Assembly (NCBI RefSeq): GCF_026151205.1 | Contig: NC_087078.1 | Coordinates: 12,693,118-12,757,117, forward strand | Length of the DNA stretch: 64,000 bases | Reading direction: 5' to 3' | From: Bolinopsis microptera | Taxonomy: Eukaryota > Ctenophora > Tentaculata > Lobata > Bolinopsidae | Part shown: piece by piece, positions 1-64,000 of the stretch | Layout of the letters: each line of letters starts with the position of its first letter | How positions within the stretch are numbered: the stretch's first letter is position 1 | Notes under the pieces: generated by a model | Databases searched by the model: none | Told to the model about the DNA's origin: nothing | What the model saw: only the letters and a program-made list of their open reading frames with translations | Translations under genes and position numbers: made by a program

Positions 1-22
1 TAATTATTATGTAATCAAGATT

Positions 23-366
23 ATTTTTCTCTTTTAGTAAGTTGTCATGTTAAGCAACTTATATTGCAGTACCATTTATCAGTTAGTATATCAAAATATG
101 TCATTGTAATTTTGCATGTCTGAAATGTAACACTTGATTTATATAGGAAAACAAATTTAAATTTTGGTATTTATTAATAACAATCAAAACATATCATATT
201 TTTATTTGAAAATTCAATTAATTATTATATATGCAAATCAAGCGTTACATTTCAGCCATGCAAAATTACAACATTGACATATTTTAATATTCTAATTAAA
301 AAATGGTGCTACAATATAAGTTGCTTAATTTTTGGCCGGATGACAACTAACTAAAAGATAAATAAC
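23..366. mobile_element. fold-back / MITE-like element with long inverted arms
   Basis: The left arm (about 34-146) and right arm (about 227-356) are reverse complements with moderate divergence. Both arms carry AGCAACTTATATTG and GAAATGTAACRCTTGATTT, and both end near CTTTTAGTWAGTTGTCAT. The ~80-base centre is AT-rich and has no ORF. This is the structure of a small non-autonomous hairpin transposon. A fragment matching its centre and inner arm recurs at 56896-56942, and a weaker match lies near 458-498. No target-site duplication could be fixed, because the outer 20-30 bases are degenerate. Confidence 0.6.
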
Positions 367-677
367 ATAAAAATAAATCCGTGCGTTGGTTGGCTGCCTC
401 AGTAGTCAGTAAGGTGAATAATTTAAGCTTGAAGGTGCGCTGCGCATTTACAGAATTATATATAATATTAATAATTAACTGAGTTTTCAAATTAATTCCC
501 TAAGCTCACCATACACATATAAAGGAAAACAAAATTGTTTAAAATGGAACATATCCTGTCATCACTCCTGGAGTAATGGATATTATATGTTTATTTCAAT
601 AAATGGAACATGAAACTTTTTAAGCCAAAAATTATTACAAAACATGCAATGTGAAAGGTCCTTTTCGACCTCTTTGG
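367..677. other. AT-rich spacer
   Basis: No gene is supported here. About 458-498 resembles the inner arm of the fold-back element at the start of the window (ATATATAATATTAATAATTAA followed by GTTTTCAAAT), so it may be a decayed third fragment. Confidence 0.3.
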
Positions 678-1092
678 GGCCATCTACTTAGGACATCCAC
701 CAAAATCACAGATTTTCAGACCACCCCCCTCCCCCTCTCCGGATGTGTCCGAATTTTCAAAACCAACCCCCTCCCCTGGACGTCCGGATTATCAGCTACT
801 TTTGACAGTACAAATAAAACCAACTCAAATGAATTGTTAATAAAATGTGTAGTTACTTCTAAAATAGACAATAATACATTTAGTGTCAAACAAGTTTAGT
901 ACAGTTACATGTAAGTACATTTAAGTACTCGTTTAAAATACAGGGATCTAAACTTACAGAGTAACTAGTGTCAAAGAGTTAAAATAAATGGGACCTTTTC
1001 GTTAACCAACCCCTCCCCTCCCTCTGTCCGGATTTGTCCGAAATTCCAAAACCACCCCCTTCCTATTTGCTGGACGTCCTAAGTAGATGGCC
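678..1092. mobile_element. small TIR element with duplicated pyrimidine-rich blocks
   Basis: GGCCATCTACTTAGGAC at 678-694 is exactly reverse-complemented at 1076-1092, giving a 17-bp perfect terminal inverted repeat 415 bases apart. TCTTT occurs at 671-675 and again at 1093-1097, consistent with a 5-bp target duplication apart from two extra G bases on the left. Inside, a block with TCCGGATKTGTCCGAA, AAAACCA, runs of C and TGGACGTCC occurs twice in direct orientation (about 720-785 and 1005-1078). There is no transposase; it is non-autonomous. A short ORF over it is not coding. Confidence 0.55.
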
Positions 1093-4000
1093 TCTTTTGT
1101 ATTGTATTCATTTTATTGAAATTGATATCATAATGCTTTTTTTTTTAACTGTAGATTCTATTAGTTCTTAAAATAAAAAATGACCGTATAGTTCACAATT
1201 ATCTGCGGAAATGTAATTTACTACCCTTAGCAAAGGAGATGCAGCACCAAGTTGTATTAATGTAACCATGGACTATCCTTTTGTAAAGGACATTCATCAC
1301 TGCTGGCTTGTGTCATCCTTTACATTAAATAAAACTCTGACGGTCCACAAGAACACTCTTCCCTCCAGCGCAAGTAAGTTTCTTGTCAACCTCTTAAATA
1401 TAATAATCTGTAGAAATGTACTTACAAGTTATCACTTATTATTTTCATCAGAATGTTTTACTGTAGCTTAAAAAAAGGAGAACCAAGCAGTATTAATATT
1501 ACCTAGCATGCCATTCCCTCCTCGCGAATTCGTTCCACTTCCATTTTGGAGCACTTGTCATGAATAAGCAAGATGGTTAACAAGCAGTTCACATCAAATC
1601 ATGTCAGACTAAAATCTCATGTATAATCATTGGAACTATGAGCAGATTCAATGGAATAGCACCATCATAACCATGGTTCCATAAATTTTGGATGTTGCAC
1701 AGTGTGCCCAGAGGCTGCGAAAAGTAAAATTGGGCTCGTGGGCACACTGTGTGTTGGTAAAGGAGACCATTGCAACCACTTCGCACCATACCATTGCATC
1801 AATACCCAGAGTAAGTCAAGTAGCCACAGAAAAGCTGACATTGAGTTGTGCTAACAGAACCTCTGAGAAGACATTTAAAATGAATTTGGTTTTACTTAAA
1901 CTGATGGTTTACTAAATTCACACTATTGGCTTAACTTGGTAGCAAAATGGTAAATAAGAAATCGAAACGATCTCTATTTCAGATATTTTTGATCTCTATT
2001 ATCCCTATAATACCACAAACTTTGTCGCACTTTTTTTTGTTTGTTGCCTAATTTAATTTCTCAGAAGAAAAACTACCTATTGATATGGAAGTGAAATTTG
2101 GTACGAATATTTCAATGTAATCCTTCGACTTAAATCAAATTTAACATTCGATTGTGTTCTAATTACATGGCTGGAAATTCAATAATGATCCGTGATCGTA
2201 TCTAATGGTAGATAAATTACATTAGCAACGAATCGAAATTCCTCATGTCTCATGGACATAAAAACATCGCATGCTATGGACTCTATTCGTATTTGATGCG
2301 GAATATTACAGAACATCAATATTACACGATTAACCATCATGCAAACTTTAGTCTCAAGCTCAATGATTTAAGCAGTCATGACATGTAAGCAGTAAAAAGC
2401 AGAATCATCGTCTCCTCAAGTTATTGGTTAGTAGAGTGAGTACCAACCGTTGCAAACTAGATTTGGGGTTGGGTTGATGAGCAAACTTGCTGCCAAGTTC
2501 CAGGAATCAGGATCACCGAGCGTCCGGGCAATATGCACCTCGATAAATAACTCGAGGAGTCGTTTAATCTTCCCTTTACTGCACACTTAGAATAGAAATT
2601 AATGAAAACAGTAAAAAAATGAAGGATTAATAATTGTTAAACCCATCTTATCATACTACCTTAGAAGAAACCTGCTAATCTATTGAGTCTGTGATACTTA
2701 GATCTGTATTTAAATCCTGTACAGACGTACTTGACATAACGTTTGTTGTGTTTGATTGTAGCACATTTGTCCGTTAATAGTTTGCCATGCCTCCGGGAGT
2801 AATGCAGATTTTTTGTTAATTTTGTCGCCAGCAGAAAAGACTTATCTACCTCCGGTATCTTGCACACAGAAAGTAGTAGGATTATAATGAGGGTAGAAGT
2901 ATGTGATATTTAGTGTACTCACTAGATGAGCATACTCAACCTACACCACCACTTGGATCAGCTTTGAGAGCTATTGTTATTGAAATAAAGGACCTTATCA
3001 CAATAGCAATATATAACCGAATTGAAGAGCCGAGTGTATAGTAGTGGTAGGAGCCAGGAGGGTGTATTGTTGAGCATGATGCGGAGCTTTGTAAAGACCC
3101 CTTATTGTTAAATATAATCTGTGGCCAATTACCATCAAATCGTCTACTTATTCGTGTTACCCATTGAAAATGTCCTGTGTCTACCTTTTTCACAGAATCA
3201 GTAAATAAAATTCTGATGGATGGCCACCAGTTGCCAGTTAGCTTGATATAATTTTAAAGGCAGATGTTTTTGGAGAATTATCCCTGTGATTAGTCACGTT
3301 GTGGTCAGTCGACTTCAGAGGATTTTTGTTGACAAAAATTAGGCACAATTTAAAGATTTAAAGATGTAATTGACATGATAAGAGAGATAAGATCATGATG
3401 ATGTAAATAATGTGACAATTTTGACAACTCGTTTATTTTTTATTGAGAAAATGTTAAAACTTAAAATTTATATTTATTGGGTCTAATGTCAGTGATAGCC
3501 GTGCTAGTACACCACATTTAACATACTCACCACCTAGTGTAACGTCATGGATCACAGTGCACAGAGAATAGTCTATTCATGTTTTTATTTTACATAATTT
3601 TCCATGGCTGCAATGTATTTTAGTCGAGCAGAGATTAAACAGCTCTCAGGTAATACACATTTAGGAGTTAGGTTTTACAGTTTTACAGTTTACACCCAGT
3701 TAAAATCAAAGTGGTCTTATCACCCTGTCTGGCCTCACAGTGTACATACATTGTAATATGTGTGTATATACATTGTAAAGTATTATATGTTAAGTGTAGG
3801 TTAGTTAACGAGATAAGCACATAATTTCGTGCACACGAGGTGTGCTTGAAGTTGTATTCAATCTGTCAGCTAATGTATCATAATAGTGTAATAGATGCAC
3901 AATGTGAGTAGTTCGCTGCTCAACAGCATCTTTAATGATTACTGTCAATGTTTAATTTTAAGACAGACGGTTTCTGGATAAATTTCAGTGACATAAGCTT

Positions 4001-4780
4001 TCAAATGACATCAAATGTTTCTTATCGAATGTCTCAGCGATTGGGACACAATTTTTGCGACAATAAGACTACCTTATACGGTAAAACTCCGATTTACCGC
4101 GAAAATAACTATGGAGCACTCATTATTAAACTAACTTCAAGTCGATGGTTTGTGAAACATAGGATATACGTTTACAATATACAGTGGACGTTTGTGTACA
4201 TGAAGCTATCATCCCATATTAGACTAGGCTAGGCCCCCATTGAGGTTGCTGACAGCTGCTTAGTAATATTTGATATTTTAACTGGAAGGAAGTTTTATAA
4301 CACACCCGGTCTCTTGAAATGTGCTTCCTCGGCTTGTTAATATATAATGGTGATTTTAATTTTAGTTACATTTTAAATATGTCTGCCGATTCTCCTAAAC
4401 GTTAGTCGTTATAGTTTGGAGATTGATTTCGATTAATTTCGCCTATACTAGGTTAAAATATAAAAACATCACGGTATGCTAGGGAGGACATTAACCGCTC
4501 TACTCGATCAATAACGATTTGTTTACCATCTTACACTCAACATGCAGTTTTGCGGGTTCTTCTTATAATATTTATATCACCATGGTGAGCCGCCCTAGCA
4601 ACTAATATTGCTAAATTCCTGGAATCACTGTAAAGTACTGGTAATGTGTTAGGTATGTGCTAAATGACCGTATTATCCGCCCTTACATAGACAAATATCA
4701 ACGCACAACAAGTTTTGTTCTAAAGAAAAATGTTAAAACGACTTTCTATATCACCGCAGACATTATCATTTATCAATAGC
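1093..4780. other. AT-rich non-coding stretch
   Basis: Only short ORFs occur, with no recognisable domain and no convincing exon with paired splice sites. A 13-bp perfect inverted repeat (CACAGTGTGCCCA at 1698-1710, complement at 1739-1751) forms a hairpin of about 54 bases. I see nothing else identifiable. Confidence 0.4.
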
Positions 4781-4848
4781 TTTATTGTCTATGATCGATA
4801 GTCAAAGCCATCTTCAATACTTAATTAATCACATTCCAATTATTTCAG

Positions 4849-5036
4849 CGATAAAAGCAGAAGCGCGGTTTCTAAACGGTGAGAGTAAGAGAAAGAGACC
4901 AACAACCGCTGTACGAGCCGTAAGCGCAGCTGCACGACTACCGAGTGTAAGAAGTGAAGAGTGTAATATTGAGAAACGAGAGTCTCCTTATATACTACTC
5001 AGAGCTCCCTCAAGAGCGGGGGCTAAGTCAGTCCAG
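4849..5036 (+). CDS. candidate internal exon, unknown product
   Basis: An acceptor-like TTATTTCAG ends at 4848 and a donor-like CAG/GTGCAT begins at 5037. Between them one frame is open and encodes a basic, Arg/Ala/Ser-rich stretch including ESKRKRPTTAVRAVSAAA. No family is recognised. Its base composition is more GC-rich than its surroundings, which favours a real exon or a 5' leader. Nothing links it to a neighbouring gene, so it is only a candidate. Confidence 0.2.
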
Positions 5037-5117
5037 GTGCATACTTTTACATTTTTCAGAAAACTGTTTTATGTATTTCTATTTAGTAAGGATAATCCAA
5101 GTGTTTTGGTATGGCAA

Positions 5118-5169
5118 CACGTACATTTGCACGTACATTTGCACGTGCAACACGTACATTTGCACGTGA
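5118..5169. repeat. short CACGTACATTTG tandem repeat with palindrome
   Basis: CACGTACATTTG-like 12-mers are repeated about four times. The centre holds the perfect palindrome TTGCACGTGCAA (5139-5150), which contains a CACGTG E-box. Confidence 0.6.
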
Positions 5170-5850
5170 CAGCAGCACCCAGACGTTACCTTTTTTGAAC
5201 TGGTAAAAATAACGTAAAAATAGCTTAAACAGTATATCTAATCCACCTTCACCGTTTCCGTGCCACTAGCCGACCACAATTCCTATGCGAAGATAAGAAA
5301 ACTGCCATCACATAGAAACGCCCTCTACCCTAAAAATTATATAATATGTGGCCTTTGTATCAACACAAGTAATAACGATTAACGTTCAACTTAGGTCACG
5401 AGGGTTTCGTGGTCGTTCAGACTTTGACCTTTTTTCTCACTTCTTGAAAAACATTTTTCCTCTATGTCATCGAACTTCTTTAAATTTGCTATTATTTGAT
5501 TCGTAGAAATTGATATTAACGAGCACGGACTGTTACGTGAAAAAGACCTTGTCATAGCACGTGCCACGTTCCCATTCATTTCCGCCTGTAAACTTAACCG
5601 ACAGACAGCAATCATAAACGTGGATACTTAGTACATGATATTAATGTAAACGTTATTTTAAAAATAGGTGGGAATCTTATTAAAATCTCTGTTGAATAAA
5701 CAGATATATAGCTAAATGCACTCGAGAAGCTCTACGCCTGTAGGAAATAACCTCGTAAATAAAGGGAACCTGACATAACTTGATTCATTCAGTAGGCATC
5801 TGAGAAACCCACTATAATATGCACTATAGGAGACTATAATACAGTTTAGA
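5170..5850. other. non-coding stretch
   Basis: No supported gene. The short minus-strand ORF at 5391-5615 shows no recognisable family and no splice context. Confidence 0.3.
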
Positions 5851-5854
5851 GGCG

Positions 5855-5908
5855 CTAGAGGGCGTGATTTACCTGCTTATATAAGTGTTTGAACAGCTTC
5901 CTGTCAGC
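5855..5908 (+). promoter_or_regulatory. candidate core promoter (TATA box plus initiator)
   Basis: TATATAAG lies at 5878-5885. An initiator-like TGTCAG has its A at 5906, 28 bases downstream, which is the canonical TATA-to-start spacing. Just upstream, CTAGAGGGCG (5855-5864) matches the CTCF core consensus, though one match of this length can be chance. The downstream 400 bases contain a GTGTGTGTG-rich leader-like sequence but no recognised coding exon, so the promoter's target is unknown. Confidence 0.3.
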
Positions 5909-6638
5909 GCCACAAAAAGCTAACCCTGTATATAGTGCACAGCACAGAGACCGTGTGTGGGTGTGTGTGAGGGACGACTACGTAAACTCACAGTTTCATC
6001 AGTAGTTACACTTTAATCAATAATCAGACCTTGTCAGTGCGTGTGTGTGTTGTTGTTTTTTTCCCTCCTCCTCCTACACCTTTCCTTATTGTAGTACACG
6101 TGAAACACAGAATACATCGGATACCCTTTTGTAGCGATGCATTTTTTGTAGCTTTGTCGTTAGTAGCGGCCACTACGTTGTCGAGAGGTCGGAGTTGTCA
6201 GTCTATGTTAGTTGTTCTATCGTTTGAGGTTTTAAGTTTTCTCGATTACTCCTATGATGTTGCATTCTTTAATTTATGATGCACCATAATTGATCGATGC
6301 TCCAGCCATTAGTTGTTAACGATTTTCCCTGTTAACCAGCATACCAATTCTATTCTAGTAACGCATCGTTATACTACACTTACCGACATAACAGTATTTA
6401 TTTTGCTTTAGTTAGAGGTTTAAAAAAGCCGCGTATTTAGGCTTGACCGAACTTAATCGGCTTCATCTTACGTCAATAATACTCAACACAGTTTATTAAG
6501 GTGTAATTCTTGAGATCTTTACAAAAAAATCACGTGACAACAGTATCCGTTACAATTAAACTACAAGGAAAAATTTGTCCAACTCTTCACGCCGCACTGT
6601 AAATGTATACAGATTGTATATATGTGGTTGTTTTGCAG

Positions 6639-6707
6639 CTTTAGTACTTGCAATTGAGACTCGAGACCACTCTCGCTGTCATGTTGCTGTTGATGCCGTG
6701 ACGGAAG
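6639..6707 (+). CDS. candidate internal exon, unknown product
   Basis: An acceptor TTGTTTTGCAG ends at 6638 and a donor GAAG/GTACAG starts at 6708. The 69 bases are open in one frame as a symmetric phase 1-1 exon, encoding VLAIETRDHSRCHVAVDAV. Composition is coding-like, but I do not recognise the family. It lies about 730 bases downstream of the TATA-type promoter candidate and could belong to the same transcript. A further open piece occurs near 6772-6830 but shows no clean boundaries. Confidence 0.3.
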
Positions 6708-6839
6708 GTACAGAGAATCAGCCCTCTACAGATGTGTGATCTGAACATGACACGCCCCAGTCTAGTCTCGAATGAAGGAGGACCAGGAAGCTCTAGAAGT
6801 CGGATTTAATCTATTGGAATAGAACCTGCGGATATAAAC

Positions 6840-9300
6840 TGCGACGATCAAGAAGGAGCGCATCTCAGAGGGAACTGTGCTGAAATTAAAAAATACAACG
6901 AGATAGTTTCAAATGAAACGCCTATATCATAACACCAGGAGATAAAGATGATATCAAAGCAAAAAAATGTTGATTTAAAGGCATCTTTAAACGCAATTTT
7001 TGCGGGAAATGAAAGCAGATATCAGCTAAAAGAAGGAAAAAAATAAAGAAGATGCTGCTGAGGAAGAAGAAAAGAACAGACACAAATTGAAGATTTCTAC
7101 AGTCTTTGAGAAACCAGAATCTGAGGTAGGGAAGAAAAGAAGAAGTAAAAAGAGTGATGATTACCCTTTTCAACTTGGTACCCTGATGTAATAGTTGAAG
7201 AAAAAGAGGAGGATCATCAGTCAAGGTACCGTTTAACGCAGCATACACGCAATCACGCATGGCATGTTACATGATCTAGCCTTACTTATGGTTACATTCA
7301 AATTTCCATTTTTGATGGGCGTGAACATTTCGAAACAGTATAAATATAATTAGTTAATCCGGGCATATAATTTTGCATCCCTAATTAGTGAGGTTCCTTT
7401 GAAACTCCGTTTCTTGGTTAAGCTATAGTGAATTTTTTCCCAGGCCCCCCTCAAACTTTCATCACAGCCAATTTCATTACTCTCAGTGTGCTAATACAAA
7501 TAAGTTACGCACGAGATCCGTTTGAAATTAGGTTGCATACATTCGAAATAACTGCGGAGTAGCTAGTAAATGAGCCTCTATTTCTTGTAAATTAATAGTT
7601 GAAACCAATTCAGACATAAACTTTAATACCTTGTTCATAATTACCCCTAAATATTGATATCAACCATGCATTGTGTAATGTTTACTATAAAAACATGGAT
7701 TATTACTAGAAGTGTAATTTATTTTCATGTCGGTTGCATGTGCTACATGATCGAGAAACGTCAAACTGCCACGTGGCACAGGGTCAAAAACTGGACACGT
7801 GACTTGGTCAAAACTGTAACGTCGTCCTGACGTCTTGACAGTTGGTGATGGTCGATGACTAATCTCTGTATATTGTACCGGCATTAGTAGCGGACTCACT
7901 CAATTGTAATCGTGCATAAATCATGTCAAGAAGTATTATGTTGCTGAATGATGAATTTTACAAGTTTTTCAGTAGAAATCATGTAGATTTATGATAGGTG
8001 ATCTGATAAGCTAGATGGATATGCTACACATTAATGCTGGATATCAAGTAACTATATTTGCTTTGTAGAGCAAGTTTAAGGTTATCCATTTCTTTCTTTT
8101 TGCACCAACTTTACTAAATATCTTGCCGATTTGATCGAATTTTGACCCGGGAGTATTGGTGGTGGCCTGTCAGAATTGATCAGGTTTTTTCCAAACTTTC
8201 AATCTTGAAGATTTGGTCAAACATTTCGCAAAAATAATTCGATACATAGTTCAAATTGTCTAGATTTACTTCAGGTTCCGACTTCCGTTAGTTTCATAAG
8301 TTATTCTGTTAGTCCTATAGGATCTCATAATCACTGAATACCTACTTTAAGTCGAAAGTGCTCAAACTTTGACACTTTATTAAAATTTTATTTAAAATTG
8401 TCAAATTTAATTTCAAATCCGGCTCATAATAATGTTCCTGCTCATAATCATATCTGTCTTCTTAACCACACACAACTAACACTAAGTACTACTACTACTC
8501 TACTACTGCAAGGTGTAGCCCCAACTAGTACGAAGGGTTAGATCATGTACGAACCCCGAATTTTAACATATCAAATAAAATGGGTGTGATGCTGCCAGAT
8601 CGCGACTGCTTTCTTCCCAAAGAGCAAGGCTCACTTTTAATCATTCAGTAATTTTTGTGGCTTTGCGGTTATATTTAATAATTTTTAAAAATATGTTAGG
8701 AGATCTTTTAACATAAATCGTGTTCAGTTCATACCATCAGGCCTGTTTGTGAGTTGGGATGAGGTCTTTTTAATAATAAAATTAAAATAAACTGTTACAG
8801 GTAAAAATATTACGATATTACTTGGTGTAGCTTTAAAAGTCATTGATCTTTACGCCAATACACCCCTATAAAGATACAACATGTCACATTAATGTATGAT
8901 CCTAATGATAGTAATTGTATCCTGGATGACGTGTAGCAGGTGCCAAGTCATCGAGAGAGGAGAATCGTCTTAAGTTTGCTTATTTACACTTCTGTAGGTA
9001 AATCGATGTCCAAGCGAGTAATATACTTCTTCGTGACTTGTAGTAGTTTGTTTTAGTAGCCTCACACAGCTTATCACTGTCCTATTGTTTGTTGTTACAT
9101 GTCTATTATTATCTATTCTAGTTTGATACTTTTATTACTTTAACGGTATGAATTTTCACAACCAGTTGTTATCTGATTTAAAGTAGTTAGCTAATTAAGC
9201 TATTACTAATTGAATAATGGAGTAATTTCCGACCTCGTACGGTCGTTTTACACGTATGGTTCTTGTGGACTGCATGATCTTATATCTGAACATGACAGAA
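6840..9300. other. non-coding stretch
   Basis: 6920-7230 is purine-rich on the plus strand, giving a Phe/Leu-rich minus-strand ORF that is probably compositional. The remaining ORFs are short and unrecognised. No RNA gene or TIR element was identified. Confidence 0.3.
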
Positions 9301-9323
9301 GACACTGAATATCAAAATACTGC

Positions 9324-9559
9324 TTTATTCCACGTATTATTTAAATAACATTTGGTCGTTATGGTGATCTATCTGTCCGAGAGGAGGACAATTGTGTTTC
9401 AATCAGCTTTGTCAGCTTTACTAGTGATGTGTTGTCTACTTTTAAGTGTCCAATAATAGTCCTTAATGGGAATTTTCCAGCTTCGCTGATTACATGACAT
9501 GCTTTGTTCACGGGTGGGTTATTGATTACATTAGTTGGGCTTGTTGCACTTATAACCAT
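9324..9559 (-). CDS. candidate 3'-terminal exon with poly(A) signal
   Basis: A minus-strand frame open from about 9559 ends with a stop at 9359-9361. It encodes a Ser/Thr/Asn/Lys-rich segment including KFPLRTIIGHLKVDN. A canonical AATAAA on the minus strand (9324-9329) lies 30 bases after the stop, as expected for a last exon. No family is recognised and the upstream acceptor is unclear. It could be the end of the minus-strand NOS1AP-like gene whose exons lie at 17.6-19.0 kb, but that link is only positional. Confidence 0.3.
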
Positions 9560-9989
9560 TCAGTTTGTCAATTTTTGATTAGATGAACACAGTCATAACA
9601 TAGCTCATAACATGAAACTCGTACTATTCGTGTACTATAACGCAGTAATTGATCATGTCTATAAAGGGCCCGATTCATGAACCGCATGAATCAGAAATAG
9701 AATCAGAATCCCTGAATTACACGCATATGTCAGGAATCCTTCGCTGTTCTCTAACTCAGGACAGCATCTGCGTTATTTTCAGTACTCTTACTCCCCAGTT
9801 CGCGGCCTCAATTTCCCTGACTGTTATGTTATTTCCTTTAATGATCAGTTCCTATTATAGAAGTTTTGTGACACTAGATAACTACGGCTTGACGTCACAG
9901 CGTTCGTTGTCGTGATTACGTTTGTTCCGACTAACTACTATACGATTACTCTACGTGCAGTTTTGCTGTCAAATTTTGCTTTTTGATTT

Positions 9990-10190
9990 TTACTTGCCGC
10001 TCAAATTTGTACATTTAAGTGTAGCGGAATGTTGCTTTTTGCTTGACAGTATGTTGACAATTTTCTGAAGCCTTTGATGTTGCAACGCTGTGAATGTCTC
10101 ATTATCATTTAATCTCCTTGATTTTAATAACTGATGTTCAATTGTATTCTGTTCTCTTTGATGCATTTCCAATCTTTTGATGTTATAAAT
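9990..10190 (-). CDS. candidate exon, possible coiled coil
   Basis: The minus-strand frame encodes a polar, Gln/Leu/Lys-rich stretch including LEMHQREQNTIEHQLLKS and LQHQRLQKIVNILSS. The heptad-like spacing of Leu/Ile suggests a coiled coil. The stop lies at 9990. Splice sites are not clear. Same strand as the candidate terminal exon at 9.4 kb and the PTB exons at 17.6-19 kb; membership in that gene is speculative. Confidence 0.25.
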   Translation of the reverse strand: MYNIKRLEMHQREQNTIEHQLLKSRRLNDNETFTALQHQRLQKIVNILSSKKQHSATLKCTNLSGK

Positions 10191-10511
10191 GCTCGTAAGA
10201 AATATTTAAAAAACCTGTGCCCACTTTCTTCGCGTTGTGAACAGTAATCAGCCTCGCACAATAATGAGGACATAAGTAGCTATAATTACAATTACACTAT
10301 TTACAACTCAGGTAAATACCTGATTTGGACTTACAGATAAACTATGAATCAGCTTAATTTCGTTTCTTTTGAAGATTTCTGCATTCATACCATATTCTTA
10401 CTTTTAATGAATTTTCAGGCATGAAGAGAGCGAGGAAAGAAACCTAGATTTACGTTTTTTAAGAAAAATAGAAAGCCGCCGAGCTCTCGGTAGGACTCGA
10501 AAAGAGTGACA

Positions 10512-10667
10512 ATGAAAGAGCAACCAATCAGGGGGATTTACCGGCGCAACAAGATGTTCATCCCATTCAAATCAGTACGAAAAGCAGGTAACAAGTACAG
10601 AAAACCACACCGGCGGCCGCACCTGGTGGAAGTGGAAGTAACACCACCGGTTATTATAGAGGCCTGA
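10512..10667 (+). CDS. short basic ORF, unknown
   Basis: A 51-codon plus-strand ORF starts at ATG 10512 with an in-frame stop shortly upstream. It encodes a basic peptide including PIRGIYRRNKMFIPF and KYRKPHRRPHLVEVEV. The surrounding 10.43-10.98 kb is more GC-rich than its flanks, as for exonic or transposon-derived DNA. No family recognised. Confidence 0.2.
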   Translation: MKEQPIRGIYRRNKMFIPFKSVRKAGNKYRKPHRRPHLVEVEVTPPVIIEA

Positions 10668-10699
10668 ACCGATGTCCCCGCCAACAAGGGATGTTAGAC

Positions 10700-12540
10700 A
10701 GGAAGTTTGTGTGGTGAGGATATCAGAAGAACCCAGACCCAAAGGACCTCAGGGTCGGAAGAGTGGAGCATGGAGACCCATTTCCAATGCTGATGGATCA
10801 CAAGGCTGGTACCTGTGAGGAAACAGTTGGAGGACATGTTAAATGGGAACACGGGGAGTCGTCTAACAGTTGGTTAACGGGTAACAGTCAGTCTGTTGAT
10901 CACGTGAAGTGTAAATCTGTCAGGTGAGTCTGTCAGTCGAAAACGGGCCAGGTATTCGATTACTCCAGGTCAATTTGATGGAAGTCGGATGTTGGTAACT
11001 TGGCATCTAGTTCACAAGAAACGGGAACATGGCAGGAAAATGCTGAAAGCAGAACAGAATGTAAGGAAGGAATGTGATGAGAAAGATATCAGTGTCCAAG
11101 GTGCTTCCTGCATCACGCGGACTCGGGGATCTCTCAAACATAATTTTTTTTCCGGCACCAGTGAGGGTCTGAGAAACTCATTTTTACTGCCTAAAAATAG
11201 ACATTACGTTTTATAGCAAGTTACATGATGCGTAGTTTAATTCTAGAAAGTCTTGGCGTTCTGATGGTATACATTAAGGTTAGTGCGTTTGAAGAGATCA
11301 AACATTAATATCTAGGAAAAGAAAAACTTGAGTATTCGAAAAGTTAAACTTAATTAAACTTTCATCATTAATCTGTCTATAGTTTATCTTACTGCCAAAA
11401 ATTAGTTAACACTTTTGCTTTGCTTACTATAAACTTGTGAAATATTACTGAGTGATGGACGGTAAATTGTAAATGAGTCATACGTTTGCTTGACTACGGG
11501 AAAGTGTAATTTAGATTTTGGAAAACCTTGCCGCATGCTGTATCCTTTTTTAAATTTTTGTTATAACTTTGATATTAAAGATAATGCGAATTATGTGTTA
11601 AATTTTGCTATATGCTATATTAACCTTGATTGTAGCAATTGCATCATGTATTTTTAATTGCATAGTTATTACTTTTTTCTTCATAAATTGCTACAAAAAC
11701 ATAGTTTGTACACAAATGTTGCGCAGTAAATATATATAATGTATGTGATATTTTGTTTCTAAACCGGAATATGTTAATAATTGGAGATTTTACTTTCATT
11801 TTTAATTCTTCGTTGTCACAAAAATGGACAGGAGAAAAAATGTTTCAAGTCACAAATTTAAAGTACTCTTAATTTCAATGAATGAAACTATAAGCTAAAT
11901 GGTGAACTTAACAAAGTCAAGAAAGATGATTTACGGCCATAAATACCAAGGCTGCAGACTCTAAAAGTTTGAAATTTATGAAATAAGCATGAAAACTATT
12001 TTATGATACTAAAAACAGCTAAATTACGAACTAAATAGAAGTCTAGAAAGAATATATAATACAACGGCCGACGAAATACAAATTTAAACGAAATCTCTAC
12101 AATATCTTTACTTTAGGGTTGGAAGAGAATTACATCACAGTACATGCTCGCTTTTCAAATCCTAACAAAACTTTTGGACTCATACAACTAGGTAGCTGGA
12201 TAACACTAAAAAAGTTGTGTCAGATAATTTCTTACACAAATGAATGCATGAATAGTATTCAAACAACTGAAGCATACATGTACTCTAAGGTCCGATTTAC
12301 CGCGTAATTTGGGTTAATGGACAAGCCGCGGAAAACCGGGTTTCGCGGAAGCGGGACTATGTTATTGTATATACCTATTATAGGGGGACGTGTATGGAAT
12401 ATTCGCGTCCATAATTAATTGAAATGAATAAAGGAAAGATTGAAAGTTTATTTGGTAAAAACGTTGCATTGATAACCAAATACCTGTGTCGTGAAACTGA
12501 CTAAAGTATATGAGGATCATGTAGGCCGGTGGCGGACATG
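10700..12540. other. non-coding stretch
   Basis: No supported gene. CCGATTTACCGCG near 12291-12303 also occurs near 4090-4102, and may be a small dispersed repeat. Confidence 0.25.
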
Positions 12541-12555
12541 GATACGACATATCCG

Positions 12556-12830
12556 ACACGTCGGGGTTTGTCGGGGTTTGTCAGGGTTCGTCGGGGTGTG
12601 GTCGGGGTTTGCTCAGGGTTAGTCGGCTGTGTGGGGTTTGTCGGGGTATGTCGAGCCTGAGAGCTTTATTTTTTTTTTTTTTTGAGTATCCAACCAAAAG
12701 CCGATACGGAGTCATCAAGCTTTACGTGGAAAACACTACACAAGAAGGCCTCATGGAGCCGTGGCCCGAGGCAAAAACCTCGACAAACCCGTCTGTCGGG
12801 GTTTGTCGGGGTTTGTCGAGCCTGAGGATA
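12556..12830. repeat. GTCGGGGTTT decamer repeat, two clusters
   Basis: Imperfect tandem GTCGGGGTTT decamers occur at about 12556-12650 and 12800-12825. Both clusters end with GTCGAGCCTGAG. A ~150-base insert with a 16-base T run separates them. The paired ends suggest one element or a local duplication; the G-rich strand could form G-quadruplexes. Confidence 0.5.
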
Positions 12831-12839
12831 CATGATTCC

Positions 12840-14600
12840 CTTATAAGCACGAACTTGCTTCAAACTGGATAAAGTTGTTATTGTATTGAGGGTCGTTATT
12901 TGAACACTTTACAATGTGGTTAATAGTCTCGGGTCTTATTTGACGCTCTTAAGATGTGGTCAAATATGAAACTTATAAATCTCCATTACGCTTAAATTCA
13001 TACATGAAACTTGAAAGCTAGTTTAATCTATTTTAATTTACTTTTCGGTTGCAGGAGGAGGTGTCTAGCAAAGAATTGTAAACCGAAATTGTAAAAATGT
13101 CGCTTTATGTCCGCGCGAGGTTTATTTCTCAGAATTGATAAAATGTCGCTATTATTTGGATCACATTTCATTAATTTTTTTTTTAAATAATAACGAAAAG
13201 TTAGTGCGTGCGCGGATTTTTTTGAACTTTAAATTGTTGACATATTGTAATTTGCTGAAGCCACTCGTTGCTCGGCGGTCAAATCGCCCGTTTCAGGGAA
13301 GCACTCCCCGGATCGAGCCACGGCGGAGGTCATTTTTTTGCATTTTAATGCTTTACTACAATTAAATTATCAGAAGCGCACCTTAGTAATACACTTCATC
13401 AGATAAATTATACTGTTCGAACTACCAGCTAGGGAAGGATTGCCTTCAAGGATTTGTCCAGGGAAGACCTCGTTCGCACTGGAAACATGTCAAATGGTAA
13501 ACGGGAGTTATCTGTAATTTTTGTTTTGTTTATGGCTAGAATTTAGAATTAGGATCAATATGATAAGGATCAGAGTTAATACCTGCTAGGATTATAAGTC
13601 ACTTTCTTACAGTTGAAGAGGTCACTTTTTCAAAACTTTAAATTAAGACAATTGGCTCGGAACTTCTATCCTTATAGATTCATCACTTTCAGTTATAACT
13701 ACGGTGTACCTGAAACCAGTTAAATAACTGTATAGAAAGGGACAACATCCACGGGAAATAACTGAACCAGATCTTCACCAGAACCATATACCGTTCAATA
13801 AAATTAAAACCATTTGATAAGGTTTGAGTCGAACTTTTTTTGTGTCTGCTAAAAGATATTCTTGGAATACAAGAATAAAGGAATTATAAATTTCAAATCT
13901 AACAGGTCATTGCAACAGCAACTGTCAAGATAATAAAAATAATAAAAATACTCGCCCCTGTCCTATAATAATCGACATCTTGATTGACTTCACTACACCA
14001 GACAGTATTGATTATCTATGTAAACTCGCGCACGCACCTACCTTTTTGCATTATTTAGAATCAAATTTGACCGCATAATCATGTTTTTTGAAAAGCGACA
14101 TTTTTACTGTATTATTTTGAGAGAAAACATCTACTGGGTTGCAGAATTTATATCGGAAATTGTACGGAGCAAAGAAGCAATTTTTATACAAAAATTGTGC
14201 AATTACATTTACTGTGACAGCGCGCGCTAGGCCGAAGCGCGCGTGGTTGAGTGAATATATATATAATGGTCAATATTGATTGCGCGCCTTCATATCGTTC
14301 GCCTATCCGGTCACCCAATATATTTAAACTTGCATTATCCATGGATATGGCATCCGGATAAGTAGGTGGAGTGCATGCCAAAGGAACTAAGATCTTTCCG
14401 TGAGTCCAAAAACAATGAGCACATCATTGGGCGGGGACGACTGTCGAAGACGCGGAAACTATTAAAGACCGTCCCACCCTTTCCAATACTCCCTAGGTGA
14501 GGCTATATCGATTAGACACCACTTACTACACGGCCGCAATTCATTATACAGGGAAACCTGTACATTGCAAGTGTAGCTGCGGGACCACGGATATATGGAG
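12840..14600. other. non-coding stretch
   Basis: No gene supported. GGATCGAGCC at about 13310 resembles a Pol III B box but no cloverleaf or A box can be built. 14218-14245 is a GCGCGC-rich imperfect palindrome. Confidence 0.25.
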
Positions 14601-14620
14601 GTTATTGCGTAGAACTTAGT

Positions 14621-14815
14621 TCATAGATGTAGTAGTTTTGTATTGTATGGATGTATCTGTGATGGGCTTCTTAACGATTGGGAAATTGTTGGAAGATCTG
14701 TGTGGCCTTCTTTTCTGGAAGCCACATTAGTCCAGTCACGAAACAGAGTTTGGAGGTGCGGAAACTGATGAGATGCCTCCTTTGATATGGGTGATGTCGT
14801 TGGAACTGACATCTA
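14621..14815 (-). CDS. candidate exon, Ser/Pro/His-rich
   Basis: The minus-strand frame encodes a Ser/Pro/Thr/His-rich segment including VPTTSPISKEASHQFPHL and LRSPSQIHPYNTK. A CTAG precedes it as a possible acceptor. Composition fits a disordered tail. It is on the same strand as, and downstream of, the PTB exons at 17.6-19.0 kb, so it may be a later exon of that gene. Confidence 0.25.
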
Positions 14816-14829
14816 GGTCACCCCGAATT

Positions 14830-17640
14830 GTACTTTTCATATGTCAGGGCAGTTCCAGAATTGACGAGATGCTACACATTCCTTATACAGACATAACATT
14901 TTAAAAATAAACACACCTTATTAAATCAAAAGTAAATTTAATCAAAGAAAGTTGAACGAACATAAACACAAGGAACATAAAAAGAGATTCCTCACTAGGG
15001 TGTTAATCAAACGGATATAATTCAGCTTCTCAGCTGACCAATTTGACAGGATGAATATATGGATTTAGCCCTTCTGTAATGTTCTAAAAAATCAAAGTTC
15101 TTCCCAATTATACTTTACTTGATTGATAACAGAAGAAAGTTTTGATAAGACCATTTTGAAGGATCTTAAATATCTAGGGATGTTTCATCTGAAGTTGGTT
15201 CAGATCCAGTTAACGATCATTGTGCTACCTGTAACAGTAATCTATTAATTTGGGTAAGATAATACCAAAATAAGAATATCTTTGTATTTGTAACGTAAAA
15301 TTCGTTCTAATAAAGCACCCATCTTGAATCACTAACACGTATCTAGTTAGACCCTGTGTATACCTAGTACCTAATGTTATGGTTATAATGGTTCAATAAT
15401 AGAATTTCAGGTCTTGTCAAATTACCTATGTCTAAATCATATGCATTTATTGTATCTTTAAAACACTCAATCACATAATATTCACCTTGAAAATTATGCT
15501 TTCTTACATTTGGTTAATACATCTGACTTAAAAACTCAAAACTATTAAACACATTGCAATATTACCGGTATCGTAAGTAAAAAGTTTGATCAGATCCTTC
15601 TCTTACAAAAAACATGTGCGATAGTACGTTTATAGAGTTCATAAAACGTAACTCCTCTCATGCGACGTTTGGAAAGGATTCGTACTGAACTACGTGAACA
15701 CAAAAACTCCTCTTTAGATTAAATAATTTCTTTCTAACACTCATTTACATGGCAGGAAACACTGTTTAAAACATTTTGGATTTCGGGTGGATTAGGAAGA
15801 AGCTGCTGTCCATTCTGCACAAACTTGATATTGACGGTATACTGACACGAGTCATTCTATGACGAGTCATTCTATGACTTCGTGTAATTACTTATAGTTG
15901 AATTATAAGTCTTGCAAAATTGAAAAATTAAAGGCCATTTAACCAATGATCTTAACACAGTGAATGTTTGGCTCATACCATCCTACCTTTAAAATCAAAA
16001 TAGCTGCAGATGAAAGTTTGGTTGCTCGTCAATTCAACATAAGAACGTCTGAAACTTCTAGGATCAAAACATGCAGGCTCGGGTATAATATCTCATTAAT
16101 CTTACAATGAATAACGATAAAAAATATTTCATAAAATAGAAGTGTTTAAGAACGATCGATTTCAGCTGGTGTCCGCTTAAAACATGATTTTCCCAGGCCC
16201 CAGGCTCTTTGGAAAGTTAAACAACTATATATTGGGAGGACATGGTTGTGAAAACAGATTCCTTAGATCTACCTTTAAACTGTTATAATTTTCAAACATT
16301 TGTTTAAATCTATATAAAGTGAAATATAAAACTAAACTTATACATAATATTCCTATTTACTTTGCCTTACAGACCGGCCCTGTCACGCATTCACAGTGTA
16401 TCTCCTGGTTATAAATTCTTATGAACAATGCGCGTCGGGGGAATTTCACGTGCACATTAACTTGTGTACATTTGATTATATTTATAATACCCAACCAGGC
16501 TACTCCTTTTGTATGATAGCTTTATATATACAGGAGTGATTTCCAGCACTTCTGGCGTCGTTTTACCCTCGAGATATGTAACCTTAAGAGAGGATATGTA
16601 TCCTCTAGCTACGTATCAACACGTTCAACAGGGTGTCGACAATATGAGTTCTCACAATCTTTAATGCGCGTTTATCTTCGGCAAACGGCCACCCAGTATT
16701 GGCGAGCCTGAAAAGCAAACTTGTTATTTTATTTTTTATAACATATCACACGAAACCTGTTCATTTAATGATTGGCATGATCAGAGTTGCAACAAAAAAA
16801 TGTGAAAACACCAAAATTTGAACCTGTGTATCTAATCACGATAAAATACAAACACACACGCTGTTTCCAGTCAATTAATATGGAAGACATAGCTAAAATT
16901 GATAAAGTGAAAGTGAAAACTAGGTGAAATCCTAACAAAAACCTGCTGAAGAGGAATGAGATTATTCCGCAGCAAGAGGTACGGGAGTGTCGAGTAGCTC
17001 ACGTTATTATGTTATTGTTGTGCGCTATGGGTGGGGAGTACGGCGTACTTACAAACGGCACGATGGGGGTTATGCGGTATTCCGATAAAACTGACGAGAA
17101 TTTTATTTCAAAGATATCTTATACAACTGTAAATGTGTGTCAATCAGTCGAAATTCTTTTAATCGTGGTATCAAGCACCGTTAAATTTTGATTTAGATAT
17201 ATTATTTAAAGAATAATAAGAATATTAACTTTGGATAGGTTATCGCTTCAAATCATCGATTCATTACGCATTGTTTCAATACTGAATCATGTGGTCCTGA
17301 TTTTGCTTTAGAAGGTATCGTTTCTGTTATTTGCTCAGATCTGATTGCATCTGGAGGAAGGAATTTACTTGTATAGAAAAAACTTTTTAGAAAATGGACC
17401 AGATACACTGACAAAACCGGGAATTTCAAACATTGACGTATTAATAATTAATTTATATAAACCAGATTTTTGACCGAATTCAGACTTACCCAGGTAACGA
17501 GTCGTAATTCATTAATGTTCGGGAGCAGCCATCGTATATGCTCAAAATTCCACCCGATCATTACAAGCCAATATCTCACAAATCTAATTGAACGGAGTTC
17601 TAAGACATATAAATATTTGTTAAAATTCAAATGAGTAACA
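14830..17640. other. AT-rich non-coding stretch
   Basis: No gene supported on either strand. A 15-bp direct duplication containing GACGAGTCATTCTAT lies near 15848-15877. Confidence 0.3.
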
Positions 17641-17644
17641 TCTT

Positions 17645-17748
17645 TTTCCATCTGTATTGCGAAGCATGTTTATCATGGTCTGAAATTGACTTTGATTCTG
17701 TTGCGTTAGGGCCTGTCCTGGTTCCGGGGAAGATGTTTCTATTGGACC
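17645..17748 (-). CDS. NOS1AP: probable downstream exon of minus-strand NOS1AP-like gene
   Basis: An acceptor TTATTTTGCCAG (minus strand) ends next to 17748. The frame that follows encodes SPEPGQALTQQNQSQFQTM and then INMLRNTDGKR, a polar Gln-rich segment typical of an animal coding exon. The 3' boundary is uncertain; the best donor, GTTACT, is weak. Assignment to the NOS1AP-like gene rests on strand, order and proximity (about 0.6 kb after the previous exon), not on sequence similarity. Confidence 0.4.
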
Positions 17749-18376
17749 CTGGCAAAATAAATTAAATATTAGTCACATTTTAAATGTGATACCTATTTCT
17801 GACCGATAAGCTTAATTCTTTGTGGTTATTCCTCTCTTTTTAGCGAGCTTAGTCCATATTCCACCTATATTGCCTTATCAGGTAGAAAATATTCACATTC
17901 CTTGTCTGTCTTTAAATGAGAAGGGTTGTTGTATCTTGTTGTTCCGGCACCAAGTCTTGTCAGTTGACAGTTGAATGTAAGTCAGTCTAAGCCGTAGTGG
18001 TCAGTTGTTCAATACACAAAAATCACTGTCAGCGCGAGCGGGTCCTCCTCCTCAAACACTCACATTGACGCTGAAAGCTGAGGAGAACAAGGAGAAGTAA
18101 AGGGTCCCTCTTGTCTGTTTCAGTGAAAGTATCTGCCCTCCCAAACCCTTAGTCCGTTGTGCGGGCTGCTGGGCATTATTACTAGGTTTTTGTATAGTTA
18201 CACAAGGGGTAGTTACTCTTACCCTGGCTGTTTTACAGGGTCACGGCTTTGACTCGTGAACATAATACGAAACAACCACAGCTACAGGATAAGTAAGGGA
18301 TAGTGAAAATAGGATAACTAATAGAAAAGTTAAAACAAACTCTCTACTTTAAGACTCATGGATAGAACAGAAAAAA

Positions 18377-18502
18377 TTAAAATTCCATTGTTTTATCCTC
18401 AATAGAAGCACTGCCAACAGAACCCTCGAAGGAACAAGCCTCGATCTTCTGAGCTTCACTTTTTCTTCATCGTCAGGGGTTTTATCCAGCTGGTGGGTCT
18501 CC
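18377..18502 (-). CDS. NOS1AP: NOS1AP-like exon after the PTB domain (minus strand)
   Basis: The acceptor CATCTTCTCCAG precedes 18502. The frame reads ETHQLDKTPDDEEK and then, after a one-base shift at an A-run, SEAQKIEACSFEG to a TAA at 18377-18379. Its first base completes the codon left by the preceding exon, provided that exon is read with one fewer A. The acidic, linker-like sequence fits the region after a PTB domain. It may be an alternative last exon, or splice before the TAA. The indels lie in A homopolymers, so they may be consensus errors rather than true mutations. Confidence 0.45.
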
Positions 18503-18669
18503 CTGGAGAAGATGTAGGAGATTATTATCCTATTTGGACATAGCAGTGATATTTAAACATGATGTTATAAGGAGTTAAAAAATAATGCAGAGAGTGATTT
18601 AAGATACCTTTTGACTTTTTTAAAATTTAGTCGAAATTAATTGAATTGCATCTGATATAAAATACTTAC

Positions 18670-18777
18670 GCTACAGGATCTTTGTCCTTGATATGTAGTG
18701 GTTTTCTTTCTGCTTTTGTATTTGTGGACCACTTCAAAAGCCGGCCCTATCGTTCGAACTACTCCTCTGAGCTGAGA
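18670..18777 (-). CDS. NOS1AP: NOS1AP-like PTB domain, C-terminal helix exon
   Basis: This exon is bounded by acceptor GCTGTTTCAG and donor GTAAGT on the minus strand, 108 bases long. It encodes VVRTIGPAFEVVHKY, which matches the C-terminal helix of the NOS1AP/CAPON phosphotyrosine-binding domain (known pattern RxVRTxGxAFEVCHK). The family scaffolds neuronal nitric oxide synthase and small GTPase signalling; that is family knowledge, not seen here. After the helix the sequence is basic (KSRKK). One extra A in an A-run appears to shift the last 11 codons relative to the next exon. Confidence 0.75.
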
Positions 18778-18935
18778 CTGAAACAGCATGACTTACAGAT
18801 TGTATAATAGCATAGCATGGTATCTAGATATTTAAAGCGTGATTGTGAATATTCTTAATACAGGGGAAAATGTTTTTTCACGAAGATCATCAAACGCCCA
18901 AACACCTGCGGTTTTACATGTTCAGGGGTAAATAC

Positions 18936-19041
18936 CTTTTTCTTGCCTTGAAAACGTCACATTTAAAGGAGTTGTCGGGTCCATCCCGCGCTATGTAGGA
19001 GATATTTTAGGTATGGGAGTCGTTTGAAACCGTAGAACACT
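18936..19041 (-). CDS. NOS1AP: NOS1AP-like PTB domain, central exon (indel-bearing)
   Basis: The acceptor CATCCTTCCAG precedes 19041 and a donor GTATTT follows 18936. The minus-strand translation gives VFYGFKRLPYLK and, two bases out of frame, ISYIARDGPDNSFKCDVF. Together these match the KIFSYIARDG core and following strands of NOS1AP-type PTB domains. Two bases are missing at an A-run and a T within the core, and one A is missing before the donor. The exon directly upstream (ending in the family's DPIYR segment) is not seen in the window. The indels mean pseudogene or poor consensus. Confidence 0.7.
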
Positions 19042-19049
19042 CTGGAAGG

Positions 19050-20200
19050 ATGAAATTCAGATCACAATCCGTTCTAACATCACAACAATTTGATACTCAA
19101 AGAATTGAAACATTCGATTGACTTCCACTTCCACATGCAGGGAATGCTGACTACTATAACAGAATGTCCTTTACTATTTACTATAGCTAAAGGATCAGCT
19201 GATAGTAACAGTTATCAAATTCTTCCTATTACTGATCGTTTGCTATGCGTTATGATTATAAATCAAGAGGCTGCATATAATGAACACTATTGACACGGGT
19301 TGCAGAGTTGAGGTCTGTACGGACCCTAGTAGTTTCAGATCCTTAGTTTAACTTTTGTCTAGAGCTGAAAGAATTTTGGAAAAACTGTAGGACACTAACG
19401 CCTTGCTCTATCATAATCAACCGTTATCTGGAGCGTGCGCGCGCGAGGTTCAAACTAAATGCTGTCAATTACTATAGCGGATGCCGAAAAAGTGCATTTT
19501 CCCACACTGAACGGCTTGCGCGCGAGAGACCTAATTTAGGTTGGTTTTGCCTCCCAAAATCAAAATAATTTACCAATTTCGTAAAAATCAAAGGTTTAAA
19601 TTTGTTTGGAAAACTGAACTGCATGGAAAAATGCGAACACAAATTGTTTGTACATATAGTTCTCTTATTGACAGGCCTAAGTCACGTCAGGATATGAGGT
19701 ATTTAGGTATGCGATCTCAAGAAAAGCAGCGAAAGTTTTTAATCAGTCAAAACAAGAAAGCATTCATGTTAAACACATTGAGGTGTTAATGAGAACTAGG
19801 TGCCCTAGGCGGTCTAGGCTGGAAAAAAGCTGAGTTACCGAGCCTTTAACAAGTTTATTACTAACATCCAGAAGGAATCTTTCATGTGGTTAAATCTTAC
19901 AAACTATGGGTTTACTTAGAAACATGAAGTAAATTGCTTTCAATCGAAAGTTTTAAATATTATTTAACATTTGTGGACGATTTCATCAAGTTCTATCATT
20001 TTGCAGCCAAAAGCATGAAAATACCCAATTACGTGTAAACGCGAGTTATAAAGAATATGCATGATAAGGAGTAAAGTTTTAATTTGATGACTAAACGTTT
20101 CAGACACTGGACACGTTAATTATCTTTAATACAATTATGTACCCTGAAAGAACTTACTTGAATATGGTATGTTTACTAATGTTGTATCACAAAAACTTTT
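19050..20200. other. non-coding stretch
   Basis: I see no missing PTB exon here on the minus strand and no other supported gene. CG-rich TGCGCGCG clusters occur near 19436 and 19519 in direct orientation. Confidence 0.3.
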
Positions 20201-20329
20201 AAAAAACTTGGGAAACACCAGAATAATGGGGTATGTAAAAATTGTAAGGCCCTAAGAAAAACCCGGCTAAGCTATTTAAAAATTTTAAAGGGGGTAATTT
20301 CTTTCCAAGTGAATACCCAAGCGCCTGAT

Positions 20330-20960
20330 TTACCCTACAGTGAAATTATGAAATGGACCAAAACAGTTCCATGCCAGGGGAAAGTGGGCAACGCCTTCAT
20401 TTTGAGAAGCATTTTCTAAACCTTTTAAAATGACAAAAAAGGGAGAGAAGCTTGAGATTCATTATCTTTTCCCGGATCCCAAAAACCTTTAAAAACCCCT
20501 TCTGAAAAAGGAACAAACATCTTTGATAAAAGGCTCAAGTTAGGGAAATTTTGGGGACTTGAACGCTAAAATCAGTAAAGGGGGAGTTTTCAAAAACGAC
20601 TTAAAGAAAAATTAAAGCCCAAGAGATCCTTTGCTACCAAGTTTCACGTTTATGACCCCGGCAAAGTTCAGCGAAACCCAGCTATAAATCTCAAAGGGGG
20701 GCCTGTTCATTGGTTTGATGAAAGGGTTAGGGACAGCTAAAGGAAAAGCACCCTTTTATGAATGCGCGATAAAATTTTGACCCAAAGGTAACAAAGGGCA
20801 GCCGAAGAATTTTTTTTGAACCCATCGATTAAATTTAGTGAAAAGGCGCTGCTGACATCGGTCAGGGACCAAACATAAAAATTTCAAGGCTGGCCAACCT
20901 GTGTTGTAGGCATTTAAAAATCCCAAGAGCTTGTGCTGGCAATTTCCCAATTACCGGCGT
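20330..20960 (+). pseudogene. possible 5' part of the RLE-type LINE, badly degraded
   Basis: Short plus-strand frames such as EIMKWTKTVP and KVGNAFIL resemble the region upstream of the reverse transcriptase in restriction-like-endonuclease LINEs of the type seen at 23.1-27.4 kb. The frame changes every few tens of bases. The match is from pattern memory only and could be wrong. Confidence 0.2.
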
Positions 20961-21799
20961 GTATTTAAGAAGTAGATTTAAAATCAATACATGTCACAGT
21001 GGAGGCTTGCCCCCCTTAGTAAATTCCAGGCCCTGACCAATTGGTTTGGTGAGATCTGAACGATTAGGGGGAATGTGTGATGTGGTATTAAAAAAAGAGT
21101 TCAGAAAATCGGGCCCACTTCAAGAAAACAAAATTTTCAAGAAAAACAATTTTATTTGATTTTTTAAGCAGCCCAAAAAAACATATTTTATATATATAAC
21201 TGTGCAAATTTTAAACCCATAATCTTGGGGGCTTGATAGAAAGAAGTGCCCAAAAGTATATGTATTTTTTTCCCAAAAATACGTCAAATGAACCCAGGGT
21301 GATCAGATCTGAGAGTGCAGACCATAAAGTTACGCACCCCCCTTGCCTCCTGTATTTTTGGGTTGGGGAAAGAAAATTATGCAAATTTTGGTCTTTTATA
21401 CCCCAAGCCCCTTTGTTAATAGAAGTATATTGTTTTTTCTGAGTTAGTTCTTCAATAAAAACAATACAATAAAATCAATTTAAATATCAAAAACTAAACT
21501 ACAAATAAAAAATTTACAAATAAAATTTTTAATTCCCCTTGATAAAACAGTTAAATTTTTGGTTCTAATATTTAAAAATTAAACTACAAGTTGTTAAAAA
21601 AACCCAAATAGATCTAGATATTCAGTCTGTATACAATAATGATACATTTTTAAAATTTTTGTTATGTGCCGCGGCATTAGATTAAATTACTGAACTTAAA
21701 ATTTGTTTGGAGCCAAAGTTCTTTTAAGTCAGCAGCGGTTGTTTTTAATTGTGTTTTCGTTTAAATTTTTTATAAAAGTTAAGGGAAAGTTTCTAGCAA

Positions 21800-23125
21800 T
21801 TGTTTTAATTTAAAAAATTTTTTTTGAAAAATGTTCCAAACTGGCTGTTAAACAAAAAAGGTATTTGATTTTTTTAGAAAAAATAACGTTGATCGTTGCG
21901 GGGTTTAAAGTTGATAGCCCAAAAAGGGGTAGGGGCATGGTACTTGATAATTTAGAAAATTCTAAAAACTGTATTGTACAAGCTTGACCCAAAAATTTTT
22001 AAACCAAAAAAAGGGTTTTTGAAAGCTCCTTTTCAAAGTTTGGCCTAGTTTTTGCATGCCTTAGGGTTAGTTTTTTGAAATTTTTGATTGTTTTATTAGA
22101 TATGATCGAGATCCCCAAAAAGGTTCTATACAGTCTTTTGTGAAAAAAAAGACTTCTTTTGACCTTTTCTTTGGGGACAACTCCCAAAATTATAAAAAAT
22201 TTGATTGATTCAAATAAGCTTAAATTTTTAAATTGTTCAGCAGGTATCGAGTGCCGATTCTAAAGATGACCTCAGGGCCCCTCAGTTTTTTCGGAGGGAT
22301 GCAGTGAGCAGCCAGTTTAGCTTATCTTTTTAACAACCCCAAAAGGACCTGCTTTTGGGATAACCTTACCTTGGGAAATGACTAGTTTTCATCTAGCAGG
22401 GTAGAAAATGGTTGCCCCGTGCCAATTCATCATATCAGAGGCGGGTTTAAAAAGGGATGTAGCAGCATTTTAATTTGAAATAATAGATTACATTTCAATA
22501 AATCGAGACTGTTTAAGCACTGAGTTGGTTTTTTGTATGTTGCTTCTCTAAGGGCCCCGATAAAGTTTTAGTGTCATCAGCAAAAGAAACAAATTTACTT
22601 CACTTTTGAAAAACATTTTTTATATCGTTCAATACATAAAAGGGAAGGGCCCCTAGAATTGCCCCTTGAGGAAACCCCCGAATTCCACACCCTTTTTTTG
22701 TGGACATCGTTATACTCACATACTGCTTTTTTTAGAAATAGCTTTTTAGTAAAGTTATGCGGCCCCTAAACCGGGAATTAGCTTCTTAGAAAATATTGTG
22801 ATCAAGGGTGTAAAAGGGCTTTGCTCAAGAAATGAATAGCCGGGGACTTTTTTTGCTGCCGGGGTTTTTGTAACAGATCTAAAATTTTTGGGAAAGGCAG
22901 GGGCGGGAATGGCCTTTTCAAAATCCAAACTCGAGTTTTAGTAACCTTTTAGATGTGAAAAAATTTATAGACGTTTGTAAAGACCTTCTCAAAAAATTTT
23001 TTCCAAATAAAAGGTAAATTGATACGGCCGAAATTTTTCAATACATTCCTTTTTGTCTTTCTTGTAAATGGGAATAATTACCTTTTAAAAAATATTTGGA
23101 ATACCCATTTTGTATTTTAAAGGCC
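21800..23125 (-). mobile_element. non-LTR retrotransposon RT fragment (minus strand, degraded)
   Basis: Read on the minus strand, the segment gives broken frames with the reverse transcriptase landmarks in order: a fingers region resembling VIPIYKKD (near 23050), a DxxxAFDTLDHNI-like trace (near 22820), GFPQGAILGPL (about 22655-22690) and SFADDTK (FADD at 22572-22583). Tail traces with FSKKIKYL lie near 21870. This order fits a CR1/jockey-type LINE. It sits within the plus-strand RLE LINE, so it probably inserted there. Frame breaks are frequent, as elsewhere in this low-quality segment. Confidence 0.6.
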
Positions 23126-24085
23126 TAAAGGGGGGATCGGGCAAAATTCATGCTAGGGCAGGGTGCACGATGAGGGCAGGAACCCATTTTGTTAGGGATG
23201 TTTTCCAACGCATTAAACGCTCTCAATGGGACGCTGCTCCCAACAACAGCATATGTTGCCCACCATTGCAAAATATTTGAGAACATACGAAAACCCAAAC
23301 AGACCTTTTGGGGCAAACAGCAAGGGGGACCCCAAGAGCTGCAAAGGGTTTCATAAAGAACAATTTTGCCAGGGTGGAACCCTTTAGCCCCACCATTATC
23401 GCCCGCCTAAAACATCTCAAACAGGTTGGTTTGCCGATGATGTGCGGCTGGAGGGAATGGGGTGTATAAGTGGGGGAAAGGGGGGGTTTTGCCTAAGGGG
23501 GACCTAAGTAGGGTTATTTTTAACCCATCAAAAAGCATTCTTATAAAGGACCCTCAATGACGCCCGGGCCAAGCATTTTTGAGATTTAAAAAAATATGCA
23601 AATAACAAATCAGCACAAGGCACTTGGTCAGTACTTGGAATTAGTGTAAGACAAAATTCCCGATAAGGTCCAAGGTGTGCAAAGACATCAAATGCTAGCT
23701 GATTTTGGGGAAATCTGAGCCTCAGCAGCCCTATTCACCTACCCGGGCATACAACACCAATGGAATTTTTTTTAAAAGGGTTTTTCCCCTCATATCTTGA
23801 AGCCAGGGGCCCTAGAAACATGAAATAAGAAAAAAGCTTCGCCAAAGATGCGGGCAGGGAGTTTCCCAGATTTGGGGGGGACGTGTTAAGGCTACCAAAT
23901 AAATTGGGAGTTGGATTGGTAACCCACGAGGAATCCACTGAGCCAGTTCCAAGCTACTCACCCCCATTAAAAAAGAAAATTTTAGTGGCCACAGGGGGGA
24001 CATGCACCCAGAAACCTCCCCAAAAATCGGGAAAGAAATGAAAAAAATTTTAAAATTTTCGAGCTCCAAGCCAAGTTTAAGTTAT
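23126..24085 (+). mobile_element. RLE-type LINE, reverse transcriptase part (interrupted)
   Basis: Plus-strand frames show a degraded QGDP-like motif (KGDP near 23328) and TGWFADDVRLEG (WFADD at 23427-23441). NPSKSILIKDP follows near 23525. This WFADD...NPSK order is typical of LINEs that end in a restriction-like endonuclease, as in the intact tail at 26.6-27.4 kb. The reading stops at the left inverted repeat near 24.1 kb and resumes after 26.6 kb, consistent with one element split by a DNA transposon. Confidence 0.55.
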
Positions 24086-24103
24086 ATGAAAGTGGCCCCC
24101 CAA

Positions 24104-26596
24104 AACACCCCCCCGCTGGGGGACTTTTTTGCTAGTTTTTGCGAATTACTTTAGGGATACGAATCTCGCAATTTAAACGGTGGGGGGGGAAATTTTAATA
24201 ATTCAAAAACTTTTTATTTTCCTACTTTTTAAGTCGTTGGGGCTTCCCAAAAACTTCATCCCCTGGGATAATATGGGGGCCCCACTTGTTTCTGAGAGTG
24301 TTTATCCCCTTTCAAGAGAAGATTTTACTTTTGGGTCCCTGGGGAAAAAGGAAGTAGATATCGAAATCTAGACAACCCGATCGAAAAACCCTTTCATAGG
24401 GCATCAAGTTTCATCTCTTAGACTTAAGAGGCTTCAAACACCTAAAAAAAAAATTTTTCAAAAGAAAAAATCACCGCGCTTACAAAACCACCAAAAACTC
24501 CCTCTAGTTTTTGAGGGAAATTTTTGAGGGAAAGTTTTTGAGGCCCCGGTGACTTGCCCACAACACGAGTATATTACAATCTCGCAATATAACAGACAAG
24601 AAATTTTGTAAATATCTGTAAAAGGGAATTTTTGTTTTTAACAACTTGTTCAATAGCTAATAACAAATCGATGAACCACACAAAGGGGCGGCCGGTGTAG
24701 TTAAGTTTTATGGCTCTAAAATGGGGGCTGTTATTGTTAATAAAGGCCTTCGATCGAGCTGGTTTGGCTGCAGCCCAAAATTTAGGATCAAATTTTTGGG
24801 TACCAATTATGTTGGGATTATTATTCATTAAAAGAAGATACCGGATTAAAATCCCATAACTTTCGCAACCCAAACAGGCAAGCTGAACTACTCTTGAAAA
24901 ACTAAAATTAAATATTAATAGTGTTTTATCATTATAAAACTCAGTTTTACATGTCACTTGCAGTTAAGGGGGTTAAATGAAAAAGTAGATTTCCATTGTG
25001 TCACATTTTTCTGAATTGTACAGTAACAATCTTTTTTCGTAACTGTAATCAGCAATAATCACATCCCAATGATAAAAGGGGAAACGAAATTTCCCTAAAA
25101 CCAAAAATTTATAATGTACCTTTTAAACTCTCATGCAGTTTACTCTTCTCGGACTGGTTTTAATTTGACCCCCAAAAACGCCCGGAAGATAAAACAGTCA
25201 AACAAACCCCCCAAAGCACTGTAAACAATCCTGAAATCCCCAATTTTTTTTAGTTACACGACAGACATTTCCCCATTAAATGCAGAAGAGTTGTTTAATT
25301 TTCCCATTCCCTTTACATCAAAGCAAACTCGAAATTGGGGATTGTTAGGACTAATTTCTCCCAAATAAATAAAAAAATCACAATTTTAACATACATCACC
25401 CAGGGGCGTAAGGGTTAGAGCGTCGACCCCCCGCGGGGACGCTGTTAACCCCGGGGGGGTCGGCTAATTTTTGCCCAACACTCCGACACAAAAAATTTTC
25501 TAAAAATAATCAAAACAAAATGCATGGGCCTGCATATTAATTTAAAAATAACCCAGCCGAATTTTTTGAAAAACGTTATACATAACCATGCAGAAAAAGG
25601 AAGAAATTTACTCATACCTTTCGCGTCACGTCCCCTTCTGTTTTAGGTCTTTAACCGCTGTGGTTTTCACCCTAAATGCTTTTTAAACTGGGGAGCGTTA
25701 AAATTATAATTAATTTTTTTTAAAGTTACAAAATCACATTGCAACTGTACGTTTAATAATGGGGTCGATCGTCATCTTCGAGCGATTTAAGGGGGATTGT
25801 GATAGGGGGTAATTTTATTTAAAGGCTAATCCTTTTTGGACCTAATCAGATTTGATCCAAAATTTTTGATGCAGCCAAAAACCAGCTGGGTCCGTTGGCC
25901 CTGTTTAAACCAATAACAGCGCCCCATTTCAGAGCACAATCAATACTATAACACTCACACCGGGCCGACCATTTGTGTGGTTCATCGATTAGTTATTAGC
26001 ATTATTAGAACAAGTTGTTAAATACATTAAATTCCTTTGACAGATATTAAATACAATATTTTCCTTGGCTGTTCTAGTTGCGAGATTGTAACTATACTCG
26101 CTGTTGCTGAGACAAAGTCACACGGCGCGCTCAAAAACTTGCCTCAAAAATCTATGAGGGCACGTTTTATGGTGGTGTTGTAAGTCGCGAGTAGATTTTA
26201 CTTTTGAAAACTTTTTGTGAGGTGTTTGAAGCCATCTTAATGTCTAAAGAGATGAATCTTGACTAGCACCTACCTGAAAGGATTTTATCGATCGGGTTTG
26301 TCTCAGATTTTCGATATCTCACTTCCTTTTTTCCGCAGGGTGACCGAAACGTACACGTCATTCTCTCGTAAAGGCGAGTACACTCTCTCTACGAAACAAG
26401 TGCTGTGCGACACATGATTATCTAGGATGATGAGAGTTAGTTTCTGGAAAGCCCTAACGATGCTTAAAACGATAGGAACTGAAAAGTTTATGAATTATTG
26501 AAAACTTGTCCCCGGCACTTCGTTGAAGTCGCGAGATTCGATATCATAAAGTAATGTCGCAAATTACTAGCAAAACGTGCCCTCACGCGCGGGGGG
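24104..26596. mobile_element. long-TIR DNA transposon inserted in the RLE LINE
   Basis: The left end (about 24104-24600) and right end (about 26070-26596) are inverted copies. Both carry CACCCCCCGC termini, TTTTGCTAGT, GAATCTCGC, GATCGA, GGCTTCAAACACCT, TTTTTGAGG and ACAATCTCGCAA in mirrored order. The arms are about 500 bases long and the element about 2.5 kb. The left arm differs mainly by homopolymer changes. The centre holds a 127-codon minus-strand ORF (24574-24957) with no recognised domain and no visible transposase. The flanks are the two halves of the RLE LINE. Confidence 0.65.
25400..25495 (+). repeat. possible tRNA-derived SINE fragment
   Basis: GGGCGTAAGGGTTAGAGCG resembles a tRNA A-box region (TAGTGGTTAGAGCG type). 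About 40 bases later GGGGTCGGCTAATTTTTGCC stands where a B box would be. Homopolymer distortion prevents drawing a cloverleaf. It lies inside the long-TIR element. Confidence 0.3.
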
Positions 26597-27409
26597 TGTC
26601 TAAGGAGAGCACTACTAACAGCAAGAGAAAAGGGAGCGTCCAGTTGGCTTAACACATTGCCACTTCAGCAGTATGGCTACACTCTGAACAAAGAGGAGTT
26701 TCGAGACAGTGTCTGCTTACGCTACAGTTGGTGGATACCAAACACTCCCATCACCTGTGGATGTGGGAAAACAAGTGATCTTGACCACCTTCTCACCTGT
26801 AAGCTAGGGGGCTACGTGATAATGACCCACAACAACATCAGAGACACAATGGCAAATCTACTTCGTGAGGTATGTCATGATGTAAAAGTTGAACCCCAGC
26901 TACAGAAGGTGAATGAGGGTGACTGCCTCAACCCCAAGACTATAACAGGTGACCAAGCTCGGCTTGATGTATCTGCTAGAGGAGTTTGGACTCCATTTGA
27001 TAAGACCTTTCTTGACATAAGGGTTTCACACCCCAATTGCTTATCAAACAGGACAAAAACTCTTCAAGAAGTATACGAGAGAACGAGAAAAGAGAAGAAG
27101 GACGAGTACTTGGAGAGAGTGTTGAATGTGGAGAAGGCTACCTTCACCCCGGCTGTATTCCTCACATCTGGAGGAATGTCTAAAGAGTGTAAGCAGTTCG
27201 TCAACAGAGTAGCAGACCTCATTGCAAGAAAAAGGAAGGAAAGGTACTGCGATGTAGTAAGACACGTGAGAACTAGGATAAGATTTGCAATGTTGAGAAC
27301 AACTCTTATTGCTCTACGAGGGTACCGAGGAAAGAAGGTGGACACCAAACGTGAGATTCAGCTATCAGAAGTTTCATACAACCTCATCCCTGCCCCTATA
27401 ATGGAGTAG
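26597..27409 (+). mobile_element. RLE-type LINE, C-terminal zinc knuckle and endonuclease
   Basis: An open frame of about 270 codons, entered without an ATG, runs from about 26597 to a TAG at 27407-27409. It starts with LTAREK, followed (after a frame slip) by SWLNTLPLQQYGYTL. A CxC-x8-HxxxC zinc knuckle follows (CGCGKTSDLDHLLTC), then ARLDVSARGVW...FLDIRV. That pattern fits the PD-(D/E)xK-type nuclease of R2-like, site-directed LINEs, which nick the target and prime reverse transcription. A conserved tail, RYCDVVRHVRTRIRFAMLRT, ends near RGYRGKK. This is the best preserved of three copies in the window; its RT half is at 23.1-24.1 kb. Confidence 0.7.
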
Positions 27410-27429
27410 ATCATGTGTTTTGTTAAAAT

Positions 27430-28308
27430 GTTTTTGAAAAAATTATTAGTAGCAATGAATTGTGCTCTGCCAATTGCAACACTTAAAATTTGATTGTGCT
27501 CTACCAATTGCATCACTTGATTTAATTGAATGTATTATATATATACTGTTTGACATATTAAAAAAAAAAAAATGAAGAGACACATCTCTTCCACCACTGG
27601 AATTGTACTTAACAAGGTTTGACAGGTATGAAGGTGCTAGCCCATGGAGCAGTTTGAAAGTTAACAGGAGTATTTTAAATTCAATATGTTCTTGTACCTT
27701 GAGCCAATGAAGTTCTTTTATGTAGGGATCAACTTCTTCTCTCTTCTTTAGACCTTTGACTAAGCGGCATGCTCTGTTTTGCAGAGATTGTAGCTGTTTC
27801 AAAACAGAATGATTAGCTCCAAAGTAAAGTGCATTACAGTAGTCAAGGGAACTGATGATAAGAGATTGCACGATGATTTGCATTTGAGTTTCAGAGAGGA
27901 ATGGTTTCATTTTTGCAATGTTTCGCATCTTGTGGCAGTTTGCAGCTTTGCAGTGTGGAGTCCAATGTAAAGCCAAGGTTTTTAGTAACATTGACAAGTC
28001 TTATGCAGACAGAAGGTTTAAGGAAGACACCACCAATTTCCAACTCCGACAAAAGACGTTTTGAACCAAAAACCATGATCTCAGTTTTTGTCGGATTTAG
28101 TAGAAGGAAGTGATCCGCCATCCAGCTCTCAATTTCTTGAAAGCAGGAGGGCAGGTCTTCGCTCAGGACGTGATATTCTGTAGGAGTGGAAAATGACTTG
28201 TAAATCTGATGATCGTCAGCATAGCCATGGATGAGGAATTGCTTTGATTTTACAGTCGAATAGATTGAGCGGATGTAGATATTGAACAAAACAGGGCCAA
28301 GGACGGAC
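27430..28308 (-). mobile_element. 5'-truncated CR1/L2-type LINE, RT fragment
   Basis: Minus-strand frames begin at VLGPVLFNIYIRS (28305) and include HGYADDHQIY, the YADD catalytic box. They continue with the thumb region ADHFLLLNPTKTEIMVFG, and after one frameshift near 27950 with SLIISSLDYCNALYFG and LQNRACRLVKGLKKRE. This order is classic for the CR1/L2 group. The palm N-terminus and endonuclease are missing, as in typical 5' truncation. A 13-base A run (plus strand, about 27560) breaks the last frame. A ~32-bp duplication near 27447-27515 may be its 3' tail. Confidence 0.75.
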
Positions 28309-28316
28309 TATACCAC

Positions 28317-28622
28317 ATGCACATAACAGGGCAGAGGTACTCAGATGCTGTGGGCTACATTAGGAAGGGCCTTCGTTTCGAAATCTTAAGAACGACAGTA
28401 ATTTCTCTCGGGGAGATCAACGACAGTAATTTCTCTCGGGGAGACAGAGGGGCGAGAAAGAACTTTGTCAATATAGACAGTTTAGATTTAACGGGTGATA
28501 CTTGTAAAATATCTGTTCCATATATTGACCGTCGCGTCGACGAGTCCAACTCGGCGCGCGTCCTGGTAGGTTGTAAACCTACAAGTTTAGATTTGAACTT
28601 GGAGCCGCAAGGCCAAGGGTGA
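28317..28622 (+). pseudogene. RLE-type LINE, second tail fragment
   Basis: The plus-strand frame gives GQRYSDAVGYIRKGLRFEIL then RTTVISL, matching the conserved tail of the copy ending at 27409, and ends with SLDLNLEP before a stop. A 28-bp segment (ACAGTAATTTCTCTCGGGGA...) is duplicated in tandem at about 28394-28449, breaking the tail. Only the last ~100 codons remain. It abuts the CR1/L2 fragment, which may have inserted at its 5' side. Confidence 0.5.
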
Positions 28623-28629
28623 TTTTCCA

Positions 28630-29225
28630 AATATTGAGTTTTTGAAGGGTTATTTTTATATAGGGTCATTGTGACATTATGTGTATACTGTTTGAAACAT
28701 TTTATATTAAAAATTTTAAAAATTTTTTTTTTGTGTGGACGGTTTGTTTAAGCTTTCCATTTGACTTGCAAGATTTACTCTCTAAATTAACATACTCAAT
28801 ATGATGAATGCTACACTAATTAATAATGATATATAATTAGCGTATTGGAGTCCGTAAAGGCTTCTAAGTATAAAAGAAAGCAGGCCAACACTGTTAGTAG
28901 CACACCCTATTAAGACCTACAGTATATTTATACAAAGAAACAAACCATTATGAGATGTATTTAAATTCATTTAATTGTGGTATTTCAATATTGCACTGAT
29001 TCTAAAAATAGAAATGAATTGTTGTAATTGTCTGGGTCATGTTCTTTTCGTTGTGTAGTGAAGGGGCTGTTATTTGACCTTATCAATTCCATATTCCTAA
29101 GAATTTAATTCTCGACCCGTTTTGATGGAAGCAAGTTTCATGTTTGCCTAGTCCACAGGTATGCTCGGGGTTGTTCCGGTATGGACTGACCTTAAACATG
29201 CTTGATCTGTACACGCATGGGCAGG
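28630..29225. other. AT-rich spacer
   Basis: No supported gene. It ends at the target duplication of the hAT-type element. Confidence 0.3.
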
Positions 29226-31019
29226 TGAGGTACCAGTGGCGTAACGTTGCCTGTTGGCGCCCCCTTGCAGGAAAAAGGGCCCCCCTGTTGGCGCCCCCTC
29301 CCCTTTTGGTGCCCCTCCCTAAAATTGAACAAATTAGGTGATAGAATACGCCGGTAAAATCTCTAAAAATGTGTGTATCTAGAGCAAAACGCGCAGTTTT
29401 GCTAGTACTTTAGTTAAGTTTTCGAAATTGTCCCACATCACAGTGGTCCGGGCGCCCATGCGAGGTAGACATAGGCATGACTAAGGGGTATGATATACCA
29501 CAAAACATGTTTTTTAGGGGTATCTTGCCCCAAAATAACGTTTAAAAAGGTTTTCAGAGTGATTAAATGGATATTTGACCTCAAATATTAATTTTACCTG
29601 ATTTTTTTTCAAAAATTGCATTTTTTGGCCATTTTTTGCCATTTTTTAGGACAAACTACAAAAATAAGTTGCAAATTAACTTTGATAAGCATCTATAAGT
29701 TGATCTATCTGTAAGTATAGGACATTTAGAGTAATCCTGGAAAAATGTACAGTGTAATATTGTGACATGAATTTTTTATGAGCTCTCAAAGGTTCATGAT
29801 TAGACAGAAATTGGGTGAAATTTAGAACTTTTTGAATCCATTTTTAGACCATTTTATCACTTATATCAATTCTAAACTACTTCTTTGTGTTTTTAATGTG
29901 AAGAGGTCATCAAGAGCTTTAATTTGATGCCTCTATACATGGTTTTTGATACAAATTATAATTTTTAAAGGCAAAAACACTGCTCTTTTGAGCAAAATTT
30001 AGTTACGTGAGAAGAAAATAAGGTAATTTTAGCCAAAAATTGCTGATATTTTCTGAAAATAAGCCTTTCAATTACTTAAATAAGTGTTCCCAGACCTAAC
30101 AATGACTATAAAACACTTTCTAATCAATCTTGATGTCCTTATCCATTTAAAAATCATTATTTTTTTGCGATTTAAGGTCTAAAAGTGACATATTTTGCCC
30201 TGGCGGAACCCTAATTTCGATAAAATTACCAACACTTTCAGGCAGTTGTTGAAAATAGGTCCAAAAGAGTTCTTCTTAGGCATAACCATACCCAAAGATA
30301 ACTTTAAAACACACTCTGAAACTCTAAAACGATGCCTTCCTTCCAAAAAAGGCAAAACCCAGACAAAATATTTTTTATTTTTCACACATTTTTATTGAAG
30401 TCAAGGTTTTTTATAAAATCGTAACTTCTGTCGGCACCATTTGGCACCCTATTCCTTTTGGAATCCATTAGAGATTTGTCTCCTCTTTCAGATAAGCTAT
30501 AGGAATATTGTGGCATATGATGGCATCCAAACTATTTTTTCTCGAATTTCCAACAATTTTGCCCAAAAACTCGATAAAAATTTGCACTTGGTCAAAAATC
30601 AACCTTACAAGATGGCACAATAATTTTGTTTGCAGTGTATTAGGATTGCTGCATAGAATTGAGTCTAATATAGCCTATAGAGAACTGAGATAACACAATT
30701 AAACAGTTTAGAGCTCACTTTTACCTATTTTGGGCAATATATTAGAGTTTTGACCAGGTTTCTAAAACGCGCGATTTTGACGCGCTGGCAAAAAAAGAGT
30801 TTTTTGTGAAATTAATTATGGTTTTTTGCATTGCATCGGCATCTATTTTTTCTAACAGGTTAACCTGGACTAAAAGGAATCTAAGATGGTGACCTAAAAT
30901 CCTATGACTAGGTCCCGGACCACTGTGCACATTCAAACGACGATTTGGCGCCCCCCTAAGACGGCGCCCCCCTGCACAGCGGGGTCAGCAGGGCCTTTCG
31001 TTACGCCACTGTGAGGTAC
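29226..31019. mobile_element. non-autonomous hAT-type element with 8-bp TSD
   Basis: The element spans 29234-31011. It starts with CAGTGGCGTAACG and ends with its exact complement CGTTACGCCACTG. It is flanked by perfect 8-bp duplications TGAGGTAC at 29226-29233 and 31012-31019; 8-bp duplications are the hallmark of the hAT superfamily. Subterminal GGCGCCCCC motifs occur at both ends in mirrored order (about 29256-29312 and 30949-30972). No transposase ORF is present in its 1.78 kb, so it needs an enzyme in trans. The perfect duplication suggests fairly recent insertion. Confidence 0.85.
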
Positions 31020-31370
31020 AACATTTATAATGGCTGAATCCTTACACAACAGCGACTATAGTTGTTTTGCAGCCATGAAAATGAGTCCAGACTAATCTGT
31101 TTATCAATAGTGACCCACTGCACACCAATTTGGAATAACGTAATTTACTGTGGCCAGGGATCAGATAGTGGTAAAACTTATTTTTGTTTAATAATGAAGA
31201 ACTTCAAACAATATGCACATAATATAGCAATGACCCTATATATACAGATTCTTTAAAAATGGTACAAATTTTAAAAACTGAGGTAAAAATAAAACCCTTT
31301 GTAATAATATATAACAAATTCACATCACAACAAAAAGCAGTTCAGGCTCCCATCCAACAAGCACTCCATG
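31020..31370. other. AT-rich spacer
   Basis: No supported gene or element. Confidence 0.3.
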
Positions 31371-31375
31371 ACCTT

Positions 31376-32640
31376 TTAGGGTTTAGGAGTATTGATCAGG
31401 TTAAGGTCCAAATCACTTATTGCCGTGGGTGGAAGAGTTCTGGTACCTCTGTACCCCCTGATAGAGATTATACAGGTTCTGAGTAGATCAAAACGTAGTC
31501 TGCATCTGACAAATAACATCACATCACAGTACCGTTGGCCTTTCTTGAGGCTGATCTTTTCAGCGAGATGTTTTAGGAACTGAGAAGCCTCAACTGCCAT
31601 TCTTCCTGTAGTAATGAACACCAGTGGTGTGAAGGTAGCCTTTTCTACATTGAGGACTATGTCATTGTACTCACGTTTTTTGTTATTCTCGTGAGATTGG
31701 TACATCTGCGAGATGCTCTTGTCACTGTTGGACTGGGCTTGATCTTGAGGGTGAAGTACCCTTACATCTGTGAATGCCCTGTCCAGCGGCAACCAGAACC
31801 ATCTCCAGTCTTGCACCATCTTGTCTATTTGTTCCATCTGATAGTTTAAGTGTGTGAGGAACGGAGAGAAGCGTCTTTGCAAACAGTGGTTAGGAGTTCA
31901 GCTATTGTATCTCTGAGTGAATTGTGCCTAAGTGAAACGTAGCCTCCGATTTTGCAGGTTAGAGTATGGTTGATATGATTTTGTTTTCCACATACACATA
32001 GGGAACTTCTGTTAGCTGTATACAGTGTAAGATTATATCTGAGTGAGAGTGCATCAAAGAATTCTTGTTTGTTGAGGACATACCCACATGCTTTTAGAGG
32101 GATTGTGGATAACCAAATGGATGCTCCTTTTTCGCTGAGGAGTTCTATTTGCCTTTGTGTGGATGGGGAAACCTCACTCATAATAGTTTCACGTTGCTGT
32201 TTGTAAAGCTCTTCCTTACACTTCTTTACTTCACTTATGATGTCATGTTGCAGTTCCCGGTTTGGTTGGAAAGTAGTTTAATACTGTTGAAAAACTGCTT
32301 CTGTGAGCTGTTTCGTAGCATTCACTGAGATAGAGTACTCCATCTCTGCTGTTGATGTACAGTCTGGAATGCTCAGCCCGTCCATTCTAGCGGGAAGTGA
32401 AGATATTTTTCTGATCTGATCAGGCACAAAACGTTTGCCCATAATGGCTGGTATAAAATCTTCCTTGACACAATATTCCAAGAGTTTTAGGTGATCAGAA
32501 ATCCCTGGAGTGGTACGGCAAACAAAGTTCCATCTTTTGGAGGTTCCATGTTTAATAATGTTCTTTTTTGTTTCATCATAAATGCCATAATGCTCATACT
32601 GGTTCCTATTGTGACTCCTTAAAAATATCTTCTTTTGAAT
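31376..32640 (-). mobile_element. RLE-type LINE, third copy (minus strand, 5' and internally broken)
   Basis: Read on the minus strand: KHGTSKRWNFVCRTTPGIS (near 32550), ISSLPARMDGLSIPD, EKGASIWLSTIPLKACGY, then a zinc knuckle CVCGKQNHINHTLTC. A frame shift near 31860 follows, then WFWLPLDRAFTDVRVLHP, NVEKATFTPLVF and GQRYCDVMLFVRCRLRFDLL before a stop at 31376. The order matches the 26.6-27.4 kb copy. The ARLDV half of the nuclease motif is lost around the frameshift. The RT is absent; its 5' side runs into the TIR element starting at 32831. Confidence 0.7.
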
Positions 32641-32893
32641 GCTTGCAGTAAAGTCTTAAAGTGTGGCTTATCAATAGGACTCATGTTTTCAAAACTATTT
32701 TTAGTCCTCCAGCTCCTTTTCACTATCAACCTTTTCAAATATCAGGAGCACAAGGGTTACATTTAAATTATTTAACCTTTTGGTGCTGTATAAAAATAAC
32801 ATTATTTTATTATTATATATATAATATGAAGGGGGGGGGGGGGGGGGGTGTCACGTCCGTCTATGTCCGCTTGTCTCATAGAATCCAAAAAGG

Positions 32894-33000
32894 ACAGGAC
32901 ATAGGCGGACATAGGCGGACATAGGCGGACATAGACGGACATAGGCGGACATAGGCGGACATAGACGGACATAGGCGGACATAGGCGGACATAAATGGAC
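32894..33000. repeat. 11-bp GACATAGGCGG tandem repeat
   Basis: About ten copies of GACATAGGCGG (with GACATAGACGG variants) follow directly after the subterminal repeat of copy 1. The unit is built from the same GTCCGCCTATGTC sequence as the terminal inverted repeat, so it may have grown by slippage of the element end. Confidence 0.85.
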
Positions 33001-33149
33001 ACCTAAATTGCTAAATAAAATGTTCAATTTTTGCTGTTATAGGGGGATCATGTTTTTTGTCCGTTCGGTACCCTATATTTTCAAAACGGACAAAAAATAG
33101 AGCGGACAAAAATGGACAAAAACGGACAAAAATGGAAATAACATTTAGA

Positions 33150-34558
33150 TGCTTCCTCCTCCTACTCTTCCTCCTCCTCCCCCTGGGTCTTCCTGATCTT
33201 CCTCAGTCCTCTTCCTCCTCCCCTCCTCAGTCCTCCTCCTACTCCTCCTCCTCGTCCTCAGTCCTACTCATCAGTCCTCAACAGTCCTCCTCCTCCCCAG
33301 TCCTCCTCCTCCTCCTGAGTCCTCCTCCTGGGTCCTCCTCCTCCTCTTCATCCTCCTCCTCTTCCTCTTCAGTCCTCAGTCCTCCTCCTCATCCTTCTCC
33401 TCAGTCCTTCATCCTCCTCCTCAGTCCTCCCCCAGTCCCCCTCCTCCTCCTAATCAGTCGTCCTCAGTCCTCCTTCTCAGTCCTCCTCAGTCCTCCTCCT
33501 CCTCCTCCTCCTCTTCCCTCTCAGTCATCCTCCTCAGCCATCCTCCTCAGTCCTCCTCAGTCCTCCTCCTCAGTCCTCCTCCTCCTGGGTCCTCCTCCTC
33601 CTCTTCCTCCTCGGTCCTCAGTCCTCCTCGGTCCTCAGTCCTCCTCGGTCCTCAGTCCTCCTCCTCCTGGGTCCTCCTCCTCATCCTTCTCATCAGTCCT
33701 CCTCCTCACCAGTCCTCTCCCAGTCCCCCTCCTTCTCCTCCTCCTATTCAGTCCTCCTCCTCCTCCTCCTCAGTTCTCCCCAGTCCTCCTTCTCATTTCT
33801 CCTCCTGAGTCCTCCTCCTGAGTCCTCCTCCTCTTCCTTCTGAGTCCTCCTACTGAGTCCTCCTCCTCCTCCCTCTCAGTCTTCCTCCTCAGTCATCCTC
33901 CTCAGCCATCCTCCCCGGCCATCCTCCTCAGTACTCCTCGGTCCTCCTCCTTCTCAGTCATCGTCAGTCCTCCTCCTCAGTCCTCCTCAGTCCTCCTCCT
34001 CCTCCTGGGTCCTCCTCCTCCTCCTACTCCTGGGTCCTCCTTGGTCTTCCTGATCCTCCCCAGTCCTCTTCCTCCTCCCCTCCTCAGTCCTCCTCCTACT
34101 CTTCCTCCTCGTCCTCAGTCCTCCTCATCAGTCCTCAACAGTTCTCCTCCTCCCCAGTCCTTCTCCTCCTCCTGAGGCCTTTTCCTGGGTCCTCCTCCTC
34201 CTGGGTCCTCCTCCTCCTGGGTCCTCCTTCTCCTCCTCAGTCCTTCTCCTCCTCCTCCTCAGTCCTCTGCCTCCTCTTCCTCCTCCTCCTCCCTCTCAGT
34301 CATCCTCCTCAGCCATCCTCCTCAGCCATCCTCCTCAGTCCTCCTCCTTCTCAGTCCTCCTCAGTCCTCCTCCTGAGTCCTCCTCCTCCTCAGTCATCCT
34401 CCTCAGTTCTCCTCCTCCTCCTCCTAGGTCCTCCTTCTGGGTCCTCCTCCTCCTCCTCCTGGGTCTTCCTGATCCTTCTCCTCCCTCTCAGCCATCCTCC
34501 TCAGTCATCCTCCTCAGCCATCCTCCTCACTCCTCAGCCATCCTTCTCAGCCATCCTC
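33150..34558. repeat. TCC / CTCAGTCCTCC minisatellite array (copy 1 cargo)
   Basis: Low-complexity pyrimidine DNA built from TCC triplets punctuated by CAGTCC and GGGTCC. Reading frames through it (for example a 254-codon Ser/Pro/Leu frame from 33057) arise from composition and are not genes. The complementary strand is GGA-rich and may form G-quadruplex or triplex DNA. Confidence 0.9.
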
Positions 34559-34634
34559 CTCAGTACTCTTCAGTACTCTTCAGTACTCTTCAGTACTCTT
34601 CAGTACTCTTCAGTACTCTTCAGTACTCTTCAGT
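34559..34634. repeat. CAGTACTCTT decamer array
   Basis: Seven near-identical CAGTACTCTT units close the TCC array of copy 1. Confidence 0.9.
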
Positions 34635-34649
34635 CCTCAAAATGTTTGT

Positions 34650-34850
34650 CCCCTAATGTCCACCAATGTCCGCTAATGTCCACCAATGTCCATCCAAGTC
34701 CGCCAATGTCCGTCCGGGTCCGCCAATGTCCGTCCAAGTCCTCCAATGTCCGTCCGAGTCCGCCAATGTCCGTCCGAGTCCGCCAATGTCCGTCCGAGTC
34801 CGCCAATGTCCGTCCGAGTCCGCCAATGTCCGTCCGTGTCCGCCAATGTC
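34650..34850. repeat. 20-bp GTCCGCCAATGTCCGTCCGA tandem repeat
   Basis: About ten imperfect copies of a unit alternating GTCCGCCAAT and GTCCGTCCGA lie next to the right terminal repeat of copy 1. They share the GTCCG/CCGCC vocabulary of the element ends. Confidence 0.85.
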
Positions 34851-34939
34851 CCAAAAAACACGTCCGTTGTCTCATAGAATCCAAAAAGGACAGGACATAG
34901 GCGGACATAGACGGACATGACACCCCCCCCCCCTATGAA

Positions 34940-35360
34940 ATATATTTTTGTCTGCTTTAATTGATACTAAATAAAATTGTTGTTTTCTTGAAATTTTTGT
35001 TTTCTTATTATTATCATTTGAGGGTTCCTTGACTCTAGTAATGGATAGTACATATTCGTCGCAGATTGTTTTAGTGCAGGATATTTTATAGGATCTAAAC
35101 TGTAAGAGATTTTAAAAGGTTGTTCACATGTTCTGGTATTATATTTTGGCTAATTTTTAACCCCCTCTCCTCCGTAATCAGTTTTACACATATACTAATA
35201 GCTATTATTTTAAAACAAAATGGGCGTAACAATTTAGAAACCCTCTCTGTCTCCTCAGTGAATATGTAATGTGAAAACAACCTATAAGCTTTGATTAAAA
35301 TATGGCACAAGAACAAGAAAATTTAATAGTTTAATCCGTCAACTTTAACTATAACTAGTG
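34940..35360. other. AT-rich spacer
   Basis: No supported gene. Confidence 0.3.
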
Positions 35361-35361
35361 T

Positions 35362-38177
35362 GTGGCTAGATCAAAGAAGATTGTCCGCACGTTTTGCACA
35401 TTAGCTAGTTGCGTGTGCACTGTGCAGATGGGAAATGTATATAATGCTAAATGTACATTGCACTGTAAACATCCCAAAATAACCAAAAAGGGATCAATAA
35501 ATAAACAACCCTGGTTCACACAAGCCACCAGAGAAGCTAAAATATCTTGTACTCGTGCAGCTCAAATTGTTTCTGATTTCCCCAATAGCGATTATCTTCG
35601 AAAAAATTTTTACCAAGTAAAAAATACGTACAAAAGTTTAATTGACCGTACAAAAAACAAATATCTTGTCAAATTGAATACAGATATTGAATCTGGTAAA
35701 ATTCTTAACTGGAAACAATTCAAAAAACTGAAAAAATTTAAAGGAAGAGTTGACAAATTTGATTGCCATGACATGGACAACTTTCAAAAATTCTTTGGTA
35801 AACTTTATGCCAATGCACATAGCACCATAACTGTAGAGAATAAGGAAGAAATGCTTCAAAATGCAGAGGCTATTAACAATAATTTCCAACCATCCCCTGC
35901 ACAATCAATACTCAATGGCCAGATCTCTGTGGACGAAATATCTACTGCGATCTCTTCACTCAAAAACGGCAAAAGTTCCTCGGAGGATATGATATGTAAT
36001 GAAATACTGAAGACCTTGTCCACAACAAACACACAACTCCTTTGCAAAGTCTTTAACCGCTGTTTGGACACTGGAACTTACCCATGGAACAACAGCATTA
36101 TTACACCCCTACACAAAAAAGGCGACAAAGATAATCCAGACAATTACAGAGCAGTTGCTCTCAGTAGTACAATCGGAAAACTATTTTCGACCATCATGTT
36201 AAACAGGATATTCAAGTTCAAAAATGAATACAACCCGGACCCCATAAATCAACTTGGCTTCGCTAAAGGAGCTCAAACATATGACCACATACTCACACTC
36301 AACACCATTACGTCTAAATACAAAAAGCTCAAGGTTCCCGTCTATGCTGTTTTTGTGGACTTCCGGAAGGCCTTCGACTCTGTTTGCCGTGAAGCTCTTT
36401 TCTTAAAATTAGCTAAACTAGGTATCACTGGCAAAACATTTAATGTTCTTAAACATATGTATAAAAATTCCACTGGCCAGATAAAACTATCTGGATTTGT
36501 CAGCGAAAAATTTGATATCAATAAAGGAACTGAACAGGGTCATCCACTTTCCCCTGATCTATTTAAGATATACATCAGAGATCTTTCCCCTCGACTAGAA
36601 TATGATAACTGTCCGAAACTAATGAACCAACTTATCAGTCACTTACTATGGGCAGATGATCTGATACTCTTGGCACTGGACCCCAAAACCCTCCAAAAGC
36701 AACTCGATGCTTTGAACAATTTCTGCTTGGAATGGGGCGTCGAAATTAATGCAGATAAAACTAAACTCATGAAATTTAATGCCCGTTTTGATACTTATCA
36801 GCCGGTTCCCCTCAAAATTGGTGATCACTTGTTAGAAGAAGTCGAGTCATACTGCTATCTAGGAATCGAAATACACAAATCCGGCACATTCACAAATGCC
36901 CGAACTGAGCTCAAAAAGAAAGCCATGCGTGCACTTTATGCCATGAAAAGCTCAGTAAACAAATCCAAATTATCATTCCGCTCTCTAACAACACTCTTTG
37001 ATGGTCTTATTAAACCTATCGTTCTTTACGGAGCGCCTATTTACACACCTAACATGGCTATCATAAAACACATAACAAAACAAGTCGATCTCAATATGGA
37101 TGCCGACACAAAAACAAAATTTCAAACTAGTATCCTGAGCAAGAAAATTAGCCTTCTGAACAGCGAAAAAGTTCACCTTCACTTTCTTAAATGGTCACTG
37201 GGGGTAAATCGTAAAGCCAGCAACGCAGGCGTCTGGGGTGAGTCAGGCCGCTACCCATTAATCTATGAATGTATTAACCTCACTCTCAAATATAGCCAAC
37301 GTTTGAAAAATCTCAAAGATAACTCCCTTGTCTCCTTAGCTTTCAAAGAACAGATGAACATGAAATTGGACTGGTACAGGGGTTTGGAGCCTGTCCTCGC
37401 GCTAGACCCATGTTTCTCTACCGATCATGTCACAGCCTACCGCACACTCAAAAACAATCACTCCAAGTTACTTTTCGAAAGAAACCCGAGTATCGCAAAA
37501 CCACCAAAAGAGGACTTTCTTATTCACAACGGTTTCAAGAAACGAATTCCTCCTCAATCAACACATTACACAACCCATCGGGAGTAAAATATTCACACCA
37601 CACGCCATTACTAAAACTTTGAAATGTAACTTTAGAGAATATTGGGGGTCCTGTATCAACACTTCTCGGAAATTAGAATTCTATCGTGACCTAAAATCCA
37701 AATTTAACAAAGAGTATTACCTAGATAGTGTCATTAAATATGCAGACCGTGCTAATATCACAAGACTGCGGATCAGTGCACATCGACTCGAAATTGAACT
37801 TGGCCGATATAATCAAACTCCACGTGACGAGCGAATATGCTCCTGGTGCAATATAGTCTTAGGTTCTGGTATTATTGAGAATGAAGAGTGAAGACCACTT
37901 CCTTAACCATTGTGATCTTAACGCTGCATCGAGGCGAAAAGTCCTAGACAAGATCCAGTCACTCATATCAAATCCAATCAAACCGTCTGCGACATCTTAT
38001 TCTGTTCACAATGTCATCCCTGGAGCAAACGTCCTCAAATTCATCAGCAACAACAGTGAAATCATTGAACTTATCACAAACGAAAGTCAAGTCCACCTCA
38101 CGAGAGTCCTTGCTAGGTTTGCCACTACGTGTTTTAACAACCGCAAGAAATTTGTTGACTCTCTGGCCAGTACATGA
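35362..38177 (+). mobile_element. large 5'-truncated non-LTR retrotransposon (RT plus C-terminal domain)
   Basis: A 741-codon frame (35362-37587) starts in the linker after a lost endonuclease (NKQPWFTQATREAK). It carries the reverse transcriptase in order: HKKGDKDNPDNYRAVALSST, VFVDFRKAFDSV, GTEQGHPLSPDLF, and LWADDLILLA (ADD near codon 430). Thumb and C-terminal parts follow (YLGIEIHKSGTFTN, FLKWSLGVNRKASNAGVWGE). After a frameshift near 37550 the second frame gives RLRISAHRLEIELGRYNQTP with a Cys cluster, and a shift near 37880 leads to DHFLNHC and a stop at 38177. It is fairly young: one frame is intact over 2.2 kb. Clade not resolved. The start codon is arbitrary; the element is 5'-truncated. 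Confidence 0.85.
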
Positions 38178-38404
38178 ACAGTGAACACTGAAAATCACTG
38201 TACCCGCTTTTGTTTCTTTTCGCGCAACGACGAGTGCAAACTGCAAAGTGACCTGGCTCAAGCATTACAGCATTACCAAGGCGACTGAAAACAAAATATT
38301 TTATGTCAAATCTTTATTTTTCACTTTAGTTAAGTTATATTAATATAATAAATTCAAATCTTATGATATTGTTATTATCTTAACAGTTACTATTGTAGCT
38401 CAAG

Positions 38405-38450
38405 ATTTTAAATTTGTATTCCTTGTATTCCTTGTATTCCTTGTATGCAA
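38405..38450 (+). repeat. TTGTATTCC tail repeat
   Basis: Three to four copies of TTGTATTCC lie about 230 bases after the LINE stop. Short tandem tails of this kind mark the 3' ends of many non-LTR elements, so this may be the end of the 35.4-38.2 kb LINE. Confidence 0.4.
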
Positions 38451-38500
38451 GAGTACGGATTTTTATCTTCGAAAAATATGTCAATTTAACCATAATTTTA

Positions 38501-38509
38501 TATTTTCAG
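38501..38509 (+). promoter_or_regulatory. splice-acceptor-like site before EMG1
   Basis: TATTTTCAG, preceded by a T/A-rich tract, ends at 38509, 17 bases before the EMG1 ATG. It fits a 3' splice site for a 5' UTR intron or for spliced-leader addition. Confidence 0.5.
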
Positions 38510-38526
38510 TAGTTTATTAGTGCAGT

Positions 38527-39207
38527 ATGGCAGACAGTTCAGATGAAGATGTTAATCAACATCCGGCAAAGATTGCAAAAAAGAATTCATCTGAGAAAAG
38601 ATTAATTGTTGTTTTAGAAAATGCTTCATTGGAAACCATCAAAGTTGGGAAAGTTTTCCAGTTGCTGACAGCTGATCGGCAAAAGAAAGAAAAAGGAATT
38701 CAGAAAGATCGAAAGACAGTTGCTCGACCGGACATTACTCATCAATGTTTACTCATGCTTCTAGATAGTCCCTTAAATAGAGCTGGAAAGTTGCAAGTTT
38801 ACATTCACACAGAGCGTAATGTCTTAATTGAAGTCAGTCCATCTACTCGAATTCCTAGGACATTTGATAGGTTTTGTGGACTGATGGTTCAGCTTCTTCA
38901 TAAGCTAAGTATTCATGCTGCTGATGGGCCACAAAAACTTCTGAAAGTTATAAAGAATCCAGTATCAGACCATTTCCCACCGGGTTGTAGGAAATACTGC
39001 ATGACATACAATGCTCCTAGATGTGTCAGACCCATAGAATTAGTGACAGATGAGCCTTGTGTCATGGTAATTGGGGCCCAAGCTCATGGCTCAGTTAATG
39101 TTGAGTACTCAGAAGAAAATGTTGGTATTAGTAATTACCCACTTTCGGCAGCACTAACATGCACTAAGTTGTGTGATGCTTTCGAGCAAGCTTGGGGTAT
39201 TTTGTAG
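38527..39207 (+). CDS. EMG1: EMG1/NEP1, 18S rRNA pseudouridine N1-methyltransferase
   Basis: This single-exon gene encodes 226 residues. EMG1/Nep1 is a SPOUT-fold enzyme of the small-subunit processome that methylates N1 of a hypermodified pseudouridine in 18S rRNA, and it is needed for 40S biogenesis in the nucleolus. The family signatures are present: RLIVVLENASLETIKVGK near residue 25, RPDITHQCLLMLLDSPLNRA near 68, IPRTFDRFCGLMVQLLHKLS near 113, KVIKNPVSDHFPPGC near 140, and the C-terminal NYPLSAALTCTKLCDAFEQAWG. The N-terminus is short and acidic. Length is close to animal orthologues (about 244). The first ATG follows an acceptor-like site. No introns interrupt it, although vertebrate orthologues are split. 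DOHH lies 392 bases downstream on the same strand. Confidence 0.97.
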   Translation: MADSSDEDVNQHPAKIAKKNSSEKRLIVVLENASLETIKVGKVFQLLTADRQKKEKGIQKDRKTVARPDITHQCLLMLLDSPLNRAGKLQVYIHTERNVLIEVSPSTRIPRTFDRFCGLMVQLLHKLSIHAADGPQKLLKVIKNPVSDHFPPGCRKYCMTYNAPRCVRPIELVTDEPCVMVIGAQAHGSVNVEYSEENVGISNYPLSAALTCTKLCDAFEQAWGIL

Positions 39208-39599
39208 AACTTCTTTTCTTATTTAAAGAGTTTTGGTACTTTAATTTAAATACATGATATTAACTTATTGACTGTTGACAGGTACATGATATTATACAAC
39301 TACTTTGTTATTAATTTATTGATGGTTGCTAGCCTGCAAAGACACGTTGGCTTCTCTATTTAATTGACTTAGCACAGTAAAAGTATAAAAACTGTTAGAG
39401 CATCAATACTTGAAGAGTCTATTTTATAAATTCAATGTCGATAGAACTAAACTTTGAGATGCAGAAATTAACTTTCAAGAAAACATTCTAGAATTAAAGT
39501 TGTTAAATAGCTTTATCTCTATCATTATGGTAGTCATATCATTACCGTAGCCAAACAATTTTACATTAATATCTTGACAGGAAGTTTAAAGTTACCGAC
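39208..39599 (+). other. EMG1-DOHH intergenic region with acceptor-like site
   Basis: The 392-base gap is AT-rich and has no obvious AATAAA. TTAATATCTTGACAG ends at 39580, 19 bases before the DOHH ATG, as a splice-acceptor-like site. A duplicated TATTAACTTATTGACTGTTGA-like segment (about 39258 and 39310) is visible. The arrangement fits a polycistronic pair resolved by trans-splicing, or two genes each with a 5' UTR intron. Confidence 0.45.
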
Positions 39600-40517
39600 A
39601 TGGAACCTGGAACTGTAACTGAAGCAGAACTTCAAAAAGTTGGTAAAATATTACTCAACTCTAATGCTTCTCTGGCGGAGAGATTCAGGGCTCTATTTAC
39701 TCTGATGAGTATAAACGGCCCTGATGCAGTCAATATAATTTGTGAGACGTTTAAAGATCCGTCTGAGCTTTTAAAGCACGAGCTGGCGTTTTGCCTGGGG
39801 CAAATGCAGGATCTTACTGCTTTACCAAAACTTGGGGAGGTGTTAGAAGACACAAATGAGGCAATAATAGTGAGACATGAAGCTGGGGAAGCTATTGGTG
39901 CTTTAGGTCAGATGGATTCGTTACCTTTGTTGAATAAATACTTGGATCACGAGAGCAAGGTATTGAGACAAACATGCGAGCTTGCTGTTATGAGAATAAA
40001 ACATGTCAACAGCGAGAAATCAGGACCTGATTCCCCTTTTACATCTGTTGATCCAGCTCCTGCTTTCAATCAGAACAAAACCTGCAAAGAGTTGGCTGAC
40101 ATTTTGTTAGATTCTGAACGGACACTATTTGATAGATATCGGGCGATGTTTTCACTGAGGAATCTCTCCACGCCAGAGTCAATCGATGCTTTGGTTAAAG
40201 GACTTGATTGTGATGATAGCGCCTTATTTAGACACGAAGTGGCATATGTTTTGGGCCAAATGGCTGACACACATGCTGTTGAGGGTTTGTCTCAGAAACT
40301 GAGAGACATGTCAGATGACCCAATGGTAAGACATGAAGCTGCAGAGGCACTGGGCGCAGTAGATGATCCCCGGTGTAAGGAGATTCTCGCCAAACATCTG
40401 ACTGACACTGATCTGATGGTGAAACAGAGTTGTGAGATTGCACTCGATATGAATGAGAGTGAAACCGAACACCAGTTTCAATATGCTGATACTCTTCAAA
40501 AGATTAGAAACTCGTAA
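39600..40517 (+). CDS. DOHH: DOHH, deoxyhypusine hydroxylase
   Basis: A single-exon gene of 305 residues (human about 302). The enzyme performs the second step of hypusine formation, hydroxylating the deoxyhypusine side chain of eIF5A in the cytosol with a non-heme diiron centre. It is a symmetric HEAT-repeat protein with two halves. All four metal-binding His-Glu pairs are present: KHELAFCLGQM (60-61), VRHEAGEAIGALG (93-94), FRHEVAYVLGQM (212-213) and VRHEAAEALGAV (245-246). A variable linker of about 25 residues (near 136-160) joins the halves. No frameshift or missing key residue. The ATG at 39600 gives the expected N-terminus and follows an acceptor-like AG by 19 bases. A 30-bp minisatellite begins about 60 bases after the stop. 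Confidence 0.98.
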   Translation: MEPGTVTEAELQKVGKILLNSNASLAERFRALFTLMSINGPDAVNIICETFKDPSELLKHELAFCLGQMQDLTALPKLGEVLEDTNEAIIVRHEAGEAIGALGQMDSLPLLNKYLDHESKVLRQTCELAVMRIKHVNSEKSGPDSPFTSVDPAPAFNQNKTCKELADILLDSERTLFDRYRAMFSLRNLSTPESIDALVKGLDCDDSALFRHEVAYVLGQMADTHAVEGLSQKLRDMSDDPMVRHEAAEALGAVDDPRCKEILAKHLTDTDLMVKQSCEIALDMNESETEHQFQYADTLQKIRNS

Positions 40518-40575
40518 TGATGCTTTATCATGTTTAGCCGAATTGGATTACAGTGTTAGTCAATTCTGTTTCATA

Positions 40576-40873
40576 TTCCTGAAATCCATCACAGCTTAGA
40601 TTTGTGTCCCGGAATCCATCACAGCTTAGAGTTGTGTCCCGGAATCCATCACAGCTCATATTTGTGTCCCGGAATCCATCGCAGTTTAGATTTGTGTCCC
40701 GGAATCCATCACAGCTTATATTTGTGTCCCGGAATCCATCACAGCTTATATTTGTGTCCCGGAATCCATCGCAGTTTAGATTTGTGTCCCGGAATCCATC
40801 ACAGCTTATATTTGTGTCCCGGAATCCATCACATCTTATATTTGTGTCCCGGAATCACAGCTCAGATTTGTGT
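40576..40873. repeat. 30-bp minisatellite in the DOHH 3' flank
   Basis: About 9.7 copies of a 30-bp unit containing CCATCACAGCTTAGATTTGT and GTCCCGGAAT. Because 30 is a multiple of three, the array is open in several frames as a repeated decapeptide (for example CPGIHHSLDL). No start context or domain supports translation. It probably lies in the DOHH 3' UTR. Confidence 0.9.
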
Positions 40874-41232
40874 TGACCCTATGAATCGGAGTTGGTATAA
40901 TTTATTTCGAATTGAAGTCTCATTTATTACGTTTGTATGAGCATTTATTTATTTGTTTGTGTGAAAGAGGAGTGGGTTTTCTTGAGATAAGATTGAGAAT
41001 AATAATGATTGTTGAGATCTGGAGAATAGCCTGTAGATGTGTATTAAATTATTAGGTTTTATTTTTTATTTATTAATTCCCACATTTTAATCGTGTTTCC
41101 CTCACAAGTAACCAATCTGACATACTTTGATCTCTAATTACTGACCAATTATTACTATTATAACGGTGTATTATACTGTATAACAACAGTAAAGGAATGC
41201 CAGACTCCATGTCATTACATATTACAATATAT
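40874..41232. other. AT-rich spacer
   Basis: No supported gene; may include the end of the DOHH 3' UTR. It ends in the AATATAT target duplication (41226-41232). Confidence 0.3.
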
Positions 41233-41680
41233 GGGGGGGTCCAACCCGATGTCCGATATGAGGGTTGATGAGGCCAAAATCGGAATCGGAAAAATCGGAA
41301 AATTGAGAAATTAACAGAATCGATCTCTAAAACCTCTCAGAAGTGATATAATTCAACCAGAACCCCTCCATATGCTATATTGTTATGAGAAAACGAACCA
41401 ATTGGACATTCCAATAGTATGTTTTATGTGTTTTTCCACTGCAGGGGCGCTAGTATGCTCACTACTAGTTGGAGTTGTCATGTACTCCCAGACCCGAGTG
41501 CTTTGGCCTTTTAACGTGAGATTGATTGTTTCTGCTCATTAATTTTATCCCTGTTACTTGTTATTATGTATTAGTACAACACTAGGTACCGGGTTATATT
41601 TTGTGGTCCGGTCTTTAAACATACCATAATATCACTATTACACTGCACCTTAAATGTATAGTCAAGTACATTTGTATCGT

Positions 41681-41742
41681 AACACATGCTTGGCTGGGGG
41701 ATCATGTTTTGTAACACATGCTTGGCTGGGGGATCATGTTTT
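41681..41742. repeat. 31-bp tandem duplication in the shared module
   Basis: AACACATGCTTGGCTGGGGG plus ATCATGTTTTGT is present twice in tandem; copy 1 has one related copy at 33041. Confidence 0.85.
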
Positions 41743-41792
41743 GTGACCCTATATTTTCAAAACGGACAAAAAGTAGGGCGAACAAAAACAGA

Positions 41793-43863
41793 CAACTCCT
41801 CCTCCTTCTCATCAGTCCTCCTCCTCCTCTTAAGTCTTCCTCCTCCTCCTGAGTCCTCCTCCTCCTCAGTTCTCTTCAGTCCTCTTCCTGACTCCTCGTC
41901 CTCGTCCTCGTCCTTCTCCTCAGTCCTCCTCACCCTGCTCCTCAGTCCCCTCCTCCTCCTCAGTCCTACTCCCAGTCCTCCTCCTTCTCCTCCTCCTCCT
42001 CCTCATTTCTCCTACTCATCCTCCTCCTCCTTCTCCTCCTCATCAGTCCTCCTGAGTCCTCCTCATAGTCGTCCTCCTCCTCCTGAGTCCTCCTCCTCGT
42101 CCTCCTCCACCTCCTGAGCCCTCATTTTGAGTCCTCCTCCTCATCCTCCTCCTCAGTCATCCTCCTCTTCCTCCTCAGTCCTCCCCAGACCTCCTCCACC
42201 TCATCCTCCTCCTTCTCCTCCTCATCAGTCCTCATCCTCTGTCCTCCTCATAATCGTCCTCATCATCATCCTTAGTCCTCCTTATCCTCCTCCTCAGTCC
42301 TCCCCCAGTCCTCCTCCTCATTCTCCTCCTTCTCCTCCAAGCCTCATCCTCCTCCTCCTTCTCCGCTTTCTTCTTCTCCTAATCAGTCCTCCTCCTCCTC
42401 GTCCTTAGTCCTCGTCCTCGTCCTCCTCAGTCTTCCTCTTCAGTCCTCTTCCTCATCATCCTCCTCCTCTTCCTCAACAGTCCTCCTCCTCCTCCTCAGT
42501 CTCCTCCTCCTCATCGTCCTCCTCAGTCCTCCTCCTCCTTCTCCTCATCAGTCCTCATCCTCAGTCCTACACTAGTCGTCCTCGTCCTTAGTCCTCTTCC
42601 TCCTCCTCTTCCTCCTCCTGAGTCCTCCTCATCCTCATCAGTCCTCCTCGTCAGTCCTTCTCCTCCTCTTCAGTCCTCCTCCTCCTCCTCTTCAGTCCTC
42701 CTTCTCCTTCTCCTCATTCTCCTCCTACTCATAAGTCCTCCTCCTCAGTCCTCCTCTTCCTTCTCCTCCTCCTATTTCTCCTCCTTTTCCTCCTTCTCCT
42801 CCTACTCCTAAGTCCTCCTCCTCAGTCCTTCCCCAGTCCTCCTCCTCATCAGTCCTCCCCCGGTCCTCCTTTTCCTCATCATCCTCAGTCCTCCTCCTCA
42901 TCGTCCTACTCAGTCCTCCCCCAGTCATCCTCCTCCTCAGTCCTCCCCAAGTCCTCCTCTTCCTCAGTCCTCCCCCAGTCCTCCTTCTCCTTATCCTCAT
43001 CCTCATTCCTCCTCCTCAGTCCTCCTCCTCCTCCTTCTCCTTCTTATCAGTCCTCTTCCTCAGTCCTCTTCCTCAGTCCTCCTCCTCGTCCTCGCTCTCG
43101 TCCTCCTCCTCCTCCTCCCCGTCCTCAGTCCTCCTCCTCCCCCTCCTCATCAGTCCTCCTCCTCCTCTTCAGTCCTCCTCATGAGTCCTTCTCCTTATCC
43201 TCCTCCACCTCCTGAGTCATCCTCCTCCTCCTCCACATTCTCCTCCTTATCCTCCTCCTCCTCAGTCCTCCTCATGCTCCTCCTCATTCTCCTCCTTATC
43301 CTCCTCATCCTCCTCAGTCCTCCTCCTCATCCTCCTCTTCCTTCTTCTCCTAATCAGTCCTCCTCCTCAGTCGTCCTCCTCCTCTTCCTTAACCCTTGTC
43401 CTCATCCTCCTAGTCCTCGTCCTTAGTCCTCGTCCTCCTTAGTCTTTCTCCTCAGTCCTCCTCCTCCCCCTCATGAGTCTCATCCTCCTCATCCTTCTCC
43501 TTAGTCCTCCTCCTCTTCCTCAGTCCTACTCCTCAGTCCTCCTCCTCTTCCTCATCCTCTTCAGTCCTCTTCCTCAGCTCTCATCTTCTTCCTCCTCAGT
43601 CTTCCTCCTCTTCAGTCCCCAGTCCTTCTCCTCCTCGTCAGTCCTCCTCCTCCTCCTCTTCAGTCCTTCTTCTCCTTCTCCTCATTCTCCTCCTACTCAT
43701 AAGTCCTCCTCTTCAGGACCTCAGTCCTCCTCTTCCTTCTCCTCCTCCTATTTCTCCTCCTTTTCCTCCTTCTCCTCCTACTCCTAAGTCCTCCTCCTCA
43801 GTCCTTCCCCAGTCCTCCTCCTCATCAGTCCTCCCCCGGTCCTCCTTTTCCTCATCATCCTCA
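41793..43863. repeat. TCC / CTCAGTCCTCC minisatellite array, left part
   Basis: Pyrimidine-only DNA made of TCC triplets with CAGTCC, CTCATC and GTCCTC variants. From about 42.73 kb it shows a higher-order repeat of about 960-976 bases, repeated after the LINE insertion. Ser/Leu/Pro-rich frames in it, and Arg/Gly-rich frames on the other strand, are compositional artefacts. Confidence 0.9.
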
Positions 43864-44846
43864 AGTAAAAGTGTTTGCTGATGACTCCAAGCTCCACAAA
43901 AACATTAGCTCCCCGTCCGACTGCAAATGTCTCCAGGAAGATCTCTGTGCAGTAGTGCGATGGGCAGTAGCAAACAACATGGAGCTAAACGAAAGTAAGT
44001 TCCAACTTCTCCAGCATGGTAAGAACCCTGAGCTAAAGAAACCCTACATTTTACCATCTGGTGCATCGATATCTTCTGATGATGTCGTGAAAGATCTCGG
44101 TGTGTATGTTGACAGTGATCTCTCCTGGCGTCAACACATCACAAGAAAGTCCTCTGAGGCAGCGAGCAAAGCTGGATGGGTACTGAGAACTTTCTCTACC
44201 AGAGACAAAGACACGATGATGATGCTCTTCAAGACATACGTCCGCTCTATTGCCGAGTATTGTTGTGCTCTCTGGTCGCCTCACCTGCAGTGTGACATAA
44301 TCATGATTGAGTCGATCCAACGCTCATTCACTGCGAAAATAGCAGGATACAAGCATCTTAGCTACTGGGAGCGCCTGAAGCAGCTTGATCTCTACTCCCT
44401 ACAGCGCCGCCGCGAGAGGTACATGATCATCCTTGTCTGGAAAATTTACTACGGTGAGATTCCCAACAGTGTAAACATTTCTTTCCAACACTCTCAAAGA
44501 AGAGGAGTTACATGTCTTCGTCCTCTTGGCGGATCAAAATACAAAAGCATCAACACCATGAGGTTCCATTCTTTCCCTTCAGTGGCCTCTGCTTTGTATA
44601 ACGTTGTGCCTCACGACATCAAGTCTATCCCAACCTTGCCAAAATTCAAGGCAGCACTTGATCGCTTTCTCCATACCGTCCCCGACACCCCTCCTACCCC
44701 TGGATATACAGGGGCAAATGGCAATTCAATCTTGGAATGGGCTGTGAGCAAGACATGATAACGGAGACACCGGTGGTGGAGACGCAAGATGTCTTGGCCT
44801 GGGCGTGCTAGCCCGAAACGAACCCAAGGTACCCAAGGTAAGGTAG
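43864..44846 (+). mobile_element. 5'-truncated CR1/L2-type LINE inserted in the TCC array
   Basis: A 295-codon frame ends at 44758. It starts at the RT catalytic box (VFADDSKL) and continues with the thumb and C-terminal domain (ELNESKFQLLQHGK, DLGVYVDSDLSW, SIAEYCCALWSPHL, LYSLQRRRERYMIILVWKIY, NGNSILEWAV). The frame is undamaged, so the insertion is young. The 3' tail ends in ACCCAAGGTACCCAAGGT and AAGGTAGG. Another copy of the array's higher-order unit (42870-42905) shows the same sequence without the LINE, so both junctions can be read: CATCATCCTCA on the left and GTCCTCCTCC on the right. No clear target duplication. Confidence 0.85.
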
Positions 44847-47542
44847 GTCCTCCTCCTCATCGTCCTACTCAGTCCTCCCCCAGTCATCCTCCTCCTCAGT
44901 CCTCCCCAAGTCCTCCTCTTCCTCAGTCCTCCCCCAGTCCTCCTTCTCCTTATCCTCATCCTCATTCCTCCTCCTCAGTCCTCCTCCTCCTCCTTCTCCT
45001 TCTTATCAGTCCTCTTCCTCAGTCCTCCTCCTCGTCCTCGCTCTCGTCCTCCTCCTCCTCCCCGTCCTCAGTCCTCCTCCTCCTCCTCCTCATCAGTCCT
45101 CCTCCTCCTCTTCAGTCCTCCTCATGAGTCCTTCTCCTTATCCTCCTCCACCTCCTGAGTCATCCTCCTCCTCCTCCACATTCTCCTCCTTATCCTCCTC
45201 CTCCTCAGTCCTCCTCATGCTCCTCCTCATTCTCCTCCTTATCCTCCTCATCCTCCTCAGTCCTCCTCCTCATCCTCCTCTTCCTTCTTCTCCTAATCAG
45301 TCCTCCTCCTCAGTCGTCCTCCTCCTCTTCCTTAACCCTTGTCCTCATCCTCCTAGTCCTCGTCCTTAGTCCTCGTCCTCCTTAGTCTTTCTCCTCAGTC
45401 CTCCTCCTCCCCCTCATGAGTCTCATCCTCCTCATCCTTCTCCTTAGTCCTCCTCCTCTTCCTCAGTCCTACTCCTCAGTCCTCCTCCTCTTCCTCATCC
45501 TCTTCAGTCCTCTTCCTCAGCTCTCATCTTCTTCCTCCTCAGTCTTCCTCCTCTTCAGTCCCCAGTCCTTCTCCTCCTCGTCAGTCCTCCTCCTCCTCCT
45601 CTTCAGTCCTCCTTCTCCTTCTCCTCATTCTCCTCCTACTCATAAGTCCTCCTCCTCAGGACCTCAGTCCTCCTCTTTCTTCTCCTCCTCCTATTTCTCC
45701 TCCTTTTCCTCCTTCTCCTCCTACTCCTAAGTCCTCCTCCTCAGTCCTTCCCCAGTCCTCCTCCTCATCAGTCCTCCCCCGGTCCTCCTTTTCCTCATCA
45801 TCGTCAGTCCTCCTCCTCATCGTCCTACTCAGTCCTCCCCCAGTCATCCTCCTCCTCAGTCCTCCCCAAGTCCTCCTCTTCCTCGGTCCTCCCCCAGTCC
45901 TCCTTCTCCTTATCCTCATCCTCATTCCTCCTCCTCAGTCCTCCTCCTCCTCCTTCTCCTTCTTATCAGTCCTCTTCCTCAGTCCTCCTCCTCGTCCTCG
46001 CTCTCGTCCTCCTCCTCCTCCCCGTCCTCAGTCCTCCTCCTCCTCCTCCTCATCAGTCCTCCTCCTCCTCTTCAGTCCTCCTCATGAGTCCTTCTCCTTA
46101 TCCTCCTCCACCTCCTGAGTCATCCTCCTCCTCCTCCACATTCTCCTCCTTATCCTCCTCCTCCTCAGTCCTCCTTAGTCTTTCTCCTCAGTCCTCCTTA
46201 GTCCTCGTCCTCCTTAGTCTTTCTCCTCAGTCCTCCTCCTCCTCCTCATGAGTCTCATCCTCCTCATCCTTCTCCTTAGTCCTCCTCCTCTTCCTCAGTC
46301 CTACTCCTCAGTCCTCCTCCTCTTCCTCATCCTCCTCATCCTCTTCAGTCCTCTTCCTCAGCTCTCATCTTCTTCCTCCTCAGTCTTCCTCCTCTTCAGT
46401 CCCCAGTCCTCCTCCTACTCGTCAGTCCTCCTCCTCCTCCTCCTCGTCCTCATCCTCCTCATCCTCCTCGTCCTCCTCCTCCTCCTCAGTCCTCCTCCTC
46501 CTCTTCCTCAGTCCTCCTTCTCCTTCTCCTTCTTCTCCTCCTACTCCTAAGTCCTCCTCCTCCTCCTCCTCAGTCCTCCTCCTCCTTCTCCTCCTTTTCC
46601 TCCTTCTCCTCCTTCTCCTCCTACTCCTAAGTCCTCCTCCTCCTCAGTCCTCCCCCAGTCCACCTCCTCATCAGTCCTCCGCCAGTCCTCCTTCTCCTCC
46701 TTCTCATCCTCAGTCCTCCTCCTCATCATCCTCCTCAGTCCTCCCTCAGTCCTCCTCCTCAGTCCTCCCTAAGTCCTCCTCTTCCTCAGTCCTCCCCCAG
46801 TCCTCCTTCTCCTCTTCATCATCAGTCCTCCTCCTCAGTCCTCGTCCTCGTCCTTCTCCTTCTTATCAGTCCTCCTCCTCAGTCTTCCTCCTCGTCCTCG
46901 CTCTCGTCCTCCTCCTCAGTCCTCCTCGTCCTTAGTCTTCCTCCTCCTCACCAATCAGCTGCTCCTCTTCCTCAGTCCTCCCTCTCCTCTTCAGTCCTCC
47001 TCCTCCTCAGTCCTCCTCCTCCTCAGTCCTCCTCGGTCCTTCTCCTCCTCCTCAGTCCTCCCCAGTCCTCCTCTTTCTCCTCAGTTTTCCTCCTTCTCCT
47101 CCTCCTCCTCCTCAGTTCTCCTCCTCACCCTCCTTCTCCTTCTCCTCTTCCTTCTCCTCCTAATCAGTCCTCCTCCTCAGTCGTCCTCCTCCTCGTCCTT
47201 AGTCATCGTCCTCATCCTCATCGTCCTTAGTCCTCGTCCTCATCCTCCAAGTCCTTGTCCTTAGTCCTCGTCCTCATCCTCCTAGTCCTGGTCCTGGTCC
47301 TCCTCTGTCCTCCTCAGTCCTCCTTCTCCTCAGTCCTCAGTCCTCCTCCTCAGTCCTCTTCCTCCTCATCAGTCCTCCCCCAGTCCTCCTTCTCCTCCTC
47401 GTCATCCTCAGTCCTCCTCCTCCTTCTTATCAGTCCTCCTCCTCAGTCCTCGTCCTCGCTCTCGTCCTCCTCCTCAGTCCTCGTCGTCCTTAGCCCTCGC
47501 GTTCTCTTAGTCCTCCTCCTCCCCGTCCTCAGTCCTCCTCTT
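44847..47542. repeat. TCC / CTCAGTCCTCC minisatellite array, right part
   Basis: Continuation of the array. The segment from 44847 repeats the sequence from 42888 almost base for base, and again from 45807. Identical 81-codon Ser/Pro frames at 43181 and 45124 show how little the copies differ. After about 46.7 kb the order is looser. Confidence 0.9.
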
Positions 47543-47588
47543 GAAATGGGTAGCACGGTCAATGGTCATTAACCGTGCTACCCATTTC
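47543..47588. repeat. perfect 17-bp hairpin at the end of the TCC array
   Basis: GAAATGGGTAGCACGGT (47543-47559) is exactly reverse-complemented at 47572-47588 with a 12-base loop. It marks the sharp boundary between the TCC array and the unique right end of copy 2. Confidence 0.9.
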
Positions 47589-47608
47589 TGCAGATAGCCT
47601 GTTACAAA

Positions 47609-47860
47609 TTGTGGAGACAATTTAAATCAAAAGTTACTAAAGCGTTCTCTATTTGTTACGATTGCTATTACCAACCGTACCTCTTTCAATTGTGGACCGG
47701 GGTGGATGTTTCTGTCAAACAAGAGTTGATACGACAGTGTGTTGTTTTTCGGACGAAACGATTCTTGTTTGGAACTAGAAACCATTTTGGGGTTCTGGGA
47801 CCACCACCAATCGATTTCTTGTCATATTTAAGTACAGAAATAGCTACCTATATCGCCTAG
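47609..47860 (+). CDS. short ORF inside TIR copy 2, unknown
   Basis: An 83-codon frame with non-repetitive composition (for example KLWRQFKSKVTKAFSICYDC) lies between the hairpin and the right subterminal repeat. No family, domain or splice context recognised. It could be a captured gene fragment or chance. Confidence 0.2.
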   Translation: MWRQFKSKVTKAFSICYDCYYQPYLFQLWTGVDVSVKQELIRQCVVFRTKRFLFGTRNHFGVLGPPPIDFLSYLSTEIATYIA

Positions 47861-48123
47861 AAACCTCAGAGGAAAGATTTAAATTTTCCCGATTTTTCCG
47901 ATATGAGGGTTGATGAGGCCAAAATCGGAATCGGAATGATCGGAATGATCGGGTTGGACCCCCCCCAATATATCATTTGGTTTTACCCTTCTGACGTACC
48001 ACGTTCTTTACTGAACATCTTGATTAATTAAATTCCATTCTGTAGCCAGTTTTTATACCAACACACTCTAACCGATACTATCACATAGCAAGGAACCGTG
48101 AATGGAGTCGTGACTGTCATACC

Positions 48124-48166
48124 ATGAGTCTTAGATGGGCTCGATTTCGGTCTCGCAGACTCAGAA
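48124..48166 (+). CDS. NOS1AP: candidate first coding exon of the NOS1AP-like gene
   Basis: An ATG at 48124 opens a frame of 14 codons plus one base (MSLRWARFRSRRLR) ending at a consensus donor GTAAGT (48167). The leftover single base joins in phase with the two leading bases of the next exon at 52677 to give an Arg codon and the frame of the PTB leader. The basic N-terminus differs from the vertebrate start, so similarity gives no support; the case rests on the phase match and the strong donor. It lies about 150 bases after the end of TIR copy 2. Confidence 0.45.
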
Positions 48167-48436
48167 GTAAGTAACATATTATTATATCACAACATACAAC
48201 CACACTTAAAAAGTGACAAATACCTAGTGACAAATCCCGGGATCTTACTTAGTTGTTACCTTTTTAGTGTCGTGCATATTATTATGATATTAGGTGTGAG
48301 CTGATGACGGAACACGGTTTGTGATAGTAGAGATGTCATTACATGGCTTCAGTATTAGAGTTGCTGTGTCAACTCACCCTCTACCCTCCTGTGCTGCGTT
48401 ACGTTTAGACCTTCCCTTTTTTTTCCTCTCGTGTAC

Positions 48437-48460
48437 TCTCTCTCTCTCTCTCTCTCTCAG
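48437..48460. repeat. TC dinucleotide microsatellite
   Basis: A run of about 12 TC units. Confidence 0.9.
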
Positions 48461-48683
48461 TACTTGTGTTTCTTATCGGCACGCGTTGTAGTTATAAGTT
48501 ATTTGGTTGAAGCAGCTTGTTTTCAGAATACACCCTCAGTGTGATCATGTTCGCTAATAATGGTTAGCTCCTACTAATTTGATGTGATTGTTGGGTACCA
48601 CTTACTCATTAGATTCTCATTCTCGACCAAGTCATAACAAGTTCGATTAATTTGATGTCAACATGATATTGATGTTTGACTGC

Positions 48684-51600
48684 CAGGGAGTGTAGAACGT
48701 ACACCCAAACACTCCCTCACCAGTCACCTGACTAACAGGGAGTGTAGAACGTACACACAAACACTCCCTCACCAGTCACCTGACTAGCAGGGAGTGTAGA
48801 ACGTACACCCAAACACTCCCTCACCAGTCACCTGACTAACAGGGAGTGTAGAACGTACACACAAACACTCCCTCACCAGTCACCTGACTAACAGGGAGTG
48901 TAGAACGTACACACAAACACTCCCTCACCAGTCACCTGACTAACAGCCAACAGGGAGTGTAGAACGTACACACAAACACTCCCTCACCAGTCACCTGACT
49001 AACAGGGAGTGTAGAACGTACACACAAACACTCCCTCACCAGTCACCTGACTAACAGGGAGTGTAGAACGTACACTCAAACACTCCCTCACCAGTCACCT
49101 GACTAACAGGGAGTGTAGAACGTACACACAAACACTCCCTCACCAGTCACCTGACTAACAGGGAGTGTAGAACGTACACTCAAACACTCCCTCACCAGTC
49201 ACCTGACTAACAGCCAACAGGGAGTGTAGAACGTACACACAAACACTCCCTCACCAGTCACCTGACTAACAAGGAGTGTAGAACGTACACACAAACACTC
49301 CCTCACCAGTCACCGGACTAACAGCCAACAGGGAGTGTAGAACGTACACACAAACACTCCCTCACCAGTCACCTGACTAACAGAGAGTGTAGAACGTACA
49401 CCCAAACACTCCCTCACCAGTCACCTGACTAACAGCCAACAGGGAGTGTAGAACGTACACACAAACACTCCCTCACCAGTCACCTGACTAACAGGGAGTG
49501 TAGAACGTACACCCAAACACTCCCTCACCAGTCACCTGACTAACAGCCAACAGGGAGTGTAGAACGTACACACAAACACTCCCTCACCAGTCACCTGACT
49601 AACAGGGAGTGTAGAACGTACACCCAAACACTCCCTCACCAGTCACCTGACTAGCAGGGAGTGTAGAACGTACACACAAACACTCCCTCACCAGTCACCT
49701 GACTAACAGGGAGTGTAGAACGTACACTCAAACACTCCCTCACCAGTCACCTGACTAACAGGGAGTGTAGAACGTACACACAAACACTCCCTCACCAGTC
49801 ACCTGACTAACAGGGAGTGTAGAACGTACACTCAAACACTCCCTCACCAGTCACCTGACTAACAGGGAGTGTAGAACGTACACACAAACACTCCCTCACC
49901 AGTCACCTGACTAGCAGGGAGTGTAGAACGTACACCCAAACACTCCCTCACCAGTCACCTGACTAGCAGGGAGTGTAGAACGTACACCCAAACACTCCCT
50001 CACCAGTCACCTGACTAGCAGGGAGTGTAGAACGTACACCCAAACACTCCCTAACCAGTCACCTGACTAACAGAGAGTGTAGAACGTACACACAAACACT
50101 CCCTCACCAGTCACCTGACTAACAGGGAGTGTAGAAACTAGAACGTACACCCAAACACTCCCTCACCAGTCACCTGACTAACAGGGAGTGTAGAACGTAC
50201 ACCCAAACACTCCCTCACCAGTCACCTGACTAACAGGGAGTGTAGAACGTACACTCAAACACTCCCTCACCAGTCACCTGACTAACAGCCAACAGGGAGT
50301 GTAGAACGTACACACAAACACTCCCTCACCAGTCACCTGACTAACAGAGAGTGTAGAACGTGCACCCAAACACTCCCTCACCAGTCACCTGACTAACAGC
50401 CAACAGGGAGTGTAGAACGTACACACAAACACTCCCTCACCAGTCACCTGACTAACAGGGAGTGTAAAACGTACACCCAAACACTCCCTCACCAGTCACC
50501 TGACTAACAGGGAGTGTAGAACGTACACTCAAACACTCCCTCACCAGTCACCTGACTAACAGGGAGTGTAGAACGTACACCCAAACACTCCCTCGCCAGT
50601 CACCTAACTGCTAGGGAGTGTAGAACGTACACACAAACACTCCCTCACCAGTCACCTGACTAACAGGGAGTGTAGAACGTACACCCAAACACTCCCTCAC
50701 CAGTCACCTGACTAACAGGGAGTGTAGAACGTACACCCAAACACTCCCTCACCAGTCACCTGACTAACAGGGAGTGTAGAACGTACACCCAAACACTCCC
50801 TCACCAGTCACCTGACTAACAGGGAGTGTAGAACGTACACACAAACACTCCCTCACCAGTCACCTGACTAACAGGGAGTGTAGAACGTACACCCAAACAC
50901 TCCCTCACCAGTCACCTGACTAACAGGGAGTGTAGAACGTACACCCAAACACTCCCTCACCAGTCACCTGACTAACAGGGAGTGTAGAACGTACACACAA
51001 ACACTCCCTCACCAGTCACCTGACTAACAGGGAGTGTAGAACGTACACCCAAACACTCCCTCACCAGTCACCTGACTAACAGGGAGTGTAGAACGTACAC
51101 CCAAACACTCCCTCACCAGTCACCTGACTAACAGGGAGTGTAGAACGTACACCCAAACACTCCCTCACCAGTCACCTGACTAACAGAGAGTGTAGAACGT
51201 ACACCCAAACACTCCCTCACCAGTCACCTGACTAACAGGGAGTGTAGAACGTACACCCAAACACTCCCTCACCAGTCACCTGACTAACAGGGAGTGTAGA
51301 ACGTACACACAAACACTCCCTCACCAGTCACCTGACTAACGGAGAGTGTAGAACGTACACCCAAACACTCCTTCACCAGTCACCTGACTAACAGGGAGTG
51401 TAGAACGTACACCCAAACACTCCCTCACCAGTCACCTGACTAACAGAGAGTGTAGAACGTACACCCAAACACTCCCTCACCAGTCACCTGACTAACAGGG
51501 AGTGTAGAACGTACACCCAAACACTCCCTCACCAGTCACCTGACTAACAGGGAGTGTAGAACGTACACCCAAACACTCCCTCACCAGTCACCTGACTAAC

Positions 51601-51806
51601 ATGGAGTGTAGAACGTACACCCAAACACTCCCTCACCAGTCACCTGACTAACGGAGAGTGTAGAACGTACACCCAAACACTCCCTCACCAGTCACCTGAC
51701 TAACAGGGAGTGTAGAACGTACACTCAAACACTCCCTCACCAGTCACCTGACTAACAGAGAGTGTAGAACGTACACCCAAACACTCCCTCACCAGTCACG
51801 TGACAA
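48684..51806. repeat. 52-bp hairpin satellite, about 59 copies
   Basis: Each unit holds GGGAGTGT, AGAACGTACAC, then ACACTCCC, CTCACCAGTCACCTGACTAA. GGGAGTGT and ACACTCCC are perfect complements, so every unit can form an 8-bp stem with a loop of about 15 bases. The base after GTACAC distinguishes three subtypes (CCC, ACA, CTC). Seven units are followed by an extra CCAACAG, all in the first 33 copies, while CCC units dominate the last third. The array lies in the first intron of the NOS1AP-like gene if the exon at 48124 is real. It is not CRISPR: there are no unique spacers. Confidence 0.95.
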
Positions 51807-52676
51807 ATCACGTGATCAGTATCCTGACTAATCTTTTACGTTCGAATGTATTATACATCTCGTTTGAAACATGCTCCCTAATTCTAAGAATGATCCTGCC
51901 AACAGTATTATACAGTGCCGGAAACCTTCTTTTATGACTAGTATGATGTAATCGCGCTAACCATCCCTAATATAATACACAGCCTATATTATAATATAAT
52001 GCGATGTATGCTGAGGACTCGTCTAAACTTGATCAGAGTGTTTGGTAGTTAGTAGTAGTAGTTTGTTTTGTAGTTTGATGTTCATGAACTGCGTGTATTT
52101 GGTGTGTGTAAAGAATGTAACAAACTATGTAAACTATGCAGTAAACATTCATTTCTGTACACTGTACAGTAACATAAACAAATAGACATTAGACAAAGAC
52201 CTGCATTCTAGACATTAGACATTATTATCATGCATTATTTATCAATTACCAATGACTAGACCTGGACTAATGTATGTACTGTAAACGTATGTATGATCCA
52301 GTGGGCGGTCAGTGATCTGTGTGATAAATGATTTACAATAGAAAACGCTTTTTATCAAGTCATACTTATATTGGGTCGCATTTCTAATTTCAGCCTTCAA
52401 CATTAGGAGAAGTTTAAGAATCTGACAAGTGTTCTTGTTGGTATTATGTTTGGTAAAGGATCGCGATGACAACACAAAAGTCAAAACAATATAATATTCC
52501 ATTTTACCCACCCCTGATATTTAACCACATAATTTCCCAACGGGAGCGCAATATTTCTAAATCAACTAACTACCTGAACTCTTATAATAATTAAACTCAC
52601 TGTAACATACTTACATATGAATAATATATTATGCAGCTATAAATAGTAATAATATAATAACATGCGTGTCCTGCAG
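51807..52676. other. intronic AT-rich stretch
   Basis: No supported gene apart from the acceptor of the exon at 52677 (GTCCTGCAG). Confidence 0.3.
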
Positions 52677-52777
52677 GAGGTACGGGGAAGTACGAGGTTG
52701 TGGATGATGGAGACGACGTCAGATTGCCTCTCCACAATGACGATATCTTCCAACACGGCATTACTTTCCCCGTCAAG
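52677..52777 (+). CDS. NOS1AP: NOS1AP-like exon: leader and start of the PTB domain
   Basis: Acceptor CTGCAG ends at 52676 and donor GTAAAT starts at 52778. The 101 bases encode KYEVVDDGDDVRLPLH followed by NDDIFQHGITFPVK. This matches the highly conserved N-terminal leader of NOS1AP/CAPON (KYxLVDDGxDxRxPLHNxDxFQHGI), which folds into the PTB domain. NOS1AP is an adaptor that binds nNOS through its C-terminus and membrane or GTPase partners through the PTB. The exon ends in phase 0, in frame with the exon at 61088. The intervening intron is 8.3 kb and full of satellites. No frame damage. Confidence 0.9.
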
Positions 52778-54535
52778 GTAAATATTAACGTTGATTGGTC
52801 TCTCTTCGGCTGTTGATTGGTTGGCTGATCTGTCACGTGTCAAAACAAACGAGGGAAGCCCGCCAAATTTATAAAATCGGGATATTGTTAGCGCTCAGGG
52901 CTGATCGCATTGGGAGCTGGAGTGTGGAGAGCTGGGGTGCATTGTGATTTGTAGTTCTGTCAGCCAACTATACACAATCATCCGCGCTTATGTTGTAATA
53001 TTCTGTACTCAGTAGTTCTACGTGAGGTTTTTGAACCAGCTGTACTATTACACAGTGTCACAGTGCAGTGTCACAGTGTCACTACCCTCATGTTCTCATA
53101 ATGTAGGGTTATAGCTGAGAGTAATGTCTCTAACTGGCAAAGGGCTTGGTAATAAGCTTGACAATAAGCTTGTGTAATGGGCAGTGGGCACATATCCAAA
53201 CACCAGGGAAACTCGAAAGTAAAAGTTGCTCCTGAAGCAATTATGTGAACAGAAATGCCGTGGAAGCAGACACGGGACACCTATGTTTCAATATAATGAA
53301 TAATGAATATTAATGAAGTGCCGTAGAAACTTTGTCGTCTGTATTTTGAAGAGCGTTTGATATAACTTACAATTTAGATTTTAATGTAACGGCTTCATTT
53401 CGTTAGACTCATAGTTGTAATCACACAGTGTCATGGATGGTATGATATAGAGATAATCGTCCAAACATTGCTAACATGACATCAATCAAATCAGGGGACA
53501 CACTAATTAGTTATCTAACTAATCATCTAATTAACTAGTTATCTAACAGCCATGATAGACTAGTGAGACCACTATCACTGTTCTATTTTACCACCTTTAC
53601 CACTTTTACCGCTTAATGAAAAGTTTTGTCCTTCCTCACTACTCACCAGCCACCACTCCCAATTTTCCACCTCATAAAATAACAGCTATTCGGTTTGTGG
53701 GAGTGCAGTAGGTGTCACAATATACGCGTGATGTGCATCACACACACACATAATATATAATATATTATATACAACTTATTGAACATGTCATGTGGTCATC
53801 ACGAGCCACCCCGCCTACCCTCAATCACCAGGCAGATAGGTTGACGCACAACTCGTTCAAGTGATGAAGGGAAGATGGGGGAACGGCCGGTTTTGTCCAG
53901 GAACCCTCTGGAAGTATTCTGCAACCGCTGAAATTGTTCTCGAACGGTCCAGAGCACACAGCCTGGAGACACAGCGTGCAGCATGTGTTAACGCCTGAAA
54001 TTGGTTAGGTGTATGTCTGCCAAAATTCAGCCCTTCTAAATGTTTGGCATATTTCTTGTGACATGTTAATGACTATGTGTGAGATATACATGTGTTTGAT
54101 AAATTATCTGACATATTTCCCATTTTTGGTAAGATGGGTTATCAGTGTTGACTTCTAAGGTTTAGGAACAGAGGCAACATTTGGGCACGGCATATCAAAT
54201 ATGCGGGATCGCATAATTAGCGAAAATATGCCGCATATTTTCGCTGATTATGCGATCCCACTTCTATCCTCATTTTTATTACAAAGTTACACTAAGGTTT
54301 TTTTTTTACAAATGTCTCAGACCCATAGCTAGATCTGTGAATTTTAGGCAGACCCACTCGACAGCGGCCAAATTTTGCGCATTATGAGCCCCAAGCCCGA
54401 TACCCACTTTGCCTCCCAATTATATTATCATCTCGTAACTTCATAATGAAGGTTCCGTTATTCATTTAAAGATTAAGTTTTTTCGATTCTGGGCACGTAG
54501 CCCGACACGACACGTAGCCGGGGCGAAGCTCCTTT
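52778..54535. other. first part of the 8.3-kb intron
   Basis: No gene supported. It contains a CA run with TATA-rich palindromes (53738-53775) and the 26-bp hairpin at 54205-54259. The 61-codon minus-strand ORF at 53799-53984 is unrecognised. Confidence 0.4.
54205..54259. repeat. near-perfect 26-bp hairpin with 3-base loop
   Basis: The left arm starts GGGATCGCATAATTAGCG (54205-54230) and the right arm (54234-54259) is its reverse complement with a single mismatch, separated by CCG. Such a tight long stem is cruciform-forming. Confidence 0.9.
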
Positions 54536-55770
54536 GGTTCGCTAGGGAGGGGGGAAGGCGCAGCCCCCCAGAAAATTTTTGAGAAATTATGTGTTAAAGA
54601 CGACATTTGGCAAGAAATTTGTAGGACAGTAATAATCAGACATCACAATAATACAAAGTTGGGGGGCTAGGGGGGCGCAGCCCTGGCCTTCGGAAAATTT
54701 TTGAGAAATAGGGTGTTCCAGACGACATTTGTCGGACAGCAATAATCAGACATTACAATAATACAAGGTTGGTGGGCTTGGGGGCGCAACCCCCGGAAAA
54801 TTTTTGAGAAATAGGGTGATTCAGACGACATTTGGCATTAAAGAAATTTGTAGGACAGCAATAATCATACATCAGAATAATATAAAGTTGGTGGACTAGG
54901 GGAGCGAACCCCCAGCAAAATTTTTAAGAAATAGGGTGATTAAAACGGCATTTGGCATTAAAGAAATTTGGGGACAGTAATAATCAGACATCACAATAAT
55001 ATAAAGTTGGGGGGCCGGGGGGGGGGGGCGCAGCCCCCCAGAAAACTTTTGAGAAATAATGTGTTTTCGACGACATTTGGCATTAAAGAAATTTGTAGGA
55101 CAGTAATAATCAGACATCACAATAATAAAAAGTTGGGAGGCTAGGGGGGCGCACCCCCCGGAAAATTTTTGAGAAATAGGGTGATTCAGACGACATTAGG
55201 CATTAAAGAAATTAGTAGGGCAGTAATAATCAGACATCCCAATAATATAAAGTTGGTTGGCTAGGGAGGGGGGGGGGGGCGAAGCCAATCAGAAAATTTT
55301 TGAGAAATTATGTGTTTTAGACGACATTTGGCAATAAAGAAATTTGTAGGACAGTAATTATAATCAGACATCACAATAATACAAAGTTGGAGGGCTAGGC
55401 AGGCGCAGCCCTGGCCTTCGGAAACTTTTTGAGAAATAGGGTGTTCCAGACGACATTTGTGGGACAGCAATAATCAGACATTACAATAATACAAGGTTGG
55501 TGGGCTGGGGGGGCACAGTAATAATCAGACATCACAATAACATAAAGTTGGGAGACTGGGGGGGGGGGGGCGCAGCCCCCAAGAAAATTTTTAGAAATTA
55601 TTTGTTTTAGACGACATTAGGCATTAAAGAAATTTGTAGGACGGCGATAATACAAAGTTGGGGGTGCAGCCCCCGGAAAATTTTTGAGAAATAGGGTGTT
55701 TCAGACGACATTTGGCATTAGAAATTTGTAATTTCAGACATTACAATAATACAAAGTTGGGGGCTAGGGG
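54536..55770. repeat. ~120-bp monomer array, about 10 copies
   Basis: Each monomer runs GGGGCGCAGCCCCC (itself a small hairpin), GAAAATTTTTGAGAAAT, a GTGTTYYAGACGACATTTGG block, AAGAAATTTGTAGGACAG, TAATAATCAGACATCACA and ATAATAYAAAGTTGG. Spacing between copies varies from about 100 to 130 bases and single monomers are truncated. The array runs straight into the LINE endonuclease fragment at 55.8 kb. Confidence 0.85.
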
Positions 55771-56895
55771 GGAACTCAGTACTTGTCACATTGAATGGAA
55801 TAAGTACATATTGCAGCTGGCTTGGGGTCATGTCTAGGTGTGGTCTGGTTTTTCTATCTCTCCTTAATATTTCCCTGATAGTAATTTGTAATTGTTCCTT
55901 ACTGAACCCTAGACCAAATTTATCCGTTGTTTACAATAATGTCCATGGTTTCCTAAATACCCGCGATCTAGCATCAGGAACACCACCACTAAATATGACC
56001 AAGATACATGAATTCCATGGTTATATCTACAAACATAAGCCTCACATCATTATTCTAAACGAGACATGGCTGAAAAATTCCATTCTCAGTAATGAGGTGC
56101 TCCCTGACAAATACAAAGTATTTAGGCTTGATCGATCCTTAAGATCGCATCCTGTGGATGCAACCCAGCCCAAGAAATTCAGAAAAAACGGTGGTGGTGT
56201 TCTGATTGCCCATAGAACAGACATTGATATTTCGAGTCTAAAGTTCTCAAAGGTTAGTATAGTGTTCAAGCTGAATTATTATCCATCATAATTAAGACTC
56301 AGTGTGGAAGAAACTTTTGCATATCTACATTCTATAGAGTAGGAACGCTTGGCTTAGATAATTTTGAATCTTTCAAGAAACATTTTGTTACTTTAGCATC
56401 TGCCAGAAAGTTGCAAAGGCATATTCTGGTAGGGGACTTTAATTTAGCTTCGATTTCCTGGCCAGATGGTCAGTCAACTTGCCAGCTACATTCTAGCTTT
56501 GTAAATTTTCTCACTGATGACCTCGGACATACACAACTTATTAGCTCTCCTACTCACAAGTCAGGCAACACCTTAGATCTTGTGTTCACTAACATTCAGA
56601 ACCTTATTAAGAATGTTAAAGTTTTAGATCAAAACGAAATGTGTATGTCCGACCACTTTTGTATCACATTTGACATTGATGTTAAGACAAAGTATATTAA
56701 GCAGCCTAAAAGAAAGATCTTTAATTATAGTAAAGGTAATTTTAGGGGCCTGAATTCTGAGTTATTTAGCATCGATTGGGATAGTATATTTGGGTGTAAT
56801 GATCCTTATCTTGCCTGGAGTCGATTCAGAGGAGTTCTTGATGCAGCCTGTGACCGATGGATCCCTAAAAAGACCATTAAGTCTCAGTTCCAGCC
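55771..56895 (+). mobile_element. LINE fragment: apurinic-type endonuclease domain only
   Basis: Two plus-strand frames (55791-56281 and 56411-56902), joined by a frameshift near 56262, encode an EEP-type endonuclease: NVHGFLNTRDL, IIILNETWLKN (catalytic Glu), GGGVLIAHRTDID, FYRVGTLG in the shifted stretch, VGDFNLASISWPDG, GNTLDLVFTN and MSDHFCITFDID (catalytic SDH). In intact elements this domain nicks the target DNA. The frame stops at SQFQP, where a PWFDxxC-type linker to the RT would follow. There the sequence switches to the fold-back element fragment at 56896. The RT is absent. Confidence 0.85.
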
Positions 56896-56942
56896 AATGT
56901 AACGCTTGATTTATATATAATAATTAATTGAATTTTCAAATT
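56896..56942. mobile_element. fragment of the fold-back element seen at the window start
   Basis: AATGTAACGCTTGATTT, TATATAATAATTAATTGAAT and TTTCAAAT match, base for base apart from a three-base gap, the reverse complement of 200-254. It begins exactly where the LINE endonuclease coding sequence breaks off. Confidence 0.7.
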
Positions 56943-57096
56943 TAAAAAAAAATAGTGGGATTTGGGAATAATTTACGAAATGCTAAAGTCGATTGCCTGT
57001 CGTGTCGTTTAATCAAACAGTCATAAACACAGCCCACTTACCAGGCGACCATGGGGACTAGGGGGCTTATTTTTTTGGGGTCTTCCCCTTGGCTAC

Positions 57097-60000
57097 GTGT
57101 CTGCATTCTAGTTGCCAGACCCACTCTATTAGAGTGCAGACTCAACATTTTGGTTGCCAGACCCACTATTCTAGAGTCCAGACCCACAATTCTGGTTGTC
57201 ATATCTCCTATATTCTAGTTCATAGACCACCAATTCTGGTTGACAGAGTGAAGAATTACCATTCTGGTTGCCAGATTCACTCTTCTAGAGAGGAGACCCA
57301 CTCTTCTAGTAGGTATAGAGTCAAGACCCACTATTCTAAAATGCAGACCCACCATTCTGGTTGCCAGACCCACTCTTCTAAGGCGAAGACCTACCATTCT
57401 GGTTGCCAGCCCCACTCTTCTAGAGTGTAGACGCACCATTCCGATTGCCAGACCCACTATTCTTGAGTGAAGACCCACCTTTCGGGTTGCCGGACCCACT
57501 ATTCTAGACTCTAGACTCCAGACGCACAATTCTGGTTGCCATATATCCTATATTCTAGTTTAGACCCCCAATTCTGGTTGACACTTGACAGAGTGTAGAC
57601 TTACCATTCTGGTTGCCAGACCCACTCTTCTAGAGTGAAGACCCACTATTCTAGAATTCTTACCCACCATTCTTGTTGCCAGACCCACTCTTAGCTAGAG
57701 TGAAGACCCACTATTCAAGAATTCTGACCCACCATTCTTGTTTCCAGACACACTACCCTAAGGTGCAGACCCACCATTCTGATTGCCAGACTCACTCATC
57801 TTGATTCCCTTGATTGCAGACCCACTATTCTGGTTGCCAGACCCACTCTTATAGATTGCAGACACACCAATCTAGTTGCCAGACCCACTCTTCTAAAGTG
57901 TAGACCCACCAGACCTATTATTCTAGAGTGAAGACCCACCATTCGGATTGTCCAAACCCACAATTCTGGTAGCCATATCTCCTATATTCTAGTTTATAGA
58001 CCCCCAAATCTGGTTGACAGAGTGTAGACTTACCATTCTGGTTGCCAGGCCCACTCTTCTAGAGTGAAGATCCACTATTCTAGAATGCAGACCCGCAATT
58101 CTGGTTGCCAGATCCACTATTCCAGATTGTAGACCCACCTTTCTGGTTTCCAGACTCACCCTTCTAGGGCGAAAATCCACCATTCTGGTTGCCAGACCCA
58201 CTCTTCTAGAGTGTAGACGTACCATTCTGATTGCCAGACCCACTCTTCAAGGGTGCAGACCCACATTCATGATGCAAGACCCACTTCTAGATTTCAGACC
58301 CACTATTCTAGCTGCCAGACCCACGTCTAGATTGCAGACCCACCATTCCAGCTGACAGACCCACTCTTCTCAAGTGCAGATCCACCATTCTGGCTGCAAG
58401 ACCCACTTTTAGATCGCAGACCTACCATTCTAGCCGCCAGACCAACTCTTCTCAAGTGTAAACCCACCACTCGGGTTGTCAGACTCACTCTTCAAGGGTG
58501 TACGTACACCCACCATTCTGGTTGCCAGACCAACTTCTAGATTGCAGACCCACCATTCCAGCTGCCAGACCCACTCTTCTCAAGTCCAGACCCACCACTC
58601 TGGTTGTCAGACCCACTCTTCAAGGGTGTACGTACACCCACCATTCTGGTTGCCAGACCAACTTCTAGATTGCAGACCCACCATTCCAGCTGCCAGACCC
58701 ACTCTTCTCAAGTCCAGACCCACCACTCGGGTTGTCAGACCCACTCTTCAAGGGTGTAAGTATACCCACCATTCTGGTTGCCAGACCAACTTCTAGATTG
58801 CAGACCCACCATTCCAGCTGCCAGACCCACTCTTCTCAAGTGCAGATCTACCACTCTGGTTGTCAGACCCACTCTTTAAGGGTGCAGACTGCAGACCCAC
58901 CGTTCTGGTTGCCAGACCCACTTATAGATTGCAGACCCAACATTCTAGCTGCCAGACCCACTTTTCTCAAGTGCAGACCCACCACTCTGGTTGTCAGACC
59001 CACTCTTGAAGCCTGAAGGGTGCAGACCCACCATTCTGGTTGCCAGACCAACTTCTAGATTGCAGACCCACCATTCCAGCTGCCAGACCCACACTTCTCA
59101 AGTGCAGATCTACCACTCTGGTTGTCAGACCCACTCTTTAAGCCTGAAGGGTGCAGACCCACCATTCATGTTGCCAGACCCACGTCTAGATTGCAGACCC
59201 ACCATTCTAACTGCCAGACCCACTTCTAAATTGCAGACCCACCATTCTAGCTGCCAGACCCACTCTTCTCAAGTGCAGACCCACCACACTGGTTGTCAGA
59301 CCCACTCTTCAAGAATGCAAACCCACAATTCTGGTTGCAAGACCCACTTTTAGATCGCAGACCCACCATTCTAGCTGCAAGACCAACTCTTCTCAAGTGT
59401 AGACCCACCACCCTGGTTGTCAGACCCACTCTTCAAGGGTGCAGACCCACCACTCTGGTTGTCAGACCCACTCTTCAAGGGTGTACGTACACCCACCATT
59501 CTGGTTGCCGGACCCACTTCTAGATTGCAGACCCACCATTCCAGCTGCCAGACCCACTCTTCTCAAGTCCAGACCCACCACTCGGGTTGTCAGACCCACT
59601 CTTCAAGGGTGTACACTGTACGTACACCCACCATTCTGGTTGCCAGACCAACTTCTAGATTGCAGACCCACCATTCCAGCTGCCAGACCCACTCTTCTCA
59701 AGTCCAGACCCACCACTCGGGTTGTCAGACCCACTCTTAAAGGGTGCAGACTCACCATTTAGGGGCCAGACCCACGCTTCTCAAGTGCAGACCCACCACT
59801 CTGGTTGCCGGACCCACTCTTCTAGAGTGAAGACTCATTATTCTCGAATGCAGATCCACAATTCTGTTGCTAGACCAACTTCTAGATTGCAGACCCACCA
59901 TTCCAGCCGCAAGAACCACTCTTCTCAAGTGCAGACCCACCATTCTGGTTGTCAGACCCACTCTTCAAGGGTGTAGACCCACAATTCTGGTTAACAGACC

Positions 60001-60235
60001 CACTTCTAGATTGCATACCCACCATTCTAGCTGCCAGACCCACTATTCTCAAGTGCATACCCACCACTCTGGTTGTCAGACCACTCTTTAAGGGTACAGA
60101 CCCATCATTCTGGTTGCCAGACCCACTTCTAGATTGCAGACCCACCATTCTGGTTGCCAGACCCACTTCTAGATTGCAGACCCACCATTCTAGCGGCCAG
60201 ACCCACTCTTCTCAAGTGCAGACCCACCACTCTAG
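57097..60235. repeat. hierarchical 21/42/124-bp satellite
   Basis: The basic unit is about 21 bp (CAGACCCACCATTCTGGTTGC and CAGACCCACTCTTCTAGAGTG alternate), forming 42-bp dimers. From about 58.25 kb dimers of three kinds (CTGGTTG / CTTCTAGATTG, CCAGCTG / CTTCTCAAGTG, CTGGTTGT / CTTCAAGGGTG) combine into a higher-order unit of about 124-131 bp. Some units end in the perfect palindrome GGGTGTACGTACACCC (58496-58511 and later copies). Long frames through it are artefacts. It lies in the NOS1AP-like intron. Confidence 0.9.
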
Positions 60236-61087
60236 GCAACAGGGGTGAATAATATCAACAAATAAAGATTGTTTAATTTTTGCAAAAAAATTCTCGTCAT
60301 GTGACAACCCTTCCCAACCCCCCTCAACCCCCTACCCCTCCCCCCTAAAAAACCCATCGGATTTTTGCTTCCCGCGAACATGATTTTTTCTGAAAATTTT
60401 TGTCAAGCCAGATCTGTAAATCTATCAAATATGTAAAAAAAAAACCTTAAGTTACACGTACAAAATATATACGGTTGCTTCTTTGAGGAGTACCATTGTG
60501 CGTGGTATACCAGTTTGTGTGGTTAATCTTACTCTTACGACAATTTGTTACATCTGTGTTCTGGCAGCCTTCAACAATCACAGTTCTCTTGTCCCACAAA
60601 CCTTTAAATGTTTCTTGAAGTTTTCGAAACCAGACATGTGATTAATGTGATTAAACCCAAGATAGTTTTTAATCGCTCGAAGGAACCAGTAGAGGACTTC
60701 ATCAATTTAGTTTCTTGAATTTAAGACAAGCTTCTGTTTCTCACACCAGCTGTTTCATAACCTCCAGTAGCCAGCAATATTGCATTGGATATAATTGATA
60801 CAAATTTGGTGTAATAAAAATGAAATTATTCCTTTGGTGGGTTAGTGGGGGAAAGTCGCGGTTTATCCCACAGAATATGTCTACAACAGTAAATAGTGTT
60901 GTCGGGGTGCAAAGGTTTACTTGATAACTAATCAACATTAAATGAGTAGTTTAATGGCAAAATTTAAATATTTCTCTAATTTTTACATTATGTATCCAGG
61001 CTTGGTCTTAAATTGATTGTTATGAGTATTATGAGTATTGCTGAAAGCACAGTGTAAGGCCTACATTTTCATTAACTTCATTTTCAG
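60236..61087. other. end of the 8.3-kb intron
   Basis: A C-rich block (60306-60350) is followed by AT-rich DNA. No gene supported. It ends with a strong polypyrimidine acceptor (CTTCATTTTCAG). Confidence 0.4.
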
Positions 61088-61159
61088 TTCATCGGATATC
61101 AAGAAGTACCGCGGCCAAGCTCACGACTAGAGATTATTACATCAATGAGAAAAATTCGG
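61088..61159 (+). CDS. NOS1AP: NOS1AP-like exon: PTB domain helix 1
   Basis: Acceptor ATTTTCAG and donor GTGAGT bound 72 bases, phase 0 at both ends. They encode FIGYQ then EVPRPSSRLEIITSMRKIR. This is the first strand and helix of the NOS1AP PTB domain, whose vertebrate form has YVGSLDVPRPNSRVEI and MRRIR at the same places. It joins the 52677 exon (phase 0) and the 61354 exon without a break. Undamaged, so the right-hand gene looks functional as far as seen. Confidence 0.93.
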
Positions 61160-61353
61160 GTGAGTTTAATCTAAATTCGTTGTATACTGAAACCAGAAGA
61201 AATTTAAACACCCGTAAAGACTTGAAATGTCGCGTAAATAAAAGTCTTTAGTAAACTAAATATGTGCTAGCCAATGGCTCGATTTCTAAATTTAACACTG
61301 GTTTCCTAATTTATTTCATTAATTGTTTAATTGAATTTATTCTCGTTCTTCAG

Positions 61354-61449
61354 TACGAGTATAAAATGAAGAGATTGAAGAAACAGAAAGTTTATGTTTT
61401 TATATCTCAAGAAGGAGTCAAAACATCGCGAAGACTTAAAACCAAAAGG
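61354..61449 (+). CDS. NOS1AP: NOS1AP-like exon: PTB strands after helix 1
   Basis: Acceptor TCTCGTTCTTCAG and donor GTGAGA bound 96 bases in phase 0. They encode YEYKMKRLKKQKVYVFIS, then QEGVKTSRRLKTKR. The vertebrate counterpart reads YEFKxKNIKKKKVSI with a following DGVKV and a Lys-rich stretch, so position and character agree. The next PTB exon (ending in DPIYR) is not found before the window ends, so the gene continues to the right, or its remainder is the minus-strand half at 17.6-19.0 kb. Confidence 0.9.
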
Positions 61450-62515
61450 GTGAGAAACTTTTGTTTAATTTTTATTCAGTTAAAGTCAAACCGGGTCTCT
61501 CGGGAGAAAGGAAAAGTGCATGAAAAGTGCATGATCCCAATCCTCAGTAGCTGTAGCCTCAATAACCTCATAACCTGCCAAGTGTCCCATAAACCCCAAA
61601 TTAGGGATCTTATATATGCAGTATTGTGTCGTATTGTGATGGAATGCAGCCCGACATTTACTTACATCACCCGCTAGATGTAATATGACCTTTGATAAAT
61701 CACATTTCTTGCACAAGGGCTGATTAACTAAAACTTAGTAGGGAAAAGAAGAGGCCTGGTATTATTGTATATCGATTATCGAAGTTTTACTGTAATTGAT
61801 CAGTCAATGAAGAAATTTAATTTTCCATTTATTGAGATGAAATCCATCGACTTACGAAGGATTTAGGGGGTTTTTGATATTATTCATCACCAACAAAATG
61901 TGGATAGTGATTAAAAATTACACGTAAATATACCGTGTCAAACATTAGTATAAATTTAAGTTTACTCATCTATTTATGGCTTTAAATATGGTGTACTTTT
62001 TGACAGCTTCAAAATTTGTATGGCATATGGTTAATGGCTATGTCCAGTAGTTGATCTCATTAAATACATAATATTTAATTAGAGGAACATAGATAATTGG
62101 TTATACCAAATATAATGTGACCATACTAATTAGCAATTAGTATACTAATTAGCAATTACGTGTGCTGAGTACTAACTGTACTTTACAGTACTGTTATTCA
62201 GACCACCAATGCCTACAATATTAAATACAAAAGAACTTTATTTGTATATCATTAATATGTACAACAGAAGTTTATTAAACTATAAATTATAATATGTTTA
62301 AACTATAAGCCATTAAACTTATTAAATTACAAAGAACTATTGAATTCAACAGAACTTTATTATTAAGATGAATCATCAGCTATCTCGCAGAATCTATTTA
62401 AATTATCATCTATCTACTTTCGTTGTGAAATCCATATTTAGAATTTAGATATCTAAAGAATAATCTAAGTAATGTTATTTGGAAATAGTAAAGAGAGATG
62501 CAGCTTGTTGTAACG
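61450..62515. other. intronic AT-rich stretch
   Basis: No further PTB exon or other gene is visible. Confidence 0.4.
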
Positions 62516-63345
62516 GCCACGTTGTGGCAAACGTGAATAGTGTAGCACTTTGCTACAGTAGCATAACTGTGAATGGTGTAGCACTTTGCTACAATAGCAT
62601 AACTGTGAATAGTGTAGCACTCTGCTACAGTAGCATAACTGTGAATGGTGTAGCACTTTGCTACAGTAGCATAACTGTGAATGGTGTAAGACTTTGCTAC
62701 AGTAGCAAAACTGTGTATGGTGTAGCACTTTGCTACACTCTACAGTAGCATAATTGTGAATGGTGTAGCACTTTGCTACAGTAGCATAACTGTGAATGGT
62801 GTAGCACTTTGCTACAATAGCATAACTGTGAATGGTGTAGCACTTTGCTACAGTAGCATAACTGTGAATGATGTAAGACTTTACTACAGTAGCATAACTG
62901 TGTATGGTGTAGCACTTTGCTACACTCTACAGTAGCATAACTGTGAATGGTGTAGCACTTTGCTACAGTAGCATAACTGTGAATGGTGTAGCACTTTGCT
63001 ACAGTAGCATAACTGTGAATGGTGTAGCACTTTGCTACACTCTACAGTAGCATAACTGTGAATGGTGTAGCACTTTGCTACAGTAGCATAACTGTGAATG
63101 GTGTAGCACTTTGCTACAGTAGCATAACTGTGTATGGTGTAGCACTTTGCTACACTCTACAGTAGCATAACTGTGAATGGTGTAGCACTTTGCTACAGTA
63201 GCATAACTGTGAATGGTGTAGCACTTTGCTACACTCTACAGTAGCATAACTGTGAATGGTGTAGCACTTTGCTACAGTAGCATAACTGTGAATGGTGTAG
63301 CACTTTGCTACACTCTACAGTAGCATAACTGTGAATAGTGTAGCA
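62516..63345. repeat. 36-bp hairpin satellite, about 22 copies
   Basis: The unit is GTGTAGCACTTTGCTAC, AGTAGCATAACTGTGAATG. GTAGCA and TGCTAC are perfect inverted repeats around CTT, so each copy forms a tight hairpin. A longer variant inserts ACTCTAC between TGCTAC and AGTAGC at intervals of two to four units, giving a partial higher-order pattern. Frames in both directions read as Cys/Tyr/Ser repeats and are artefacts. Confidence 0.93.
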
Positions 63346-63692
63346 GCACAGCTGTGCAGCTTATACATGAAGCTAATCCCTGACCCGGTCTCCAACATGC
63401 CCGGTCAACATGTGCACGGTACCTACAATACTTTTAATACAGGTAAATATGCTGTTATACAACCCTCCTCCCCGGTATTTAGATGACATACCCGCACCTG
63501 TTACCGGAATGTACAAAAACACCGCAGTGTGGCAGGTTTTATATTGGAACCTGGTATGAAGCTGCACCGTTTATATCAGAGATCCCTAAAAAGTGGAAGT
63601 AATAGTATCATGTTCCAGAAGCGATACCGTGACCACTGCTCAGTTCACCTACCGTACCAGTATATCTAATATTTCTACTTAGTTTATAAACT
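63346..63692. other. short unique stretch before the edge
   Basis: No supported gene. An open segment near 63375-63431 followed by GTAAAT could be an exon but matches no PTB sequence. Confidence 0.25.
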
Positions 63693-64000
63693 GCAGTAGT
63701 AGTAGGAGTAGCAGTAGCAGTAGTAGTAGCAGTAGGAGTAGCAGTAGCAGTAGCAGTAGCAGTAGCAGTAGCAGTAGCAGTAGCAGTAGCAGTAGCAGTA
63801 GCAGTAGCAGTAGCAGTAGCAGTAGCAGTAGCAGTAGCAGTAGCAGTAGTAGTAGCAGTAGCAGTAGCAGTAGCAGTAGCAGCAGCAGCAGCAGCAGCAG
63901 TAGCAGTAGCAGTAGCAGTAGTAGTAGCAGTAGCAGTAGCAGTAGCAGTAGCAGTAGCAGTAGCAGTAGTAGTAGCAGTAGCAGTAGCAGTAGCAGTAGC
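63693..64000. repeat. AGTAGC hexanucleotide microsatellite (runs off the window)
   Basis: Over 300 bases of AGTAGC units with AGTAGT interruptions and one pure AGC tract (about 63880-63900). It continues past the window end, so its length is unknown. Confidence 0.95.

Follow-up and report, generated by a model that had tools for sequence, protein, structure and literature searches.

Tandem arrays lodged within non-autonomous mobile elements are an established phenomenon, which has also been reviewed (2022; PMC9659126). In Drosophila virilis, the foldback element Tetris is described as carrying tandem repeats within TIRs of ~220 bp, and it shares its tips with the miniature element DAIBAM (PMC4079207). 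In Crassostrea gigas, the account of Cg_HINE describes central arrays between flanking modules, occurring in varying combinations and dispersed through the genome, all of which is shared by the elements considered here (PMC7492417). A minisatellite inside a miniature inverted-repeat element, a further point of likeness, is described for the BrickBuilt MITE of Porphyromonas gingivalis, although that element is bacterial, is given as 19 copies in one strain, and has a 23-bp repeat unit (PMC4596501).

The DNA analyzed here (the window, a stretch of 64,000 nucleotides at C7:12693118-12757117) belongs to a 264.65-Mb assembly of Bolinopsis microptera in 232 contigs. Apparent host genes in the window encode EMG1/NEP1 and a HEAT-repeat protein; other open frames contain reverse transcriptase and endonuclease domains.

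Two elements in the window, E1 (32831-34933) and E2 (41233-47966), are interpreted, with a probability of roughly 85%, as members of two families of non-autonomous TIR DNA transposons that have a minisatellite as their interior. Paired ends, target-site duplications of fixed length, an interior common to both families, and young copies are all observed. The features of both elements are given in window positions and lie on the plus strand; the target-site duplications are unstranded.

E1 begins with 18 G and ends with 11 C. The left cap and TIR tip (the G-run plus TGTCACGTCCGTCTATGTCCGC) span 32831-32871, and the right TIR tip and C cap span 34894-34933, with the inverted tips being 33-40 bp long, part of the cap included. 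The sequence immediately outside is TATGAA on both sides (32825-32830 and 34934-34939). Near the ends, a 58-bp subterminal segment at 32865-32922 recurs in the same orientation at 34862-34918 (97% identity). A left array of GGACATAGGC 10-mers (32897-32993) and a right array of 20-bp units, GTCCGCCAATGTCCGTCCAA (34658-34851), match one another in inverted orientation at 77-85% over ~100 bp. Between these arrays lie the module common to E1 and E2 (33042-33131) and a TCC/CTCAG minisatellite (33154-34638).

E2 has the same architecture on different termini. Its left G cap and TIR (GGGGGGGTCCAACCCGAT) occupy 41233-41250, and its right TIR and C cap 47948-47966, with seven G at one end, eight C at the other, and a TIR length of 18 bp; AATATAT is duplicated at 41226-41232 and 47967-47973. 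The subterminal direct repeat is 49 bp long (41252-41300 and 47897-47945, 96% identity). The E2 copy of the common module (41679-41795) has a 32-bp piece doubled and part missing, and is followed by the minisatellite in two parts (41796-43862 and 44848-47542), the second of which contains long-period repeats of ~960 and ~1940 bp. The parts are separated by a fragment at 43864-44847 that we take to be retrotransposon-like; it contains an ORF and has no Pfam match. At 6.7 kb, this copy of E2 is oversized relative to the median of 3.15 kb for the 39 E2 pairs listed. The coordinates of both elements, the G-run and C-run termini joined to inverted repeats, and the subterminal direct repeats were thus exactly as originally predicted.

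Genome-wide counts of the tips were made with the reversed pattern as the control. The E1 tip in a version with six G gave 368 + 345 exact matches (reversed pattern, 0), and the same tip without its G cap gave 413 + 413 = 826 (reversed, 0); the E2 tip gave 103 + 103 (206), against 0 + 1 for its control. The search with the uncapped E1 tip allowed up to two mismatches, and all of the hits among the matches listed had none. No match to the E1 tip was found in the viral, bacterial, and archaeal contigs of IMG/VR and GTDB. Pairing was assessed from listed positions, which for E1 covered C1 and the part of C2 below 8.18 Mb, and for E2 covered C1-C5. Among the matches listed, 74 E1 ends on C1 formed 31 inward-facing pairs, and 26 on C2 below 8.18 Mb formed 12, to give 43 pairs from 100 ends; pair length ranged from 1.2 to 6.5 kb, with a median of 2.57 kb. 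When the C1 ends were instead placed at random, 2000 trials yielded a mean of 0.75 pairs and a maximum of 5. For E2, 97 listed ends formed 39 pairs (median 3.15 kb, range 75 bp-12 kb).

Target-site duplications were examined for E1 in a sample of 28 loci, comprising the 8 best DNA matches, picked by similarity over the whole element, and 20 stretches selected on the basis of their tips, including the longest pairs. Both ends were present in 26 of these loci (not in L006 or L078). The duplication was an exact 6-mer in 22 of the 26, a 5-mer in three others (6 bp with the inclusion of one C from the C-run), and a 6-mer with one mismatch in L075. The 22 exact targets are varied A+T-rich hexamers with T at position 3 in every case and, in 19 of them, A at position 4; when flanks were exchanged between copies, 6-bp matches arose in 12 of 1000 draws, and some target hexamers do recur. 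The E2 sample consisted of 12 pairs (the window copy and 11 others whose two ends were retrieved) and points to duplications of ~7 bp, with at least 5 bp in 9 of the 12, the exact length being blurred by the C-run. These nine comprise two unambiguous 7-mers, four duplications of 7-9 bp if adjoining C is counted, one 6-mer, one 6-mer that uses two C of the run, and one 5-mer; L045/L046 has no duplication, and L040/L041 and L058/L059 have no clean one. In 2000 draws of the cross-copy control for E2, no match was longer than 3 bp. The perfect duplications that had been claimed on either side of E1 and E2 therefore hold for the two window elements and for most, rather than all, of the other copies, and the ends recur elsewhere as pairs with duplications, the finding on which the TIR reading had been staked.

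The copies appear to be fairly young. Identity in the left region of E1 is 94-100% among 25 copies (mean 97.5%), and four E2 copies other than the query are 100% identical over 1 kb. Inside the element, a C1 copy and a C2 copy of E2 share 99.7% identity over 600 bp, and their 300-bp flanks are unrelated. The terminal runs vary in length, with 6-36 G or C in E1 copies and up to 50 in E2 copies; this range looks like the outcome of slippage, after insertion, of a tip fixed at G7-G8, or may include homopolymer assembly error.

These data also bear on whether the arrays were spread by another route, such as extrachromosomal circles, segmental duplication, or gene conversion, with the supposed ends being conserved borders of the array. 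Some arrays and modules do lie without exact ends nearby, and one pair of E2 loci (L050/L060) is a duplicated locus. However, duplications of fixed length at different sites, with far lower values in the cross-copy controls, strongly disfavor such a route, as do the unrelated flanks in the one pair of near-identical copies that was tested, and we regard it as extremely improbable.

The interior is the same in the two transposon families. In both E1 and E2, the module contains GGGGGATCATGTTTT and, further on, decamers of the GGACAAAAA type, and then gives way to the TCC/CTCAG array. Over 90 bp, the E1 module has 93% identity to those of two other E2 copies (L067 and L050), and over 50 bp it has 90% identity to that of the window's E2. 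A 26-mer from the module core occurs 429 times in the genome. Among 64 module matches from C1 and from the part of C2 below 8.18 Mb, E1 pairs enclose 42; another 10 are no more than 6 kb from a lone E1 end, and three accompany E2 ends. The other nine are near no exact end, although one of the nine adjoins an E1 tip that lacks the full cap. All 28 sampled E1 loci have a TCC-rich interior of the same type, and in 27 of them one or both of two module motifs are present as exact matches. In a sample of 30 E2 end loci picked by tip, the array was present within 1.5 kb of the end in 26; the exceptions are L045, L047 (where a different tandem array follows), L065, and L068 (where another element is inserted). 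The prediction that elements with unlike tips share one layout and cargo, including a module just before the array, is thus borne out well beyond the two window copies.

The original prediction had also proposed that the elements are a mobile source of minisatellites. In favor of this, the arrays lie inside the elements, vary in length among copies, and contain long-period repeats; L070, for example, has repeats of ~920-970 and 2180 bp, and five copies of the module. The proposal may not extend to every array. Of 31 array clusters located on C1 by one exact 29-mer, 24 are within or beside E1 ends, and seven are near no recognized end; the first matches of these seven are at 4,364,976, 5,033,614, 5,467,076, 10,116,534, 15,040,381, 19,673,555, and 23,903,582. 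Seven other arrays in the window were tested for flanking inverted repeats and none scored above the threshold, so that packaging of this kind does not look general for tandem repeats here; one of the seven, at 57104-60248, gave an inverted-repeat score of 28, and the highest score after shuffling was 27.

The mutually inverted 10-bp and 20-bp subterminal arrays of E1 raise the alternative of a foldback-type element, in which long, internally repetitive TIRs would drive both transposition and repeat growth, with the TCC/CTCAG array being an outgrowth of the TIR repeats. Tetris and Galileo, as described, are precedents for such an arrangement. Nevertheless, E2 carries the same cargo with an 18-bp TIR and with no such end arrays seen, and the TCC-rich bins are confined to a single strand in each of the 28 E1 loci rather than occupying both arms. 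A foldback origin of the array is consequently judged to be quite unlikely.

A third G-capped element, E3, is nested in the E2 loci L050 and L060, with lengths of 405 and 414 bp, and is flanked by TAGTACA or CTAGTACA. The outer flanks of these two loci align over 400 bp with a score of 385, against at most 19 after shuffling, which indicates that their E3 copies represent a single insertion that was copied when the locus was duplicated; for the same reason, the pair was rejected as proof that E2 moved after E3 had landed. Ten other E2 end loci have uninterrupted sequence with one copy of the target at this position, and the window's E2 carries a one-base variant of the target site. This is the sole direct empty-site evidence, and it concerns E3, not E1 or E2.

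Despite their different tips, E1, E2, and E3 share a layout of G cap, short inverted tip, and a segment in direct orientation near both ends (58 bp in E1, 49 bp in E2, and ~86 bp in E3). The recurrence of direct subterminal repeats with three different tips would be explained if each large element had begun as two nearby short G-capped elements in the same orientation, each consisting of a tip, a segment of ~50-60 bp, and a tip; the outer tips would then have been used jointly and the intervening DNA, in these elements the module and minisatellite, carried along, and the same accident befalling different short elements would have given rise to E1 and E2. A solo unit of E2 is expected to measure ~84 bp (tip, 49-bp segment, and tip), and at two places, C5:12316271-12316345 and C2:20215803-20215887, the tip positions put paired E2 tips 75 and 85 bp apart. 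Furthermore, E1 has inner inverted matches to its tips: the left one, of 16 bp, scores 32 (shuffled maximum 22), and the right one, over 26 positions, scores 37 (shuffled maximum 20). These matches, however, fall in the decamer and 20-bp arrays of E1 itself, which are made of such motifs, and the corresponding matches in E2, with scores of 17 (shuffled maximum 21) and 20 (shuffled maximum 18), are at or barely above background; there is also no short pair among the 43 listed E1 pairs. On balance, the composite origin is possible but doubtful. The broader form of the idea is less probable again, and we raise it tentatively: E1 and E2 may belong to an undescribed G-capped group, the large members of which are composites of two direct G-capped units of ~85 bp that enclose and mobilize any DNA between them, with at least two such units having taken up the same module and minisatellite. 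If such a group were real, it would provide a general means by which satellite DNA is packaged and spread.

An autonomous relative with the same ends and a transposase had been suggested as something to look for; transposase domains of the P, MULE, and hAT types were sought, and none was linked to E1 or E2. For the TNP-like RNaseH domain (P superfamily), there were no matches in the genome, but the control genomes were also silent, which makes this a weak test. MULE transposases gave 88 matches genome-wide, and none of the 38 on C1-C5 lies between listed ends (for E1, the ends on C1 and part of C2); two are within 9 kb of an E1 end, outside the element. For hAT, 150 of 365 candidates were scored, and none of the 61 matches on C1-C5 lies between listed ends. 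Inspection by eye of the six longest frames in each of eight longer E1 loci found frames within the array and one LINE-like frame. An open frame in L068 was considered as a possible E2 transposase and rejected, as it is part of a separate multicopy element nested in E2.

A lysine-rich ORF occurs at two loci that each have one exact E2 end listed, and these loci might be the autonomous source of E2, with the ORF encoding the transposase, or an accessory protein, of an undescribed group. The match at C5:14042416 (the locus at ~14.04 Mb) is 1.37 kb inside an E2 plus-end, in an open frame of 446 aa. The match at C2:10312509 ends 1.1 kb before an E2 minus-end, and this end (at ~10.31 Mb) keeps 165 bp of the E2 right region at 93% identity. 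The two loci match each other at 80% over 104 aa, and a search with the protein gave seven matches in all, those beyond these two loci being weaker. Counting against an autonomous source are the listing of one exact E2 end rather than two at each locus, and the content of the ORF, for which the parts read match nothing in NCBIfam or PDB and, in Pfam, only a sub-threshold helix-hairpin-helix, and are lysine-rich and internally repeated with no recognizable catalytic domain. We consider it rather unlikely that these loci are the source; the ORF may belong to a transposase gene, may be a captured gene, or may specify an accessory protein.

Returning to the interpretation of E1 and E2 as two families of non-autonomous TIR transposons, the following mode of propagation is proposed. 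The outermost bases of the mobile unit are ~7-8 or more G, with C at the opposite end, and transposases encoded elsewhere would presumably act in trans on the tips. Insertion of the whole unit would generate the 6-bp duplication in E1, centered on T-A, and the ~7-bp duplication in E2. What is carried between the tips, in the copies read, is a short conserved module followed by the TCC/CTCAG array, in place of a transposase gene. Within individual copies, array length probably changes through unequal exchange or slippage, as suggested by the length differences and the long-period repeats. Because the array is inside the mobile unit, each movement of the unit would scatter the minisatellite; and because unrelated tips enclose the same module and array, the interior would have passed between the two sets of ends. 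The sharing of the module is itself an observation, whereas the direction and route of interior transfer are what we infer. The system bears on the long-standing question of how minisatellites and satellite arrays come to occupy many unrelated genomic sites: one repeat type is carried by hundreds of fairly young elements that have precise boundaries and two unrelated sets of ends, so that array growth, end swapping, and copy age can be measured within one system. The homopolymer tips are a curiosity in their own right, in that an end recognized by a transposase would vary from ~7 to more than 30 G.

The view that no named family has this design stands in part: no family with these sequences was found in the collections and papers searched, but arrays in non-autonomous transposons are an established kind of element. 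In the literature searched, no TIR transposon with G-run ends and a target duplication was found, nor were homopolymer tips combined with 6-bp T-A-centered or ~7-bp duplications, or one module and array on two unrelated sets of ends. Elements of the Helitron type make no target duplication and have their own type of end. The TIRs and duplications of E1 and E2 do not fit a Helitron or Helentron (HINE) identity, and the inverted repeats and 6-7 bp duplications separate them from Cg_HINE, described as a non-autonomous Helentron (PMC7492417). The length of the duplications is shared with Dada (6-7 bp) and with IS3EU and GingerRoot (6 bp) (PMC3706591, PMC10045372). Nevertheless, both candidates were set aside: for IS3EU/GingerRoot, the 6-bp duplication fits E1, but the termini given are TA..TA (or TG..CA) rather than G-runs, and the described members of Dada are without TIRs and reside in small RNA genes, whereas E1 and E2 have TIRs and the E1 targets are varied A+T-rich sequences. 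Galileo, of the P superfamily, is similar in having 7-bp duplications, internal tandem repeats in its TIRs, and chimeric copies (PMC3573991); it differs in that no P-type domain match was obtained here (a weak test), and G caps are unmentioned in the account of Galileo cited. The likeness to Tetris is that of one non-autonomous TIR element with internal tandem repeats to another, and Tetris repeats are described as feeding satellite arrays (PMC4079207); unlike Tetris as there described, E1 and E2 have their interior taken up by the TCC/CTCAG array, which occurs between two unrelated sets of tips.

The third G-capped element, whose tips differ from those of the TIR families E1 and E2, is found nested inside E2, as a 414-bp copy in one genome locus (L050:1898-2311) and as a 405-bp copy on the reverse strand of another (L060). 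A 7- or 8-bp duplication accompanies the element in both; these two copies represent one duplicated locus. At 10 other loci bearing an E2 tip, the corresponding site lacks the element and is uninterrupted.

A separate multicopy element, for which 40 candidates were scored, lies inside a further E2 copy (L068, from C2:14404176 on, C2 being a contig of the same assembly); it carries a degraded ORF, the fragments of which gave no Pfam match. In L047, a different tandem array, with units like TTATACCTAGCTTGTTGTAGATCTAATTGGGTTTTTCTGAAA, follows the E2 end (C1:15649746 onward), and is perhaps another insertion bearing repeats. A lysine-rich ORF with an internal repeat lies near one E2 end at each of two loci (L065, C2:10312509-10312910; L090 and L089, C5:14041600-14042415), and the parts of this ORF that were covered gave no match to a known family in Pfam, NCBIfam, or PDB, except for one helix-hairpin-helix below threshold.

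The window contains further tandem arrays: a 52-bp minisatellite (48677-51804; about 59 copies, 93% match), for which no flanking inverted repeats above background were detected; a 21/42-bp minisatellite (57104-60248), with an inverted match between its flanks one point above the shuffled maximum; and a GCAGTA hexamer array (63693-64000) extending past the window end.

The window's E2 copy contains ~960-bp repeats in its minisatellite array, as well as a fragment (43864-44847) that, judged by eye, we take to be retrotransposon-like. An E1 copy (L085, C2:6752467-6759599) encloses an open frame of 1093 aa, LINE-like by the same visual judgment.
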